Assembly (NCBI RefSeq): GCF_023015805.1
Contig: NZ_JALKBA010000003.1
Coordinates: 62,001 to 126,000 of the forward strand
From: Cellulophaga sp. F20128
GTDB lineage: Bacteria; Bacteroidota; Bacteroidia; Flavobacteriales; Flavobacteriaceae
Direction of reading: 5' to 3'
DNA: 64,000 bases
The position numbers and the translations under genes are program-made. The notes below the pieces were generated by a model. The model ran no database searches. It was given only the letters and a program-made list of their open reading frames with translations, and was not told the origin of the DNA. Positions 1 through 64,000 of this stretch are shown here, piece after piece (position 1 is the stretch's first letter; the number at the start of each line of letters is the position of its first letter).

Positions 1-626
1 GTGGTACTGCCAAACAAGGTCGTGATAGAGCGTTTCAGGCCATCCTTCCACTCCGAGGGAAAATCTTAAATGTTGAAAAGGCAATGCAACATAAAGTTTT
101 TGAAAATGAAGAAATCAAAAACATTTATACGGCCTTAGGTGTAACCATCGGAACAGATGACGATAGTAAAGCGTTAAACTTAGATAAATTGCGTTACCAT
201 AAAGTAGTGATTATGTGTGATGCCGATGTAGATGGTAGTCACATTGAAACATTAATTCTTACTTTTTTCTTTAGATATATGAGAGAGCTAATAGAAGCTG
301 GTCATATTTATATTGCTACTCCGCCTTTATACTTAGTTAAAAAAGGAACTAAGAAAAGATACGCTTGGTCAGACAAGGAAAGGGATGAAATAGCGGATAG
401 CTTTAACGGTAGTGTAGGAATACAGCGATATAAGGGTCTGGGGGAGATGAATGCCGAGCAGTTGTGGGATACTACAATGAATCCAGATTTTAGAACATTA
501 AGACAAATTACAATTGATAGCGCAACAGAGTCAGATCGTGTTTTTTCTATGCTAATGGGGGATGAAGTACCTCCTAGAAGAGAATTTATTGAGAAAAATG
601 CTGTTTATGCGAACATTGACGTATAA
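1..626 (+). CDS. gyrB: DNA gyrase subunit B, 3' part (5' end outside window)
   Basis: The reading frame is open from position 3 and has no start in the window, so this is the C-terminal ~208 residues of the ATPase/TOPRIM subunit of DNA gyrase. Visible are the loop GTAKQGRDR at the very start, the TOPRIM acidic motif CDADVDGSH that binds Mg2+ in the cleavage reaction, and the C-terminal RYKGLGEMNAEQLW motif. The protein ends FIEKNAVYANIDV, the ending usual for Bacteroidota GyrB. The internal ATG at 84 is not the start. ParE is the alternative, but the overall match and ending favour GyrB. Confidence 0.95.
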   Translation, partial: GTAKQGRDRAFQAILPLRGKILNVEKAMQHKVFENEEIKNIYTALGVTIGTDDDSKALNLDKLRYHKVVIMCDADVDGSHIETLILTFFFRYMRELIEAGHIYIATPPLYLVKKGTKKRYAWSDKERDEIADSFNGSVGIQRYKGLGEMNAEQLWDTTMNPDFRTLRQITIDSATESDRVFSMLMGDEVPPRREFIEKNAVYANIDV

Positions 627-646
627 AAACAACGCTTACACAACAA

Positions 647-674
647 AAACTCGCACCATTGGTGCGAGTTTTTT
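647..674 (+). terminator. Intrinsic terminator after gyrB
   Basis: A 9-bp perfect stem (ACTCGCACC / GGTGCGAGT) with a 3-base loop is flanked by an A run and a T run. It lies 20 bases after the gyrB stop codon. Confidence 0.9.
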
Positions 675-714
675 AGTTTTACGTAAAACCTATGGTTTTA
701 TTTAAAATAGTATT

Positions 715-1725
715 ATGAAAAAAGTAAGTATAATGGCTTTATTGTTGTGGGGTGGGTACGCATCCGCACAATCTAATGCAAACGAAATTTTTGCTGCCGG
801 TGTAGCAGATGCAAATACATTTATTAACGGCTATTTGTCCCCGGCATCCGAGGGAATGTTGTACAGCCTTTCTGGCGGATGGTATAATACGGCAGATGCT
901 AAACCCTTAGGAGGTTTTGAGATTTCTATTATTGGAAATATGGCCCAAACTCCAGATGATAAAAAATCTTTTGTTTTAAATACATCAGACTATGAAAACC
1001 TGCAGTTTGATGATGGTAGTCTGTCAAAATCTGTTTCAACAGCTTTAGGAGACATACAAGGTATTGGGGTATATGTAGAAGGTGAAATTGCACCTGGTGT
1101 ATCTTCCCGGGAAGATTTTGAACTTCCCACGGGCCTGGCTTCGGAAAATATAAACTTTGTACCCGCTGCCTTTTTGCAAGTTAGTGTTGGGTTGTTTAAA
1201 GGAACAGAGCTTAAAGCTCGTTTCTTACCTAAAATAGATACCGAAGAAGCAAACTTAGGCTTGTATGGGTTAGGAATTCAGCACGATTTTACAAAATTAC
1301 TGCCGGCAGATAAGATTTGGCCTGTGGCTTTGTCAGCAGTGATTGGTTATACTCATTTAGTTGGAAGTTATGATTTTACAGAGCAAAGCGCTATCGCCGG
1401 TGAAGACCAGCGATTAGAGATGGAGATGAATACTTGGGTTTTTCAAGCAGTAGTTTCAACAAAATTACCGATTATAAATTTTTATGGAGGTCTAGGGTAT
1501 TTATCGGGTAAGTCTACAGTAGATGTATTAGGTACGTATAGAGTGCAATCTGGTCCTTTTGTAGGGGATACGTATACAGATCCGTTTTCTGTGCATACAG
1601 ATGCTAATGGAGTTGTGGCAAATGTAGGCGCAAAGCTGAAGCTTGGCTTCTTTAGGTTAAATGCAGATTATTCTATTGGAGAATTTAACAATCTATCGGT
1701 AGGTATTAACTTTGGTTTTAGATAG
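715..1725 (+). CDS. DUF6588-type putative outer membrane protein
   Basis: A 336-residue protein with an N-terminal signal peptide (cleavage near ASA-Q, residue 19) and many alternating, aromatic-rich strands ending in FGFR, consistent with an outer-membrane beta-barrel. The N-terminal pattern, with ANTFINGYLSPASEGMLYSLSGGWYN, resembles the DUF6588 family of Bacteroidota. Its function is unknown. It is a single-gene unit with a terminator on each side. The barrel assignment is inferred from composition and the C-terminal aromatic/arginine end. Confidence 0.7.
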   Translation: MKKVSIMALLLWGGYASAQSNANEIFAAGVADANTFINGYLSPASEGMLYSLSGGWYNTADAKPLGGFEISIIGNMAQTPDDKKSFVLNTSDYENLQFDDGSLSKSVSTALGDIQGIGVYVEGEIAPGVSSREDFELPTGLASENINFVPAAFLQVSVGLFKGTELKARFLPKIDTEEANLGLYGLGIQHDFTKLLPADKIWPVALSAVIGYTHLVGSYDFTEQSAIAGEDQRLEMEMNTWVFQAVVSTKLPIINFYGGLGYLSGKSTVDVLGTYRVQSGPFVGDTYTDPFSVHTDANGVVANVGAKLKLGFFRLNADYSIGEFNNLSVGINFGFR

Positions 1726-1741
1726 TAGAAAAAAATAGTAT

Positions 1742-1787
1742 AAAACGAACAAAGCCTTCTATATCAATAGAAGGCTTTGTTCGTTTT
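1742..1787. terminator. Bidirectional intrinsic terminator
   Basis: A perfect 19-bp inverted repeat with an 8-base loop, starting AAAACGAAC and ending GTTCGTTTT, lies between two convergent genes. A runs on one side and T runs on the other let it work for both strands. Confidence 0.9.
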
Positions 1788-1803
1788 ATAAGGGAGCTTT
1801 TAT

Positions 1804-2223
1804 TTATTCCCGGACTGCTAAAGTTTCACCATTTGTTTCTTCTAAAACAAAGGTCAACTCATTGTTTGCAGATGTTTCTGTTTTTTCGACACTATTCGAT
1901 TTGGATTTTATTCTAACAATATCATTGGGCATTTCTGTGCCGGGGTAAGAAATTGTATAGGTGTCGCCATCAAATGTCCAGCTGAAATCTGTTAAAAAAG
2001 CAATGTTATCGTTCGTATAGCTATGATACCTCCCTAAGTAAGCATCATTAAATATCCATTCTTGCTTTGATGCTGTGGATTCCTGTTTTGATTCTTCGGA
2101 TTCCGGGCTTGATGTTTTTGACCAAATTCCAATAATTGGGTCGTTGTTTTCTGGAATTTCAGAGCAACTAAAAAATGCTAAAGCAGCAAAAGTAGCAATG
2201 AAAAAAAGTAGGGTTTTTTTCAT
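1804..2223 (-). CDS. Small lipoprotein, lipocalin-like
   Basis: A 139-residue protein with a lipoprotein signal peptide (lipobox AFFSC, Cys20). The mature part begins with I-I-G-I-W-S, the G-x-W opening often seen in lipocalin-like and META-type small lipoproteins of Bacteroidota. A Ser/Glu/Lys-rich linker lies at residues 37-54. No known function. It stands alone, convergent with the DUF6588-type gene and divergent from mdh. Confidence 0.6.
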   Translation of the reverse strand: MKKTLLFFIATFAALAFFSCSEIPENNDPIIGIWSKTSSPESEESKQESTASKQEWIFNDAYLGRYHSYTNDNIAFLTDFSWTFDGDTYTISYPGTEMPNDIVRIKSKSNSVEKTETSANNELTFVLEETNGETLAVRE

Positions 2224-2406
2224 AAGTAGGTATTTTAATTAATTTGGGTAGGACAAATATCCTGAATTTTTGTTGTGAATCTTATTTTTTTCGATGTATG
2301 CACCTTTTTGTTGTGTTTTTTCGATTAAATGCAATTTTCTTTAACATTAGGCTGTTTTTAAACGGTTTTATCTGTGAAAAAGAATATTAAAGTTAGGGTA
2401 TTGGCA

Positions 2407-2435
2407 TTGGTATTTGTTTAAATTCTTTATTTTTG
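2407..2435 (+). promoter_or_regulatory. Predicted sigma-A promoter of mdh
   Basis: The -7 element TATTTTTG (2428-2435) matches the Bacteroidota consensus TAnnTTTG exactly. A TTG lies at 2407-2409 with an 18-base spacer. Transcription would start about 38 bases before the mdh ATG. Confidence 0.7.
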
Positions 2436-2479
2436 GCAAACATTAATAAAATCATTAAACATTAAATAAATAGATAGGT

Positions 2480-3406
2480 ATGAAAGTAACGGTAGTAGGT
2501 GCAGGTGCAGTAGGCGCTAGTTGTGCAGAATACATTGCAATTAAAAATTTTGCATCGGAAGTTGTTGTACTAGATATTAAAGAAGGATATGCAGAAGGCA
2601 AAGCAATGGACTTAATGCAGACGGCATCTTTAAACGGTTTTGACACTAAAATTGTGGGTTCTACTAATGATTATGCCAAAACAGCAAATAGTGATGTTGC
2701 TGTTATTACTTCAGGTATTCCTCGTAAACCAGGGATGACTAGAGAAGAATTAATAGGTATTAATGCAGGTATTGTAAAAACAGTATCAGAAAACCTAATT
2801 AAGCACTCGCCAAACGTTATCCTAATTGTTGTAAGTAACCCAATGGATACCATGACGTATTTGGTGCATAAAACAACAGGATTGCCAAAACACAGAATTA
2901 TTGGAATGGGTGGTGCTTTAGATAGTGCACGTTTTAAATACAGATTGGCAGAAGCTTTAGAAGCGCCAATTTCTGATGTTGATGGTATGGTAATTGGAGG
3001 TCATAGCGATACAGGTATGGTGCCATTAACAGCACATGCTACAAGAAATAGTGTTAAGGTTTCTGAATTTTTATCCAAAGAAAGATTAGAGCAAGTAGCG
3101 GCAGATACTAAGGTAGGGGGTGCTACATTAACTAAATTGTTAGGAACTAGTGCTTGGTATGCTCCTGGAGCAGCCGTTTCGGGTATGGTACAGGCAATTG
3201 CCTGCGACCAAAAGAAAATGTTCCCTTGTTCTACCTTATTAGAAGGTGAGTACGGTTTAAATGATCTTTGTATTGGTGTTCCTGTAATTTTAGGTAAAAA
3301 CGGAATCGAGAAGGTTGTAGAAATAGAACTAAGTGATGCTGAAAAGTCAAAAATGCAAGAAAGTGCAGCGGGAGTTTCTAAAACCAACGCCCTTTTAGAT
3401 TTATAA
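2480..3406 (+). CDS. mdh: Malate dehydrogenase
   Basis: A 308-residue cytoplasmic enzyme of the LDH-like MDH type; it interconverts malate and oxaloacetate with NAD in the TCA cycle. Residues 7-12 form the GAGAVG dinucleotide loop, with Asp32 (LDIKEG) as the acidic residue that selects NAD over NADP. Substrate-binding arginines are Arg82 and Arg88 (IPRKPGMTR) and Arg151; Asp148 and His175 (GGHSDTG) form the catalytic pair. Length is normal for the family. It is monocistronic, with a clear promoter upstream and a terminator downstream. Confidence 0.96.
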   Translation: MKVTVVGAGAVGASCAEYIAIKNFASEVVVLDIKEGYAEGKAMDLMQTASLNGFDTKIVGSTNDYAKTANSDVAVITSGIPRKPGMTREELIGINAGIVKTVSENLIKHSPNVILIVVSNPMDTMTYLVHKTTGLPKHRIIGMGGALDSARFKYRLAEALEAPISDVDGMVIGGHSDTGMVPLTAHATRNSVKVSEFLSKERLEQVAADTKVGGATLTKLLGTSAWYAPGAAVSGMVQAIACDQKKMFPCSTLLEGEYGLNDLCIGVPVILGKNGIEKVVEIELSDAEKSKMQESAAGVSKTNALLDL

Positions 3407-3424
3407 TACAATAAAAAACAGTGT

Positions 3425-3461
3425 AAAAAAGGGTGGCAAATTTATTTGTACACCCTTTTTT
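3425..3461 (+). terminator. Intrinsic terminator after mdh
   Basis: Stem AAAAAAGGGTG / CACCCTTTTTT, with an inner CAAAT/ATTTG helix, ends in a T run. It lies directly before the secDF promoter. Confidence 0.85.
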
Positions 3462-3481
3462 ATATAATATAGATAAATATA

Positions 3482-3512
3482 TTGTCAGTTCTTATCTTAT
3501 ATGATATATTTG
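3482..3512 (+). promoter_or_regulatory. Predicted sigma-A promoter of secDF
   Basis: TTG at 3482-3484, a 20-base spacer and TATATTTG at 3505-3512. Because transcription should start near 3519, the possible TTG start codon at 3482 would not be in the mRNA. This decides for the ATG at 3551. Confidence 0.65.
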
Positions 3513-3550
3513 CACGCTATATAAAAATTACCAATAATAAACAAAAACTA

Positions 3551-6520
3551 ATGTATAATAAAGGACTTATAAAGCTGTTTGCTTTTTTATTTGGAATCGT
3601 AAGTATCTACCAGTTATCCTATACTTTTATAAGTAGTAAGATTGAAAATGAAGCCGCAGTTTACGCTTCAAGTAAAATTTCTGATACAGAAGCTAATTTT
3701 TCTAAGGAGAGAGAAGCTTTAGAAACAAAGTACTTAGATTCAATTGGAGATAATTCTATTCTTGGGTATACAAACTACAATGAAGCTAAGAAAAAGGAAT
3801 TAAATAAAGGGTTAGATTTAAAAGGTGGTATTAACGTAACACTTCAAATTAAGATTAGAGATATCTTATTGGGGTTAGCTAACAACACGAAGAACCCAGC
3901 ATTTATAAAGTCATTGAACGATGCAGATCTTGCGTCTCACAATAGTGATAAAACATATATTGATTTATTTTTTGAAGCCTGGGATGCCAATAAAGGGGAT
4001 ACTAAATTAGCTTCTCCAGATATATTCTTTACAAAAACGTTAAGTGAAGATATTAAAACGATGGATGCTTCGGATGATGAAGTAAAGACTATTATTCATC
4101 AAAAAGTTGATGAATCTGTAGAATCTGCTTTTGAAGTACTAAGAGAACGTATTGATGGTTTTGGTGTAACACAACCCAACATACAAAGAGAAGGTAAATC
4201 TGGTCGTATTTTAGTAGAATTACCGGGAGCCAAAGATAAAGCAAGAGCACAAGAATTATTGTCTAGTACTGCGCAATTGGAGTTTTGGGAAACTTATCCT
4301 CAAAATGATCCTAATGTAATGCAGTTTATTAATGCAGCTAATGAGAAATTAAGATCATTAGTGAAAACAGATACTCCTAAGGATATTTCTAAGCCAGAAT
4401 CTGAAATAGATTCATTGTTGTCTGATGTTACACAAGATTCATTGGGTGTCGCCAACCAAGTAAATCCATTAGGAGATTTAATTGTAGGTATCCCTAATAA
4501 TTTTGCAGTAGCAAACTTTGCAATTAAAGACACGGCTAAGGTGATGGAATACCTTAGAATGCCAGAAATTAAACGATTAATTCCTAATGCCATTCAGCAT
4601 ATCAAATTTATTTGGGAGCGTCCAGCAAAAGGTGTTGAGGTAGTAGGTCTTTTTCCTATAAAAGGAAATAGAGATAATGAACCAAAAATGAGTGGTGACG
4701 TCGTAAGTGCGGCACGTGCACAATTTGACCAATTGAGTAACCCAACCGTTGGTATGGATATGAACGTTAAGGGTGCTAAAGAATGGCAAAAATTTACGAG
4801 TGAAGTTAATTTAAACCAAACAGGTATTGCTGTGGTTTTGGATAACAGAGTATATACAGCTCCTGGTTGTTCGGTAGTTGGTGGTATCTCTGGAGGTAGT
4901 ACAGAAATTTCAGGAGACTTTACCATTACAGAAACACAAGATATTGCAAATGTATTAAGAGCAGGAAAGTTGCCAGCCAGAGCAGAAATTATTGCATCTG
5001 AAGTTGTTGGACCATCTTTAGGGCATGAGTCGATTAATAGTGGTTTAATGTCTTTCTTAATTGCAATGGCATTGGTATTGGTTTGGATGGTTTTTTACTA
5101 TGGTAAAGCAGGTGTAGCCGCAGATATTGCGTTGTTGTTAAACATATTGCTGATTTTTGGTGTATTGGTTAGTTTAAATGCGGTATTAACCTTACCAGGG
5201 ATAGCAGGTATTGTTTTAACTATTGGTATGTCTGTAGATGCAAACGTACTTATTTTTGAACGTATAAAAGAAGAACTCGCAAAAGGTAAAGGGCAATCCT
5301 TAGCCATTTCTGATGGTTTTGGAAATGCCTTGTCATCAATCTTAGATGCAAACATAACAACAGGACTTACAGCAATAATTTTATTTATTTTTGGATCAGG
5401 ACCTATCAAAGGTTTTGCAACTACATTATTGATAGGTATTGCAACTTCTTTGTTTACTGCAATTTTTGTGACAAGATTAGTAATTGAAGCGTATGCTGCT
5501 GGTAAAGGGAAACGTTTAGACTTTTATACAGGCTTAACCAAAAATCTTTTCAAAAATTTAAATATTGATTTTTTAAAGAAGAGAAAATTTGCCTATATAT
5601 TCTCAGGAATTTTAGTATTAGTTGCTGTAGTTTCTTTGTTTACTACTGGATTACAACAAGGGGTAGATTTTATTGGAGGAAGAAGTTATCAGGTACGTTT
5701 TGATCAGAGTGTAAATACCTCTGAAATTCAATCGAGCTTGAATACTGTTTTTGATATGGGTACCAATGTAAAAACATTTGGAGAAGACAATCAGATTATG
5801 ATTACCACTGCTTATAAAGTAGATGTGGAAGGGATTGAAGTAGATGAAGAAATTCAAGATAAATTATTTACTTCATTACAAAACTTACTGCCTTCTGGTT
5901 TGTCTAAGGATAATTTTGTAAATGGTCAAGTAGATGGTCATTCAATTGGAATTTTATCCTCTAAAAAAGTAGGACCAACAATTGCAGATGATATTAAGAA
6001 AAATGCTGTTTGGGCTATCTTAGGCTCCTTACTTGTGGTCTTCTTGTATATCCTATTGCGTTTCCGTAAATGGCAATTCTCTTTGGGAGCGGTTGTAGCT
6101 GTATTCCATGATGTTCTTATTGTATTGGGTGTGTTCTCTATTTTTGGAAAGATAATGCCATTTAATATGGAGATAGATCAAGCATTTATAGCGGCCATAT
6201 TAACGGTAATTGGGTATTCCTTAAACGATACGGTGGTTGTATTTGACCGTATTCGAGAAATAGTAAAAGAAAGAGGTTGGAAATCGGGTGAAAATGTAGG
6301 TATCGCTTTAAACAGCACCTTGAGTAGAACTTTAAATACCTCTTTAACGACCTTGGTAGTGTTGTTGGCGATCTTTATTTTTGGAGGTGAATCCTTAAGA
6401 GGATTTATGTTTGGAATGATCGTTGGTGTAATGGTAGGTACGTATTCCTCACTATTTATTGCAACTCCAGTAATGTATGACACATTGAACAAAAAATTAC
6501 AAGCAGGAGAAGAAGAGTAA
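3551..6520 (+). CDS. secDF: Fused protein translocase subunit SecDF
   Basis: A 989-residue inner-membrane protein joining SecD and SecF, the usual form in Bacteroidota. It uses the proton gradient to help pull preproteins through SecYEG. The SecD half shows GLDLKGGINVTL, the P1 region around ERIDGFGVTQPNIQREG, and the membrane motif GMSVDANVLIFERIKEEL. The SecF half shows GVDFIGGRSYQVRF and GYSLNDTVVVFDRIRE. About 12 membrane segments are expected, one N-terminal helix (LIKLFAFLFGIVSIYQL) plus two clusters. The ATG at 3551 was chosen because the promoter overlaps the longer TTG-initiated frame. Terminators bracket the gene. Confidence 0.95.
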   Translation: MYNKGLIKLFAFLFGIVSIYQLSYTFISSKIENEAAVYASSKISDTEANFSKEREALETKYLDSIGDNSILGYTNYNEAKKKELNKGLDLKGGINVTLQIKIRDILLGLANNTKNPAFIKSLNDADLASHNSDKTYIDLFFEAWDANKGDTKLASPDIFFTKTLSEDIKTMDASDDEVKTIIHQKVDESVESAFEVLRERIDGFGVTQPNIQREGKSGRILVELPGAKDKARAQELLSSTAQLEFWETYPQNDPNVMQFINAANEKLRSLVKTDTPKDISKPESEIDSLLSDVTQDSLGVANQVNPLGDLIVGIPNNFAVANFAIKDTAKVMEYLRMPEIKRLIPNAIQHIKFIWERPAKGVEVVGLFPIKGNRDNEPKMSGDVVSAARAQFDQLSNPTVGMDMNVKGAKEWQKFTSEVNLNQTGIAVVLDNRVYTAPGCSVVGGISGGSTEISGDFTITETQDIANVLRAGKLPARAEIIASEVVGPSLGHESINSGLMSFLIAMALVLVWMVFYYGKAGVAADIALLLNILLIFGVLVSLNAVLTLPGIAGIVLTIGMSVDANVLIFERIKEELAKGKGQSLAISDGFGNALSSILDANITTGLTAIILFIFGSGPIKGFATTLLIGIATSLFTAIFVTRLVIEAYAAGKGKRLDFYTGLTKNLFKNLNIDFLKKRKFAYIFSGILVLVAVVSLFTTGLQQGVDFIGGRSYQVRFDQSVNTSEIQSSLNTVFDMGTNVKTFGEDNQIMITTAYKVDVEGIEVDEEIQDKLFTSLQNLLPSGLSKDNFVNGQVDGHSIGILSSKKVGPTIADDIKKNAVWAILGSLLVVFLYILLRFRKWQFSLGAVVAVFHDVLIVLGVFSIFGKIMPFNMEIDQAFIAAILTVIGYSLNDTVVVFDRIREIVKERGWKSGENVGIALNSTLSRTLNTSLTTLVVLLAIFIFGGESLRGFMFGMIVGVMVGTYSSLFIATPVMYDTLNKKLQAGEEE

Positions 6521-6545
6521 AATCCCCTGCAATAGCTAAAGAATT

Positions 6546-6587
6546 AAAAAGCTGCTTTCAATATATTGGAAGCAGCTTTTTTTTTTT
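6546..6587 (+). terminator. Intrinsic terminator after secDF
   Basis: AAAAAGCTGCTT pairs with AAGCAGCTTTTT, followed by a T run. Its right edge touches the stop codon of the convergent ABC gene, so it may also act on that transcript. Confidence 0.8.
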
Positions 6588-7827
6588 AAGTTGTGATTTT
6601 TCCAAGGGATCCAGCGGCACTTTTACAGAGTTCAAAAGTACATCTCGGTTTTAAATGGGGCTCATTTCTATGAGAGACAAAAATGATGGCTGTATTATGT
6701 AAGGCTGCAATCTTATTTACCAAAGCAACAAACAGAGCTGCGCTTGCATCATCTAGGCCTGCAGTAGGTTCATCTAAGATTAATAATAAAGGTTGTTTAA
6801 TCATAGCTCTAATCAACATGGCTAAACGTTGCTGTCCAACAGAAACATCGCAAAAACGCTTGTTCCTTAAATGCAGTAAATCCGTTAGCTCCAACCATTT
6901 TTTTGCAGTTCCTAACTGTAGTTCGGTGGGCTTGGTATAAAGACCTACAGAATCGTTAAAGCCAGAAATTAGCATATTCTCGAGACTGTGATTTCCTGTA
7001 AAATTTTCTGTCATCGTAGGCGTATAGTAGCCTATTTGCTTTTTGATGTCCCAAATGCTTTCCCCGCTTCCTTTTTGTTTGCCAAATAGGTATAGCTCCT
7101 TTCCATATCCTTTGCTGTTTTCTCCAATAAGCATGGAGAGTAGTGTTGTTTTTCCGCTACCATTTTCTCCAATCAGTTGCCAAAAATCTCCTTTGTTTAC
7201 CGTCCAGTTAATGTTGTGTAAGACTTGGTTCCCCTCAAAATCTACAGAAACGTTTGTAAACCTGATAAGTTCCGAATGTGGATATGACGCTGCTTTTTGG
7301 TTTATAGGAATTTGGAGCCCTTCTAGGGTAGATTTAGGATGTAATGATGCTATATAGTCACCTATGTTTTGAAACGGCTGTAGGTTGCTTTGTTCTAGTT
7401 TAAATATCTTAGAATTTAAAGGCAATACATCTTCTGACCTACTTATGATTAAAAGTAAGGTCGTGTGTTTTGCAATTTCAAGTAAGAGTTCCTTTAGCTT
7501 TCTTTGAAAAGCAGCATCAAGATTGTCAAACGGATTATCTAGAATTAAATAATTGGGTTTTAATTCTAGTAAATACTGTAACAACACTTTTTTTTGCTCA
7601 CCACTAGACATGGATTTAAGACTTTGTATACTGTGTTTCGTGATTATCTTTTTATCGTGAATTTCCTCCTCATCAATAAATTTTTGGATGGTAATTTTTG
7701 AAAAAAGGGCAACACTTTTATGTGATAAAAACAGAAAGTCCTTCGGTTTGTTTTTTTGAACTAAAGAGGCTATAAATTCTTTTTTGTTAGAATTGTTAGT
7801 CGTAAATATGGTATAATGATTTTGCAT
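6586..7827 (-). CDS. ModF-like tandem ABC ATPase with degenerate first domain
   Basis: A 413-residue soluble protein with two ABC ATPase modules. The second is complete: Walker A GENGSGKTT (residues 220-228), signature VSVGQQ (328-333), Walker B LLLILDEP (347-354), H-loop His386. The first has a signature (SSGEQ, 74-78) and Walker B (YLILDNP, 93-99) but no Walker A; it starts where the P-loop should be and the first 35 residues carry no GxxGxGK. The two-domain layout resembles the molybdenum-associated ModF family, but no modABC genes are nearby, so the substrate is unknown. No membrane segments. It lies 3 bases after the hydrolase gene at the end of a minus-strand run. Confidence 0.75.
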   Translation of the reverse strand: MQNHYTIFTTNNSNKKEFIASLVQKNKPKDFLFLSHKSVALFSKITIQKFIDEEEIHDKKIITKHSIQSLKSMSSGEQKKVLLQYLLELKPNYLILDNPFDNLDAAFQRKLKELLLEIAKHTTLLLIISRSEDVLPLNSKIFKLEQSNLQPFQNIGDYIASLHPKSTLEGLQIPINQKAASYPHSELIRFTNVSVDFEGNQVLHNINWTVNKGDFWQLIGENGSGKTTLLSMLIGENSKGYGKELYLFGKQKGSGESIWDIKKQIGYYTPTMTENFTGNHSLENMLISGFNDSVGLYTKPTELQLGTAKKWLELTDLLHLRNKRFCDVSVGQQRLAMLIRAMIKQPLLLILDEPTAGLDDASAALFVALVNKIAALHNTAIIFVSHRNEPHLKPRCTFELCKSAAGSLGKITT

Positions 7828-7830
7828 AAA

Positions 7831-8694
7831 TTAATTGGTTCTAATCCATTCGTCTGTAGTTTTCCATAAGGAATTTTTAAAATGAGGTCTAAAAAAGCCA
7901 AAATGCTTCAGTTTAGCTAAGTCGGCTGCAGCGGGTATGTAATGAACTCGCTTTGTTTTTGCAGAATTAAATTGGGTTGTAAGCCAATCTACAGCTTCTT
8001 TGGGTGCAAAATTGTCCTTCGGGAAGCTATAGGAGAGTATCGGAATATTAAGGTTGCTAAAAAAATGAGAGGCCTCACTGTGGTAATGCATAAAGTAGTT
8101 TTTTTTTCTGCCCCATCTTGCCCATTCATACGCCATATTTTTAGGTAAGTTTTCAAATAATCCCATTTTTTTTGCGGGAAAGTAACCGAAAATTTTAGTG
8201 GCAATAGGAAGTACTGCGGACCAAAAAAGAAGCATTTTTAATTTATGAATTCCACCAAATAAATTCCAATAACCACTTTGAGATGCGACAAGTACTAGTT
8301 TGTCTATCATTTTGTAATTGCCATTAAAACCTACTATTTGCCCGCCAATACTGTGGGTAATTACGGTAAGTTTATGAAGTGGATTTTTTTGCTTTGCATA
8401 TAAGGTTATAGCAGCTTGATCAATACTGCCCCATTCTTTTAAAGTGGAAGTATTTTTCCTTACTTGTTTTATATGTCCGCCAGAACTTCCTATTCCATTA
8501 TAGTCAAAAGTGTAGACAGTATACCCTTTAGTAGCGAAAAAGGTAGCGAATTTATAGTAGTATTTTTGAAGAACCCCGGTGGCAGAACTAATTAAAATGG
8601 TTTCGCCATTTCCTTTAACAGAAGAAAACTCTGTTGCGGTAATAGTGTGCCCCTTGGTAGTATTTATTTTTATTTTTCTAGAACCAATTCTCAA
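7831..8694 (-). CDS. Alpha/beta hydrolase
   Basis: A 287-residue alpha/beta-hydrolase fold protein. The nucleophile elbow is THSIGGQ (Ser about residue 116), and an early strand-turn FDYNGIGSSGG is typical of the fold. There is no signal peptide; a hydrophobic segment near residues 150-172 could be a cap or a membrane-associated helix. The likely acid and His are in the C-terminal third (His near residue 266, KHFGFF). The substrate cannot be named. Its start overlaps the stop of the DUF192 gene by 4 bases, showing translational coupling. Confidence 0.7.
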   Translation of the reverse strand: MRIGSRKIKINTTKGHTITATEFSSVKGNGETILISSATGVLQKYYYKFATFFATKGYTVYTFDYNGIGSSGGHIKQVRKNTSTLKEWGSIDQAAITLYAKQKNPLHKLTVITHSIGGQIVGFNGNYKMIDKLVLVASQSGYWNLFGGIHKLKMLLFWSAVLPIATKIFGYFPAKKMGLFENLPKNMAYEWARWGRKKNYFMHYHSEASHFFSNLNIPILSYSFPKDNFAPKEAVDWLTTQFNSAKTKRVHYIPAAADLAKLKHFGFFRPHFKNSLWKTTDEWIRTN

Positions 8695-9188
8695 TGGTTT
8701 GTTCTTTCAAATTGAATACGATCACCAACTTCTAGGCCATACTTATCTGCTAAACCGGCATTTATTTCCAAAACGTACTGTACTGGAACTTCCGAGGATA
8801 GGCTAGACTCGTCTAGCGGTTTTGCATTTTTTTTAAAGCTAACAATTTTTAAATTGTCATCTATATAGAGTAGGTCTAGTGCAATTTTAGTATTTTTCAT
8901 ATAAAAGGAATGCATGGAAACATCAGGGAATATAAATAGCATTCCTTGGTTTTCATCCATACTATCGCGGTCCATTAAGCCTGTTTGTGTCTCGTATTCC
9001 GTTTCTGCAATTTCAATATCCAATTGCAAGGCTAGGGTACTGTCTTTTGCTTTAGTTATTGTTAGAGTGGCTTCTTTTGAAAATGTTGCCGTAGCCCTTT
9101 CAATAATTTTTACTGGCTTTTCTTTACAGCCTACAATTATAAAAAGTACTGAGAGTATTAATAATGTCTTGTTTTTTAGGGCATTCAT
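8691..9188 (-). CDS. DUF192 family lipoprotein
   Basis: A 165-residue lipoprotein. The ATG at 9188 was chosen over one 13 codons upstream because it gives a compact signal peptide (MNALKNKTLL...) with lipobox FIIVGC (Cys21) and because the upstream start lies inside lgt. The body matches the DUF192 family: ETQTGLMDRDSMDENQGMLF, HSFYMKNTKIALDLLYI and a C-terminal Y-x-L-E-x-x-A-G-x-x-x-x-x-x-L-x-x-G-D. The biochemical role of DUF192 is not established. Its start is 1 base from the end of lgt, so lipid-modified protein and lipid-transfer enzyme are in one operon. Confidence 0.85.
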   Translation of the reverse strand: MNALKNKTLLILSVLFIIVGCKEKPVKIIERATATFSKEATLTITKAKDSTLALQLDIEIAETEYETQTGLMDRDSMDENQGMLFIFPDVSMHSFYMKNTKIALDLLYIDDNLKIVSFKKNAKPLDESSLSSEVPVQYVLEINAGLADKYGLEVGDRIQFERTNH

Positions 9189-9189
9189 T

Positions 9190-10149
9190 TTATGCTTTTT
9201 TAGGTCTAAAAACAAAATAGGCTCCAATTAAAATAAAGGGGATACTTAACCATTGACCTGTTGATAGGGCGCCTTCTATGCCAGATTCAAACCCACCTTG
9301 ACTTTTCTTTACATATTCAACAAAGAAACGAATAGTCCACAAGAGAATTAAAAATAGACCAAATAAAAATCCAGCTTTGTCTTTCTTATTCGTTTTCCAG
9401 TAGAAATAAGATAGAATTATAAAGACAAATATATAGCAAATCCCCTCGTACAATTGTGCTGGGTGTCTAAAAGGAATACTCTCTAGGATGCTAGCAAATT
9501 TTGGATTGTTTTCAATGGCATTATAGGCAGCACTAACTGTTTTTTCTTGGGTTAATGCCAATGCTTTATAGGCTGGCATATCATCAGAATCGCGAATAAA
9601 TTTAGTGGCAAATACAAATGTTTTCTCCGTTATTTTCCCGTTTATCTCAGAGTTGAAAAAGTTACCCAATCGAACAAAAAATGCACCAATAGCTACAGGG
9701 ATCACTAATCTATCCAACAACCATAATACTTTAAATTCCGGGTATTTTCTGTAGTATAAAAACATCCCTATTATAATACCTATGGCGGCACCGTGGCTGG
9801 CTAAACCGGCAAAACCTGTAAATTCATATCCTTGTATTAATCCAAAAAGTCGGCCACTCGCCGTTTCTCGTATTGGCAGTAGTATTTCTATCAAATGGTT
9901 TTGGTAGTAAGCCCAATCATAAAATAAGACGTGGCCTAAGCGTGCGCCAAGCATCGTTGCAATTACCGTATATAGAAATAGGGAATCTAGCTGCTCTATC
10001 GGCTTCTTTTCATGAGCAAAAATCTTTTTTATAATAAACCATCCTAGTGTAAAAGCTACTATCCATAACAGGTTGTAGTATTTTATCTGTATTGGTCCAA
10101 GGGTGAACAAGGTTTCATTAGGATTCCATAATATACTTAAAAAATGCAT
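9190..10149 (-). CDS. lgt: Phosphatidylglycerol--prolipoprotein diacylglyceryl transferase
   Basis: A 319-residue inner-membrane enzyme that adds diacylglycerol to the lipobox cysteine of prolipoproteins, the first step for the many lipoproteins in this window. Seen: the Lgt signature FVRLGNFFNSEINGK (about residues 158-172), the SHG motif at 118-120, HPAQLYE near 230, and about seven hydrophobic segments. It is slightly longer than typical because of an insertion after the signature (residues 173-220), common in Bacteroidota. It is part of the minus-strand run folE-cysS-yidD-lgt-DUF192-hydrolase-ABC. Confidence 0.95.
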   Translation of the reverse strand: MHFLSILWNPNETLFTLGPIQIKYYNLLWIVAFTLGWFIIKKIFAHEKKPIEQLDSLFLYTVIATMLGARLGHVLFYDWAYYQNHLIEILLPIRETASGRLFGLIQGYEFTGFAGLASHGAAIGIIIGMFLYYRKYPEFKVLWLLDRLVIPVAIGAFFVRLGNFFNSEINGKITEKTFVFATKFIRDSDDMPAYKALALTQEKTVSAAYNAIENNPKFASILESIPFRHPAQLYEGICYIFVFIILSYFYWKTNKKDKAGFLFGLFLILLWTIRFFVEYVKKSQGGFESGIEGALSTGQWLSIPFILIGAYFVFRPKKA

Positions 10150-10228
10150 CTATTTTATTTTAGGAATGGCTAAGATAGGGAATGCATAAAGAATATTGAA
10201 AAATGAATAATTAAAAGTTTACTAAACT

Positions 10229-10453
10229 TTAAGGTACAGGGTCATAACCGTTGCCTCCCCATGGATGGCAGCTAAAGATGCGTTTAATTGCCAGCCATCC
10301 ACCTTTGAATAAGCCGTATTTTTTTAAGGCATCTACCGTGTAATGAGAACAGCTAGGGGTGTATCTACAACTGGCTGGAGTGAATGGTGATATAACGGTT
10401 TGATATATTTTTACCAATAGTAGAAAGGGTGCTATTAGTATTTTCTTTATCAT
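10229..10453 (-). CDS. yidD: Membrane protein insertion efficiency factor YidD
   Basis: A 74-residue protein with the diagnostic [16 protein letters not shown] stretch and the C-terminal [18 protein letters not shown]. YidD is a small amphipathic protein at the inner face of the membrane that aids YidC-dependent insertion. Here it is not next to rnpA/yidC but between lgt and cysS, 11 bases after cysS, an arrangement common in Bacteroidota. Confidence 0.93.
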
Positions 10454-10464
10454 TTTAAACGAAT

Positions 10465-11949
10465 TTAAGAAACGTTAAATGTTGTGCCGTCTTTGCCGTC
10501 CTTTAATTGTATGCCCATAGCTAATAATTGATCGCGTATCTGATCTGATAATGCAAAATCTTTATTGCTACGTGCATCATTGCGAAGTTGTATTAATAAG
10601 TTTACAACCTCTTCTAGCTTTTTAGAATTGCCGTTGCCATCTTCATTGACTCCTGTAAGACCTAATATTTCAAAAACAAAGGTGTTTAGCGTTTCTTCTA
10701 AAATGGTTTTGTCATTTGCTGTAATGCTTTCTTTTCCATCTTTAATAAGGTTGATGTGTTTTACAGCTTCAAATAAATGAGCAATTAAGATGGGTGAATT
10801 AAAGTCATCATTCATTGCGTCATAACATTTTTGCTTCCAAGCATCCACATTGAGGTTGCTTGAAGAACCCGTTGGTAGTCCCTTGAGATTTGTTATGGCC
10901 TCCATTAATTTTAGATATCCCTTTTCTGACGCTAATAAGGCGTCATTACTTAGGTCTAAGATACTGGTGTAGTGCGCTTGCATCATAAAAAAGCGAACTG
11001 CTGATGGAGAAAAAGGTTTACTTAATATTGGATTTTCACCAGTAAACATTTCATTTGGGTAAATATTGTTGCCGGTTGATTTAGACATTTTTTTACCATT
11101 GAGTGTGAGCATATTAGCATGTAGCCAATAATTTACGGGAGAAACTCCGTTACTGGCTTCTGCCTGTGCAATTTCACACTCATGATGCGGAAATTTTAAA
11201 TCCATTCCACCGCCGTGAATATCAAAAGTTTTCCCCAAATATTTAGTGCTCATAGCGGTACACTCTAGGTGCCAGCCCGGAAAACCGTCTCCCCAAGGGG
11301 ATGGCCAGCGCATAATATGTTCTGGTTCCGCTTTTTTCCAAAGGGCAAAATCTTGTGGATTTTTCTTGTCACTTTGTGCTGATAACTCACGAGTATTGGC
11401 TATCATATCTTCTAGTTTTCTGCCACTTAATTTTCCGTAATTGTTGGTTTTGTTAAACGTTACAACATCAAAATAAACAGAGCCATTTACCTCATATGCA
11501 AATCCTTTTTCAATAATTTCCTTAATTATTTCTATTTGCTCAATAATATGACCCGTTGCAGTAGGTTCTATGCTTGGTGGTAAAAAATTGAATTTTTGTA
11601 AAGTGTTGTGAAAATCTACGGTGTAGCGTTGTACTACTTCCATAGGTTCTATTTGCTCTAACAGTGCTTTTTTTGCAATCTTATCTTCGCCCTCGTCTGC
11701 GTCGTCAACCAAATGTCCGGCATCTGTTATATTACGAACATACCGAACCTTGTATCCCAAATGCTTAAAATATCTAAATATCATATCAAAAGACATAAAT
11801 GTACGGCAGTTTCCTAAGTGTACATTGCTGTATACTGTAGGTCCACATACATACATACCAATATGTCCTTCGTTTATGGGTTTAAATACTTCTTTTTTTC
11901 CTGCAATGGAGTTATAGATTTTAAGGGTTTGGTTTTTATAGATTTGCAT
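10465..11949 (-). CDS. cysS: Cysteinyl-tRNA synthetase
   Basis: A 494-residue class I aminoacyl-tRNA synthetase charging tRNA-Cys. Seen: the zinc/substrate cysteine in CGPTVY (Cys35), the HIGH-equivalent HLGN (44-47), the zinc ligands in [10 protein letters not shown] and HHECEIAQ, and the KMSKS loop ([11 protein letters not shown]). Full length for the family. The gap to folE is 14 bases. Confidence 0.96.
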
Positions 11950-11963
11950 GCTTTGGTGCGCTA

Positions 11964-12644
11964 TTAAAAGTTGGTGTCAAGATTTATGTAATCCAAAAAT
12001 TCACTACGGGTAGCGTCCTCTTTAAATTTACCGCCATATTCCGCAGTTACAGTACTACTTTGTATGTCTCTAATGCCTCGAGAGTTTACGCATAAGTGTT
12101 TTGCATCAATAACGCAAGCTACATCATCTGTGCCTAAAACCTCTTGTAGTTCTCTAACTATTTGAAGAGTTAGTCGCTCTTGAACTTGTGGTCTTTTTGC
12201 AAAATAATCTACAATTCGGTTCATTTTTGATAAACCAACTACAGTACCTTTAGAAATATAGGCAACGTGTGCAACACCAACAATAGGTAATAAATGGTGT
12301 TCGCAAGTAGAGTATAGGGTTATGTTTTTCTCTACCAACATTTCTCCATACTTATATTTGTTGTCAAAAGTTGAAGATTTTGGTTTCTTATCTGGATGTA
12401 ATCCTCCAAAAATTTCTTTTACAAACATCTTGGCAACGCGTTTGGGAGTTGCGCTTAGACTATCATCTTGTAAGTCCATTCCCAATACGCTTAAAATATC
12501 TTTTACGCTGGCTTGTATCCTGTCTATTTTTTCATCATCACTCAATTCAAACGCATCATTTCTTAAAGGGGTGTCTTCAGCTGCTGATAAATGGTCGTTG
12601 TCCATTTCTTCATCTAGCCCTTCTATAGTGCTTTCTATTTTCAT
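11964..12644 (-). CDS. folE: GTP cyclohydrolase I
   Basis: A 226-residue enzyme that makes dihydroneopterin triphosphate from GTP, first step of folate synthesis; folP lies elsewhere in the window at 27627. The zinc and active-site residues are visible in STCEHHLLP and CVNSRGI, with [10 protein letters not shown] in the core. The first ~40 residues are acidic and variable. The ATG at 12644 was chosen over one 11 codons upstream, because a likely -7 box (CAAAGATA on the plus strand, 12665-12672) overlaps the upstream start. First gene of the minus-strand run. Confidence 0.93.
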
Positions 12645-12664
12645 TAATCTAAATTTTAGAACTG

Positions 12665-12672
12665 CAAAGATA
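12665..12672 (-). promoter_or_regulatory. Possible -7 box of the folE operon
   Basis: Read on the minus strand it is TATCTTTG, a perfect TAnnTTTG, 21 bases before the chosen folE start. No good TTG was found at the -33 position, so the call is tentative. Confidence 0.4.
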
Positions 12673-12982
12673 AACATAATCTGTCATTTTATGTTATTGT
12701 TTGGGGTGTTTGCCTGTTTAAAAAATTCTAACCTTTACTTGGAATAAATCACAGTTAACTTCTTCTGTTTTTTAGAATTGTGCGAACCCAATTAAAACAC
12801 TGTAAAACCTATGGTTATTAGTTCAAAAAGTACGCTTATAGTAAGTAGTTTTAAGCTAGTATGGACTTGTTTACTGCGTATTTCATCGATAAAGCGAAAA
12901 AATATTCGGTGTAATGCAATAAAAAGTAGTTCTTCACGCTTATATTATGATTATTCAGTAGTGCTTAAGTTTTTCATAATCT
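12673..12982. other. AT-rich spacer between folE and the T9SS gene
   Basis: About 310 bases with no supported gene. A 62-codon plus-strand frame at 12811-12999 has no recognisable features and runs into the next gene. No clear promoter or terminator could be placed; the nearest box, TAAGTTTT at 12966-12973, lacks the final G. Confidence 0.4.
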
Positions 12983-14389
12983 ATGCGAGTACATATTAAA
13001 TTAGTGTTTTGCTTTATTTTATTTACGGCAATTGGGAATGCGCAAAACTCACCAGATTGTAGGTCTGCAATACCAGTTTGTGGTGATGCACCTATTGTTG
13101 TAATGGCCGATGGTAGTGGAGATATTGATGATTTTGATCCAGATGTTATTCGTCAAACAGGTTGTTTGGAAAAAGGGAGTAATAGTTCTGCAAATATAGA
13201 AAATAACACATCTTGGTTTGCTTTTAGGGCATTGTCAGATGGACGTATTGGTTTTGATCTTGAAGCTACTCCGGTTGCTGGAAATGCAACGATTACGGCA
13301 GAATGGGATTTTGCAGTTTACGGACCAGACACAGACTGTGTAAGTATTAGTAATGGTACAGCTCAACCCATACGGTGTAACTATGAAGTAAATCCAACTC
13401 CTTTTACGGGGCTAGGGGTAAATCCTGAAACCGGACAAGCAGGTCATTCTTTTGTTAAGGGAAGTCAAAATACTTATGATGATTGGTTAGACATTGTTGC
13501 TGGTGAAATTTATTATATTCTGATCAATAATTACAACACCAATTTTGATGGTGATCCAGAATCGTATACTTTAACATTTACGGGAGAAGCCGATGCTTTG
13601 GACTGCACCTTTAGAGATGAGTTTTTAGGTTTGGATATTATTGGTTGTGAGGGAGATCCAGATATTGTGCTGAGTGCTTTGCGTTCGCCTGCCGGACCAG
13701 ATGTAGCCAGTGTCACTTGGTCTGTAGATTATGATGATGACGGTGTAATAGACGTTCCTAATATAGGATCAGGAACTGAGTATACCGTAGCAAGTCCAAA
13801 TTCAGGAAGGTATTTTGTGGAGATTACCACGGCCTCAGGAATGCCACCTACCGTAGTGGATGATGGAGGAATTCTTATTCTTTTTCACGCCCCACCAAAT
13901 CCTGCAGATATAGAAATATTGGTTTTAGATTATTTGGTAGATCGGAACAGAATAGAGGTAGTTGTGAATGGAAATAGTAGTTATGAATATGCAATAAATG
14001 GTGGCGATTTTCAAGATGATCCCATTTTTAACGATGTGCCACCCGGACAAAACACTTTAATTGTAAATGATAAAAACAATTGCGGTATTACGGATGAAAT
14101 TCCGTTTTTAGTCATCGGGTATCCCAAATTTTTTACACCAAACCAAGATGGGGTGCATGATACATGGAACATTCTAGGTATTGAAGAATTGATAGATCCT
14201 AAAGTGTATATTTTTGATCGTTACGGAAAATTATTAAAACAATTAAATGCGAATTCTTCTTGGAACGGAACATTTAATGGTAAGAAAATGCCAGAATCTG
14301 ATTATTGGTTTCGTATGGAATATGCAGAGGATGAGCAAACCATCATTGTTGCTAAAACGCTGCAAAATCATTTTACCTTAAAGCGATAG
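12983..14389 (+). CDS. Secreted protein with T9SS type B C-terminal sorting domain
   Basis: A 468-residue exported protein: signal peptide ending near GNA-Q (residue 20), a Cys-containing N-terminal region (SPDCRSAIPVCGDAP), a beta-rich centre, and a C-terminal domain of ~90 residues with YPKFFTPNQDGVHDTWNI and VYIFDRYGKLLKQL. That end is the gliding-motility-associated (type B, TIGR04131-like) sorting signal, so the protein is probably exported by the type IX secretion system to the cell surface. The central region may be a pre-peptidase-C-like or adhesin domain (DDWLDIVAGEIYYILINNY). Function unknown. Single gene, convergent with the FadL-type gene. Confidence 0.85.
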   Translation: MRVHIKLVFCFILFTAIGNAQNSPDCRSAIPVCGDAPIVVMADGSGDIDDFDPDVIRQTGCLEKGSNSSANIENNTSWFAFRALSDGRIGFDLEATPVAGNATITAEWDFAVYGPDTDCVSISNGTAQPIRCNYEVNPTPFTGLGVNPETGQAGHSFVKGSQNTYDDWLDIVAGEIYYILINNYNTNFDGDPESYTLTFTGEADALDCTFRDEFLGLDIIGCEGDPDIVLSALRSPAGPDVASVTWSVDYDDDGVIDVPNIGSGTEYTVASPNSGRYFVEITTASGMPPTVVDDGGILILFHAPPNPADIEILVLDYLVDRNRIEVVVNGNSSYEYAINGGDFQDDPIFNDVPPGQNTLIVNDKNNCGITDEIPFLVIGYPKFFTPNQDGVHDTWNILGIEELIDPKVYIFDRYGKLLKQLNANSSWNGTFNGKKMPESDYWFRMEYAEDEQTIIVAKTLQNHFTLKR

Positions 14390-14444
14390 TATAAAAAAAG
14401 CCGTCCCTTAGAACAGCTTTCTTATAGGTGTAATTTGTGTTTCT

Positions 14445-15947
14445 TTAGAAATTTACGGTATATCCTAAAGTAACATTTGTTTGCTTGTGATTTATCCGAG
14501 CTGGTGTTGTTAGTCCGGCATCAAATAATTGCTTATCTGCATCTTGTTCGGTTGTGTTAAAGGCCAAATCCAATCTACTTGGGCCAAAATTATAACCAAT
14601 ACCTAAGGAGTAGCCGTTTAAATCACCAATAATGTTTCCGTTCGCATATGGACTTTGTTCATACCGATATCCGCCTCGTAAACTAACTTCATCTATTCTG
14701 TACTCGCCACCTAGTCTGTACGTAGTAACAGTTCCTAATTGATTTGCAATAGCAGTGTTGGACATAGAAAAAGAAGCGTCATTTGTGGGGCGTAATTCAG
14801 CGTCTCTCATATCTTGAAAACCGTAGTCAAAACTCAATAATCCATCTTTTCCAAATACAACTGCTAAACTTCCTGTTACTTTACTCGGTGTTTTTATCGT
14901 GTATTTTTCAAATAAATTAACAACCTTAAAGTTGATGAAATTTATGTCATCCGCGGCTATATCTGAAGAAATTCGTTGTGAGGTGTCATCCGTTAACTGA
15001 TACCAAGTAGGAGATTGGTAGCTACCTCCAATGCGTATATTGTCATTTAGTTTTGCAATAGCACCAAGTGTAAAGGAAAAGGCACTTCCTTCCGTATGTA
15101 AGAAATTATCAAAAGTGGTTCTTTGTATTTGAGAGCTAGTGTCGTAACCAATTTCTGTAAATTCAGTGTATTTGTCGTATAAAATACTATGGATATTTAT
15201 AGCAGCACCCACATATAAATTTTCTTGGTATTGGGAGGCTAAGTTTAAGGTGAATTTGTTATTGTAGCCCGTGGTGTTTTGTAAGAAATTTTGCGTTACA
15301 GTGCTGTAATCAGCGGTACTAACATAATCAATATTATTGTCATTACTTTCATCTACAGGGTCTATTAATCCGCCGTAATACCCTAGAAAGGCTTGTTGAT
15401 CTGCAAAACCTAATTTCTCACCAATATCCAAATAGGCTTCTTCAATATATTCTCCGTCTTGTATTAATAAGGGGCCAAAGGGAGTGCCTTGAGCATATGC
15501 TAAAAAATACTGGTCTATACCTTGGTTGCTAATGCCAGAAATTGAAATGTTGTTATCAAAATTTTGAACAATGCCGTAGTTGGCTGCAATGGCAAGTTTA
15601 CGCCAATTGGAATTATTCGATTTAAAAACCATTACCCCCCCAATTTGGTTAATTTCTAAATAATTTTCATCAAGCTCACTATTTCTATTAAAATAGGTTG
15701 CATTGTTTTTTTTGTAATAAAGGGATAGGGTTGCTGTGAATTGGTGGTGGTTAAAAACGGCAGCCCCTGCAGGATTAACGGCTATGGCAGACATATCGCC
15801 ACCCAGGGCTCCAAAAGCACCACTCATACCTTGATACCGTGCTGTTCCTATAACGTTTTCTTGGCTGTATTGAAGTACATCGTTCATGTTTTGGGCAGAT
15901 GCTAACGTGCATACCAAACCCAAGAAGAATGTGATTTGTTTTTTCAT
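14445..15947 (-). CDS. OmpP1/FadL/TodX-type outer membrane transporter
   Basis: A 500-residue outer-membrane beta-barrel. It has a signal peptide (cleavage near ASA-Q, residue 19) and an N-terminal plug region VIGTARYQGMSGAFGALGGDMSAIAVNPAGAA that is typical of FadL relatives in Bacteroidota, ending in a barrel strand LGYTVNF with terminal Phe. FadL proteins pass hydrophobic compounds such as fatty acids; the ligand here is unknown. It is followed on the same strand, upstream, by the low-complexity lipoprotein gene. Confidence 0.85.
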   Translation of the reverse strand: MKKQITFFLGLVCTLASAQNMNDVLQYSQENVIGTARYQGMSGAFGALGGDMSAIAVNPAGAAVFNHHQFTATLSLYYKKNNATYFNRNSELDENYLEINQIGGVMVFKSNNSNWRKLAIAANYGIVQNFDNNISISGISNQGIDQYFLAYAQGTPFGPLLIQDGEYIEEAYLDIGEKLGFADQQAFLGYYGGLIDPVDESNDNNIDYVSTADYSTVTQNFLQNTTGYNNKFTLNLASQYQENLYVGAAINIHSILYDKYTEFTEIGYDTSSQIQRTTFDNFLHTEGSAFSFTLGAIAKLNDNIRIGGSYQSPTWYQLTDDTSQRISSDIAADDINFINFKVVNLFEKYTIKTPSKVTGSLAVVFGKDGLLSFDYGFQDMRDAELRPTNDASFSMSNTAIANQLGTVTTYRLGGEYRIDEVSLRGGYRYEQSPYANGNIIGDLNGYSLGIGYNFGPSRLDLAFNTTEQDADKQLFDAGLTTPARINHKQTNVTLGYTVNF

Positions 15948-16001
15948 TCTTTATGTTTTATAAAGTTTGTTTTTTGTGATTTCAAAGACTTTTTATTCAT
16001 T

Positions 16002-17240
16002 TTACCTTCCTCTACCAGAAGACCTACTGCTGCTTGATGATGACGATGATCTACTGCTACTAGATGATCTTGTGCTAGAGCTAGAAGATGATGATCTTGT
16101 TGGAGCCGTAGTTGTACTTCTAGTGCTACTAGGTGTGCTTCTATAGCTACTACTTCTATTGCTGCTAGATGAGCTAGGAGCCGGTCTAGTGTAGGTAGAG
16201 TTGGTTCTTGTAGAACTTCTTGTTGTAGTTGTAGGCCTAGGGCTCGTCGTTGTAGTACGTTGATAGGTGCTACTGTTTGTTGAGCTACTACTAGTCCTTG
16301 GTGTGCTATTGTATGAGGTGTAATTTCTAGAGCTCGTATTGTATTTTGGTTGGGTTCGCGTAGAACGACTAGTTCTATATGAAGAATTTCTTTCTATACC
16401 GTCAACACTAACATTAGATCTTGCGCTGTAGTTGCTTGGAGTTCTTAGGTTAGCTGAGCTATTGGTGGTCGTTGCCGACTTTCCAGAACGATATCTTGTT
16501 GTAGCCGTTCCTCTAGTAGGGCTAGTAGTTAGATTGGAGCGTTGCGCGCTCGTTCTGTAGTTATTGTTTGAGATTGTATTTGTGTTATAAGAACCACGTC
16601 TACTGTTGTTGTAGACATAAGAGTTTCTTCCGTGATTGCTATAATATGGGCTATAGTTGTTGTAATAAGGACTGTAATAATGATTGCCCCAGCCGTAGCC
16701 ATATCCATAACCGTATCCAAATCCGATGCCACTCCACCCATATCCAAATCTGTGTGGTCTCCAAGAAGGCCCCCACCAAGAATTGTAATGTCCGTAGCCA
16801 CCGTAATATCCGTAACCACCATATCTACCATACCCATAATCACCCCAAGGGCTATAATAACCGTAGTTGCCCCATCCGCCGTTATCGTGAATGTTAATAC
16901 TTATGGAAGTTGGGTTGTCTCCCCATCCAGGGTTTCCTTCATAATTATTGTCTAAGCCTTCATCTTGTACATCGCTATAGTATCCATCAACATCTGTAAA
17001 TAGATCGCCTTCTATAATATCATTGTATTCATTCGCTTTTTCGCCAAAATATTCTTGGTAGGCGTTATTTTGGTTTTCCGCAGTATTAACTTCTACTGTT
17101 TTTGTAGCACGGCTTGAATAAATACCATCATTGTCGTAATACGAGGCTTCTTGATAGGAACCACATGAAACAATTAAGACAGTAGTTATTGCAGTAAAAA
17201 CAACTCTTTTAATATTTTGAATGGAGTACGAATGTATCAT
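16002..17240 (-). CDS. Low-complexity surface lipoprotein (Gly/Tyr-rich then Ser/Thr/Arg-rich)
   Basis: A 412-residue protein with a lipoprotein signal (lipobox VLIVSC, Cys26). Three parts follow: an acidic spacer (about 30-115), a Gly/Tyr/Trp-rich block (about 120-205) full of YGYG and GGYG motifs, and a Ser/Thr/Arg/Asn-rich tail (about 210-412) ending in long serine runs and GRGR. The last ~200 residues should be disordered and strongly basic. No catalytic motif. Similar proteins sit beside FadL-type genes in flavobacteria and carry unreliable names in annotations. It lies 54 bases upstream of the FadL-type gene on the same strand and is divergent from proS. Confidence 0.7.
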   Translation of the reverse strand: MIHSYSIQNIKRVVFTAITTVLIVSCGSYQEASYYDNDGIYSSRATKTVEVNTAENQNNAYQEYFGEKANEYNDIIEGDLFTDVDGYYSDVQDEGLDNNYEGNPGWGDNPTSISINIHDNGGWGNYGYYSPWGDYGYGRYGGYGYYGGYGHYNSWWGPSWRPHRFGYGWSGIGFGYGYGYGYGWGNHYYSPYYNNYSPYYSNHGRNSYVYNNSRRGSYNTNTISNNNYRTSAQRSNLTTSPTRGTATTRYRSGKSATTTNSSANLRTPSNYSARSNVSVDGIERNSSYRTSRSTRTQPKYNTSSRNYTSYNSTPRTSSSSTNSSTYQRTTTTSPRPTTTTRSSTRTNSTYTRPAPSSSSSNRSSSYRSTPSSTRSTTTAPTRSSSSSSSTRSSSSSRSSSSSSSSRSSGRGR

Positions 17241-17341
17241 GATGTTAAATTTTATTGTTGTACAATGTAAAAATAGTTAGTTTTGCCGAACTATTTATTT
17301 TTAATTGATTAAAACACAATTTTTGTGCCAAACTACTAATA

Positions 17342-18814
17342 ATGAGCAAGAAGTTAACGAAAAGAGCAGAAGATTATTCCAAATGGTATAATGAACTAGT
17401 AGTGAAGGCGGATCTAGCTGAAAACTCTGGTGTACGTGGATGCATGGTGATTAAGCCTTATGGCTATGCTATTTGGGAAAAAATGCAGGCAGAACTGGAT
17501 AGAATGTTTAAGGAAACCGGACATGAAAATGCCTATTTTCCAATTTTTATTCCAAAATCATACTTGAGTAAAGAAGCCAGTCATGTAGAGGGGTTTGCTA
17601 AGGAATGTGCTGTGGTTACCCACTATCGTTTAAAGACCGCAGAAGATGGTTCTATTGTTGTGGATGAGGATGCAAAATTAGAAGAAGAGCTTATTGTAAG
17701 GCCTACATCGGAAACAATTATATGGGACACCTATAGAAAATGGATTCAGTCTTATAGAGATTTGCCTTTACTTATAAACCAATGGGCAAATGTAGTGCGT
17801 TGGGAGATGCGTACACGTTTGTTTTTACGAACGGCCGAGTTTTTATGGCAAGAAGGTCATACTGCGCATGCAACAGAAGCTGAGGCCATTGCTGAAGCAG
17901 AACAAATGATGAATGTATATGCCGATTTTGCTGAGGATTTTATGGCAATGCCTGTTATAAAAGGTGTTAAAACAGCAAGTGAACGTTTTGCAGGAGCCAT
18001 TGAAACGTATTGTATAGAAGCATTAATGCAGGATGGTAAGGCATTACAGGCCGGAACTTCCCATTTTTTAGGACAAAATTTTGCAAAGGCATTTGATGTT
18101 AAATTTGCAACCAAAGAAGGAAAGCAAGAGTATGTGTGGGCAACTTCATGGGGTGTTTCTACTCGCTTAATGGGAGCCTTGGTGATGACGCATAGTGATG
18201 ATAATGGATTGGTTCTACCTCCTAAATTGGCGCCTATACAGGTGGTTATAATTCCGATATACAAAGGTTTAGAGCAGTTAGATGCCATTGCAGAAAGAGT
18301 TGCGCCTTTAGTAAAAGAATTACGGGCTAAGGGAATATCTGTAAAGTTTGATAATAGAGATACGCATAAACCTGGCTTTAAATTCAATGAATATGAGTTA
18401 AAAGGAGTACCTATACGTATTGCTTTGGGGCAAAGAGATATGGATAATGGAACTTTTGAAGTTGCTCGTAGAGATACCTTGGAAAAGCAAATTATACCAG
18501 CAGATGAGATTGTGGTGAAAATTGAAGGTTTGCTAGAGGATATTCAAGAGAATATTTATAAAAAAGCAATTGATCACAGGGCTAATCATATAACAGAAGT
18601 AAACTCTTATGATGAGTTTAAAGAAATTTTAGCGTCTAAAGGAGGATTTATTTCAGCACATTGGGACGGGACAGATGAAACCGAAGAGTTGATTAAAAAT
18701 GAAACAAAAGCTACGATACGGTGCATTCCTATTGATGTTAAAGCAGAAAATGGAAGCTGTATGGTAACGGGAAAACCTTCTAAAAATAGGGTGTTGTTTG
18801 CAAAGGCATATTAA
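17342..18814 (+). CDS. proS: Prolyl-tRNA synthetase, archaeal/eukaryotic-like type
   Basis: A 490-residue class II synthetase charging tRNA-Pro. The start [18 protein letters not shown] and the motifs PTSETI and [24 protein letters not shown] identify the short (type 3) ProRS that lacks the bacterial INS editing domain and has a C-terminal extension. The sequence runs straight through the catalytic core without such an insertion. Single gene; its own promoter was not clear. Confidence 0.95.
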
Positions 18815-18839
18815 AATTGTAAAAAATTACAGTTAGGTG

Positions 18840-18869
18840 TTGCAATAATTAAAAATAGTTGTATTTTTG
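18840..18869 (+). promoter_or_regulatory. Predicted promoter of the tRNA-Glu/rpsT unit
   Basis: TTG at 18840-18842, a 19-base spacer and a perfect TATTTTTG at 18862-18869. Transcription would start about 18 bases before the first tRNA. Confidence 0.75.
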
Positions 18870-18893
18870 CATCCGCAATACGCGAAAAATAAT

Positions 18894-18965
18894 GGTCCGT
18901 TCGTCTAGGGGTTAGGACGCCAGGTTTTCATCCTGGTAACAGGGGTTCGATTCCCCTACGGACTA
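18894..18965 (+). tRNA. tRNA-Glu (anticodon TTC)
   Basis: A full cloverleaf of 72 bases to the discriminator A: acceptor GGTCCGT / ACGGACT (closing with a G-U pair), D arm with AGGGGTTA loop, anticodon stem CCAGG / CCTGG with loop TTTTCAT giving anticodon TTC, and T arm AGGGG / CCCCT with TTCGATT. The 3' CCA is not encoded. Confidence 0.97.
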
Positions 18966-19050
18966 CAAGTTCTTAAGCAGTACAGCTTGTTTTGAAATTG
19001 AGTAAGTGTTGTGCTTGCTTTAATTTTATACTGTACAACAGACAAACAAT

Positions 19051-19122
19051 GGTCCGTTCGTCTAGGGGTTAGGACGCCAGGTTTTCATCCTGGTAACAGG
19101 GGTTCGATTCCCCTACGGACTA
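19051..19122 (+). tRNA. tRNA-Glu (anticodon TTC), second identical copy
   Basis: Base-for-base identical to the tRNA 85 bases upstream, with the same cloverleaf. No promoter-like box was found in the short spacer, so both are probably cut from one transcript that continues into rpsT. Confidence 0.97.
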
Positions 19123-19173
19123 CAATTTTTGGGTATCGACCCTATAGAAAAAAAACAAAATAATAAAAACAAA

Positions 19174-19425
19174 ATGGCAAATCACAAGTCAGCATTAAAG
19201 AGAATTAGAAGAAACGAAGCAGCACGTGTACGTAACAAGTACCAGCATAAAACAATGCGTAATGCGTTGAAAAAATTGCGCGCTGAGGAAGATAAGAAAG
19301 CTGCTGAAACAATGTTGCCAACAGTTATTAGTATGTTAGATAAATTGGCAAAGCGTAACATCATTCACGTAAACAAGGCTTCTAACCTTAAAAGTAAATT
19401 ATCAAAGCAGATTGCAGCTTTATAG
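19174..19425 (+). CDS. rpsT: 30S ribosomal protein S20 (bS20)
   Basis: An 83-residue basic protein, [23 protein letters not shown]..., that binds 16S rRNA in the small subunit. The ATG at 19174 gives the usual MANHKSA start; a TTG 15 codons upstream lies in the leader just after the tRNA and was not used. It lies 51 bases after the second tRNA-Glu. Confidence 0.96.
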
Positions 19426-19444
19426 GTTGTAATTTCTAAAGTAT

Positions 19445-19478
19445 AAAAAAGCGCTCTTTTTTTAAAAGAGCGCTTTTT
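19445..19478. terminator. Intrinsic terminator after rpsT
   Basis: AAAAAAGCGCTCTTTT pairs with AAAAGAGCGCTTTTT around a 3-base loop, between convergent genes. It ends 6 bases from the next gene and is symmetrical enough to serve both strands. Confidence 0.88.
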
Positions 19479-19484
19479 CTTGTT

Positions 19485-20180
19485 TTAATCTTTTAGTAGC
19501 TTCCTTTTCATTTTAATAAAACCAACAATAAAGCATAAATACATTACAGGAATTAATGTTAAATGCAATCTTCTTACCCATAGGTAATTGTCTATGTTAG
19601 TGATCACCCTAAAATTGTTAGAGATTTTAATGGGTAGGTATCCAGAGTAAAATATAAGCAAACCCCAGCCAAGCCAAAATAGAATGTTTTTGGTGGGATC
19701 TAATTTATTTTGATGCCAATCAATCTGATTGAAATAGGTTAAAATAATCAGGATGAGGGTGCTACTTCCAAATATAAAAGTAAATAGCAAGGATTCTTTA
19801 AGTGGATCCTGTATGCAGATATTTGCAATACTCCCAACTATAAAAATAATCGAGGCATAAAAGATCAGTTTTTTATAGAGAATAGTTTGTATGTGATTCC
19901 TAAATAGATTGAAAAAATATAAAAAGTATACTACATAAAAAATATTGTATAAAACAACATTATAATTAGTGTAAAAGGCATTCATTGATAGGCTAAATAT
20001 ATCGGGATATTCTGCTATTAAAAATCCTAATATCTCATTTAATAAGGTATAGATAAGAATAATTGGAAAAAACCTTAGCGGTGTGTTGTAATATTTAGGG
20101 TACCGCCAAATCGATACAATAAAAGTTAGGGCGTACATTGGTTCTGCTATATTGTCTAAGACGGTATCAAAAATAGTCAT
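19485..20180 (-). CDS. Multi-pass membrane protein, function unknown
   Basis: A 231-residue protein with about seven hydrophobic segments and no soluble domain. The N-terminus (IAEPMYALTFIVSIWRYPKYYNTPLRFFPIILIYTLLNEILG) resembles the membrane sensor part sometimes found on flavobacterial histidine kinases, but here it stands alone. No catalytic motif was recognised. It probably shares a transcript with the lipoprotein gene 33 bases upstream (20214-20843). Confidence 0.6.
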   Translation of the reverse strand: MTIFDTVLDNIAEPMYALTFIVSIWRYPKYYNTPLRFFPIILIYTLLNEILGFLIAEYPDIFSLSMNAFYTNYNVVLYNIFYVVYFLYFFNLFRNHIQTILYKKLIFYASIIFIVGSIANICIQDPLKESLLFTFIFGSSTLILIILTYFNQIDWHQNKLDPTKNILFWLGWGLLIFYSGYLPIKISNNFRVITNIDNYLWVRRLHLTLIPVMYLCFIVGFIKMKRKLLKD

Positions 20181-20213
20181 ATAGTACTATGGGGTTTTAT
20201 TCTCAACGAGTTA

Positions 20214-20843
20214 TTAGTAGGGTGGTGGAACTATATTTGACTCATTTAAAATAAGGCTGGTGGTGTCTTCTGCAAAAAATGGTAGCATAGGCATATAAGT
20301 AGCATATGTTTTAGTACGCCCAGCTTTTGTTGCTCCTAGTTTTGTGTTAGGCTGTAGTAAGAAATTATTTTTTAGAAGCTCTGCTTTATAGTTTCCGTTG
20401 CCATCAGACAGTACCGAAAATCCATAGTCTTTTCCTTCAGCATTTGTTGTTGGTACGATAAAGAAAGAGTTTTGCCTTGGGTGTTTTGCTTTGGGGTCAT
20501 TGGAATAATTGGCAAAGTAAAATCGAAGTGTAGAAATATCTACTTGTGCCTTTTTGGCTTCTTGTTCAATGAATTCAATATATTTTTTTAAGGTTTTGTA
20601 ATCGTAAGACCCATAACGTGCAACATCAAATTGTTCCTTAGGAACAACAGAGTCTTCGTATTTTTGAATAATTGGTACTCTTCTGTCTGTATAATTATCA
20701 AACATAAGTTGAGCTTGTTTGGTTGTAATTATTTGTTTGGGTGGGTCAACTGGAGTGTCTTTTGGTGGGTGTTCCCTTTCTTCACAACTCAATAACAGAG
20801 AAAAGACAAATGTGCTTAATAAACTAAATGTAAGATTTTTCAT
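20214..20843 (-). CDS. Lipoprotein of unknown function
   Basis: A 209-residue lipoprotein (lipobox LLLSC, Cys20). The ATG at 20843 is preferred to one 12 codons upstream because it directly precedes the signal peptide MKNLTFSLLSTFVFSLL. A proline-rich linker (HPPKDTPVDPPK) follows the cysteine, then a globular part with FYFANYSNDPKAKHPRQNSFFIVPT and a C-terminus rich in Tyr/Pro. No family was recognised. Paired with the membrane protein gene downstream. Confidence 0.6.
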   Translation of the reverse strand: MKNLTFSLLSTFVFSLLLSCEEREHPPKDTPVDPPKQIITTKQAQLMFDNYTDRRVPIIQKYEDSVVPKEQFDVARYGSYDYKTLKKYIEFIEQEAKKAQVDISTLRFYFANYSNDPKAKHPRQNSFFIVPTTNAEGKDYGFSVLSDGNGNYKAELLKNNFLLQPNTKLGATKAGRTKTYATYMPMLPFFAEDTTSLILNESNIVPPPY

Positions 20844-20911
20844 AATTTTAGTGTTTGCGTTTAGTATAAATATAATCACAATTTTAATATAATGTGAGCT
20901 AGTAGTAGAAT

Positions 20912-20943
20912 AAAAAAATCCCGATGCCTTATGACATCGGGAT
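20912..20943 (-). terminator. Intrinsic terminator after rho
   Basis: Perfect 9-bp stem ATCCCGATG / CATCGGGAT with an 8-base loop. On the minus strand it is followed by a T run (A12-18 on the plus strand). It lies about 25 bases after the rho stop. Confidence 0.85.
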
Positions 20944-20967
20944 CCTTGTTAGTTTAATAGCGAGATT

Positions 20968-22611
20968 TTATTGATTCATAGTCATTAAAAACTCTTCATT
21001 ATTTTTTGTTTGTTTTATACGTTGCTCTATAAACTCCATTGCTTCTACGGGGTTCATATCTGCTAAGTATTTGCGTAAAATCCACATGCGTTGAATTGTA
21101 CTTTCATCCAAAAGTAAGTCGTCTCTACGTGTACTTGAGGAGGTCAGGTCAATAGCAGGGAAAATTCTTCGGTTAGAAATTTTACGGTCTAATTGAAGTT
21201 CCATGTTACCGGTTCCTTTAAATTCTTCAAAGATTACCTCGTCCATTTTAGATCCAGTTTCAGTAAGGGCTGTTGCGATTATAGATAATGAGCCTCCATT
21301 TTCTATATTACGGGCAGCACCAAAGAAACGTTTTGGTTTGTGTAAAGCATTGGCATCTACACCACCACTTAATACTTTACCAGACGCTGGTTGTACGGTG
21401 TTGTATGCTCTGGCTAAACGTGTAATAGAATCTAATAAGATAACAACGTCATGGCCGCATTCTACCAGTCTTTTTGCTTTTTCTAAAACAATATTTGCCA
21501 CGCGTACGTGTTCAACTGCTTCTTTATCAAACGTAGAAGCAACAACCTCGCCGCGTACGTTACGCTGCATGTCTGTAACTTCTTCAGGGCGTTCATCTAT
21601 CAATAGTATAATTTGATAAACTTCAGGATGGTTTGCTGCAATACCATTAGCAATGTCTTTTAATAACATTGTTTTACCCGTTTTAGGCTGTGCTACGATC
21701 ATACCCCGTTGTCCCTTTCCAATAGGAGAGAATAAATCGATGATGCGAGTAGATATTTTACCTTGTCTGTCTGATAAATTAAATTTTTCTTGTGGAAACA
21801 AAGGAGTCAAGTGCTCAAAAGAAACACGATCTCTTACCACTTGTGGGTCAATCCCATTTATCTTACTTACTTTAATAAGTGGAAAGTATTTTTCACCTTC
21901 TTTTGGAGGGCGTACATTTCCTAAAACCGTATCCCCAGTTTTTAAGCCAAATAATCTAATTTGAGATTGAGAAACATAAATATCATCTGGAGATGATAAG
22001 TAATTGTAATCTGATGACCTTAAAAAACCATAACCATCTTGCATGATATCTAAAACCCCTTCGCTAGCAATAATACTATCGAATTCAAATTCTGGTTCAC
22101 GATATCTATTTTTTAAATCCTTGTCAAAATTGCTCTTATCTCTTGGTTCTCTTGCCGGTTTTTGGTGTTGCGGTTTTTTAGGCTGATTTTTATTGGGATT
22201 GTTGTTTTTTGGCTGAACTGGATTATTGTTTTTATGTACTGGTTTTTTATCTGAAACTGGCTTAGGTGCTGTTTTAACAACCTCTGTAGTCTCAGGTTTA
22301 GTACTGTCCTCTGGTTTGCTAGGATCGGTTGGTGCAATAGGGGCTTTTTTTACAGCAGCTTTTGGCTTTTCTCTAAGCACCCGTTCTCTTTTTTGTATCG
22401 GACGTGGCTTTGGCTTTTCTACTGTTTTAGAATCAGTTGGCAAAATATCTTTGACTACTTCAACTGCTTTTGGATTTGCAGCTTGAACGTCTAGAATTTG
22501 ATACACCAAATCTAATTTTTTTAATGTTTTGTATTTAGGAACATTTAAACCTTTTGCAATATCCTGTAACTCAGGAAGCTTTTTTGCTTTTAAATCGGAA
22601 ATCTCAAACAT
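20968..22611 (-). CDS. rho: Transcription termination factor Rho with disordered insertion
   Basis: A 547-residue hexameric RNA helicase that ends transcription. Order: N-terminal helical SAP-like domain (about 1-45), a low-complexity Pro/Lys/Asn/Gln-rich insertion (about 60-165), the RNA-binding cold-shock-like domain (about 180-260, [16 protein letters not shown]), and the ATPase with Walker A QPKTGKT (308-314), Walker B DVVILLDS and the Q/R-loop region. E. coli Rho is 419 residues, so the insertion explains the extra length; it is usual in Bacteroidota. Single gene, divergent from DUF4293. Confidence 0.95.
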
Positions 22612-22752
22612 GTAATGTTGAATAAATTATACTTTTTGAATATAAAAATTATGAAGTGTGTAATAGGGTACTTATTTAGAACGATAAGTCCTTATGGGTA
22701 AGCGATATTACTATAATTTACCACAATATTACAAATTATTTTTAATATTTCG

Positions 22753-22783
22753 TTGATAAATCTTAAAAAGACTCTTATTTTTG
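22753..22783 (+). promoter_or_regulatory. Predicted sigma-A promoter of the DUF4293 gene
   Basis: TTG at 22753-22755, a 20-base spacer and a perfect TATTTTTG at 22776-22783; the start codon follows 18 bases later. Confidence 0.7.
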
Positions 22784-22801
22784 TGACTGAAAAAAGGAGA
22801 A

Positions 22802-23212
22802 ATGATCCAAAGGGTACAAACAATTTTTATGTTTTTGGTAGCAATACTGGCAAGTGTATTGCCTTTTTTTGCTAGCTTGTGGACCTTAGAGGAAGGGACA
22901 ATAATTTTTGCAAAGGATGAATTTTATATTTCAATAGCCTTTTATACCTCTGCTGCCTTGGCATTTATAGCCATTTTGTTGTTTAAAAATAGGAAAAATC
23001 AATTTGTAGTAAACAGATTGAATATGATATGTAATCTTTTTATACTAGGATTTTTCGTTTACCGATCGCTAAACTTATCCGGAGAAGCAGTTGTTTCTGA
23101 GAAGGGTATTGGGATGTTGATTCCATTATTTTCTATCGTATTTTTAGTGTTTGCCAATAGGCTCATTAAAAAGGATGAAGATCTTGTAAAATCTGTGGAT
23201 CGTTTGCGTTAA
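22802..23212 (+). CDS. DUF4293 family membrane protein
   Basis: A 136-residue protein with four hydrophobic segments. It starts MIQRVQTIFMFLVAI and ends KKDEDLVKSVDRLR, the two hallmarks of DUF4293, a family found in Bacteroidota next to rho. Function unknown. A terminator follows. Confidence 0.85.
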   Translation: MIQRVQTIFMFLVAILASVLPFFASLWTLEEGTIIFAKDEFYISIAFYTSAALAFIAILLFKNRKNQFVVNRLNMICNLFILGFFVYRSLNLSGEAVVSEKGIGMLIPLFSIVFLVFANRLIKKDEDLVKSVDRLR

Positions 23213-23240
23213 ACCTAACATCTTAGTTATATTAGTGCGT

Positions 23241-23267
23241 AAACCCGGGGTTGTTCCCGGGTTTTTT
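23241..23267 (+). terminator. Intrinsic terminator after the DUF4293 gene
   Basis: Stem AAACCCGGG / CCCGGGTTT with a 6-base loop and a T run. Confidence 0.88.
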
Positions 23268-23366
23268 AATTTCAAAAGTTTGTGTTTCAATCCTAAGCTA
23301 GGACATTCTTTTCTATTTCAATGGGATAGTTACTTTATTGAATAGTGCTAGATGGTACCTTTTGTG

Positions 23367-23861
23367 TTAACGTTTTCCCAGTTCAATTACTTCCAAATCT
23401 GTGATGTCACTTTTGTTTATTTTAAAACGAACCATAGTACGCACTTGATGAAATCCATGTTTACCACAGGCACCAGGATTTATGTGTAAAAGGTTTAGTT
23501 TTTTATCAAACATTACTTTTAAGATATGAGAGTGACCACTTATAAAGATTTTGGGAGGCCTTTCTTTTATTTGTTCTCGAATCCGAACGTTGTACTTGTT
23601 TGGGTAACCGCCAATATGGGTCATCCAAACGGAAACATCTTCACACATAAATTGATTGTCTAAAGGGAATTCTAAGCGAGCTTTGTCGTCATCTATATTT
23701 CCGTACACCGCTTTTAGTGGCTTTTTCTTTTTCAACGTATCGGTAACACTAAGGTTGCCAATGTCTCCGGCATGCCATACTTCATCGGCTTGGGCTACAT
23801 ATTTTAAAATGGCATCGTCCATATAACTGTGTGTATCTGATAAGAGAAGTATTTTGGTCAT
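23367..23861 (-). CDS. YfcE/MJ0936-type metallophosphoesterase
   Basis: A 164-residue soluble phosphodiesterase of the calcineurin-like family. The metal-binding motifs are in order: SDTH (D8, H10), HAGDIG, YGNID, MTHIGG and GHSH near residue 117. The closest named family is YfcE/MJ0936, phosphodiesterases of broad or unknown natural substrate. Its start faces truA across a 106-base divergent spacer. Confidence 0.85.
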   Translation of the reverse strand: MTKILLLSDTHSYMDDAILKYVAQADEVWHAGDIGNLSVTDTLKKKKPLKAVYGNIDDDKARLEFPLDNQFMCEDVSVWMTHIGGYPNKYNVRIREQIKERPPKIFISGHSHILKVMFDKKLNLLHINPGACGKHGFHQVRTMVRFKINKSDITDLEVIELGKR

Positions 23862-23934
23862 TTTTTAATTTTAATAGGAGTTGTAATGGCATCAATCCGT
23901 TTCCTGGATCCATACATATCTAAGTAAGATTAAG

Positions 23935-23942
23935 TATCTTTG
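23935..23942 (+). promoter_or_regulatory. Likely -7 box of truA
   Basis: TATCTTTG matches TAnnTTTG, with no obvious -33 TTG. It places the transcript start near 23949, leaving no room for an upstream start codon and so supporting the TTG start of truA. A second box, CAAAAATA at 23951-23958, is the same element on the minus strand and could serve the phosphoesterase gene. Confidence 0.5.
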
Positions 23943-23967
23943 TTTTTTTACAAAAATAGGGATTCAT

Positions 23968-24711
23968 TTGAGATATTTTGTGGCTTTTTCATACAATGGT
24001 GCGGCATACCATGGTTGGCAGTATCAACCCAATGCTATTAGTGTACAAGAAGTTTTAGAAACTGCTTTTACAACCTTGTTAAAAAAGGATATTTCATTGA
24101 TGGGTGCTGGTAGAACCGATGCTGGAGTGCATGCCAAAGAGATGTATGCGCATTTTGATTGTGATAAAATCTTGGAAATAGATGGATTGGTTCGTAGATT
24201 AAATGCTTTTTTACCTGATGATATTGCTGTACAACGAATCACTGAGGTGGTTACAGATGCACACGCACGCTTTCATGCGACAGAAAGAACCTATGAATAT
24301 TGGGTAACCCAAACTAAAGATCCATTTGTAACAGAGACCACCCATTATGTGCGTAGAAGTTTGGATATTGACAAAATGAACCAAGCTGCTGCTATACTTT
24401 TAGGGCGCCAGGATTTTGAATGTTTTTCAAAATCAAAAACAGATGTTAATACCTACCTCTGTGATGTTAAAAAAGCACATTGGGAACAAAAAGATGGTAA
24501 ATTTGTATTTACAATAACGGCCGATAGGTTTTTACGCAATATGGTGCGGGCTATTGTTGGGACACTTTTAGACGTAGGTACTGGTAAAAAATCCATAGCC
24601 GATGTACATACCATCTTGGCAAGTAAAAGTAGGGCAGAAGCAGGTACGTCAGTACCCGCAAAAGCTTTGTATTTAATTGAGGTTTTATACCCCAATACAA
24701 TTATCAAATAA
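23968..24711 (+). CDS. truA: tRNA pseudouridine(38-40) synthase
   Basis: A 247-residue enzyme that makes pseudouridine at positions 38-40 of tRNAs. The catalytic aspartate is Asp51 in GAGRTDAGVHA; other motifs are FHATERTYEYWV and FLRNMVRAIVGTLLDVGTG. It begins with TTG: no ATG lies in frame upstream, and TTG gives the canonical MRYFVAFSYNGAAYHGWQ. Four bases separate it from the exporter gene, so they are probably cotranscribed. Confidence 0.94.
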   Translation: MRYFVAFSYNGAAYHGWQYQPNAISVQEVLETAFTTLLKKDISLMGAGRTDAGVHAKEMYAHFDCDKILEIDGLVRRLNAFLPDDIAVQRITEVVTDAHARFHATERTYEYWVTQTKDPFVTETTHYVRRSLDIDKMNQAAAILLGRQDFECFSKSKTDVNTYLCDVKKAHWEQKDGKFVFTITADRFLRNMVRAIVGTLLDVGTGKKSIADVHTILASKSRAEAGTSVPAKALYLIEVLYPNTIIK

Positions 24712-24715
24712 GAGA

Positions 24716-26491
24716 ATGACTAAAACAAAAAAAGACACAGGTAAGGCTTTTGATTATCAATTACTTAGGCGATTGTTACACTATGTTAAACCGTATAGAA
24801 TTACCTTTTTTGGGGTTGTAATTGCGGCAATATTATTATCTGTATTTGCTATATTAAGTCCTGTGTTGTTGCGAGAAGTAGTGAATACCGCACTTGAAAA
24901 TAAAGACCAATCTTTACTGCTTAACCTTATTGTTTTAATGCTGGTTGTTTTGCTGTTAGAGGTAACAAGTCAATTGGCATTTGTGTATTATGCCAATTGG
25001 TTGGGAGAGTCTGTAATAAAGGATATCCGTATAAAACTGTTTCAACATATGCTAAACTTTAAAATGAAGTATTTTGATACTTCATCTGTGGGTTTATTGG
25101 TTACCCGTGCGGTAACGGATATACAGCGTATAGGAGAGATATTTAGTCAAGGCTTCTTTATGATTGTAGCCGACTTATTAAAGATGGTTATTGTAGCGGG
25201 TGTAATGCTTTTTTATAGTTGGAAACTGGCACTCATAGTTTTTGCTATCATGCCTATTCTGTTGTACGCTATAAAAATTTTTCAAAGAGCAATGAAAGGA
25301 GCTTTTATAGACGTTAGGGCGCAAGTTTCTAATTTAAATACCTTTGTGCAGGAACGATTAACTGGAATGAAGATTGTCCAACTTTTTAATCGCGAAAAAA
25401 TAGAACAAGAAAAATTTAGAGAAATCAATGAAAAACACCAAAATGCATGGTTAAAAACGGTGTGGTATAACTCTATATTTTTTCCTATAGCGGAAATAGT
25501 TTCCTCGGTGGCAATCGGACTTATTGTATGGTACGGCGGATTACGGGTAGTGCTTAATAATGATATTGGGGAGTTGGGTACCATTTTTATGTTTATTCAA
25601 TTGTCGCAAATGTTGTTTCGACCATTGCGTCAAATTGCAGACAAATTTAATGTGCTGCAAATGGGTATGGTTGCAGCCAATAGAGTTTTTGCAATCTTAG
25701 ATAAGGATACGGTAATTTCAGATGAAGGGGAGTATTCTAAGAGTAGTATTACTGGTGATATATCATTTAGAAATGTCCGGTTTGGATATATTGAAGGAGA
25801 AGAGGTGTTACACGGTATTTCATTTGAAGTCAAGGCAGGTGAAACCATTGCCATTGTTGGCGCAACAGGAGCAGGAAAGTCGACCATTATAAATTTACTG
25901 AATCGTTTTTATGAAATAAATGCAGGTCAAATACTGGTTGATGGGGTAGATGTGAAGGAGTATAAATTAGCATCCTTGAGAAGTAAAATTGCAGTGGTGT
26001 TACAGGATGTATTTTTGTTTGCAGATACTGTTGAAAATAATATTTCATTAAAAAATGAGGAAATATCATTGGAAACCATAATCCAAGCTGCACAAGAAAT
26101 TTCGGTACACGAATTTATTACTAGTTTGCCTAATGACTACCAATATAATGTAAAGGAACGGGGGTCTATGCTGTCTAGTGGACAACGACAGCTGCTGGCC
26201 TTTCTTAGAGCTTATGTAAGTAATCCTAGTATTTTAATATTGGATGAGGCTACATCTTCCGTAGATACTTATTCAGAGCAATTGATTCAAAAAGCAACAG
26301 AAAAAATTACACAAGGTAGAACGTCAATTGTAATAGCGCACCGCTTGGCAACCATTAAAAAAGCAGATAAAATATTGGTTATGGATTCTGGTGAAATCAT
26401 AGAAAGTGGTACTCATGAGGAGTTGCTTAAAAAAGGGGGGTATTACCGTAACTTGTATGAAGCACAGTTTTTAGCAGAGGACGTAGCCTAG
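24716..26491 (+). CDS. MsbA-like ABC exporter (fused membrane and ATPase domains)
   Basis: A 591-residue half-transporter: six membrane helices (about residues 25-310), then an ABC ATPase with Walker A GATGAGKST, signature LSSGQRQ and Walker B ILILDEATSSVD, plus His in the H-loop (IAHRLATI). It would dimerise and flip a lipid or other hydrophobic compound across the inner membrane; MsbA-type lipid export is likely but not provable here. The ATG at 24716 was chosen because it lies 4 bases after truA; an earlier in-frame ATG is inside truA. Confidence 0.88.
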   Translation: MTKTKKDTGKAFDYQLLRRLLHYVKPYRITFFGVVIAAILLSVFAILSPVLLREVVNTALENKDQSLLLNLIVLMLVVLLLEVTSQLAFVYYANWLGESVIKDIRIKLFQHMLNFKMKYFDTSSVGLLVTRAVTDIQRIGEIFSQGFFMIVADLLKMVIVAGVMLFYSWKLALIVFAIMPILLYAIKIFQRAMKGAFIDVRAQVSNLNTFVQERLTGMKIVQLFNREKIEQEKFREINEKHQNAWLKTVWYNSIFFPIAEIVSSVAIGLIVWYGGLRVVLNNDIGELGTIFMFIQLSQMLFRPLRQIADKFNVLQMGMVAANRVFAILDKDTVISDEGEYSKSSITGDISFRNVRFGYIEGEEVLHGISFEVKAGETIAIVGATGAGKSTIINLLNRFYEINAGQILVDGVDVKEYKLASLRSKIAVVLQDVFLFADTVENNISLKNEEISLETIIQAAQEISVHEFITSLPNDYQYNVKERGSMLSSGQRQLLAFLRAYVSNPSILILDEATSSVDTYSEQLIQKATEKITQGRTSIVIAHRLATIKKADKILVMDSGEIIESGTHEELLKKGGYYRNLYEAQFLAEDVA

Positions 26492-26792
26492 AATATTTTG
26501 GCGGTACAAAATCTGCACTACTAGGAGGAGCTCTAGAAAAAGTACACTAACTAGGAATGTATAAAGAATAGATTTGTGGAGTAGCTATAAGGGAAATCCA
26601 TCAGTTTAAATTTGTGACCTCGTAAATAAGAAGATATACGAACTAGTGGCTCTATTAAAATGAAGATCTGTGCGGTCTTGAAATAAACTGTTTTGAGTAG
26701 TCTATTTCGTAAGGCCCAACGGCACAATCCATTTTAAGAAAGTACCAAAAGTTTTATTTTTACGACTTAGCGCAGTTTTTATATTCCATAAG
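26492..26792. other. Non-coding spacer with no recognised content
   Basis: About 300 bases between convergent genes, with stop codons in all frames at short intervals. No hairpin plus T run good enough for a terminator was found, and no repeat was seen. The minus-strand short frame FGTFLKWIVPLGLTK could be debris of a lost gene but matches nothing I recognise. Confidence 0.4.
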
Positions 26793-27581
26793 TTATGAAA
26801 TTAAGTCTTCGGTAATGATGGTATTTAGCTCTTTTAAATCTTTATAGAGCACAAATTCTCCATTTTTAATATAAGAAATGGTTCCAGTTTCTTCACTTAC
26901 AACTAATGCCAAGCAATCTGTTTTTTCTGTAATTCCCACAGCTGCCCTATGGCGTAAGCCAAAACGCAAGGGTATAGTGCGTTCTTGTGAAACTGGTAAA
27001 ATTACCCTCGTGGCAACAATGGTATTGTTTACGATTACAGCAGCCCCGTCATGAAGCGGACTATTTTTATAAAATATACTTTCTAAAATAGGCTGGGTAA
27101 CTTCAATATTCATTTTATCTCCCGTAATTTTTACAAAATCTAAAGAATTGGCGCGTTCTAAAATAAGAATAGCTCCCGTTTTACTTTTACTCATTTTATC
27201 ACTAGCACTGAGAATGGCATCTACATCCGTTTCCGTTGTCATTGCCTCTTGTTTTAAAAACTTAAAGTGCTTTACAAAATTACGTTTGTTTGCAAAATTG
27301 GTAGAGCCAATTAATAATAGAAATTTTCTAATTTCTTGCTGAAACACAATAATAAGTGCAATTAAGCCAATGTTCATAAAGCCACCAACCATACTGCTAA
27401 TCATTTTCATGTCTAATAATTCGGTAAGTTTCCAAAGTGCCCAAACGATTACAATACCAATAAAAATGTTTATCGCCACCGTACCACGTACAAGTTTGTA
27501 AATGTAATACAGTAATATAGCCACCAAGATAATATCGATGATGTCTGTAATTTTAAAATCAAGAAAATTTAGAAAATCCAA
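26793..27581 (-). CDS. dacA: Diadenylate cyclase (CdaA type)
   Basis: A 262-residue membrane enzyme that makes the second messenger c-di-AMP from two ATP. Three membrane segments lie in the first ~85 residues, then the DAC domain with the catalytic DGA (178-180, LHDGAAVI) and RHR (210-212, LRHRAAVG) motifs intact. c-di-AMP controls osmotic and cell-wall balance in many bacteria. It follows folP by 45 bases on the same strand, a pairing common in Bacteroidota. Confidence 0.94.
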   Translation of the reverse strand: MDFLNFLDFKITDIIDIILVAILLYYIYKLVRGTVAINIFIGIVIVWALWKLTELLDMKMISSMVGGFMNIGLIALIIVFQQEIRKFLLLIGSTNFANKRNFVKHFKFLKQEAMTTETDVDAILSASDKMSKSKTGAILILERANSLDFVKITGDKMNIEVTQPILESIFYKNSPLHDGAAVIVNNTIVATRVILPVSQERTIPLRFGLRHRAAVGITEKTDCLALVVSEETGTISYIKNGEFVLYKDLKELNTIITEDLIS

Positions 27582-27626
27582 CTATTGAGGGTTTTTTGTA
27601 AAATTAGAAAAAAATGAACAATCATA

Positions 27627-28463
27627 TTAGTTATCGTCATTTAACTTTAATGCTTCTGTTAATTTTATGCATTCTATAGCCTCCTTAACATCATGTACAC
27701 GTAAAATAGAAGCTCCTTTAAGAATTGCAATAGTGTTTAGTGCAGTAGTTCCGTTTAATGCATTTTTAGCATCACTTTTTAGTGTTTTGTAAATCATTGA
27801 TTTTCTACTTAAACCAGCAAGTATAGGAATACCCATACTTTTAAAGAGGTCTAAATTTTGTAAGAGCGTAAAATTTTGATTTGTCGTTTTTGCGAAGCCA
27901 AAACCAACATCTAAAATAATATCATTGATTTCTTTTGCTCTAGCGCTCGCTAGTTTCTCTGCAAAATATTGTTTTAGCTCAAAAACAATATCTGTGTAGT
28001 TGGTTAGCTGCTGCATTGTTTTTGGAGTGCCGCGCATGTGCATCATCACATAGGGAACTTTATGTTTTGCAACTACATTCATCATCAAATGGTCTAGGCT
28101 TCCTGCTGAAATATCGTTAATTAGTGCAGCTCCATGGGCAAGACAAGTATCGGCTACCTTGCTTCTAAAAGTATCGACAGATAATAAAATTCCGGGAAAC
28201 TCCTTTGTTAATAGCTTTACAATGGGGATTATTCGATGTAGCTCTTCTGTTTCTAAAATGTCATCCGCACTGGGCTTGGAACTATAAGCCCCAACATCTA
28301 CAAAAGTAGCGCCTTCTGCAAGCATAGTTTCTACGCGGGATAAAACATCTTTTTCATTTTTATAACTTCCGCCATCATAAAAAGAATCTGGCGTAAGATT
28401 TAAAATACCCATAACTTTTGGGGTGGATAGCTCTATTAGATTTCCATTGCAATTCAGCGTCAT
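27627..28463 (-). CDS. folP: Dihydropteroate synthase
   Basis: A 278-residue TIM-barrel enzyme joining p-aminobenzoate to hydroxymethyl-dihydropterin in folate synthesis; target of sulfonamides. Signatures seen: GILNLTPDSFYDGG near residue 20, VDVGAYSSKPSA in the pABA-binding loop, INDISAG, MHMRGTP, and the C-terminal LRVHDVKE. It leads the folP-dacA pair. Confidence 0.95.
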   Translation of the reverse strand: MTLNCNGNLIELSTPKVMGILNLTPDSFYDGGSYKNEKDVLSRVETMLAEGATFVDVGAYSSKPSADDILETEELHRIIPIVKLLTKEFPGILLSVDTFRSKVADTCLAHGAALINDISAGSLDHLMMNVVAKHKVPYVMMHMRGTPKTMQQLTNYTDIVFELKQYFAEKLASARAKEINDIILDVGFGFAKTTNQNFTLLQNLDLFKSMGIPILAGLSRKSMIYKTLKSDAKNALNGTTALNTIAILKGASILRVHDVKEAIECIKLTEALKLNDDN

Positions 28464-28503
28464 ATTGTTAAGTAAATACGGTAAGGGTTTAATATTAAAC
28501 CTT

Positions 28504-28511
28504 TACTTTTG
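28504..28511 (+). promoter_or_regulatory. Possible -7 box of the DUF1599 gene
   Basis: TACTTTTG fits TAnnTTTG, 47 bases before the start codon. No convincing -33 element. Confidence 0.4.
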
Positions 28512-28557
28512 AATAGTAAAATATTTATGCGAAATTTACACAAATTAGATAAGATAA

Positions 28558-29094
28558 ATGCAGAATACTTCAGAACAATATGATGCTGTTATAAAAGAAT
28601 GTAGAAATCTGTTTCAGAAAAAGATGAAAGATTATGGTAGTGCTTGGCGCATATTGCGATTGCCATCTTTAACAGATCAGATCTATATTAAAGCGCAACG
28701 CATTAGAGGCTTACAAGAAAATGATGTAAGAAAGGTAGACGAAGGTGAAAAACCAGAGTTTATAGGCATCATTAATTACGCAACAATGGCATTGATACAA
28801 CTAGAAATAGGGGTTGTAGAACAACCGGATTTGGATGGTTTAAAAGCTGTTGAGTTGTTTGATAAGCACATTGCTAGGACCAAGGCATTAATGGAAAATA
28901 AAAACCATGATTACGGTGAGGCCTGGCGAGAAATGAGGGTTAGCTCATTAACGGATCTTATTTTACAAAAATTATTACGCGTAAAGCAGATAGAAGATAA
29001 TAAAGGGAAAACTTTGGTTAGCGAAGGAATAGATGCGAACTACCAAGATATTATAAATTATTCTGTCTTTGCATTAATTCATTTAAACGGCTAA
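28558..29094 (+). CDS. DUF1599 family protein
   Basis: A 178-residue soluble protein made of two repeats of the DUF1599 module (about 1-90 and 95-178). Each has a KDYG/HDYGxAWR motif followed by SLTDxIxxKxxRxxQ and a final YxxxALIxL. DUF1599 is a nucleotide-modification-associated family in Bacteroidota; its reaction is unproven. It starts the run DUF1599-BT_3928-GyrI-tpiA-prmA-clpS. Confidence 0.85.
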   Translation: MQNTSEQYDAVIKECRNLFQKKMKDYGSAWRILRLPSLTDQIYIKAQRIRGLQENDVRKVDEGEKPEFIGIINYATMALIQLEIGVVEQPDLDGLKAVELFDKHIARTKALMENKNHDYGEAWREMRVSSLTDLILQKLLRVKQIEDNKGKTLVSEGIDANYQDIINYSVFALIHLNG

Positions 29095-29170
29095 TAAATT
29101 AAAAAAAGTCAAGGTAGGCGCAGCTTGTGTAAAGGGCTTTTGAATGTTAATTTTTCATTTTAATAGGTAT

Positions 29171-30265
29171 ATGAAGTATTTGGTAGGAATAAGTAGAATT
29201 GTAGTTGGGGTATTGTTTATCATAAGTGGACTCATAAAATTAAACGATCCCGTTGGATTTTCTTTTAAACTAGAAGAGTATTTTAGTTTGGGAGTTTTAA
29301 ATTTGCCTTCTTTAGAGCCACATGCTTTAAAAATTTCACTAATCGTAGTTATTTTGGAGGTATTATTAGGCGTAATGCTTTTGGTTGGTTTTAGGATCAA
29401 ATTTACGGTAATCAGTTTATTGGGGATGATTATCTTTTTCACTTTTCTTACTTTTTATTCTGCGTATTTTAATAAGGTTACAGATTGTGGTTGTTTTGGA
29501 GATGCAATTAAACTAACGCCTTGGGAATCATTTACAAAAGACATTATTTTACTACTGCTTATCGTAATTCTGTTTGTAGGTATAAAGCACATAAAACCTA
29601 TTTTTGGGTTTAGTGCCAAACGAGTCCTGGTCGTAGGATCATTGGTTGCTTGTGTTGTTTTTGCCTACCATGTGTTAAACCACTTGCCATCAGTAGATTT
29701 TAGACCCTATAAAATTGGGGCAAATATAGAATCAGGTATGACGATGCCTGAGAACGCACCCCAGCCAATTTTTGATTATGCTTGGACGTTTCAAGTGAAC
29801 GGTGAAGAAAAGGTTATTGTAACTCAAGGCGATTATCCGGAAGTAGATGGAGAATACATAAGTGTAGAGACTACGGAAGTACAAAAGGGATATGAGCCAC
29901 CTATTCACGATTTTACGATAGAAAGGGATGGAGAAAACGTGGCAACTTCTATGTTGCAAGAAGAGAAACTTATCATGGTTATTGCTTACGATTTAGCAAA
30001 AACTAGATTCGATGCGTTTACAGAGGTAAAAGAGGTTACAGATAGGGCAATAAAACTAGGGTATAAGGTAATTGGTATGTCGTCTTCCACCACAGATTTT
30101 GCAGATAAAGTAGTGAAAGAATACAGCTTGGGCTTTGATTTTTACTTTACAGATGAGACAGCACTTAAAACAATTGTACGTTCTAATCCTGCTGTGCTAG
30201 TATTGCGGAAAGGTACAATTGAGCAAAAAGTACATTACAAGGATATTGATAACTTAGAACTGTAA
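29171..30265 (+). CDS. BT_3928-type protein: MauE/DoxX membrane domain plus thioredoxin-like domain
   Basis: A 364-residue protein. The first ~165 residues form four or five membrane helices of the DoxX/MauE type with a conserved CxC (Cys106, Cys108, DCGCFGD). The C-terminal ~130 residues (HDFTIERDGENVATSMLQEEKLIMVIAYDL...) look like a thioredoxin fold without a CxxC. It probably takes part in membrane thiol chemistry. The ATG at 29171 was taken because it starts at the first helix; one 9 codons upstream is also possible. Neighbour of tpiA, as in other Bacteroidota. Confidence 0.8.
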   Translation: MKYLVGISRIVVGVLFIISGLIKLNDPVGFSFKLEEYFSLGVLNLPSLEPHALKISLIVVILEVLLGVMLLVGFRIKFTVISLLGMIIFFTFLTFYSAYFNKVTDCGCFGDAIKLTPWESFTKDIILLLLIVILFVGIKHIKPIFGFSAKRVLVVGSLVACVVFAYHVLNHLPSVDFRPYKIGANIESGMTMPENAPQPIFDYAWTFQVNGEEKVIVTQGDYPEVDGEYISVETTEVQKGYEPPIHDFTIERDGENVATSMLQEEKLIMVIAYDLAKTRFDAFTEVKEVTDRAIKLGYKVIGMSSSTTDFADKVVKEYSLGFDFYFTDETALKTIVRSNPAVLVLRKGTIEQKVHYKDIDNLEL

Positions 30266-30356
30266 GAAAACCAATTAATATTGCCCGAGATTGGAAGAGC
30301 GTTCTGGGCAACCAATTAAAAAAAGGTAACGGTTTTGTTAGAAAAAATGAGGTGCA

Positions 30357-30866
30357 ATGAATGGTTTACAAAGTACAAAACCTGAGATTAAAACACTGAC
30401 AGAAAAATGGTTGGTGGGTATTAAAAAAGAGGAGTCCGTATTAACTATGAATGCTACTGCACATTGGAAAGAATTTATGCAGCGCAGAAAAGAAATTTTT
30501 GGTTCCGTTGAGAACGAATATTATTCCGTTCAAGAGTATGGCATAGATTATTCCTTTTCTAATTTTAATCCGGCAGCTGTATTTAAGAAATGGGCAGCAG
30601 TAGCGGTTGTTGAAAAGGGGCATATACCTACCGGAATGGAAAATTTAATTTTACCAGCCGGAAAGTATGCTGTATTTGTATACAAGGGAGTTGCCAAAGA
30701 ATTTTCAAAGATAGTACACTATATATTTAAGGATTGGTTACCAAGTTCTGAATATGAGTTAGATCAAAGACCACATTTTGAGTTTCTGGATAAAAAATAC
30801 CTAGGGGCTACGAATCCCAATTCGGAGGAAGAAGTTTGGATTCCCATTAGAAATAAAATACGTTAA
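30357..30866 (+). CDS. GyrI-like small-molecule-binding protein
   Basis: A 169-residue protein with the GyrI/AraC-effector-binding fold: EKWLVGIKKEESV at the start, the GKYAVFVYKG strand-turn near residue 101, then IFKDWLPSSEYELDQRPHFEFLD and a C-terminal EEEVWIPI with the conserved Glu. There is no DNA-binding part, so it would act as a stand-alone ligand-binding or hydrolytic SOUL/GyrI-type protein. Ligand unknown. Confidence 0.8.
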   Translation: MNGLQSTKPEIKTLTEKWLVGIKKEESVLTMNATAHWKEFMQRRKEIFGSVENEYYSVQEYGIDYSFSNFNPAAVFKKWAAVAVVEKGHIPTGMENLILPAGKYAVFVYKGVAKEFSKIVHYIFKDWLPSSEYELDQRPHFEFLDKKYLGATNPNSEEEVWIPIRNKIR

Positions 30867-30910
30867 CTTTTTAAGTGAAGAAGCCGGTATAGGTTTCAAA
30901 GTAGGTTTCA

Positions 30911-30942
30911 TTGAGATAGCCGAATATTATATGTTATCTTTG
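30911..30942 (+). promoter_or_regulatory. Predicted sigma-A promoter of tpiA
   Basis: TTG at 30911-30913, a 21-base spacer, and a perfect TATCTTTG at 30935-30942; the ATG lies 41 bases further on. Confidence 0.7.
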
Positions 30943-30983
30943 GGGCTTTAAAAATTGAAATAAACGAATAAATAGATATTAAG

Positions 30984-31733
30984 ATGAGATCAAAAATTGT
31001 TGCAGGGAACTGGAAAATGAATAAAACTTTAGCAGAAACTAATGTATTATTATCAGAACTTACAGGTAAATTACCAGATACAACGGCTGAGGTTATGGTT
31101 GCACCTACTTTTGTAAACTTGGCTGCAGCTGTTCAAGATGTTAGTGCTTCTTCTATTCAGGTCATAGCACAGAATATGCATTTTGCTGAAAATGGAGCCT
31201 ATACAGGTGAGATTTCGGCTGATATGCTGTTAGATATTGGTGTAGACACGGTAATCATTGGACATTCTGAGCGTCGTGCTTATTTTGGTGAAACAGATGC
31301 CATTCTAGCGAAAAAAGTTGTGGCAGCATTGGCAAAGAATTTACGAGTGGTTTTTTGTTTTGGTGAAGAATTAGAAGATCGTAAAACTGATAATCATTTT
31401 AAGCTAGTTGCAGAACAATTGAAAAACGGACTTTTTCAATTAGACGCTTCTGCTTGGTCTAAAATAGTATTGGCTTATGAGCCAGTTTGGGCTATAGGAA
31501 CAGGGGAAACGGCTTCTCCAGAACAGGCTCAAGAAATGCACGCTTTTATTCGGAAAACAATTGCTAACCAATACAACACAGAAATAGCGGACTCTGTTTC
31601 TATCTTATATGGAGGTAGTGTTAAGCCTGCAAATGCAAAAGAAATATTTTCTAAGGAAGATGTTGATGGTGGATTAATTGGTGGAGCAGCCTTAAATGCA
31701 GATGATTTTATTGCGATTATTAGCGCCATATAA
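30984..31733 (+). CDS. tpiA: Triosephosphate isomerase
   Basis: A 249-residue TIM barrel that interconverts dihydroxyacetone phosphate and glyceraldehyde 3-phosphate in glycolysis. Catalytic residues are Lys11 (GNWKMN), His94 (IGHSERR) and Glu166 (AYEPVWAIGTG); the phosphate-binding GGSVKP and GGAAL loops are intact. Confidence 0.97.
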   Translation: MRSKIVAGNWKMNKTLAETNVLLSELTGKLPDTTAEVMVAPTFVNLAAAVQDVSASSIQVIAQNMHFAENGAYTGEISADMLLDIGVDTVIIGHSERRAYFGETDAILAKKVVAALAKNLRVVFCFGEELEDRKTDNHFKLVAEQLKNGLFQLDASAWSKIVLAYEPVWAIGTGETASPEQAQEMHAFIRKTIANQYNTEIADSVSILYGGSVKPANAKEIFSKEDVDGGLIGGAALNADDFIAIISAI

Positions 31734-31774
31734 TTTTTTTTGATTGATAATACATATTTACAGCACTACTAAAA

Positions 31775-32611
31775 ATGGCAGATTTAATCTATATAGAATA
31801 TGATTTTGCAGTTGCGCCTTTGCAACCTGCATCCGATATATTAATAGCGCAATTAGGGGAAGTTGGTTTCGATAGTTTTGTTGAAAATGAAGAAGGGGTT
31901 CTAGCCTATATTCTTAAGGATGCTTGGAATAAAGATATTCTTTCTGGTATACAGATTCTTGAAAACTCTAATTTTAGTATTACACATCAGTTTAAAGAAA
32001 TTGAACAGCAAAATTGGAACTCGGAATGGGAAAAGAATTTTGAACAAATCGTTGTAGGAGATATATGCACTGTTCGAGCTCCTTTTCACAAGGCACCAGA
32101 AACCAAGTTTGATATTGTTATAGAACCTAAAATGAGTTTTGGAACTGGTCATCATGAAACTACTCACATGATGTTACAACACGTCCTTGATCATGATTTT
32201 AAGGGTAAATCTGTGCTAGATATGGGGAGTGGTACCGGAGTATTAGCAATTCTAACAGCGATGAAAAATGCAGCCTCTGTAGATGCCATAGATATAGATA
32301 ATTGGTGTTATTTAAATGCCATAGAAAATAAAGAACGGAATCATTGTAATCAGATCAATGTTTATGAAGGGGATGTTCGTTTGTTGAAAGACAAAAAATA
32401 CGATGTGATTATTGCGAATATAAACAGGAATATACTACTGGAAGATGTTCCTGCTTATGCGCAATGTCTCCATGAAGGTGGAATTTTATTTTTAAGTGGT
32501 TTTTATGTTGAGGATATGCCAAGTATTACAAAGAAATGTGAGGACTCGGGACTGACCTTTGAAAAAAATCTGGAAAAAAATAATTGGGTTGCTGTAAAAT
32601 ATGTATTTTAG
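31775..32611 (+). CDS. prmA: Ribosomal protein L11 methyltransferase
   Basis: A 278-residue SAM-dependent methyltransferase that trimethylates ribosomal protein uL11. Seen: FGTGHHETT before the core, SAM-binding VLDMGSGTGVLAI (about 147-159), and IIANINRNILLE as motif IV. The N-terminal substrate-recognition domain is shortened, as in other Bacteroidota. It lies between tpiA and clpS. Confidence 0.93.
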   Translation: MADLIYIEYDFAVAPLQPASDILIAQLGEVGFDSFVENEEGVLAYILKDAWNKDILSGIQILENSNFSITHQFKEIEQQNWNSEWEKNFEQIVVGDICTVRAPFHKAPETKFDIVIEPKMSFGTGHHETTHMMLQHVLDHDFKGKSVLDMGSGTGVLAILTAMKNAASVDAIDIDNWCYLNAIENKERNHCNQINVYEGDVRLLKDKKYDVIIANINRNILLEDVPAYAQCLHEGGILFLSGFYVEDMPSITKKCEDSGLTFEKNLEKNNWVAVKYVF

Positions 32612-32632
32612 TTAGGACTAATATGAATTAGT

Positions 32633-32908
32633 ATGAGTAATCAAGAAAAATATTTAGAAGAATTACTAGTAGAAGAGGAGGTTTCAAACAATAACGAAAT
32701 AGTATTGTTTAATGATGATGTAAATACTTTTGATCACGTAATTGATACTTTAATTGATGTTTGTGACCATACGCCAATACAGGCAGAACAATGTGCTTAT
32801 TTGGTACACCACAAAGGGAAATGTACTGTTAAAACTGGTGTTTACAAAGATTTAGAACCAAAATGCAGTAAATTATTACAAGCGGGACTTAGCGCAGAAA
32901 TAATTTAA
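32633..32908 (+). CDS. clpS: ATP-dependent Clp protease adaptor ClpS
   Basis: A 91-residue adaptor that delivers N-degron substrates to ClpAP/ClpCP. The core motif LFNDDVNTFDHVIDTL and later AYLVHHKGKCTVKTG are typical. Its stop codon shares the TTAA palindrome at 32905-32908 with the stop of the convergent gene. Confidence 0.93.
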   Translation: MSNQEKYLEELLVEEEVSNNNEIVLFNDDVNTFDHVIDTLIDVCDHTPIQAEQCAYLVHHKGKCTVKTGVYKDLEPKCSKLLQAGLSAEII

Positions 32909-34968
32909 TTCACAATAATTTCATCCACAAATACCCAGCTTTTACCTCCTGGATTTGGATGCCATGATGGATTTTTTAAAATACTTTGCACTTCTATTTT
33001 GATATACTTTGCCGTTGTTGGAGCAAAGGTAATATCATAAAATATTTGGCTGTCATTTGTTACTTTTTTTGGAATTTCTATTTTTTTGGTAGCGATTTGT
33101 TTAAAATCATTGGGAGTTTCAGAAGTCCAAATGGTATAGCCTACGGGATGAAAAACCCAACTAGACTGCCTCGATAAGGAGCCAATGGATACCGTAGATA
33201 TTTGGGTTGGTTGTTTTAATTCTAAGGTAGTTGTAAAACTAGACCCCTGAAAGCCCAACCAATGGCCATCTTGAAAATTTTCTGAACCGCGTTTTAAGTC
33301 AATTAAAGTTTTGGCGCCCTTGCCTGCGTAGCTTTTGTTAGGCTTTATGTCTAACCAAATAGAATCATAGGCGATCCCAGCCTTTTTAAATTTCATAGTA
33401 ACCGTTTCACTTTGTTTCCAGTCTTTTTTCTGAGCAAAAACTTTGAGCGTAGTAGATTCTTTAATGGTAAACGGACTGGTATATTTTCTAGAAGTGGTGT
33501 CAGGTTCTGAACCATCTGTTGTATAGAATAGATTGGCAGTTTTAAAAACATGTTCTATTTTAATTTCTTGTCCGTCATTAAAAAAATCGGTGGCATCAAC
33601 AAAATAGGGTTTGTTTAATAGGGCTTCATTAAAAAGAGAATCTGCCACATGTTTGGTTAATATATTTGGTCTTTCCTTTTTAAAAGCAAGCAATTCACTT
33701 TCGGTGACAGGGGTTTGGTATAAATATAGATTTTTCAAATGAGCAAGGTCCTTTACATAAGATAGGGAATTACCAGAAACATGGGTTCCATACAAATTTA
33801 AGGATTCAAGAAAACTCATTTTTTTTAACTTTTCAATGGTTTTATCGGAAATGGCGGTACGTTGTAATTGTAGTTTGGTTAGATTTTTAAAATTGGAAAG
33901 CGCACTTGCCATTTCATCGGTAAAATTGGAATAGGCCAGGTTTAATTCCACAATATTATTGGCGTATTTTTTTAGCTTATTAAAATCGCCTTTTGCAATG
34001 TGTTTCTTGTTTGATAAGTTAACAAGTAATAATTTTCTATTTTCTGCTATAGGGTATATACTATACCCATTTCTATTCATTTCTGTAACCCATTCAGAAG
34101 GCACATCATCCACAGTTTTGGTAATTATGCCCCTTGGTGAGGTGTCGGTTTCTAAGGACTTTAAAATAGCTGCAGTTTGCTCGTTCTTATCCAAGAAGCC
34201 AGCTGTACAATCGAAACAATTTTTATTTTCTAACCACCATTTCAACAGTACTATTTCTTCGTCGGTGAGTTGAACTTTTCCTTTTGGAGGCATATGCTCT
34301 TCATCGGTAACTGGCAGGTGTATTCTGGTGTAAAAAGAACTTGGATTGGAGTCAATAGAATCTAAAATACTGCCATTTTCTCCTCCTGCTACTATAGTTG
34401 TTGGGTCTGTAAGTAGCAACTCCCCTTTGGCTTTATTTGGGTTGTGGCAACTAACACATTTGTTATCTAAAATAGGTTGAATAATCTCTGCATATACCTT
34501 AGCCTTGTTCACATCTGTAATTACAATTTCCTTAATGGTGTTATCCTGGAATAAAAAATCTTCACCGTGGGTCATATTTCCACCCAAATGACCTGTTATA
34601 CCTAATAAAATTAGGGTAATAACGAACAATGGCATATAGGTTTTTTTACACCATACTACAGGACTTATTTTTAGGATATATAGTGCTACACTGCAAACGG
34701 TAAGGCCAACAGCCATCCATCGATGCCTAAATAAGGCAACTTCATCATAACTGCCATCTTCCCCCAATAACCAACCAGTACCTAAGGATAATAGGGCAGA
34801 AATTGCTGCGACGCCTATTGCTAGTTTTGTGATCTGAGTCGTCTCCTTAGACGTTCTATTTCGTAAATAGAGCTCTAGTATAAAAGCAAAAATTAAAATG
34901 CCAATTGGAAGATGAACAAATAATGGATGTAAATTACCAATTTGTATTGCTAGTGTGTATATCTGCAT
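32905..34968 (-). CDS. DUF2231 membrane cytochrome with LRR, chitobiase-C-like and discoidin-like modules
   Basis: A 687-residue mosaic. Residues ~10-130: four hydrophobic helices of the DUF2231 type with His pairs (LHPLFVHLP). Residues ~155-250: a PSCyt1-like cytochrome domain with the heme motif CVSCH (171-175) and a later MPPKG methionine candidate for axial ligation. Residues ~330-430: leucine-rich repeats (LTKLQLQRTAIS, LESLNLYGTHVS). Residues ~475-535: a chitobiase-C-like strand set (FYTTDGSEPDTTSRKY). Residues ~555-687: a discoidin-like domain ending WVFVDEIIVN. Last gene of the minus-strand five-gene operon; its ATG overlaps the preceding stop as TAATG. Likely moves electrons between the membrane and the extracytoplasmic PSD1 protein; this is inference. 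Confidence 0.7.
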   Translation of the reverse strand: MQIYTLAIQIGNLHPLFVHLPIGILIFAFILELYLRNRTSKETTQITKLAIGVAAISALLSLGTGWLLGEDGSYDEVALFRHRWMAVGLTVCSVALYILKISPVVWCKKTYMPLFVITLILLGITGHLGGNMTHGEDFLFQDNTIKEIVITDVNKAKVYAEIIQPILDNKCVSCHNPNKAKGELLLTDPTTIVAGGENGSILDSIDSNPSSFYTRIHLPVTDEEHMPPKGKVQLTDEEIVLLKWWLENKNCFDCTAGFLDKNEQTAAILKSLETDTSPRGIITKTVDDVPSEWVTEMNRNGYSIYPIAENRKLLLVNLSNKKHIAKGDFNKLKKYANNIVELNLAYSNFTDEMASALSNFKNLTKLQLQRTAISDKTIEKLKKMSFLESLNLYGTHVSGNSLSYVKDLAHLKNLYLYQTPVTESELLAFKKERPNILTKHVADSLFNEALLNKPYFVDATDFFNDGQEIKIEHVFKTANLFYTTDGSEPDTTSRKYTSPFTIKESTTLKVFAQKKDWKQSETVTMKFKKAGIAYDSIWLDIKPNKSYAGKGAKTLIDLKRGSENFQDGHWLGFQGSSFTTTLELKQPTQISTVSIGSLSRQSSWVFHPVGYTIWTSETPNDFKQIATKKIEIPKKVTNDSQIFYDITFAPTTAKYIKIEVQSILKNPSWHPNPGGKSWVFVDEIIVN

Positions 34969-35780
34969 TATTCTACAATGATTTCGTCAATAAATAACCA
35001 GGGCGTTTGGTTTGCTGCAGGATGCCAATCTGGAATTTTTTCTAAGTTATGTACTACAATTTTAAAGGATTCATAAGTTGCTTGTTCTATTGGAATCTCT
35101 ATAAAATTTAAGCTGGCATCCCCGGGAAATTTTTCAGCAGCTGTTTCATTCAAGTATTGACCTATTAATTTGGAACCAGAAAAAACAGCTATTTTCTGAG
35201 GTGAAAAAATCCAACTATTTTGGGAGGTCATTTGGTGAACAATTAATTTAGAGAGTTCTAGTTTTTTTGGTAAACTAAGGTTAATTACTACTTCATCTTT
35301 GTTAAAGCCAAGCCAACGATCACTATTTCTAAATTGTAAGGTACCACTTTTAGCATCTACTAAACTTTTTGTTCCATTGGCAGTATAGTTGTTCCCTGGG
35401 GAGGGAGCTATGGTAATAATGGCTTTAGAGATGTTGTGTTTCAGTTGTTTAGCATCAAACTCTACAATATCACTTGTTTTAAAATCCTCGTGAAATACCT
35501 TAGCTTTTACCTTGCAACTTTTTCGCACGTTAAACGGATGGGTGTATAATGGGGAGGCGGCAGTTACTTCACTACCATCAGTTGTATATCTTATTTCTGA
35601 ATTAGGATAGGCAAAAGTAAACGCCACGGTAGCTTTATTTTTAAAAAAGACAGAGTCTATTTTATAGGTCGGCGCTATTAATTGTATATCACCCGTATCA
35701 ACAAATGTTCCAATAGTTTCCTTTTGTCGTTGACAAGAAAAAATGAGAGCCAAAGAAAAAAAGCATAAGAGGTACTTCAT
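34968..35780 (-). CDS. Lipoprotein with chitobiase-C-like and discoidin-like modules
   Basis: A 270-residue lipoprotein (lipobox LIFSC, Cys16). Residues ~38-105 form the chitobiase-C/FN3-like module (IRYTTDGSEVTAASPLYTHPF); residues ~118-270 form the discoidin-like module with YTANGTKSLVDAKSG, WLGFNKDEVVI and the ending WLFIDEIIVE. It has no catalytic part and looks like a surface glycan-binding protein. Both modules recur in the protein encoded next to it and in the GH20 of the right arm. Ten bases separate it from the NHL gene. Confidence 0.65.
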   Translation of the reverse strand: MKYLLCFFSLALIFSCQRQKETIGTFVDTGDIQLIAPTYKIDSVFFKNKATVAFTFAYPNSEIRYTTDGSEVTAASPLYTHPFNVRKSCKVKAKVFHEDFKTSDIVEFDAKQLKHNISKAIITIAPSPGNNYTANGTKSLVDAKSGTLQFRNSDRWLGFNKDEVVINLSLPKKLELSKLIVHQMTSQNSWIFSPQKIAVFSGSKLIGQYLNETAAEKFPGDASLNFIEIPIEQATYESFKIVVHNLEKIPDWHPAANQTPWLFIDEIIVE

Positions 35781-35790
35781 CTTTTTAAAT

Positions 35791-36828
35791 TTAAACTCGA
35801 GTTAATTTTATAGGGTATGTTTTACCAGAATTCCATTGTGCAATATAAAGGTTGTCATCATCATCTATACATACATCATGTGGATTTTGGAAAATCTTTA
35901 AGGCCTGATGCATCGGTTGCAAAGTGCCGTCATCATTATAGGTTGGGGTGCTTCCGCCTGGTGCAGAAACTAATTTGTTTTCTCCATCAAGGATAGAAAT
36001 AAATCCAGTACCCATAGATCCATCTCCAGACCAAATTGTAGCAGTATAAATGTTTTCTTTGTGGATCACAGGCCGGCAAACATATGCGCCAGGTAGGTGA
36101 GTGGTACTTAAATACTTTCCGTCCATACTAAAACGTTTGAACTTATTTTGCATGCGATCTGTTATCAATAAGGTTGGATCTGCATTGTTACGAGTGTCTA
36201 TTACAATGCCATGTGCATTTCCAAATAAATGATCTTCTGTACCTCGACCTCCAAAAGTATTTAGAAGTTCTCCTTTTTCATTGTAATGCATAATGTACTG
36301 GGAACCATAGCCATCAGCAACATAAACATCGCCATTGGCAGCAATAGCGGTTTCTGTAGGGATGTATTTTGCAGGATCATCATATTTTCCTGATTCTTTC
36401 GGGAATTTAAATACTTGTACAACTTTACCATCAATCGTAGTTTTTATTACTTCATGACGTTTGTTGTCTGCTATATATAAAAAATCTTTTCCGTTTTCTA
36501 CATTTAATGTGAGCCCGTGTGCCCCAGGATATTCTGTTCCCCAAGCCTCTATTAGTTTCCCTGATTTATCGTAAACTATTACGTTGTTTTTGGTGTCATC
36601 GGTCAATAAAATAATACGTCCTTTAGAATCTTGTACCATTTCATGGCAATTGTTTACCGGATAAAAATTTGAATTTAAAGCGCCCCAGTTTAAATCCACT
36701 TTGTATTTGTGATTGTTATGACCAATAATAACATCCTTATATAATTCCATTGCGTTTAAAACAGGAGAACCAAATAATATTCCTGCAGTAGCAAGACTAG
36801 AATTTTGTATAAAATTTCTTCTCTTCAT
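35791..36828 (-). CDS. NHL-repeat beta-propeller protein with Tat-type signal
   Basis: A 345-residue extracytoplasmic protein. Its N-terminus MKRRNFIQNSSLATAGILFG looks like a twin-arginine signal (RRNF). The rest repeats NHL blades, for example GAHGLTLNVENGKDFLYIADNKRHEVI, DVYVADGYGSQYIMHY and NPHDVCIDDDDNLYIAQWNSG, giving a six-bladed propeller. Some NHL propellers are lyases (peptidyl-hydroxyglycine lyase, strictosidine-synthase-like), others bind ligands; the function here is open. A Tat signal would fit folding with a cofactor or metal before export. Middle gene of the operon, 18 bases from the DUF1501 gene. Confidence 0.75.
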   Translation of the reverse strand: MKRRNFIQNSSLATAGILFGSPVLNAMELYKDVIIGHNNHKYKVDLNWGALNSNFYPVNNCHEMVQDSKGRIILLTDDTKNNVIVYDKSGKLIEAWGTEYPGAHGLTLNVENGKDFLYIADNKRHEVIKTTIDGKVVQVFKFPKESGKYDDPAKYIPTETAIAANGDVYVADGYGSQYIMHYNEKGELLNTFGGRGTEDHLFGNAHGIVIDTRNNADPTLLITDRMQNKFKRFSMDGKYLSTTHLPGAYVCRPVIHKENIYTATIWSGDGSMGTGFISILDGENKLVSAPGGSTPTYNDDGTLQPMHQALKIFQNPHDVCIDDDDNLYIAQWNSGKTYPIKLTRV

Positions 36829-36846
36829 AATTAATTTTTTGGTTGG

Positions 36847-38340
36847 TTAGGCTAATATATTTTTTATAATATGTCCTTCTACGTCGGTAAGTCTAAATCT
36901 TCTACCTTGATATTTGTAGGTTAATTTTTTATGATCAATACCTAATAAATGGAGCATGGTTGCTTGAAAATCATGAACATGTACGGGATCTCGAACAATA
37001 TTGTATCCAAAGTCATCCGTTTCACCATGTACAATACCTGGCTTAATGCCACCCCCGGCCATCCACATAGAAAAACTTCTAGGATGGTGATCTCTTCCAT
37101 AGGTATCTGCGGTAAGAGGTCCTTGAGAATAATTAGTTCTACCAAATTCACCACCCCAAACAATAAGCGTGTCTTCTAGTAACCCTCGTTGTTTTAAGTC
37201 GGCTACCAATGCAGCAGAAGCCTGGTCTACATCTTTGGCTTGTTTTGAAAGTGCATTGGGTAAATCCGCATGTTGATCCCAACCCATATGATACAATTGA
37301 ATAAAACGAACGTCTTTTTCTGCTAATTTTCGAGCCAATAAACAATTGGCAGCATAGGTGCCTGGTATTTTGGCATCTGTACCATACATTTTATAGATAT
37401 AATCTGGTTCGTCATCTATGTTCATAACATTAGGAACAGAAGTCTGCATTCTATAGGCCATTTCGTATTGGGCAATTCTACTTTGAATCTCAGGATCCCC
37501 AAATTCTTGGTAATGCTTGTCATTTAATGCAGCTAACTGATCTAACATAGCCCGTTTGGTATCTTTTGTAGTCCCTTTTGGATCGTTTAAATACAAAACG
37601 GGGTCTTTTGCAGCCCTAAACTGAACACCCTGGTGTAATGAATGTAAAAATCCATTCCCCCAAAGTCTGGTATATAAGGGCTGACCTTGTGGCCTTCCTG
37701 TACCTCTAGATAGTAGTACCGTAAAGGCGGGTAGATTGTCATTTTCACTGCCAATACCATAACTTAACCAAGAACCTATACTAGGCCTTCCGGGTTGTTG
37801 AGATCCCGTTTGAAAAAAAGTAACTGCCGGATCATGATTAATGGCTTCGGTGTACATCGATTTAATAATGCAAATGTCGTCTACAATTTTTGAGGTATAG
37901 GGCAAAAGATCACTAATCCACGTTCCGTTTTTCCCATAGCGTTTAAAATCAAATTGAGAACCTACCAAAGGAAAGCTAGCTTGCCCAGAGGTCATCCCTG
38001 TTAGTCGTTGTCCGTTTCGTATTGATTCTGGTAATTCTTCACCCCTACGGACATTGAGCAAGGGTTTGTAGTCAAATAACTCTAATTGTGATGGTCCGCC
38101 ACTTTGGAATAAGTAGATGACCCTTTTTATTTTAGCCGGGTGATGTAGGCCGTTTAAAATACCTTTAGCTCCAGATAAATTGTTTGCTGGTGACAGCACT
38201 CCGTTTTCACTGGTATCAAATAAATTGCACCCCATAACTGAGGCTAGTGCAGCACCACCTACTCCTAATGCAGATTTGCCTAAAAATGATCTACGGTTTA
38301 GGATCAAAGAACTTTCTTCTAATATTTTTTTCTCGCTCAT
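36847..38340 (-). CDS. DUF1501 protein with Tat signal and lipobox-like Cys
   Basis: A 497-residue protein of the DUF1501 family, a distant alkaline-phosphatase/sulfatase superfamily branch common in Planctomycetes. The signal is NRRSFLGKSALGVGGAALASVMGC with twin Arg16-Arg17 and a lipobox-like Cys38. Later motifs are HPAKIKRVIYLFQSGGPSQLELFDYKP, LYHMGWDQHADLP, IVWGGEFGRTNYSQG, GRDHHPRSFSMWMAGGGIKPG and a C-terminal DFQATMLHLLGIDH; the Asp/His-rich ones are likely metal ligands. No substrate is established for the family. It almost abuts the PSD1 gene (2 bases), as in planctomycete operons. Confidence 0.85.
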   Translation of the reverse strand: MSEKKILEESSLILNRRSFLGKSALGVGGAALASVMGCNLFDTSENGVLSPANNLSGAKGILNGLHHPAKIKRVIYLFQSGGPSQLELFDYKPLLNVRRGEELPESIRNGQRLTGMTSGQASFPLVGSQFDFKRYGKNGTWISDLLPYTSKIVDDICIIKSMYTEAINHDPAVTFFQTGSQQPGRPSIGSWLSYGIGSENDNLPAFTVLLSRGTGRPQGQPLYTRLWGNGFLHSLHQGVQFRAAKDPVLYLNDPKGTTKDTKRAMLDQLAALNDKHYQEFGDPEIQSRIAQYEMAYRMQTSVPNVMNIDDEPDYIYKMYGTDAKIPGTYAANCLLARKLAEKDVRFIQLYHMGWDQHADLPNALSKQAKDVDQASAALVADLKQRGLLEDTLIVWGGEFGRTNYSQGPLTADTYGRDHHPRSFSMWMAGGGIKPGIVHGETDDFGYNIVRDPVHVHDFQATMLHLLGIDHKKLTYKYQGRRFRLTDVEGHIIKNILA

Positions 38341-38342
38341 AA

Positions 38343-40706
38343 CTATCCTTTGGTTATGGTTTCATCTAAATTTAAAATAGTGTGCGCCGTTAAGGCCAAG
38401 GCTGCTAAATCTTCAACGGCCATTGTTTTATCTAACTTTGTTGCGCCAATAGATAAGTAATCGGCAGCATTTACTTCTTCATTCTTTATTTTACTTAGCA
38501 TATTGGAATAATAGCCGTTAAGGGCTTCTAATTCTTCAGCGTCTGGTAGCCGGGAAGTGGCCGACTTAAAGATAGATTTTATTTGATTAGTTACATCTCC
38601 GCTACTGATCATTGCGTTACTAGCAAGAACCCTAGATGCCTCTACGAGTTGCGGATCGTTTAACAAAACCAAGGCTTGTAAAGGGGTATTTGTTTCTTGT
38701 CTTATCACAGAGCATAAATCTCTTGATGAAGCATCAAAAGTCATCATGCTTGGGGGTGGCACGGTTCTTTTCCAAAAAGTATACAAGCTTTTTCTGTACA
38801 AATCTTTTCCTTCACTTGGTATATAAGAAGCTGTACTCCCGCCGCCGCCGCCTGTAGTCTCTTTCCACAAGCCTTCAGGTTGATAAGGTTTTACACTTGG
38901 GCCACCAATTTCTTTGTTTAGTAGGCCACTGATAGCTAGTGCTTGATCACGTATCATTTCTGCAGATAAACGTATTCTAGGAGCACGAGCCAGTAATTTG
39001 TTCGTAGGGTCTTTCTCCAATGCCTCCTTCGTTATTATAGTCTGTTGTTGGTAGGTTGCAGATAGTGCTATATATTTTAGTATTTTTTTTGTATCCCAAC
39101 CCTCATCTCGTAGTTTAATAGCAAGGAAATCTAACAATTCGGGATGGGTAGGTAAAGCTCCTTGGTTTCCAAAATCAAAGGAGGAGGCAACCAAGCCAGT
39201 GCCAAACATACGTTGCCAAAACCGATTTACGGCTACTCTGGCGGTAAGTGGATTATCCGGATTAAATAACCATTTTGCTAATCCCAATCTATTTTTTGGA
39301 TAGGCTTCAGGAAAGGCTAAAATTGCTGTTGGTGTATTTGGAAATACTTCGGTAGTAGGTTGGTCATATGCACCTCGATCTAGTACATAGGTTTGTCTGG
39401 GTTTTTCCATTTCCTGCATAACCATAACGGGCAAGTTTTTCCGTGAAGATTTCTGAAGTTGTACAAAACTAAGTACATCTTCTTTTTCTTTTTCTGTGAT
39501 GTTGATAAACGGTTTGGGAATGGTATTTCTTCCGCCAGGTACTAAACCTTGTTCATCTATATTATTAAAAAAGCTATAAAATGAGAAGTGCTCTTCTTGA
39601 CTTATAGGATCGTATTTGTGGTCATGGCAACGAGCACATTCTAGAGTTAATCCTAAAAAAGCAGTGCCAAAGGTCTGAGTGCGATCTTCTACATATTCTA
39701 CTCTGTATTCCTCAGGTATTACTCCGCCTTCATAGGTGATTTTATGATTTCTATTAAAACCAGTAGCCAAAATTTGTTCTAAGGATGCATTGGGTAGTAA
39801 GTCGCCAGCCAATTGATCTGTAACAAATTTATCATAGGGCATGTTTTTGTTAAAGGCGTGTATAACCCAATCTCTCCATGGCCACATAATTCTTTCAAAA
39901 TCATCTTGATAGCCGTGGGTGTCTGCATATCGTGCAATATCCATCCATTCAGATGCCATATTTTCGGCATAATCTTGAGAGTCTAGAAGTTTGTCTATTA
40001 CTTTTTCATAGGCATTTTCTGAAGTATCGGCTAAAAAATCATCAATATCCGAAGGAGAAGGGGGTAAACCTGTTAAATCAAAAGTGACCCGTCGGATTAG
40101 TTTTTCCTTTGGTGCGGTTGCTGAGGGAGATAAGTTATTTTCTTTTATTTTTTTAAGGATAAAAGCATCAATTTCGTTATTTCCCCAGTTTTCATTGTTA
40201 TCAGGAATAGCTTGTTTTTGTGGAGGTGTAAATGCCCAATGTGTTTTGTATTCTGCCCCTTGTTCTATCCACTTTTTTAAGATTTCCTTTTCGTAATTCG
40301 TTAAATCTAAATTAGATTCAGGAGGTGGCATCACAACATTGGCATCCGTAGAAAAAATACGATTAACAAGTTCACTTTTTTCTACATTTCCTGGGACAAT
40401 AGCATAGTGATCTTTTTCTTTGCCTAAAAGCTTGTAGGCATCTTCTGGGGTTACCATTGAAAAATCACCTTCAATCGCATTTTTGTCGGGACCATGGCAT
40501 TTAAAACAGCGATCAGATATAATTGGTTTTACATGAAACGTAAAGTCTATTTTATCTGGAATTTTTGCCATATCCTTTGTAGACATAGCAATTTCTGAAT
40601 AGTTTGCTTCATTTTTACAACTAAAAGCGCCAATCACAATGAGCAGTATTAGAGTAATTTTTTTGATGAAACGTATGCTTAAAATCTGCCATTCTATTTT
40701 TTTCAT
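38343..40706 (-). CDS. PSCyt1-DUF1549-DUF1553 (PSD1) cytochrome lipoprotein
   Basis: A 787-residue lipoprotein (Cys30, IGAFSC). Order: PSCyt1 heme domain (CFKCH, 67-71, with VMPPP later), DUF1549 (about 176-385, FDLTGLPPSPSDIDDFL) holding a second heme-type motif CARCH (357-361) before DHKYDPIS, and DUF1553 (about 490-780, NRFWQRMFGTGLV, RDQALAISGLLN, QTNTPLQALVLLNDPQLVEA). The family is abundant in Planctomycetes and scattered in Bacteroidota; its reaction is unknown. The ATG at 40706 was chosen because a signal peptide starts just after it; a frame to 40823 adds unlikely sequence. First gene of the left operon. Confidence 0.85.
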   Translation of the reverse strand: MKKIEWQILSIRFIKKITLILLIVIGAFSCKNEANYSEIAMSTKDMAKIPDKIDFTFHVKPIISDRCFKCHGPDKNAIEGDFSMVTPEDAYKLLGKEKDHYAIVPGNVEKSELVNRIFSTDANVVMPPPESNLDLTNYEKEILKKWIEQGAEYKTHWAFTPPQKQAIPDNNENWGNNEIDAFILKKIKENNLSPSATAPKEKLIRRVTFDLTGLPPSPSDIDDFLADTSENAYEKVIDKLLDSQDYAENMASEWMDIARYADTHGYQDDFERIMWPWRDWVIHAFNKNMPYDKFVTDQLAGDLLPNASLEQILATGFNRNHKITYEGGVIPEEYRVEYVEDRTQTFGTAFLGLTLECARCHDHKYDPISQEEHFSFYSFFNNIDEQGLVPGGRNTIPKPFINITEKEKEDVLSFVQLQKSSRKNLPVMVMQEMEKPRQTYVLDRGAYDQPTTEVFPNTPTAILAFPEAYPKNRLGLAKWLFNPDNPLTARVAVNRFWQRMFGTGLVASSFDFGNQGALPTHPELLDFLAIKLRDEGWDTKKILKYIALSATYQQQTIITKEALEKDPTNKLLARAPRIRLSAEMIRDQALAISGLLNKEIGGPSVKPYQPEGLWKETTGGGGGSTASYIPSEGKDLYRKSLYTFWKRTVPPPSMMTFDASSRDLCSVIRQETNTPLQALVLLNDPQLVEASRVLASNAMISSGDVTNQIKSIFKSATSRLPDAEELEALNGYYSNMLSKIKNEEVNAADYLSIGATKLDKTMAVEDLAALALTAHTILNLDETITKG

Positions 40707-40779
40707 AGCACTTGAAATAAAAAAGGTGTTAGAAACGAGTATTAAATATGACCTATATTTTATAGGCAAGCAATAATTA

Positions 40780-40791
40780 TCGACCAATAAC
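40780..40791 (-). promoter_or_regulatory. Shared 12-base motif upstream of the PSD1 operon
   Basis: GTTATTGGTCGA on the minus strand, 73-85 bases before the PSD1 start codon. It matches GTTRTTRGTCKA found at three other sites in the locus. It sits just after a short repeat (TATTGGTTATTGG). Candidate binding site of the adjacent LytTR regulator; inference only. Confidence 0.4.
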
Positions 40792-40860
40792 CAATAGCCG
40801 TAGTTTAAATATATAAAAAACAACCATGGATGTTTTACATTAAGAATCTATCGGTGAAGT

Positions 40861-41565
40861 TCAAGATTCTCCGAGCAAGGTCTGTTTCACATCATTTAAA
40901 TAACTTCTGCCAATGGTGTATCGAATTCCTCCAATTTCTAAGCTATTCCCTTCTATTGCAGTAACCTTGGCAATAGATACAGTATACGACCTGTGTATTC
41001 TTGAAAACTTATCACTTGGTAATTCATCAGTGAAACTACTCAATGTTCGGTGAATAATATATTTTTCTGAGGTAGTTTTTATGCGGATGTAATCTTTTAA
41101 GCTTTCAATGACCAAAATATCATCCAAAAATATTTTCTGTAATTTCTTTTTGTCAATTTTTATAAAAATACTTGGATTTTCGGTTGTAGATAGATTGGAG
41201 CTGTTTTGTTTTAATTCAATAATGCGCTGAACTGCCTGTAAAAATCTTGGGAAAGGAATGGGTTTTACCAAATAGTCTATGGCTTGTAGTTCATAACTTG
41301 TTAGCGCATATTCTTCATGGGCCGTGGTCATAACAACCATTGGTTTTATTTGTAAATTTTTCAAAAAATCCAAACCGTCCAAAATAGGCATATTAATATC
41401 TAAAAAGATAATGTCAATTTTGTTGTTTTGAACGTAGGTAGCCGCTGCTACCGCATTAGAAAATGTTTCGATTAAATCTAATTCCTTTATTTGAGAAACA
41501 TAATTTTTTAATACATTAATCGCAAGTGGTTCATCATCAATAATTATGGTTCTTAATTTGGTCAT
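40861..41565 (-). CDS. LytTR-family response regulator
   Basis: A 234-residue two-component regulator. The receiver domain has the acidic pocket Asp10-Asp11, the phosphate-accepting Asp56 (IIFLDINMP), Thr in VMTTAHEE, and Lys in YLVKPIPFP. The C-terminal LytTR DNA-binding domain covers about 135-232 (FIKIDKKKLQKIFLDDILVIES, FSRIHRSYTVSI, IGRSYLNDV). The start overlaps the kinase stop by 4 bases. It lies between the two arms and is the only regulator visible, so it is the natural candidate controller of both. Confidence 0.9.
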   Translation of the reverse strand: MTKLRTIIIDDEPLAINVLKNYVSQIKELDLIETFSNAVAAATYVQNNKIDIIFLDINMPILDGLDFLKNLQIKPMVVMTTAHEEYALTSYELQAIDYLVKPIPFPRFLQAVQRIIELKQNSSNLSTTENPSIFIKIDKKKLQKIFLDDILVIESLKDYIRIKTTSEKYIIHRTLSSFTDELPSDKFSRIHRSYTVSIAKVTAIEGNSLEIGGIRYTIGRSYLNDVKQTLLGES

Positions 41566-42680
41566 ACTCTAAGTTTTAGAATTACATTAAACATGTTTTC
41601 TTTTTCAAAAATGGTTAGGTTGAAGTCTTCTTTCTTATACCCTAATTCTAGGCGTTTTTTTACATTGCTAAGACCAATACCGCCGCTTGTGGTTGGAAGT
41701 GTTTTTACGGGGGATTTATTCGGAATGGTATTGGAAACTTTAAAATGAAGAAAATCTCCACTTACTTTTATATCTATATTAATAGTCATATCTCCAATGT
41801 TTTTACTGGCCCCATGTTTAAAACAATTTTCAATTAGGGGAATTAGGAGCATGGGTGAAATGGTTTTATTTTCCAAATCTCCAGAAATGGAAATGTTTAT
41901 ATCTAAAGAATCATCAAAACGGAGTCGTTCTAGGTCTAGATAGTTATGAATACAGTCTATTTCGCTTTTTAAATCCTGTTTGTTCTTTTTGGTGGCATAG
42001 AGTAAATAGCGCATTAACTCAGAGAGTTTTAAGATAACTTCTGGTGCTTTGTTCGATTTTTCTAAAGTTAAGGAGTAAATATTGTTCAAGGTGTTAAAAA
42101 AGAAATGCGGGGATATTTGTGAGCGTAAAAACCGCAGTTCAGTACTCAGTTGTCTTTTTTCTAATTCGTGTAATTTACTGTGTTCTTTGAGCCAGTCTAT
42201 GGTAAGTTTTATGGCAGCGACAAAAGATGAAACATATAATTCGCCTACCATTGTAGTTATTGCATAGTTAAGTGTTAATCCTTGTAATTCCTCTGGCCCT
42301 TCTGGCCATACATCTGGACCAATTAAAATATAGGTTGCAAAGTATTTTACCAATAACATAACAAACAAAGTGAGTACTACAAAAAAAGCATACCTATAGT
42401 ATTTTTTTTGAAATACAAATTTGGGCATGAGGTAGTACACATTAAAATACGCGATAGACATGTGAATGGGGAAGCCAATTAAGTTCATTTTTAAAGACAG
42501 GGCATAGTCTTGGTGAATGTTGCTATATCGTAGCATATTGAATATAAAATAGATAAGCCAAAAAATGATATGATGCTTATAATTTACATCAAAACTTTTT
42601 GAAGAATTACCCTTGATAAAAGATCCAATATTGTTATTTGTACTCATTGCTATAAATTCGTTATTTCTTGTCTGTTTCAT
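41562..42680 (-). CDS. LytS/YehU-type sensor histidine kinase
   Basis: A 372-residue membrane kinase. Four membrane helices lie in residues ~37-158, then a coiled segment and the His_kinase domain with the phosphorylated His192 in FLRSQISPHFFFNTLNNI, and an HATPase-like end (PMLLIPLIENCFKHG, GGIGLSNVKKRLEL). No periplasmic sensor of HTCS type is present. A second ATG 11 codons in is possible. It is divergent from the CBM9-like gene. Confidence 0.9.
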   Translation of the reverse strand: MKQTRNNEFIAMSTNNNIGSFIKGNSSKSFDVNYKHHIIFWLIYFIFNMLRYSNIHQDYALSLKMNLIGFPIHMSIAYFNVYYLMPKFVFQKKYYRYAFFVVLTLFVMLLVKYFATYILIGPDVWPEGPEELQGLTLNYAITTMVGELYVSSFVAAIKLTIDWLKEHSKLHELEKRQLSTELRFLRSQISPHFFFNTLNNIYSLTLEKSNKAPEVILKLSELMRYLLYATKKNKQDLKSEIDCIHNYLDLERLRFDDSLDINISISGDLENKTISPMLLIPLIENCFKHGASKNIGDMTINIDIKVSGDFLHFKVSNTIPNKSPVKTLPTTSGGIGLSNVKKRLELGYKKEDFNLTIFEKENMFNVILKLRV

Positions 42681-42704
42681 TTAATCGTTTAGCATAAACC
42701 AACC

Positions 42705-42728
42705 GTTATTGGTCTAAATTTATTTTTG
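42705..42728 (+). promoter_or_regulatory. Shared 12-base motif plus -7 box in the kinase/CBM9 divergent spacer
   Basis: GTTATTGGTCTA at 42705-42716 matches GTTRTTRGTCKA. Four bases later comes TATTTTTG (42721-42728), a perfect TAnnTTTG, with no proper -33 TTG. This is what an activator-dependent promoter of the right operon could look like, with a leader of about 160 bases. The motif is also only 25 bases from the kinase start codon, so autoregulation is possible. Confidence 0.45.
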
Positions 42729-42896
42729 GTATAGATAAAAAATGAAATATTTATACTATAAAATGCAACACCCTAAGAAATAACACAAGTCTGTATAGAA
42801 TGGTACAGAAAAGAACCTTCGAAAATTAAAAAAAAAAAATCAAATAGTAATTAGAATTCGGTAAGTATATCTAATTATTACTTTTAGTATAAGAAT

Positions 42897-43973
42897 ATGA
42901 ATAAAAATAACCACTTAAATCAAAAAATTAATAACCTACTTCTTTGTGTTTTATGTTTCAGTAGTTTTTCTTTGTTTTCACAAGAAATTCCAAAGCAATA
43001 TATTGCACATTATGTAGAAGATAGTTTAAGAATAGATGGTAAGGATGATGATAAATCTTGGAATGGCGTTCAGTGGACAGATTATTTTATAGATATTGAA
43101 GGAGAGAAAATACCCAAGTACAAGACACAGGTAAAAATGGTTTGGGATGCCAAGTATTTGTATTTTTTCGCCAAGCTAAAAGAGCCACATGTTTGGGGAG
43201 ATATTACCAAGCGTGATGCTGTAATATTTCATAATAACGATTTTGAAATCTTTGTTGACCCTACGGGAGATACTCATAATTATTTAGAATTTGAGATAAA
43301 TGCCTTAAATACGGTGTGGGATTTATTGCTGACTAAGCCATACGGGCAAGGCGGTGTTGTTGTGAATAATTGGGATATTAAAGGGTTAAAAACTGCAGTT
43401 GACGTAAAAGGCACCTTGAATAATAGCGCTGATATTGATACCTATTGGACCATTGAAATTGCTATTCCATGGACAGCTTTACTAGAAACAAGTAATGTAA
43501 GAAGAATACCTGCAAATAAATTTTGGCGTGTTAATTTTTCAAGAGTCCATTGGGATCATACCATAGAAAATGGCGAATATCAGAAAAAGAAGGACGATCA
43601 AGGTAAGAAGCTACCAGAGTACAATTGGGTGTGGTCCCCGCAAGGAGTAATTAGTATGCATAAACCTAATAAGTGGGGATATGTTTATTTTTCCGATAAG
43701 AAAGTTGATGATGGTTTTGAGTGGGAAATTCCCAAAGATGAGTATATTAAGTGGTATTTGTATGATTTGTATTACAGTACTCGACATCAAATAAGTAAAA
43801 GTTCTACGAGTAGTATGGTATTAGAATCAAAAGAAGTTTTAGGTAAATTAATTGTGCCAAAAGTTGAGAAACATAGATCGGGTTGGAATATTTGGGCCAT
43901 AAGTCCATTTACAAACAAAACATTAATAATTAAGGAAGATGGAAAATTTAGTAGTAATGAAGAAAAAAAGTAA
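42897..43973 (+). CDS. CBM9-like (DOMON-fold) carbohydrate-binding protein
   Basis: A 358-residue secreted protein, signal peptide ending near FSQ-E (residue 29). The body resembles the carbohydrate-binding family 9-like domain: DSLRIDGKDDDKSWNGVQWTDYF, VKMVWDAKYLYFFAKLKEPHVWGDITKRDAVIFHNNDFEIFVDPTGD and YWTIEIAIPWTAL. Such proteins bind sugars, sometimes heme, at the surface. The stop overlaps the next gene by 17 bases. It starts the plus-strand operon. Confidence 0.85.
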   Translation: MNKNNHLNQKINNLLLCVLCFSSFSLFSQEIPKQYIAHYVEDSLRIDGKDDDKSWNGVQWTDYFIDIEGEKIPKYKTQVKMVWDAKYLYFFAKLKEPHVWGDITKRDAVIFHNNDFEIFVDPTGDTHNYLEFEINALNTVWDLLLTKPYGQGGVVVNNWDIKGLKTAVDVKGTLNNSADIDTYWTIEIAIPWTALLETSNVRRIPANKFWRVNFSRVHWDHTIENGEYQKKKDDQGKKLPEYNWVWSPQGVISMHKPNKWGYVYFSDKKVDDGFEWEIPKDEYIKWYLYDLYYSTRHQISKSSTSSMVLESKEVLGKLIVPKVEKHRSGWNIWAISPFTNKTLIIKEDGKFSSNEEKK

Positions 43974-45078
43974 GCTATTTATTTGTAGTATTTTAATAGG
44001 ATTTACAATGGTTTCTTGTGATTTTAAGGAATCTACTAAAGAAGAAAATTTAGTTGAAGACATTGTAAAAGATGAATTTCAATTTTGGACCTGGACTAGT
44101 GCTAATGCTAAAAAGTCAGATGAAGCTTACCAACAAGAATTTGCAAAATACAAGGCCAATGGTATTAATGATGTCCTAATTAATACGGGTACAGATGCGG
44201 AACTTTTAGCACGTATAACACCAATAGCAAAGAAAGAAGGTTTAGAAGTTCATGCATGGATGTTTACAATTAATAGACCTGGTGATAAAATTGCCAATGA
44301 ACATCCAGAGTGGTTTGCTGTTAGTCGTGATGGAAAATCTTGTTATGATGAGCCTCCATATGTAGGATACTACAAATGGTTGTGTCCAACACGGGCAGAA
44401 TCAAAGGCCCATATTTTAAGTTTGGTAGAAGGTTTGGCTAAGGTAGAAGGGGTTGCAAGTGTGCATTTAGATTATATTAGATATTCTGATATCTATTTAC
44501 CTATAGGATTATTGCCTAAATATAATTTGAAACAAGAAACTGAATTGCCAGAATTTGATTTCTGTTATTGTGATGTTTGTTTGGAAACCTTCGAAAAAGA
44601 ACATCATAAAAATCCAAAAGATTTCGAAAACCCAGCTATTGATATGGAGTGGAAGAATTTTCGATTAAATAAGGTAAAGGATATTGTAGATGCTGCCTAT
44701 GAAATAGCACACAAAAATAATAAAATTTTAACAGCCGCTGTATTTCCATATCCAGAAATGGCAGACCATATGGTGCGTCAACGTTGGGATAAATGGAATA
44801 TTGATAAAGTATTACCCATGATATATCACGGTTTTTATAATGAAGAAATTGATTGGATAGGATATGCAACCGGTCAGGGTGTTAAAGATTTAAAAAACAC
44901 AAATACAGAATTGCATACTGGTATTTACATCCCAGGGATGTCTGCAGAAGAATTGGAAGAGGCAATTGTATTAGCTAAAGAAAATGGGGCTAAGGGTGTT
45001 TCTTTCTTTGACGGGGGAGCACTTAAAGAGGAGCACTTAGCTGTGATTAAAAAGCTTAAAAATAAACTAACTTTATAA
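43957..45078 (+). CDS. GHL10-type putative glycoside hydrolase lipoprotein
   Basis: A 373-residue lipoprotein (lipobox TMVSC, Cys21) with a TIM-barrel-like body. Motifs seen: FQFWTWTSANAKK, EGLEVHAWMFTINRPGD, ASVHLDYIRYSDIYLP (an Asp on the strand end), LTAAVFPYP, VLPMIYHGFYN and KGVSFFDGGAL; they resemble the family 10-like (GHL10/DUF187) hydrolases. A CxxC pair (CYCDVC) near residue 205 may bind metal or form a disulfide. The ATG at 43957 is preferred because it starts the signal peptide; an in-frame ATG at 43939 is inside the previous gene. The gap to GH20 is 1 base. Exact activity unknown. Confidence 0.75.
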   Translation: MKKKSKLFICSILIGFTMVSCDFKESTKEENLVEDIVKDEFQFWTWTSANAKKSDEAYQQEFAKYKANGINDVLINTGTDAELLARITPIAKKEGLEVHAWMFTINRPGDKIANEHPEWFAVSRDGKSCYDEPPYVGYYKWLCPTRAESKAHILSLVEGLAKVEGVASVHLDYIRYSDIYLPIGLLPKYNLKQETELPEFDFCYCDVCLETFEKEHHKNPKDFENPAIDMEWKNFRLNKVKDIVDAAYEIAHKNNKILTAAVFPYPEMADHMVRQRWDKWNIDKVLPMIYHGFYNEEIDWIGYATGQGVKDLKNTNTELHTGIYIPGMSAEELEEAIVLAKENGAKGVSFFDGGALKEEHLAVIKKLKNKLTL

Positions 45079-45079
45079 G

Positions 45080-47404
45080 ATGAAGAATTTCATAAATTTA
45101 ATAGTACTTGTTGCCCTAGTTCTGTTGGCTAGTTGCGATCAGAAAACAAAGAAAATTTTTACGGAAGCAGATCTTTCTGTTATTCCAAAGCCAGTTGCTA
45201 TGAAACTTACGGATGGTACTTTTCAATTTACGGGCAAAACAAAATTGGTAGCACATTCAGATCAACAGCAAACAGCTCAGTCTTTTTCTGAGGATTTCGC
45301 TAAAGTTTCTGGTTTTACAATGGAAGTGTCGGATAAATTGCCGGCAAAAAATTTCCTGCAATTTGTTGTAGATGATACGCTTGAGGACGAAGGGTATACC
45401 CTTGTGGTAAAGGGGTCTGAAATTATTATTTCAGCAAAGGGAAGAAACGGTTTTGTTTACGCTTTGGAAACTATTAAACAATTATTGCCCGCTACTTTTG
45501 AAGGCAGTGTTCTAGTTGAAGATGAAGAGTGGGTCATACCCAACGTTGAGGTTTCGGATGCCCCTCGTTTTAAGTGGCGTGGTTTAATGTTAGATGTATC
45601 CCGTCATTTTTTTGATACAGCATACATAAAACGTACTATAGATCGTATGGCGATGCTTAAGATGAATACGTTACATTGGCATTTGGTTGATGATCAAGGA
45701 TGGCGTATTGAAATTAAAAAATATCCAAAACTTACAGAGGTAGGTGGGTTTAGAGTAGATCAAGAGGATAAAAGCTGGAATACAAGGCCTAATGCAGCCC
45801 TTGGTACGGAAGCTACCTATGGTGGGTTTTACACTCAGGAAGAAATAAAGGAGGTTGTAGCCTATGCTACAGCAAGAGGAATTACAGTAGTTCCTGAAAT
45901 AGAAATGCCAGCGCATGTAAGTAGTGCAGTTGCTGCCTATCCCATACTTTCATGCCTTGAAAATGAAATTATGGTGCCTTCAGGAGGTGTATGGCCAATT
46001 ACAGATATTTATTGCCCAGGCAAGGAAACTACCTTTACTTTTTTAGAAGATGTTCTAACAGAAGTTATGGCATTGTTTCCGTCAAAATATATCCACGTAG
46101 GTGGTGATGAGGCAACCAAAACCAATTGGAAAACTTGTGATCACTGTCAGGCGCGAATACAGTCAGAAAACCTGGAAAGTGTAGAGGAATTGCAGAGTTA
46201 TTTTATAAAAAGAATGGAACGTTTTATAAGTTCCAACGACCGAATTTTAATAGGCTGGGATGAGATCTTGGAAGGAGGCTTAGCTCCGGGGGCAACAGTA
46301 ATGAGTTGGCGTGGTGTAAAAGGTGGCTTGGAGGCTTCTGCCGAAGGCCATGATGTGGTGATGACACCTGGGTCTCATTGTTATTTTGATCATTATCAAG
46401 GCGATCAAGATCAAGAGCCTTTGGCTTGGGGTGGGTATTTGCCTTTAAGTAAAGTGTATCAATTTGATCCGGTCGTTGAAGGTATGACGCCTGCACAAGA
46501 AAAACACGTTTTAGGCGGACAAGCAAATCTGTGGGCAGAATACATACCAACCACACAACAGTCTGAATATATGATTTTTCCAAGGTTAGCAGCCATGTCT
46601 GAAGCTGTTTGGAGTCCCAAAGAAAGTAAAGATTGGACCGATTTTTCAAAGCGGGTTAAAGGTTTGTTTAAACGGTATGATGTTATGGGTATCAATTATG
46701 CTAAAAGTGCCTATCAAATTACAGCAAACACAGAAATCGATTTGGCAAAAGGAAGTTTACTGGTTACCTTAAAAAATGAGTTTCCTGGTTCTGATATACG
46801 GTATTCTTTGGATGGTAGCGATCTAGATACAACTTCTATAAAATATACAGCGCCTTTTCAAATTTCTTCATCTACCAGCATTAAAGCAGCTATGTTCGAG
46901 GATAATAAGCTGTTGGGGCCTGTTTTAGCAAAGTACATTAATTATCATAAGGCAGCTGGTAAAAAAGTAAGCTATAAGGAACAGTATCACAAAAGTTACC
47001 AAGGAGCAAAAGAAGTAGGTATGGTCAACGTTCTGCGAGGGTCTAAACACTTTCATGACGGACAATGGCAAGCTTGGTTAGGGAATAATATGGAGGTAGT
47101 TATAGATATGGAAAATGATACAGAAATATCTAAAATTTCCGTAGGTGCAATGGAAGCGCAAGGCTCTGGAATATATTTCCCAACCAAAGTTGAGGCATTT
47201 GTTTCTAAAGATGGTAAGAAGTATACGAGTGTAGGGGCAATTACTAGAGCCTACGTATCAAATGGCGATACAGAACTTAAGGATTTTGAAATTTCTTTTG
47301 AGGCAAGCCAAAACCGTTATGTTAAAGTAATAGCAACTAATTTGGGAAGTGCACCAAATGGAGGAGGATCATGGCTGTTTGTGGATGAGATTGTAGTAGA
47401 ATAG
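45080..47404 (+). CDS. GH20 beta-N-acetylhexosaminidase lipoprotein
   Basis: A 774-residue lipoprotein (Cys19, LLASC). Order: the GH20b-type N-terminal domain (about 30-150), the catalytic barrel with LHWHLVDDQGWRIEIKKYP and the catalytic Asp343-Glu344 in HVGGDEATKTNW, a chitobiase-C-like module (about 550-620, IRYSLDGSDLDTTSIKYTAPF) and a discoidin-like module ending WLFVDEIVVE. The enzyme removes terminal GlcNAc or GalNAc by substrate-assisted catalysis. Its two C-terminal modules match those of the left arm. Confidence 0.93.
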   Translation: MKNFINLIVLVALVLLASCDQKTKKIFTEADLSVIPKPVAMKLTDGTFQFTGKTKLVAHSDQQQTAQSFSEDFAKVSGFTMEVSDKLPAKNFLQFVVDDTLEDEGYTLVVKGSEIIISAKGRNGFVYALETIKQLLPATFEGSVLVEDEEWVIPNVEVSDAPRFKWRGLMLDVSRHFFDTAYIKRTIDRMAMLKMNTLHWHLVDDQGWRIEIKKYPKLTEVGGFRVDQEDKSWNTRPNAALGTEATYGGFYTQEEIKEVVAYATARGITVVPEIEMPAHVSSAVAAYPILSCLENEIMVPSGGVWPITDIYCPGKETTFTFLEDVLTEVMALFPSKYIHVGGDEATKTNWKTCDHCQARIQSENLESVEELQSYFIKRMERFISSNDRILIGWDEILEGGLAPGATVMSWRGVKGGLEASAEGHDVVMTPGSHCYFDHYQGDQDQEPLAWGGYLPLSKVYQFDPVVEGMTPAQEKHVLGGQANLWAEYIPTTQQSEYMIFPRLAAMSEAVWSPKESKDWTDFSKRVKGLFKRYDVMGINYAKSAYQITANTEIDLAKGSLLVTLKNEFPGSDIRYSLDGSDLDTTSIKYTAPFQISSSTSIKAAMFEDNKLLGPVLAKYINYHKAAGKKVSYKEQYHKSYQGAKEVGMVNVLRGSKHFHDGQWQAWLGNNMEVVIDMENDTEISKISVGAMEAQGSGIYFPTKVEAFVSKDGKKYTSVGAITRAYVSNGDTELKDFEISFEASQNRYVKVIATNLGSAPNGGGSWLFVDEIVVE

Positions 47405-47429
47405 AAGAACATTATAAAAATGTACAGTT

Positions 47430-49637
47430 ATGAAATTTAAGATTCTTTTTCTTTTTGCTCTTGTTGCCAATTTTGCAATAGGACAAGAACCCGTGGATTA
47501 TGTAAATCCGTTTATTGGAACCTCTAACTATGGGGCAACAAATCCCGGCGCTATTGCACCTAGAGGAATGGCGAGCGTATCTCCATTTAATGTGGCTATT
47601 GAAAAAGACAAAGGTTGGCTGTCTAACCCTTATGTAAAACAAAATACATTTTTAACCGGATTTACCCATGTGAATTTAAGTGGTGTTGGTTGTCCAGATT
47701 TAGGAGTCATACTAGCCATGCCCACAACAGGGGAACTAAAAACAAATCATTTAGATTACGGAACAACCTATACTGATGAGGTTTCCAAAGCGGGTTATTA
47801 TTCCGTTAATTTATCAAAATACAATGTAAAAACGGAGTTAACTGCAACGACAAGAACAGGGATATCCAGGTATTCTTTTCCAGCAGGGAAATCTAATATT
47901 TTATTGAATTTAGGATTGGGTTTAACCAATGAGCAGGGGGCAATGGTGAAAATTGTATCGCCAACGGAAATAGAAGGTATGCGCACCGTTGGATCCTTTT
48001 GCTACAATAGCCCAGAACAAGCCTATCCGGTTTATTTTGTGGCTCAATTTTCTAAACCAGCGGCATCCTTTGGTGCTTGGAAAAAGCCATATACCTATGA
48101 TGGGGTAGAGGCGCAATGGATGGGGTATAACGGCAAGACGCGCTTAATGGAAGGATATACTAAGGAAGTTGTAGGAGATAGTATTGGGGCGTTTATGCGT
48201 TATGATTTTAAAGAACCAACTGCAGTAGAGGTTAAAATAGGGGTGTCTTATGTGAGTATTGAAAATGCAAGAGAGAATTTAGAAAAGGAAACCACCGGCA
48301 AAAATTTTGATGCCATTTATGCAACCACTAAAAAGGCTTGGAACACATCTTTGTCTAATGTAGAAGTCAGCGGCGGTACTGAAGACGATAAAACAATATT
48401 TTATACAGCCTTATACCACACTCAAATTCATCCAAATACCTTAAATGACTACAATGGGGATTATCCAGAGATAGCAACGGGGAAAATTGGAAATACTAAG
48501 GGTACGCGATATACGGTTTTCTCACTTTGGGATACCTATAGAAACTACCACCAGTTAATGAGTATGCTGTATCCTGCGCAACAGTCTAATATGGTAAAAA
48601 CCATGTTGTCTATGTATGATGAAAATGGTTGGTTGCCCAAATGGGAATTGAATTCCACAGAAACCTTTACAATGGTGGGAGACCCTGCTTCGGTGGTGAT
48701 CGCCGATACTTATTTGCGTGGTATTCAAGATTTTGATGTCAATAAGGCTTATGAAGCTATGGTAAAAGGATCTACCCAGTTAGAAAATAATCCCTTACGT
48801 CCTGGAGTTAAAGAATATTGGGCCAATGGTTACCTCAGTGTTGATGGAGGAACAGGAGGATCGGTTTCTACAACGGAAGAATACAATATTTCAGATTTTG
48901 CCATTTCACAATTGGCAAAACAATTGGGTAAACCTGAAGATCATAAAAAGTTTTATAATCAATCCTTATCCTATAGAAAGTTGTTTGATAAGGAGTTAAA
49001 ACTAATGCGTCCAAAAAATAGTGACGGTAGTTGGTATACACCATTTGACCCCTATAAAGGAGCTAATTTTGAAAAAAATGTGGGATATATAGAGGGGAAT
49101 GCTTGGCAGTATGCCTTTATGGTGCCCCATGATATAAAAGGCTTGTTAAAATTAATGGGGGGTAAAAAACAATTTGTACAGCATTTGGATTATATTTTTG
49201 ATAACAAGCAGTATGATATGGCGAATGAACCAGATATTGCCTATCCGTTTTTGTACAATTATAGCAAGGGAGACGAATGGAAAACCCAAGAAAAGGTACA
49301 GCAATTAATCAATGAATATTTTACCAATACACCAGGTGGTTTACCAGGGAATGATGATACGGGTACTATGTCTGCTTGGTTAGTTTATGCAATGATGGGT
49401 ATTTACCCCGTTAGCCCAGCTATGCCTGTGTATACCATTACAACGCCGAGGTTTGATTCGGTGACCATTCATTTGGATCAGAAATACTATAAAAATGATA
49501 AGTTGATCATTACAAAGAGCGGGAATACCTCAGGAAAGATAAAGGAGATCAAACTAAATACTAAAAATCACCCGAGTTATTTTATTGACCATGAGGAATT
49601 GTTGTCAGCCAAAGAATTGGAAATAATTTTGGAATAA
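47430..49637 (+). CDS. GH92 alpha-mannosidase
   Basis: A 735-residue secreted enzyme, signal peptide ending near AIG-Q. Family signs are the opening VDYVNPFIGTSNYGATNPGAIAPRG, SLWDTYRNYHQL, WELNSTETFTMVGDPASVVIADTYLRG and GLPGNDDTGTMSAWLVYAMMGIYPVSP. GH92 enzymes are calcium-dependent exo-acting alpha-mannosidases of N-glycans and mannans. It stands 25 bases after GH20 and 30 before DUF4838. Confidence 0.94.
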   Translation: MKFKILFLFALVANFAIGQEPVDYVNPFIGTSNYGATNPGAIAPRGMASVSPFNVAIEKDKGWLSNPYVKQNTFLTGFTHVNLSGVGCPDLGVILAMPTTGELKTNHLDYGTTYTDEVSKAGYYSVNLSKYNVKTELTATTRTGISRYSFPAGKSNILLNLGLGLTNEQGAMVKIVSPTEIEGMRTVGSFCYNSPEQAYPVYFVAQFSKPAASFGAWKKPYTYDGVEAQWMGYNGKTRLMEGYTKEVVGDSIGAFMRYDFKEPTAVEVKIGVSYVSIENARENLEKETTGKNFDAIYATTKKAWNTSLSNVEVSGGTEDDKTIFYTALYHTQIHPNTLNDYNGDYPEIATGKIGNTKGTRYTVFSLWDTYRNYHQLMSMLYPAQQSNMVKTMLSMYDENGWLPKWELNSTETFTMVGDPASVVIADTYLRGIQDFDVNKAYEAMVKGSTQLENNPLRPGVKEYWANGYLSVDGGTGGSVSTTEEYNISDFAISQLAKQLGKPEDHKKFYNQSLSYRKLFDKELKLMRPKNSDGSWYTPFDPYKGANFEKNVGYIEGNAWQYAFMVPHDIKGLLKLMGGKKQFVQHLDYIFDNKQYDMANEPDIAYPFLYNYSKGDEWKTQEKVQQLINEYFTNTPGGLPGNDDTGTMSAWLVYAMMGIYPVSPAMPVYTITTPRFDSVTIHLDQKYYKNDKLIITKSGNTSGKIKEIKLNTKNHPSYFIDHEELLSAKELEIILE

Positions 49638-49667
49638 GGCAAATACCAACGAAAACAATTGAATCTT

Positions 49668-51914
49668 ATGAAGAATAGAAAAAGTGTACTTCTTGTATTT
49701 TTAATTGTTTCAATGGTGCTTTTTCAATCGTGTACAGAAACAACAGAGGAGCTAGTAATAGTGGCTAATGGAGCCTCCAATTATGAAATTGTTTATAGGG
49801 GAGATGCAACGGAGAGTCAGTATCAATCGGCGCAACTTATTCAGGATTATATTTTTAAAATTACAGCGGTAAAACTCCCAATTACTGATGAAAGTTCTCA
49901 AGGCTTTGCAGCCTCTAAAATTTACGTTGGAACATTGGATTCAGATGTTTTAGAAGGACATGCGATTTCTATAAAAACAGAAAATAAAAATATTTTTATT
50001 TCAGGAGGGTCTGATGCTGCTACAAGAGATGCTGTGTATTCTTTTTTAGAAAATCAGTTGGGTTGTAAGTGGTATGCTCCCAATGTTGAGGTTTTGCCTA
50101 AGAAAGATAAATTGGTTGTGAATCCAATTGAATATACCTACAAGCCAGAGATAACCACTCGTACAGTACACTCTAAATTATATTATGATAATCACGCCTA
50201 TGCAGATCAGCAAAAGGTGACCTATGAAGCCTTTCCAAACTATGCGCCTGGAGCTAGAGTGCATACGTTTCATAGGTTTGTGCCAGAGGAGTATTATTAC
50301 AAATCTCACCCGGAGTATTATGCCTTAAGAGGCGATAAAAGATTGCCAACACAACTTTGTTTAACCAATATAAAAGTGCTGCAGATTGTAAAAGATTCTG
50401 TGGCTATGTTGTTTAAAAAATACCCTGGAGCAACCGTGGTGTCTGTGAGTCAAGATGACAATCAACAACATTGTCAATGTGAAGATTGTAGTCGTATAGA
50501 TACGGAAGAAGGAAGTCCGTCTGGTACTATGATTCGATTTGTGAATAAGGTGGCTGCAGAATTTCCAACGAAAACAATTTCTACATTGGCCTATCAATAT
50601 ACCCGTAAGCCTTGTAAAACTAAGCCTTTAGATAATGTATTGATAACATTGTGTTCTATTGAATGCGATAGAAGTGCGCCCATTGAAGAGAAATGCAAAG
50701 ATTTTGCTGATGATTTAAAAGGGTGGGGCAAAATTTCTAATAACATTAGAATTTGGGATTATACAACACAATTCACTAATTTTTTAAGCCCATTTCCCAA
50801 CCTACATACATTGCAATCCAACATACAATTGTTTAGAGATAATAATGCAAAATGGGTTTTTGAGCAACATAGTAACCACCCTAGTGATTTGTTTGAGTTA
50901 CGGTCTTATATCACCGCTAAATTATTGTGGAATCCCGATTTGGATTTTAATGATTTGCTTACGGAATTTACAGACGGATACTATGAGGAGGCAGGTGTTT
51001 ATGTAAAGCAGTATGTAGATCTAATCCACAGTAAAATAAAAGAAGACAAGGATTTCTTTTTGTTCCTGTATGGTGATCCATCGGAAGCCTTTTCGTCTTA
51101 TTTAAGTAAAGATTTGCTGGTAGAATATAGCGAACTATTTAAGGAAGCGCTTCTGGCTGTTGCTGCCAAGCCCAAAATAATAGCACGCGTAAAAATGGCT
51201 CGCCTAGGATTGGATTATGCAATTTTAGAGGCAAGCAGAAAAAACATCTCTGATGATTTTAGTTTAACAAGGAAAGGTACAGGAGGCGCTTTGGAAATAA
51301 ACCCAAGGGCCAAACAACGATTAGAAGATTTTAAGGCGACTTGTGCCAGTAATAATGTAACTCTAATGAATGAGATGGGGTTTACCGTTAAAGAGTATTA
51401 TTCCAATTATATGCTTGCCTTGGAAATTTCACAAAAACCCAATAAAGCCTTAGGGAAAAATGTAATAGCCCTGACAACACCAAAGAAATACGCAAATGAA
51501 AATCCAATGGTACTAACAGACGGTGCTTTGGGTGGAAGTAGCTTTTATTCAAACTGGTTGGGTTTTGAGGGGAATGATATGAAAGTTGTCTTAGATTTAG
51601 GGAAAACCGAAGCCATAAGCTCAATTTCATTGGCTTTTTTACAAGTGACCAATCATATTGTATTTTTGCCAGAAACTGTGAGTTATTTTGGTTCCTTAGA
51701 TGGGGTTTCCTACGCTAAAATAGGGGAAGTTAATAACACAATGCCCTTAGATAAGAAAAGTAAGGTAAATGATATTAAATACTTTGATTTTGAGTTTGCA
51801 ACAAAAAATATGAGGTATTTAAAAATTGAAGCAAAGAATACCAAAACACCGTATTGGCATCATGCGGCGGGCTTGCCTTCTTGGATTTTTGCGGATGAAA
51901 TAATGGTTAATTAA
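49668..51914 (+). CDS. DUF4838 lipoprotein with discoidin-like C-terminus
   Basis: A 748-residue lipoprotein (Cys22, LFQSC). The N-terminal ~120 residues resemble the alpha-glucuronidase/hexosaminidase N-terminal fold (YQSAQLIQDYIFKITAVKLPITDES, FLENQLGCKWYAPN); the central DUF4838 domain carries LCLTNIKVLQIV, SVSQDDNQQHCQCEDC and FEQHSNHPSDLFELRSYITAKLLWNPD; the C-terminal ~140 residues are a discoidin-like module ending WIFADEIMVN. DUF4838 proteins are presumed hydrolases with no activity I can name. A TTG nine bases upstream is an alternative start, less likely. Confidence 0.8.
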   Translation: MKNRKSVLLVFLIVSMVLFQSCTETTEELVIVANGASNYEIVYRGDATESQYQSAQLIQDYIFKITAVKLPITDESSQGFAASKIYVGTLDSDVLEGHAISIKTENKNIFISGGSDAATRDAVYSFLENQLGCKWYAPNVEVLPKKDKLVVNPIEYTYKPEITTRTVHSKLYYDNHAYADQQKVTYEAFPNYAPGARVHTFHRFVPEEYYYKSHPEYYALRGDKRLPTQLCLTNIKVLQIVKDSVAMLFKKYPGATVVSVSQDDNQQHCQCEDCSRIDTEEGSPSGTMIRFVNKVAAEFPTKTISTLAYQYTRKPCKTKPLDNVLITLCSIECDRSAPIEEKCKDFADDLKGWGKISNNIRIWDYTTQFTNFLSPFPNLHTLQSNIQLFRDNNAKWVFEQHSNHPSDLFELRSYITAKLLWNPDLDFNDLLTEFTDGYYEEAGVYVKQYVDLIHSKIKEDKDFFLFLYGDPSEAFSSYLSKDLLVEYSELFKEALLAVAAKPKIIARVKMARLGLDYAILEASRKNISDDFSLTRKGTGGALEINPRAKQRLEDFKATCASNNVTLMNEMGFTVKEYYSNYMLALEISQKPNKALGKNVIALTTPKKYANENPMVLTDGALGGSSFYSNWLGFEGNDMKVVLDLGKTEAISSISLAFLQVTNHIVFLPETVSYFGSLDGVSYAKIGEVNNTMPLDKKSKVNDIKYFDFEFATKNMRYLKIEAKNTKTPYWHHAAGLPSWIFADEIMVN

Positions 51915-51926
51915 ATTAAATATAGA

Positions 51927-53432
51927 ATGATGAGAATTTTTCAAGGGAATAAAAGTAAAATTTTACACTTGCTAGTATTGCTAGCTATCTGTCAATTGGG
52001 TAACGCTCAAGCAATTTATGAAGATGAACGTTATGTTCCAGAAACAGATCCATTGGTTTTAGAGAAATTGGATCAATGGCAAGATATTAAATTTGGCTTA
52101 TTAATGCATTGGGGTTCCTATAGTCAATGGGGTATCGTAGAATCTTGGTCGCTATGTCCAGAAGAATACGGCTGGTGCGAAAGAACCAAGGGCTCTAATC
52201 CAGAAGATTATAATACCTATAAAAAAGAATACGAAGGGTTAAAGTCTACCTTTAATCCCGTTCAATTTAACCCTGAAAAATGGGCGGCTGCAGCGAAAGA
52301 TGCGGGTATGAAATACGTTGTGTTTACAACCAAGCATCACGATGGTTTTTCAATGTTCGATTCTAAGTATACGGATTATAAAGTAACGGATCCTGGTTGT
52401 GCTTTTTCAAGCAACCCCAGAGCAAACATTGCCAAGGAAATTTTTAATGCATTTAGAAATGAGGGCTTATGGGCTGGTGCTTATTTTTCTAAGCCAGATT
52501 GGAATGTGAATTCTTATTGGGACCCTAAGTTTCCGCCTAGAGATAGGAACGTAAATTATGAGCCAGAGGCCTATCCCGAAAAATGGGCAGAGTACGTAAA
52601 TTTCACCCACAATCAGATTATGGAATTAATGACAGATTATGGGAAGATTGATATTCTGTGGCTAGATGGCGGTTGGGTTGCTAAAAAACCAGCTGAAGAT
52701 ATAGCCGATTGGTATACAAATCAACTTAAGGGGAATGAAAACGGGTATATAAAAGAGCGCAATATTAATCAAGATATAAAGATGGATGAGCTTGTGGTTA
52801 AGGCCCGTAAGGAACAACCCGGACTTATCGTTGTAGATAGAGCTGTTCACGGTAAGAATCAGAATTATTTAACACCAGAGAATAGAGTGCCAGAAAAAAC
52901 ACTGCCATATCCTTGGGAATCTTGCATTATATCAGGGGGTGGATGGTCTTATACACCAGATGCTACTTATATGAGTCCAAAACAAGGAATTCATACCTTA
53001 ATAGATGTTGTAGCCAAAGGAGGTAATCTTTTGCTGAATGTTGCCCCAGGACCAGATGGAACCTGGCAACAAGGTGCTTACGATCTTTTAGAAGGGTATG
53101 GGAAGTGGATGAAAATAAACGCGGAAGGAATATATAATAGTAAGCCCTTAGCGCCATTCAAAGAGAATAATATTTGTATAACTCAGCAAGACAATGGTAC
53201 TACCTATTTCTTTTACCTAGCCAAAGAAAATGAGAATAAAGTACCATCTGAAATCGTAATTAGCTCACATCAACCAGTTAAAAATGCCAAGGTTACCTTA
53301 TTGGGGAGTACTATTAGTTTAAAATGGCAGGCAAAAGATAACGGTTTTATAGTGGCTATTCCTGAAAAGCTGCAAAATAGTTTGCCAGTAGAACACGCTT
53401 GGACAATTAAGGTTTCTAAATTGAAGGAATAA
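51927..53432 (+). CDS. GH29 alpha-L-fucosidase
   Basis: A 501-residue secreted enzyme, signal peptide ending near NAQ. The fold is a TIM barrel with KFGLLMHWGSYSQWGIVESW, YVVFTTKHHDGFSMFDSKYTDY and the nucleophile Asp247 in ILWLDGGW. It removes alpha-linked fucose with retention. A terminator follows. The last 60 bases (53373-53432) are copied as a dead fragment ahead of the second susC. Confidence 0.93.
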   Translation: MMRIFQGNKSKILHLLVLLAICQLGNAQAIYEDERYVPETDPLVLEKLDQWQDIKFGLLMHWGSYSQWGIVESWSLCPEEYGWCERTKGSNPEDYNTYKKEYEGLKSTFNPVQFNPEKWAAAAKDAGMKYVVFTTKHHDGFSMFDSKYTDYKVTDPGCAFSSNPRANIAKEIFNAFRNEGLWAGAYFSKPDWNVNSYWDPKFPPRDRNVNYEPEAYPEKWAEYVNFTHNQIMELMTDYGKIDILWLDGGWVAKKPAEDIADWYTNQLKGNENGYIKERNINQDIKMDELVVKARKEQPGLIVVDRAVHGKNQNYLTPENRVPEKTLPYPWESCIISGGGWSYTPDATYMSPKQGIHTLIDVVAKGGNLLLNVAPGPDGTWQQGAYDLLEGYGKWMKINAEGIYNSKPLAPFKENNICITQQDNGTTYFFYLAKENENKVPSEIVISSHQPVKNAKVTLLGSTISLKWQAKDNGFIVAIPEKLQNSLPVEHAWTIKVSKLKE

Positions 53433-53489
53433 AAATAAATTGACTTTTATTTAAAGTCTCTTATATATTTTAACAAATAATTTTACCTA

Positions 53490-53520
53490 AGGGGCTAATT
53501 TTTATTAGTCCCTTTTTTTT
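53490..53520 (+). terminator. Intrinsic terminator after the GH29 gene
   Basis: A 10-bp stem AGGGGCTAAT / ATTAGTCCCT with one G-U pair, a 4-base loop and an 8-base T run. It would limit read-through from the hydrolase genes into susC1. Confidence 0.85.
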
Positions 53521-53542
53521 GCGTGAAACAATGTTTATAAAT

Positions 53543-53580
53543 GTTATATAGCTTTTCTCTAAAGTTGTTAGTCGAATTAC
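53543..53580 (+). promoter_or_regulatory. Regulatory element in the susC1 leader
   Basis: Contains the shared motif GTTGTTAGTCGA (53564-53575) and, exactly 21 bases upstream, GTTATATAG (53543-53551). Two GTT boxes two helical turns apart recall the direct repeats bound by LytTR proteins. The 17 bases GTTGTTAGTCGAATTAC are identical in the susC2 leader. The element lies about 105-145 bases before the susC1 start. Confidence 0.45.
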
Positions 53581-53686
53581 GTCCTGTACGTTAACATAAA
53601 TTTATAATTTTAGCTTAAATTTTATTACCAAGGATAGGTTTATCCTTAACGATTTACTAACTATTATTTAATTTAACTCTATTAGT

Positions 53687-56600
53687 ATGAACAAAAAAAT
53701 TCATTACTTATTAATGTTTGCAATGTTGCTCTTTTTAAATGGGCTAATGGCGCAAAACAAAACTGTTACAGGTGTGGTGGCGGATGAAGAAGGAATTCCT
53801 CTATTGGGCGTGAATGTCTTGGAAAAAGGAACAAAAAACGGAACTTCTACAGACTTTGATGGAAAATTTTCTATTAAGGTATCAGGAAATTCTGCAGTAT
53901 TAGAATTTACATCAATAGGTTTATTGCTGCAAGAGATTTCAGTAGGCAGTAAATCTGTTATTAATGTAACAATGGTTGAAGATGCAGAGCAATTGGATGA
54001 TATCGTAGTTACGGCTTTAGGTATTAAAAGAGATCAGAAATCTTTAGGCTACGCTGTAAGTAAGATTGATGCGGAATCTCTGACTGTTGCAGGTGTATCT
54101 ACAAACCCTGTAAGTAGTATGTATGGTAAAGCAGCCGGTGTGGGTATAACCACAAATGCAGCGGGTCCTACAGGAGCAGTAGATATCAAGATTAGAGGAG
54201 CTGCTGGTTTAGAATCTTCTGCCAATACGCGTCCTTTGTTTGTGGTAGATGGTATGCCAATTTATGACACAGGATCTAATATGGCGTCTAGAGGATATGA
54301 TCCTTTGAATTCATTTGATTACGGTTCGGGAATTAACGATATTAACCCAGAAGACATTGCTTCTATAGAAATTTTAAAAGGAGCTAAGGCATCTGTACTT
54401 TATGGTGGAGAAGGCGCCAATGGGGTAGTTTTGATTACCACTAAAAGAGGAGGAAAAACCAAAGGGCTAGGGGTGAGCTATAGCTCACAATTTACCTTTG
54501 AAATGCCACGTACTTATATCGATTTTCAAAATGAATACGGTTCTGGGACTAACCAGTACAGTGAGCAATATGAAACCTTAGAAGGTGGTGGTCAAGGGCC
54601 AAGACAAAATGTATGGTCCAGGTACAATTATGGGCCAAAATTTGATGGAACTCCTTTGCAGTTTTTAGATGGTTCTATTCGTCCATATCAGGCATATCCT
54701 AATAATTATCTTGATTTATTTAGAACAGGAAGTAATACAGTGAATACGGTAGCAATTTCTGGAGGTAACGAGAAGGGAAGTATGAGATTATCATATACAA
54801 ATCAAGATTATCAAGGTTTGTTGCCTAATAATTCTCAAAAAAAGCATGTTTATAATTTTAGTGGACAATTGAGACCTTCTGATTTTGTGAATGTAGAGGT
54901 AAATACAAATTTGTATAAAATAAAGACTCATAACAGAAATCCTAATCTTGGTAATATTGTAGCTTGGGGTATAAATAGAGATTATGATTTTAATGCTATT
55001 ACTGATTTGTACAAAAATGAAGATGGTTCTAAGTTTAATTCAGAAGATAGAGGATGGCCAGGTCAATTTGCGCCAGTTTATTTAATGGATGCTTTGTGGG
55101 AGCAAAATGAAAATAGTGATTTAGATGATAAATTTCACTTAATAGGGTCTATTAAAGCAACTGTTAATTTAACAGATGATTTATCCTTTATTGGACAAGC
55201 GGGTATAGATTATACAGATACAGATTTTACAACTAAAAATCCAATTGTAAGATATGAACCAGAAAATGTAGGTGGTAGGTATGCTTATGGTCGTGATAAT
55301 ACTACAGTTGAAAATTACAGAGGTTTGTTAAACTATGAATTTAGTCTTTTAGATGACCGTATGAAAGTATTTGCATTTGGTGGTGGTGAGTATAAAAAAG
55401 TCGCCTACACTGGAATAAATGTTGCTACTTATGGAGATTTAAGATTTCCGGACTTTTGGTCACTTAATAATGAGCAAGATTGGCCAGATGGTAGTCAAAG
55501 AGGAAGGGTTAGAGGACATAGTTATGCTTCGCAGGTTTTATACAGTGCCTTAGGTTCTGCTACAATTTCTTGGGATGATGATTTGTATTTGGAGTTACAA
55601 GGTAGACAAGATTGGTCTTCTACTTTGCCACCAGAGAATAATACGTTTTTCTACCCTGGAATTGGTTTAAGCTGGAATTTTACAAATACGTTTGATATTC
55701 CTTTTATGGAATTTGGAAAATTTAGAGCTGGATGGGCAGATGTTGGTAGAGGTGCTCCTGGAGGAGTTTCAAGTTACTTTGCGAACAGATCATATAGTGT
55801 TGGAGGTGTAAATAATACCGATGCCTTGTCTATTAGTGCGCCGTCGTCATTGTTTGCTGGAGCTTTAAAGCCAGAACGTAAAAGAGAATTTGAAGTTGGT
55901 TTTGATGCTCGTTTCTTTGAAAATAGCAGGTTAGAAACTAGTTTTTCTTTTTACCATAATAATATATACGATCAGATTATGGGTGTGCCTTTATCTAGTA
56001 CTACTGGTGCAGGCGATATAAAGATTAATGCTGGGGATGTAGCTAACTGGGGATATGAAGTTATGCTAAAAGGTGCAGTATTGGCCACTAAAAAATATAG
56101 ATGGGATCTTACTTTAACGGCTGCCAAGCAACAATCTGAAGTTAAAAAATTATACCCTGGTATAACTCAAAAAACAACGGGATCTGTTGGAAATAGTATT
56201 GTGCAGGTTGCAGAAGAGGGTAGACCTTTTGGTGAATTGAGAATGTTCGATTATCTTAAGGATGATAGCGGAAATAGAGTTGTAGATAATTCAGGATACT
56301 ATATTTTGGACAAATCAGAATTGAAAGCAGTAGCCAATACAACTCCTGATATTTTTGGTGGACTTACGAGTGATTTCTTCTTTAAAGGATTTAATTTCCA
56401 TGTTTTATTAGATTATAAATTTGGAGCATCTATATTTTCACGTTCTAATTATTATTATAGAGGAATGGGGATAACTAAGGAAACTTTGGAGTTTAGAGAT
56501 GAAGATCATGGAGGTTTAGCGTATTATGAAAATGCTAGCGGGGAAAGAATTCCTTGGCAACATGACCAAGCAGCTCCTTCCGATGCTGTAGAAGGAAGAG

Positions 56601-56995
56601 TTTATCATGATGGTGTTATTAACAAAGGAGTTGTGAATACTGGTACAGAAGATAATCCAGTTTATGTTCAAAATGATAAAATTTTGTCTGTTTATGAGTA
56701 TAATTTAATCTATATCAATGATTTAGGTACAGATTACGCACCTGATGGGTTGTATAAAAATGATTATATTAAACTGAGAGAGTTAGCAGTTAGTTATTCA
56801 CTTCCTGGAGATTTTATAAATAAAATGGGGCTGCAGAAATTGTCAGTTTCCTTAACGGCAAGGAATTTACTTTATGTATATAAAACGATTCCGAATGTAG
56901 ATGCGGAATCTGCTTTAGGTACAGATTCATGGGTAGAAGACTCTGCTTATCCTAGCCCAGTTTCAGTAGGATTTGGACTTAATGTTAGTTTCTAA
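53687..56995 (+). CDS. SusC/RagA-type TonB-dependent transporter, pair 1
   Basis: A 1102-residue outer-membrane barrel. It has a signal peptide (to LMA, residue 22), a carboxypeptidase-D-regulatory-like domain (about 24-105, GVVADEEGIPLLGVNVLEKGTKNGTSTDFDGKF), a plug (about 115-255, IKIRGAAGLES, PLFVVDGMPIYD, IASIEILKGAKASVLYG) and a 22-strand barrel ending FGLNVSF. It imports glycan fragments with the SusD lid encoded 18 bases downstream, driven by TonB-ExbBD. Confidence 0.93.
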   Translation: MNKKIHYLLMFAMLLFLNGLMAQNKTVTGVVADEEGIPLLGVNVLEKGTKNGTSTDFDGKFSIKVSGNSAVLEFTSIGLLLQEISVGSKSVINVTMVEDAEQLDDIVVTALGIKRDQKSLGYAVSKIDAESLTVAGVSTNPVSSMYGKAAGVGITTNAAGPTGAVDIKIRGAAGLESSANTRPLFVVDGMPIYDTGSNMASRGYDPLNSFDYGSGINDINPEDIASIEILKGAKASVLYGGEGANGVVLITTKRGGKTKGLGVSYSSQFTFEMPRTYIDFQNEYGSGTNQYSEQYETLEGGGQGPRQNVWSRYNYGPKFDGTPLQFLDGSIRPYQAYPNNYLDLFRTGSNTVNTVAISGGNEKGSMRLSYTNQDYQGLLPNNSQKKHVYNFSGQLRPSDFVNVEVNTNLYKIKTHNRNPNLGNIVAWGINRDYDFNAITDLYKNEDGSKFNSEDRGWPGQFAPVYLMDALWEQNENSDLDDKFHLIGSIKATVNLTDDLSFIGQAGIDYTDTDFTTKNPIVRYEPENVGGRYAYGRDNTTVENYRGLLNYEFSLLDDRMKVFAFGGGEYKKVAYTGINVATYGDLRFPDFWSLNNEQDWPDGSQRGRVRGHSYASQVLYSALGSATISWDDDLYLELQGRQDWSSTLPPENNTFFYPGIGLSWNFTNTFDIPFMEFGKFRAGWADVGRGAPGGVSSYFANRSYSVGGVNNTDALSISAPSSLFAGALKPERKREFEVGFDARFFENSRLETSFSFYHNNIYDQIMGVPLSSTTGAGDIKINAGDVANWGYEVMLKGAVLATKKYRWDLTLTAAKQQSEVKKLYPGITQKTTGSVGNSIVQVAEEGRPFGELRMFDYLKDDSGNRVVDNSGYYILDKSELKAVANTTPDIFGGLTSDFFFKGFNFHVLLDYKFGASIFSRSNYYYRGMGITKETLEFRDEDHGGLAYYENASGERIPWQHDQAAPSDAVEGRVYHDGVINKGVVNTGTEDNPVYVQNDKILSVYEYNLIYINDLGTDYAPDGLYKNDYIKLRELAVSYSLPGDFINKMGLQKLSVSLTARNLLYVYKTIPNVDAESALGTDSWVEDSAYPSPVSVGFGLNVSF

Positions 56996-57013
56996 AAAAT
57001 AAAAATATATATT

Positions 57014-58756
57014 ATGAAAAGAATAATGTTATTAATGATTTCCTTGATTGTCTTGTCATCATGTCAAGATACTTTGGAAGAAGAGTTTAAAAACCCGCAG
57101 CAGTATGTGCCTGAGTCAGATCAGTTGGCATCTGGGATGTTTACTAATGCTTTGCTGCAGTACAAGTTTTATATTAAGGATTATGGCGAGTATTGGTGGC
57201 AACTAGGAGGTAATGGTATTCCAAGTTACGCTCAAATATCAAGTCGTTATATTACTCCGAGATATTCGTGGTTTATAGATTATGATGATTTGCAGAATGG
57301 TAATGGATTTGACCAAAGTGGATTCAATTGGTTTAATGACTATTACCTAAGAATGCGAAACTGGGGATTAATACAAGATGTAGTTGACGGACAAAGTGGA
57401 CAACAATATGACGACAGTGTAGTTTATTTTAAACTAATTTCTATAGTTAAAGACTGGGGAGCCCTTAGAAATGTAGATTTATACAATTCAATCCCGTACT
57501 TGAATGCGTTTAAGGGATCCCAGGGGGAGTTTTTTACAACCTATGATGATCCAGAAGAAATTTATAAAGCGGTATTGGATGATTTAAAGTCTATAGCAGA
57601 TGAGTTACCTGGTATTGCTTCTAAAATGTCATCAGAAGGTAAAGCTATTTTGGCTACGCAAGATATAGCCTTAGAAGGTGATATTGATAAGTGGGTGCAG
57701 TATGCCAATGCTTTGCGTTTGCGTTTTGCTGTTAAATTAGCAGGAGTGGATGCTCAGTTTGCGGCATCACACATAAGTGATGCGTTGACTAATTTACCTA
57801 CTGAAGATTTAAGTTTTAATTTACCACATATAGATGCAGCTTCATCTCTTCCAGGCGGTGGTACATGGCAACGTGGCCTATATGAGAGATCATATGTGTT
57901 ACACATTCCTAACGTGATTATGAACAGAATGAATTTTCATAATCAAGAATATGAAGAAACCATAGATGATCCAAGGCTTCCTGTAATTGCATTACCAACT
58001 AAATATAACGATTATAGAGGTGTGTCTATGGATGCTGATGGTCAAGATCAAGGTTATGTAGATGGGGATAGGTATTATACAGCTGCTGATAATTTAATGG
58101 AATCTTCATTAAACAATTCAAAGTCGCAGTATAGCCATGTAACATTAATTCATAACAATATTCCTGCAGACATGTTTACGTTGGCAGAGATAGATTTGTT
58201 ATTGGCCGAAGTTGCAGCAAAACAAATAGCACCTACAGGAAAAGCTGCTGGTGACCATATTAAGGATGCAGTAATGCATTCAACAGATTATTGGTATTAC
58301 CTTAATTCATTAAGTAACTATGGAGCAGATTTAACTGGGCCATGGGCAAGTTTAGTGAGACCTACCAAGCCAAGTTCGACAATCATTACTTCATATGCTG
58401 ATAAGGTAAAAAATGCTTTTAATGCAGAAGGAGCGGTTGATGATCAAATGGAAATTATTATGCAGCAAAAATACATTCACCTTAATTTATTACGTCCAAA
58501 TGAATTGTGGAGTGAATTAAGAAGAACAAGGCATCCAAAATTGGAACCAATGACATTTCAAGGAAAGGTGATGAAGCCACAGCCAGAACGATTAATGTAT
58601 CCATCATCTGAGTTATCTAATAATACGGATGCTTTCTTAGAGGTCATAGATCAGAATAATTGGACAACACCTGTTTTTTGGAGAACAGATGCTAGTTCTT
58701 ACTATAGGGATGATTATGTTACCTTTAAAACATCACTATTACCAGATTTTAATTAA
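57014..58756 (+). CDS. SusD/RagB-type glycan-binding lipoprotein, pair 1
   Basis: A 580-residue lipoprotein (Cys17, VLSSC) forming the lid of SusC1. The TPR-rich SusD fold is visible through LLQYKFYIKDYGEYWWQLGG, VDLYNSIPYLNAFKG, YANALRLRFAVKLAG and the C-terminal IIMQQKYIHLNLLRPNELWSELRRTRHPKLEP. It looks like the SusD-like_2 branch. A strong terminator follows. Confidence 0.92.
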   Translation: MKRIMLLMISLIVLSSCQDTLEEEFKNPQQYVPESDQLASGMFTNALLQYKFYIKDYGEYWWQLGGNGIPSYAQISSRYITPRYSWFIDYDDLQNGNGFDQSGFNWFNDYYLRMRNWGLIQDVVDGQSGQQYDDSVVYFKLISIVKDWGALRNVDLYNSIPYLNAFKGSQGEFFTTYDDPEEIYKAVLDDLKSIADELPGIASKMSSEGKAILATQDIALEGDIDKWVQYANALRLRFAVKLAGVDAQFAASHISDALTNLPTEDLSFNLPHIDAASSLPGGGTWQRGLYERSYVLHIPNVIMNRMNFHNQEYEETIDDPRLPVIALPTKYNDYRGVSMDADGQDQGYVDGDRYYTAADNLMESSLNNSKSQYSHVTLIHNNIPADMFTLAEIDLLLAEVAAKQIAPTGKAAGDHIKDAVMHSTDYWYYLNSLSNYGADLTGPWASLVRPTKPSSTIITSYADKVKNAFNAEGAVDDQMEIIMQQKYIHLNLLRPNELWSELRRTRHPKLEPMTFQGKVMKPQPERLMYPSSELSNNTDAFLEVIDQNNWTTPVFWRTDASSYYRDDYVTFKTSLLPDFN

Positions 58757-58780
58757 AATAATAACATATATTTAACAAGA

Positions 58781-58809
58781 GGAACTAATGAGAATTAGTT
58801 CCTTTTTTT
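58781..58809 (+). terminator. Intrinsic terminator after susD1
   Basis: A perfect 9-bp stem GGAACTAAT / ATTAGTTCC with a 4-base loop and a T run. The duplicated segment begins directly after it. Confidence 0.85.
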
Positions 58810-58812
58810 ATG

Positions 58813-58872
58813 CAAAAGAGTTTGTCAGTAGCACACGATTGGACCACTGAGGTTTCTATATTGAAGAAATAA
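58813..58872 (+). pseudogene. Dead 3' fragment of a GH29 fucosidase gene
   Basis: Translates as QKSLSVAHDWTTEVSILKK-stop, matching the last 19 residues and stop of the intact GH29 (QNSLPVEHAWTIKVSKLKE). 51 of 60 bases agree, in the same frame and with the same stop position. No start or upstream coding sequence precedes it; susD1 and its terminator do. It is a relic of duplication or recombination. Confidence 0.9.
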
Positions 58873-58992
58873 TAAAAAAGAGGACTTTAATTAATGTCTT
58901 GGATATATTTTAACAATATTTTTCATATAAATTTAACATAAGGGGTTAATTTTTATTGGCCCTATTTTATTGGCTAAACTCTGTTTATTACT

Positions 58993-59030
58993 GTTACTTA
59001 GCTTTAAGCACTCGTTGTTAGTCGAATTAC
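58993..59030 (+). promoter_or_regulatory. Regulatory element in the susC2 leader
   Basis: Contains the shared motif GTTGTTAGTCGA (59014-59025) and, exactly 21 bases upstream, GTTACTTAG (58993-59001). Same layout as in the susC1 leader, although the flanking bases have changed. Confidence 0.45.
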
Positions 59031-59130
59031 TTTCCATATTTTAACATTAATTTATAATATTAGGTAATATTTTATATCTTGGGGTAAAATTTACTCTTAA
59101 CAATTTATTAACTAACTAAACTCTATTAGT

Positions 59131-62100
59131 ATGAACAAAAAAATTCATTACTTATTAATGTTTGCAATGTTGCTCTTTATAAACGGGCTGATGGCGCAAA
59201 ACAAAACTGTTACTGGTAAAGTAACTGATGATTCAGGAGTGCCTCTTTTGGGCGTAAATGTCTTAGAAAAAGGAACTTCAAATGGAACTTCAACAGATTT
59301 TGATGGAAACTACACAATTAATGTTTCCAACGATGCGTCTACCTTGGAGTTTACTTCAATTGGATATGTTCAGCAAAGTGTTGCTATAAATGGTAGATCT
59401 ACTATTAATTTAACAATGGCTGAAGATGCAGAGCAACTTGGTGAAGTTGTTGTAACAGGGTTGGGTATTACTAAAGAAAAGAAAGCTTTAGGTTATGCCA
59501 CGGCAATAGTTGAGTCTGATGCATTAACGCAAACAGCTACGCCAAACTTTGCAACTGCTTTATATGGTAAAGCTCCTGGTGTGCAAATAGCTACAACACC
59601 TGGTGGTTCTACTAGTGCTACCAATATTACAATTAGAGGTATTGCCTCTATCACAGGGAAAAGTCAACCCTTAATTGTTTTAGATGGTGTGCCAATTAGA
59701 GACGGAGAAGTTTCTAACAACAACTATTGGGGAGATCAACGTCTTAGAGGTAATGGTCTTTTAGATATTAACCCTGATGATATTGAAAACATTTCTATAT
59801 TAAAAGGAGCTTCTGCAGCAGCGCTTTACGGTTCTGAAGCGGTAAACGGGGTTGTTTTAATTACATCTAAAGGTGCTAAGAAAGGTAAAAAAGGGATGTC
59901 TGTAGATTTTAATACATCATATACCTTTGATCAAGCCGCTTATTTTCCAGATTTTCAAGATGTTAGAGGTCCTGGGTATCCATTGACTCTTGCTGATGCA
60001 GGACAAGATGCAGATATGTTTGTGTATTATGATACAGACAACAACGGATCTGAAGAAACTAGAGGTTTAATAGGAACCAACGTTAACTTTGGTCCTAAAT
60101 TTGACGGTCAGCCAATCCTTAGTTGGGATGGTGTTGTAAGACCTTATACTGCACAACCTGGAGTAGAAGGAATCTATGAAACTGCACATAACACACGTGC
60201 CAATGTTTCAGTTTCTAATGTAGGTGAAAGATCAAGAGTACGTTTCTCATACACACGTCAGGATAATGAAGGTGTAAGTCAAGGTGCTAAGGAGGCAAAA
60301 AATATTGTGAACCTTAACTCATCTTTTGAGTGGTCTGATAATATTAGAACAGATGTTCAAGTAAATTATATCAACCAAAAAGTGACCAACAGACCTTATT
60401 CTATTGATAGGTTAACAAACAACTTTGGTGGTATGATGACGAGGTTTGATAATGCTGAATGGTATAAGGACAGGTATAAAACTAGTGATGGTTATAGATA
60501 TGTTACTGGTACTAGTGAGAGTACAACCCCAAGTGAGAATATTATATACCCAGGGTACAGAGGTGATCTTTTAGATTACTATTGGAGAGTAAATGAAAAT
60601 AACGTTATTGAAAAAAGTAATAGAGTTATTGGTATTGTAACCAATACTTGGGATATAGCAGATGGATTAAGCTTAAGAGGAAGAATTTCGACCGATTTTA
60701 CAAATCGTAATTCTGAAGCTTGGAGTACAACAGAAAGACCAGCTGTTTTTTATACCAACCCAGGAGGTGGCTTTAGTATGGCAAACAACTCATACGATAT
60801 TACCTATGGCGAATTGCTAATGACGTATTCAAGAGAGTTAACGCCAGATTTAGAAATGTCTGTAATGGCAGGTTACAATGCTTCAGAAGAAAAGAGTTCT
60901 AGCTTAAGTAGAGGAACAAGTGGAGGCCTAAGTGTTAGAAACTGGTTTGATATTGCTGCGTCAATAAACACGCCTGGAAGTGGAAGTGGAAGAAGTGCTT
61001 TGGTAAAAGATGCATTACTGGCAACTGCAAACATTGATTATAAAGGATGGTTGTATTTAGAAGGTACTGTTCGTAAGGATAGAACATCTACTATGAACCC
61101 AGATAACAATAGTTTTGTATATCCATCTGTAAACTCAAGTTTTGTGTTTTCTGATGCTTTTGAATTACCACAAGCTATTAGCTTTGCAAAGCTTAGAGCT
61201 TCTTACGGTATAGTAGGTAACTATCCAGATCCTTATAGAGCAAATATTGCATACAATCAAAATACATTAGGAGCTCAAGGTGCTGGTTCTGTTATTTACA
61301 ACAGTATATCTGGTAGTATGGGTAATGATGGTATTAAGCCAGAAGAAAAACGTGAGTTTGAATTTGGTTTGGATATGAAGTTTTTTGAAGGTAGATTAAG
61401 TTTAGATGCAGCGTATTACAACGCACAGGTAGTAGACCAGATTATTGGATTAACATTACCAGGTTCGTCAGGTGCTAGTTCTATACTTACTAATATTGGT
61501 ACTTTAAGAAATAAAGGATACGAATTTGGAATTACAGGTACCCCAGTTGATACAGGTGATTTTAGATGGGATGCTATTGTTAACTTTGCTAAGAACGTTA
61601 ACAAAGTAGAGAAATTAGCTCCAGGTTTAGATGAAATTCAACATGCCAATTGGGATGGTGATGCTGCTAAAATGGTCTCTACAGTTGGTAAGCCAATGGG
61701 AGATTTATACGCTCATCCAATAAAATTGGATGATAACGGTAATAAAATAGTAGATCCAAACGGATTGTACCAAGTAGATGCAAGCAAGCATGAAAAATTT
61801 GGTAACGCTATGCCTAAATGGGTTGGTGGTATTATAAATTCGTTTACTTATAAAAACTTTACATTAAATGCTAATGTAGATTTTAGAATTGGTGGACACG
61901 TAATGCCAACAGCATTAAACTGGATGATTAGCCGTGGGTTAACTACTGAAAGTTTAAAAGGAATGGATGCTGAGCATGGAGGTTTAAGTTTCTATGAAGA
62001 TCAAAATACAGGTGATAGAGTGTTGAGTAGTGCAACTTCTGGTCCTAATGGAGAAGTAGTTTATGACAATGGTATTGTATTAGACGGTGTTAAATTAGAT

Positions 62101-62460
62101 GGTACTCCAAATGATTATATCGCAACTAACCCTGAGTATTACAATAGTGTTTACAATTGGGGTGGACCTCAATACAGCCCTAACACACGTTATGAGCTTT
62201 ATATTAAAGAGAATACCTATTTTAAAATGAGAGATATTTCTTTAACCTATAGTTTGCCAAGCAAAGCCTTGGATCAAATAGGTATTAAAAAGTTAGATTT
62301 CTCTGTGTATGCTAGAAACTTATTCTATATCTACAGAACAATAAAAGATATGGATGCAGAAGCTACTACGGCAGGTTCAAGATGGACTCAGAATGTTAAT
62401 AATACGGGTACCAACCCGTCTACCAAATCATTTGGTTTATCATTACGTGCTAGTTTATAA
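59131..62460 (+). CDS. SusC/RagA-type TonB-dependent transporter, pair 2
   Basis: A 1109-residue outer-membrane barrel with the same domain order as SusC1: signal peptide (differing from SusC1 at one residue in the first 29), carboxypeptidase-D-like domain, plug (ITIRGIASITGKSQPLIVLDGVPI, IENISILKGASAAALYG) and barrel ending LSLRASL. Past the first ~80 residues it is clearly a different protein from SusC1, so the two pairs probably take different fragments of the glycan. Confidence 0.93.
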   Translation: MNKKIHYLLMFAMLLFINGLMAQNKTVTGKVTDDSGVPLLGVNVLEKGTSNGTSTDFDGNYTINVSNDASTLEFTSIGYVQQSVAINGRSTINLTMAEDAEQLGEVVVTGLGITKEKKALGYATAIVESDALTQTATPNFATALYGKAPGVQIATTPGGSTSATNITIRGIASITGKSQPLIVLDGVPIRDGEVSNNNYWGDQRLRGNGLLDINPDDIENISILKGASAAALYGSEAVNGVVLITSKGAKKGKKGMSVDFNTSYTFDQAAYFPDFQDVRGPGYPLTLADAGQDADMFVYYDTDNNGSEETRGLIGTNVNFGPKFDGQPILSWDGVVRPYTAQPGVEGIYETAHNTRANVSVSNVGERSRVRFSYTRQDNEGVSQGAKEAKNIVNLNSSFEWSDNIRTDVQVNYINQKVTNRPYSIDRLTNNFGGMMTRFDNAEWYKDRYKTSDGYRYVTGTSESTTPSENIIYPGYRGDLLDYYWRVNENNVIEKSNRVIGIVTNTWDIADGLSLRGRISTDFTNRNSEAWSTTERPAVFYTNPGGGFSMANNSYDITYGELLMTYSRELTPDLEMSVMAGYNASEEKSSSLSRGTSGGLSVRNWFDIAASINTPGSGSGRSALVKDALLATANIDYKGWLYLEGTVRKDRTSTMNPDNNSFVYPSVNSSFVFSDAFELPQAISFAKLRASYGIVGNYPDPYRANIAYNQNTLGAQGAGSVIYNSISGSMGNDGIKPEEKREFEFGLDMKFFEGRLSLDAAYYNAQVVDQIIGLTLPGSSGASSILTNIGTLRNKGYEFGITGTPVDTGDFRWDAIVNFAKNVNKVEKLAPGLDEIQHANWDGDAAKMVSTVGKPMGDLYAHPIKLDDNGNKIVDPNGLYQVDASKHEKFGNAMPKWVGGIINSFTYKNFTLNANVDFRIGGHVMPTALNWMISRGLTTESLKGMDAEHGGLSFYEDQNTGDRVLSSATSGPNGEVVYDNGIVLDGVKLDGTPNDYIATNPEYYNSVYNWGGPQYSPNTRYELYIKENTYFKMRDISLTYSLPSKALDQIGIKKLDFSVYARNLFYIYRTIKDMDAEATTAGSRWTQNVNNTGTNPSTKSFGLSLRASL

Positions 62461-62494
62461 TAAGAATATAATGAATTATTTAAAAAAATATTTT

Positions 62495-64000
62495 ATGAAA
62501 AAATTGTCAATAATACTTGGCGTTGTATTCGTTATGACATTCAATGCCTGTAGTGAAAGTGATTTTGCGGATAATTATGCAAATCCCTCTAAAATCTCTG
62601 ATGCTACTGTAGAGAAACTATATTCTGGTTTTTTATATGCAAACCAAGGATATGTATTACCAGATTACTGGAACTATTTTGTTGTTTTAAGAACAACAAT
62701 AACTAGATATACCCAAGCTGTTGGTTGGATTAATACTGCAGCTCAATATGTACCTGGAGAAGCAGGTATTGGTGGAAGATGGGGTAGCTATTATGGATTT
62801 TTAGCGCACTACAGAGAAATGGAAAAAGTATACAATGCTTTACCTACTGAAGAGCAAGCTAAATTGAGAATCTTTATGCTTACGGCTACTATCTACCTTT
62901 ACGATCATACACAAAAAGTAGTTGATTTACATGGTGATATTCCATTTTCTGAAGCTGGAAAATTAAGTCAAAATGGAGGCGATTATCAAGCTTCTTTACC
63001 AGCTTATGATACAGCACAAGAAATATACACTACAATGTTAGATGGTTTGCAAGGTTTTGCAGATGAGTTAAATAGCATTAGCTTAGACCCAGCTGTTGCG
63101 GCAAGTTTAGAAACTCAAGATTTTGTAAACAATGGTGATTTGGTTCTTTGGAAAAAGTATTGTAATTCACTTCGTTTAAGAATGTTAACAAGAGTTTCTG
63201 CTTCAGCAGATTTTTCAGCGAGATCGCAATCTGAGATTGCTAGTATTTTAGGTAATGCAGTGCAGTATCCTTTGGTTGATGATAATTCTGAAAACATTCA
63301 AATAGATGTTGTAGATATAGATTCACCGATACACTCAAAAAGTTTTCAAGGTGGTTTGGAAGATTGGGATGGTAATTTAGCAGGTAAAGCAATGATAGAT
63401 CATATGAATACCAATGCTGATCCTAGATTACGTGCAATGTTTGAAGAAGGTGAAGATGCAGTTCCTGGTGTTTTTATAGGTATAGACCCTTTAATGAATG
63501 AAGCTGATCAAACAGCTTTGTTTAATACAGGTACAGTATCTATTTACAACAGATCATCATTATCTCGTAACCAATATTTCCCTGGTTTATTAATTACTGC
63601 GGCGGAAGTAAGTTTTTTAAAGGCAGAAGCTTATGCAGCTACTAATGATGCAATGGCTAAGGCTAGTTATGAAGATGGTGTTACTCAGTCTACTGAGTTT
63701 TACTATGGAGTTCGTGATTTAAGTGCAGATGAGATTTCTGGACCTTTAACTCCTTTAGTACCTGCTGAGATAACTGCTTACTTAGGTAGTGCAGATGTTA
63801 ATTGGGATAATGCAGCTACTACTGCCGATAAATTAGAGTTAATTGCAACTCAAAAATGGATTAGTTTTAGTGTATTGCAAATGCCAGAAAGTTGGGCAGA
63901 AATGAGAAGATTAGATGCTCCAAGTTTATCTTTTCAAGTAGATAACTCTAACCCACAAACACTTCCACCAACAAGATGGATTTATCCAAGTAATGAAAGT
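62495..64000 (+). CDS. SusD/RagB-type lipoprotein, pair 2 (3' end outside window)
   Basis: The frame is open from the ATG at 62495 to the window end, 502 codons without a stop. The lipoprotein signal MKKLSIILGVVFVMTFNAC gives Cys19; an in-frame ATG at 62471 is an alternative start. The body has SusD features: YANQGYVLPDYWNYF, YDHTQKVVDLHGDIPFSEA, LVLWKKYCNSLRLRMLTRVS, YFPGLLITAAEVSFLKAEAYA and ATQKWISFSVLQMPESWAEMRRL, near the usual C-terminal end, so few residues are missing. It is the partner of SusC2, 34 bases downstream of it. Confidence 0.92.
   Translation, partial: MKKLSIILGVVFVMTFNACSESDFADNYANPSKISDATVEKLYSGFLYANQGYVLPDYWNYFVVLRTTITRYTQAVGWINTAAQYVPGEAGIGGRWGSYYGFLAHYREMEKVYNALPTEEQAKLRIFMLTATIYLYDHTQKVVDLHGDIPFSEAGKLSQNGGDYQASLPAYDTAQEIYTTMLDGLQGFADELNSISLDPAVAASLETQDFVNNGDLVLWKKYCNSLRLRMLTRVSASADFSARSQSEIASILGNAVQYPLVDDNSENIQIDVVDIDSPIHSKSFQGGLEDWDGNLAGKAMIDHMNTNADPRLRAMFEEGEDAVPGVFIGIDPLMNEADQTALFNTGTVSIYNRSSLSRNQYFPGLLITAAEVSFLKAEAYAATNDAMAKASYEDGVTQSTEFYYGVRDLSADEISGPLTPLVPAEITAYLGSADVNWDNAATTADKLELIATQKWISFSVLQMPESWAEMRRLDAPSLSFQVDNSNPQTLPPTRWIYPSNES

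Follow-up and report, generated by a model that had tools for sequence, protein, structure and literature searches.

Five tightly packed genes in the window, by which we mean the whole 64,000-nucleotide stretch of Cellulophaga sp. F20128 DNA analysed here, may encode an extracytoplasmic redox module that is controlled together with the glycan locus beside it (GH20, GH92 and GH29). We regard this reading, which rests on sequence comparison, as tentative but quite possible. Breakdown of the sugar chain of that locus would then include an oxidation step.

Operon organization

The open reading frame listing places the five genes at 32905-40706, all on the minus strand, separated by 2, 18 and 10 bases, with one pair overlapping at TAATG (Table 1). 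Together they carry three CxxCH c-type heme motifs, two in the PSD1 protein and one in the cytochrome. Coordinates and Pfam agree with the original prediction of five tightly packed genes with these domains and gaps. The prediction had also counted a heme motif or a Tat signal in three of the five proteins; the motifs are present, but the count is four of five, because a twin-arginine start is found in the NHL protein as well.

The five-gene arrangement is more than chance, since the same order recurs in four congeneric genomes and in one Saprospiraceae MAG (locus L030). We also ruled out that the operon is unique to the window locus: the organism's own genome has nine PSCyt2 genes and ten DUF1501 genes, which make up eight PSD1-DUF1501 operons.

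Table 1. Positions of the operon, its regulatory features and the adjoining glycan genes in the window
Feature	Position	Strand	Basis and remarks
PSD1 protein	38343..40706	-	ATG at 40706; longer TTG ORF to 40823; Pfam
DUF1501 protein, Tat-type export signal	36847..38340	-	Pfam, AF2/Foldseek
NHL-type beta-propeller protein, Tat-type start	35791..36828	-	Pfam
Lipoprotein, CHB_HEX_C and F5/8-like carbohydrate-binding-type module	34968..35780	-	Pfam
DUF2231 membrane cytochrome: PSCyt1 heme, LRR-like stretch, CHB_HEX_C/F5-8C tail	32905..34968	-	Pfam
Predicted regulatory site GTTATTGGTC[GT]A...	40771..40791	-	64 bases before PSD1 ATG
Second copy of regulatory site	42705..42725	+	171 bases before CBM9-GHL10-GH20 operon; adjoins divergent kinase start
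LytTR response regulator	40861..41565	-	Pfam; kept in 4 congeners
Histidine kinase, partner of LytTR regulator	41562..42680	-	Pfam
CBM9-like protein, first gene of divergent glycan operon	42897..43973	+	Pfam
GHL10 putative glycoside hydrolase	43939..45078	+	Pfam
GH20 beta-hexosaminidase, C-tail with shared module	45080..47404	+	Pfam
GH92 alpha-mannosidase-type enzyme	47430..49637	+	Pfam
DUF4838 protein, C-tail with shared module	49659..51914	+	Pfam
GH29 alpha-L-fucosidase	51927..53432	+	Pfam
SusC/SusD-type pair	53687..58756	+	Pfam; second similar pair 59131 to window end

The PSD1 and DUF1501 proteins

The PSD1 protein matched PSD1 (5.7e-100), PSCyt2 (2.6e-88) and PSCyt1 (6.9e-17) in Pfam, all three above the cut-off, and has a CFKCH motif in its PSCyt1 heme domain and a CARCH motif with PSCyt2. 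As exactly two CxxCH motifs are present in 124 of 126 PSD1 homologues (one of the others has one, the other three), PSD1 is predicted to be a di-heme core. A loose lipobox-like motif in 51 of the 126 makes it possible that the protein is a lipoprotein. Its AF2 model (pLDDT 87.9) had no fold match in a Foldseek search of the PDB (best E 1.8), and profile comparison gave no clear solved relative beyond the PSCyt1 domain; this part of the profile matched hydrazine synthase alpha (6.6e-6) and the Fe(II) oxidase FoxE (4.5e-10). Locus L017 encodes a natural fusion, DUF2231-PSCyt1-PSCyt2-PSD1. Pfam gave no DUF1800 match to the window PSD1 protein at E 0.01, and a local HH match between PSD1 and DUF1800, of 34 columns only (P 0.0023; in L017 E 0.015), only hints at a distant homology. 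The counts given for PSD1, DUF1501, NHL and cytochrome proteins refer to members above set scores of our own profiles, with fragments and divergent members left out. PSCyt/PSD1 genes also occur in Verrucomicrobia and Bacteroidota.

The DUF1501 gene (Pfam 4.5e-155) lies directly beside the PSD1 gene on the same strand, 2 bases away, and the two are also adjacent in the eight operons of the own genome and at most surveyed loci. A twin-arginine-type motif is present in 110 of 114 DUF1501 homologues, and H169, D355, H357, E398 and H418 are invariant in all 114. We consider DUF1501 the probable catalytic partner of PSD1. Its AF2 model matched LtaS, sulfatases and alkaline phosphatase with a Foldseek probability of 1.00 (E 2.9e-7; 181 matches at E <= 0.001; TM-scores only about 0.3-0.4), and an HH alignment with sulfatases covered 113 columns (P 3.4e-8). 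The predicted fold is thus that of the sulfatase/alkaline-phosphatase superfamily, at the low TM-scores just given. The nucleophile helix lies outside the HH alignment. The metal-ligand pair of the superfamily (D-H / D-N) aligns with the invariant E398-F399 of DUF1501 (PDB profile matches weak, E 0.1-0.9), and the invariant H169 would, by motif reading, lie near the nucleophile position. DUF1501 genes pair with DUF1800 genes too, at 26 of 26 DUF1800 loci in 31 genomes, the own genome included; since its two DUF1800 proteins have no CxxCH, the core role of DUF1501 need not be redox.

The NHL protein, lipoprotein and membrane cytochrome

The NHL protein matched NHL (7.1e-10) and DUF5128 (5.1e-7). 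In 32 of 34 homologues an RR pair falls within the N-terminal 40 residues, and the protein has four invariant histidines, H104, H206 and H317 being invariant in 34/34; peptidylglycine amidating lyase-like NHL propellers have a three-histidine metal site. The match to 3fvz was weak (E 0.0012), TRIM/Brat-type NHL propellers matching better. Paralogous operons have a different protein at the NHL position, either another propeller or an AP_endonuc_2-type sugar-isomerase barrel, as would be the case if each accessory protein matched its substrate.

The lipoprotein matched CHB_HEX_C_1 (3.8e-14), gave 29-30% to the GH20 and cytochrome tails in sequence comparison, and matched the beta-hexosaminidase PDB 6q63 (2.6e-14). 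This module is common to the lipoprotein, the cytochrome tail and the C-terminal tails of the GH20 and DUF4838 proteins. The cytochrome matched DUF2231 (5.2e-7), PSCyt1 (1.1e-8) and CHB_HEX_C_1 (1.7e-15); the F5_F8_type_C match (4.9e-6, 27.1 bits) fell under the cut-off of 28.2, and the LRR match was weak and also below the cut-off. Its heme motif is CVSCH, with M226 as a distal-type residue. The CxxCH motif, M226 and five histidines of the membrane domain (H14, H19, H82, H127 and H134) were found in 61 of 61 cytochromes, and the own genome gave two matches to c-heme assembly. Among 62 PSD1 genes with a cytochrome, 21 have the binding module in PSD1 (as LamG) and 24 have it on the cytochrome, with no case of both; in the remaining 17, PSD1 lacks a LamG insert and the cytochrome lacks the tail. 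The invariant hemes and the membrane histidine cluster make a redox step plausible.

Promoter sites and regulators

The operon and the glycan genes have a site in common in their promoters. With up to one mismatch, GTTATTGGTCNANNNTTATT matched three places in the 4.17 Mb genome (reversed control, one); the only two perfect matches were the two divergent-operon promoters, and the third, on contig C40, had one mismatch. The PSD1-side site alone, with up to three mismatches, found three places, the glycan promoter included (reversed control, two). The shared site was present with at most one mismatch in all ten promoters of five genomes; its distance is about 59-65 bases on the PSD1 side and 171-174 on the CBM9 side. 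The motif scan of the relatives left out the small overlapping loci L001-L010 and L019-L027 and, in addition, L108-L133, and a consensus promoter scan stayed at the chance level (41 found, 40.3 expected). These results suggest that the operon and the glycan genes are co-regulated through the shared site, for which the LytTR regulator is a candidate factor.

Genomic distribution and context

In all five genomes found with the window-type operon, the histidine kinase, the LytTR regulator and the five genes are divergent from CBM9-GHL10-GH20; the PSD1 genes of these orthologous loci form one clade in the tree, so the five are not independent. In another genus (G023), a shorter form of the operon lies within a one-strand run of glycoside hydrolase genes. 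Two congeneric genomes have kept a GHL10/CBM9/GH92 locus without the operon. In the congener G003, the window-type operon accounts for the sole PSCyt2 match. A GH29 gene follows a paralogous operon at seven of seven congeneric loci (the intergenic distances read at three of them are 10, 22 and 25 bases), and GH29 adjoins the window operon, one congeneric ortholog set, L134, L036 and L090. Fucose as the sole common substrate was nevertheless rejected, as other operons adjoin a putative KduI (L155), sugar-isomerase barrels or housekeeping genes.

Markers of polysaccharide utilization loci (PULs) occurred near 24 of 40 operons but in only 6 of 40 matched random regions (P 3e-5); by ortholog group, the counts were 9/17 and 3/37 (P 6e-4). 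These counts cover 40 of the 41 PSCyt2 places of the relatives (G012:C190 left out). Among the control regions, L190, L202 and L203 hold a PSD1 gene and L194 overlaps the glycoside hydrolase cluster of L134; all four were kept in the per-locus test, and the three with PSD1 were excluded from the ortholog-group test. The marker profiles were built from the own genome, the window and the fetched loci, so that other glycoside hydrolase families are outside the counts. PUL markers are thus enriched near PSD1-DUF1501 operons but not universal. In the own genome, a SusD gene is found at a distance of up to about 20 kb from three of the eight operons, whose members L011 and L012 are surrounded by genes that look like housekeeping genes, with recognised glycan genes only at a great distance. 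A Pfam scan of neighbours, which took in 97 of the 212 proteins of 23 loci (11 other-Bacteroidota loci, L030-L040, NHL genes left out), had no glycoside hydrolase among the 25 commonest of its 165 families. Sulfatase-type genes adjoin some related operons (L135, L136 and L140); sulfatase markers were not enriched (5/40 against 4/40 controls). As possible signs of a 3-keto pathway as a general rule, DUF1080, AP_endonuc_2 and GMC markers were found at 5/40 against 0/40 loci, and by ortholog group at only 2/17 against 0/37 (P 0.095).

Taken together, the promoter site, the shared module, the synteny, the embedding in a glycoside hydrolase run and the enrichment support the view that the operon belongs to the glycan locus, as far as comparisons of this kind can indicate. 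The glycan link that had been guessed earlier therefore holds for the window operon, though not as a general rule. The link would have been refuted had the operons been found equally often beside unrelated genes; this check, made within the family, did not refute it.

Proposed function and alternative explanations

In the mechanism that we propose, the lipoprotein and the cytochrome tail would hold the released oligosaccharide or sugar at the membrane, where the PSD1/DUF1501 pair would oxidise it, the di-heme PSD1 protein taking the electrons and the metal-type site of DUF1501 binding or activating the substrate. The electrons would pass through the heme c of the cytochrome to the histidine-rich membrane site and then to the quinone pool or a terminal oxidase, and the NHL propeller may process or position the oxidised product.

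The predicted structure of DUF1501 bears on a different account: DUF1501 itself would do the catalytic work, as a hydrolase or transferase of the sulfatase/alkaline-phosphatase superfamily with a sulfated or phosphorylated glycan as substrate, and the heme proteins would serve just to deliver or withdraw electrons while it matures or to keep the local redox balance. We think this unlikely: the Foldseek matches (TM-scores as above), the HH alignment with sulfatases and the sulfatase-type genes by three related operons agree with it, whereas the invariant E398-F399, aligned through weak profile matches with the D-H / D-N pair, the position that motif reading gives to H169 and the lack of sulfatase-marker enrichment do not. 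Electrons might also flow the other way, from the module to another extracellular oxidase, as in Cellvibrio Cbp2D, a protein implicated in polysaccharide degradation that likewise has a c-type cytochrome domain (CjX183), which reduces LPMOs and so gives electrons to a copper enzyme (PMC8981238). The carbohydrate-binding-type modules on the window heme protein would suit such a role; however, LPMO_10, the only LPMO family searched, had no match in the own genome, and Pfam showed no oxidase among the eight proteins scanned in 42897-58756. We consider electron supply quite unlikely.

It is very unlikely that the module serves metal chemistry instead, by carrying electrons for iron or copper ions or capturing metal from glycan-bound sources, and that co-regulation is its sole link to the glycan genes. 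The FoxE and hydrazine synthase matches that would point there cover the small heme domain only, Pfam gave no metal-transport domain in the five proteins, and the binding modules are of sugar-binding types. Nor does it seem likely that the shared site only autoregulates the kinase and LytTR regulator, with the operon a generic stress or envelope module landed nearby by chance. The glycan-side site does lie just upstream of the divergent kinase gene, L011 and L012 are remote from recognised glycan genes, and the ECF regulator proposed for a PSD1 gene of Rhodopirellula increases under stress (PMC2754498); yet a second copy of the site stands before PSD1 at a near-fixed distance in five genomes, the operon proteins have a module in common with the GH20 and DUF4838 enzymes, and in another genus the operon is embedded in a glycoside hydrolase run.

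Comparison with known systems

By the Bacteroidota criterion of a SusC/SusD pair with CAZymes, the window locus is a PUL, with SusC/D pairs, GH20, GH92, GH29 and a regulator at one place as in Bacteroidota PULs of the complex N-glycan type (G023 also has GH18 and GH123). To our knowledge, textbook PULs carry no heme proteins, whereas here the PUL's promoter site is also on a multi-heme operon. In DUF1800-DUF1501 operons, DUF1501 likewise has a fixed neighbour, but DUF1800, in the own genome free of CxxCH, replaces PSD1. LacABC has a GMC flavoprotein subunit, whereas Pfam found no GMC domain in the five proteins of the window, in which the oxidising pair would be PSD1/DUF1501. The likeness to this periplasmic lactose 3-dehydrogenase with DUF1080, in which membrane-bound periplasmic sugar oxidation is followed by a hydrolase that acts on the oxidised sugar (PMC9007349), is that some operons related to the window operon adjoin DUF1080 or AP_endonuc_2 genes. 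DUF1501 is next to chitin synthase and a sugar epimerase in some proteobacteria, according to PMC5122149.

The description of the operon as an undescribed system proved too strong. In two reports, PSCyt/PSD1 genes and their neighbours had been named, and redox and sugar roles suspected, from the same PSCyt1, PSCyt2 and PSD1 set in Planctomycetes and Verrucomicrobia (PMC2754498, PMC5615132): Rhodopirellula baltica has the PSD1 and PSCyt2 domains 41 times each (PMC2754498), and He et al. noted that PSCyt2 genes usually adjoin an unknown gene family, some with carbohydrate-binding modules and of unknown function, PSCyt gene density being negatively correlated with glycoside hydrolase density in freshwater Verrucomicrobia (r = -0.62; PMC5615132). 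The sections available of the literature on PSCyt/PSD1, DUF1501, DUF1800 and DUF2231 gave no function or substrate for PSD1 or DUF1501, and those of PMC9723794 and PMC13274419 held nothing on PSD1/DUF1501-type proteins. In contrast to the Planctomycetes and Verrucomicrobia genes, the window operon is closed by a dedicated DUF2231-PSCyt1-LRR membrane cytochrome, has its binding module on the cytochrome and the lipoprotein, and has a promoter site in common with a PUL. The PSD1/DUF1501 pair is already known; the membrane cytochrome, the placement of the module and the common promoter site set the window operon apart.

More speculatively, PSD1-DUF1501 with the DUF2231 cytochrome might represent a new class of respiratory-chain-coupled carbohydrate oxidoreductase that is plugged into individual glycan loci. 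It would consist of a new-fold di-heme protein and a sulfatase-fold partner whose hydrolytic site had been turned to another use; Bacteroidota, and Planctomycetes in dozens of copies, would vary the sugar-binding module and the accessory enzyme for each glycan, and glycan breakdown would so gain an oxidative, energy-conserving step outside the cytoplasm. We consider this wider reading, taken as a whole, rather doubtful.

Few unknown genes are repeated as often in Planctomycetes as PSCyt/PSD1, and the window locus ties one of them, through the shared promoter site, to GH20, GHL10, GH92 and GH29. With so few and well-defined enzymes, the candidate inducers and substrates are limited in number, and a function that has long been open can be put to the test. 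Should the redox step be real, models of glycan breakdown by hydrolysis only would miss an energy-yielding oxidation.

The five-gene operon and a promoter site shared with the glycan operon

The original prediction held for the positions of all five genes, and the domains that it named were borne out by Pfam; the genes are spaced by 2, 18 and 10 bases, with one TAATG overlap. In the cytochrome Pfam further recognised a heme domain (PSCyt1), a stretch weakly resembling LRR and a tail of CHB_HEX_C/F5-8C type, whose F5/8 match lies slightly below the cut-off. A twin-arginine motif is also present at the start of the NHL protein, so that a heme motif or a Tat-type signal is carried by four of the five proteins, not by three as had been counted.

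Features of the operon and its promoter site in the window
Feature	Positions	Strand	Basis or location
PSD1	38343-40706	-	ORF reading and Pfam
DUF1501	36847-38340	-	ORF reading and Pfam
NHL	35791-36828	-	ORF reading and Pfam
Lipoprotein	34968-35780	-	ORF reading and Pfam
DUF2231 cytochrome	32905-34968	-	ORF reading and Pfam
Shared site	40771-40791	-	before PSD1
Shared site	42705-42725	+	before divergent CBM9-GHL10-GH20 operon

Both promoters contain GTTATTGGTC[GT]A...TTATT[GT]. A reduced pattern has two perfect matches in the window's own genome (G000), both in these promoters, and with one mismatch occurs at one further place (G000:C40:12610-12629; reversed control, 1). This pattern was derived from both promoters; the fairer test is a scan with the PSD1 site alone, which at up to 3 mismatches in 20 matched itself, the glycan promoter and one place on contig C11 (reversed control, 2). 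The C11 match, with 3 mismatches, lies at G000:C11:59720-59739. A two-part form with the upstream half-site TTWARC is likewise perfect in G000 only at the same two promoters; with up to two mismatches it gave 22 matches versus 16 in the reversed control.

In four congeners both promoters have the site with no more than one mismatch, roughly 59-61 bases ahead of PSD1 and 171-174 ahead of CBM9. Across 3.47 Mb of scanned loci, the sole other match at that threshold was a pair of congener sites that had been fetched twice (L202). A Maribacter MAG has a two-mismatch copy 112 bases before PSD1. The site was not found, at up to two mismatches, in the operon-free loci of genomes G004 and G017, nor in the glycoside hydrolase run of G023 (see below).

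The order prmA, five genes, LytTR-HK, CBM9-GHL10-GH20 is kept in all five genus genomes found with the window-type operon, and the histidine kinase/LytTR response regulator pair, lying between both operons in each, would be a natural candidate to bind the shared site. Seven of the 18 genus genomes searched have GHL10, among them all five with the operon. No PSCyt2 gene was found in G004 and G017, despite GHL10, CBM9, GH92 and a related kinase. On sequence grounds, the five-gene module appears to belong to the regulon of the glycan locus.

A module common to proteins of the redox and glycan operons

Homology (25-32% identity, E down to 7e-30) connects the tail of the cytochrome and the lipoprotein with the C-terminal regions of two enzymes of this locus, GH20 and DUF4838. 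At E ≤ 0.1 the lipoprotein matches a single PDB entry, 6q63, in the tail of this GH20 beta-hexosaminidase (2.6e-14), an enzyme of Bacteroides that acts on complex N-glycans. Of 62 PSD1 genes near a cytochrome gene, none combines a LamG insert (21 genes) with a tail on the cytochrome (24), and 17 had neither by the profiles used; the two types cluster by clade, so the 62 amount to a pattern and do not count as independent events.

Association with glycan genes elsewhere

In a genome of another genus (G023, locus L134), PSD1-DUF1501-cytochrome, without NHL or lipoprotein, lies within a single-strand run ordered GH18-GHL10-GH92-GH20-[PSD1-DUF1501-cytochrome]-GH92-GH123-GH29-epimerase (read)-GH92, where GH18, GHL10 and GH123 were assigned by Pfam and the rest by our own profiles. 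The surrounding cluster (G023:C33; L134, L239, L240) is very large and mostly on one strand, with GH18, GH20, GH29, GH92, GH123, GHL10 and DUF4838. A divergent CBM9-GHL10 adjoins the operon at L040, and the CBM9 partnership recurs beyond the window clade; CBM9 with GHL10 (L040) or DUF4838 (L091) stands beside PSD1 operons of other clades. In 7/7 congeneric loci (L146, L158-L162, L164), the gene after a distinct paralogous operon of LamG type encodes a GH29 alpha-L-fucosidase; in the three loci read (Pfam on one) the two are 10, 22 and 25 bases apart, and in six of the seven SusC and SusD come next on the same strand.

We compared 40 of 41 PSD1 places in relatives with 40 random regions of the same genomes (20 kb each, except operon regions of 16 and 19 kb; three control regions contained a PSD1 gene by chance). 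SusD was found in 13 operon regions versus 0 random ones, SusC in 11 versus 1, and any of SusD, SusC, GH20, GH92, GH29 or sulfatase in 24 versus 6 (P 3e-5); with orthologs collapsed, 9/17 groups compared with 3/37 regions (P 6e-4). Sulfatase alone was not enriched (5 versus 4 of 40 each), and the difference for GH20/29/92 alone (6 versus 2 of 40 each) was not significant. A general rule linking PSCyt genes to glycans is opposed by several observations: three of the eight G000 operons have a SusD gene within roughly 20 kb; loci L011 and L012 sit amid genes reading as housekeeping; the 25 commonest of 165 families, from 97 neighbours scanned around 11 loci of other Bacteroidota, include no GH family; and He et al. 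(PMC5615132) report PSCyt density inversely correlated with GH density in freshwater Verrucomicrobia.

Distribution and paralogous operons

A PSCyt2 match was found in 19 of the 60 genomes searched, G000 included, a patchy spread. Among the best 80 PSD1 loci, examined for gene order in named genomes, the order PSD1-DUF1501-NHL-lipoprotein-cytochrome is present in a Saprospiraceae MAG (L030), and further Bacteroidota have it minus the lipoprotein or minus NHL. The Maribacter MAG (L028; PSD1 identity 72%) has the window-type order, ended by the contig edge, with NHL as two ORFs. In a midpoint-rooted FastTree of 120 PSD1 proteins, the window, its four congeneric orthologs, L028, L029, L030, L134 and L163 form a single clade (support 0.996).

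G000 (4.17 Mb) has 10 DUF1501 and 9 PSCyt2 genes. Of its eight PSD1-DUF1501 operons, seven encode the DUF2231 cytochrome separately; the remaining one (L017) has DUF2231, PSCyt1, PSCyt2 and PSD1 in a single protein, a natural fusion that ties the membrane cytochrome to PSD1. The fusion lies at L017:6846-9683 (Pfam), with DUF1501 next, and L172 and L173 are alike by our own profiles. The other two G000 DUF1501 genes adjoin DUF1800 genes, and 26/26 DUF1800 loci in 31 genomes, G000 included, have a DUF1501 neighbour on the same strand (L018; L108-L133). PSD1 and DUF1800 may be related, PSD1 being the one that bears heme: their alignment covered 34 columns (P 0.0023; E 0.015 in L017), a hint of distant homology.

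In paralogous operons (L015:11010-14730, L156, L168, L169, L171) the gene that separates DUF1501 from the cytochrome codes for a sugar-isomerase barrel of AP_endonuc_2 type, and in L015 the cytochrome is followed by a gene reading as a DASS-type transporter. Genes reading as GMC-type oxidoreductases lie close to PSD1 operons at L050, L051 and L083, and still others have DUF1080 or AP_endonuc_2 neighbours; from such neighbours, contact with a 3-keto-glycoside pathway is possible. Genes reading as SDR and FAA hydrolase directly follow the cytochrome at L155:11748-14401, L031 and L035, and in L155 one reading as KduI comes next. This other paralogue clade may serve uronate breakdown.

Hemes, folds and conserved residues

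Exactly two CxxCH motifs are present in 124/126 PSD1 homologues, and each of the 61 DUF2231 cytochromes taken carries a single CxxCH, a Met of distal type (M226) and five invariant membrane-domain histidines, H14, H19, H82, H127 and H134. Since the c-heme must lie outside, a putative four-helix topology would bring the five histidines close to the outer face, where a heme b or a metal site would need them. G000 has two c-heme assembly matches.

Compared with the PDB, the predicted PSD1 model (pLDDT 87.9, pTM 0.87) gave no matching fold (best E 1.8); by sequence, its PSCyt1 domain is the only part with clear relatives of solved structure, namely FoxE and hydrazine synthase alpha. The DUF1501 model (pLDDT 81.6) matched the sulfatase/alkaline-phosphatase fold with probability 1.00, yet with TM-scores of just ~0.3-0.4, and an HH alignment to sulfatases from the fetched loci (113 columns, P 3.4e-8) agrees with a sulfatase-type fold. 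H169, D355, H357, E398 and H418 are invariant in 114/114 DUF1501 homologues. An ordinary hydrolytic site is doubtful, because E398-F399 stands in the alignment at the D-H/D-N pair, which provides metal ligands in the superfamily. The NHL protein has invariant H62, H104, H206 and H317 (34/34 homologues) and matches the amidating-lyase propeller 3fvz weakly (E 0.0012), TRIM/Brat-type NHL propellers matching better.

A proposed oxidation unit

A redox link of PSCyt/PSD1 genes has already been made in PMC2754498. For Verrucomicrobia, PMC5615132 ties them to carbohydrate breakdown through fused carbohydrate-binding modules and sulfatase neighbours, and states that nothing is known of their function; PMC5122149 links bacterial chitin synthases with DUF1501-DUF1800. 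As far as literature searches show, the new elements are a Bacteroidota operon carrying its own membrane cytochrome, a promoter site common to the redox and glycan operons, the LamG-or-tail pattern, the altered sulfatase-fold site of DUF1501 and, as modelled, a PSD1 without any PDB fold match.

The strongest reason for caution over an oxidation mechanism is that DUF1501 also works with DUF1800. We propose that the module operates alongside the glycan locus as a unit for oxidation outside the cytoplasm. In its putative chemistry, the binding modules would present a sugar with which PSD1 and DUF1501 react, the DUF2231 cytochrome would pass electrons on to the respiratory chain, and the product may be handled by the NHL protein or, in paralogous operons, by another propeller (L016) or the AP_endonuc_2 barrel (L015).
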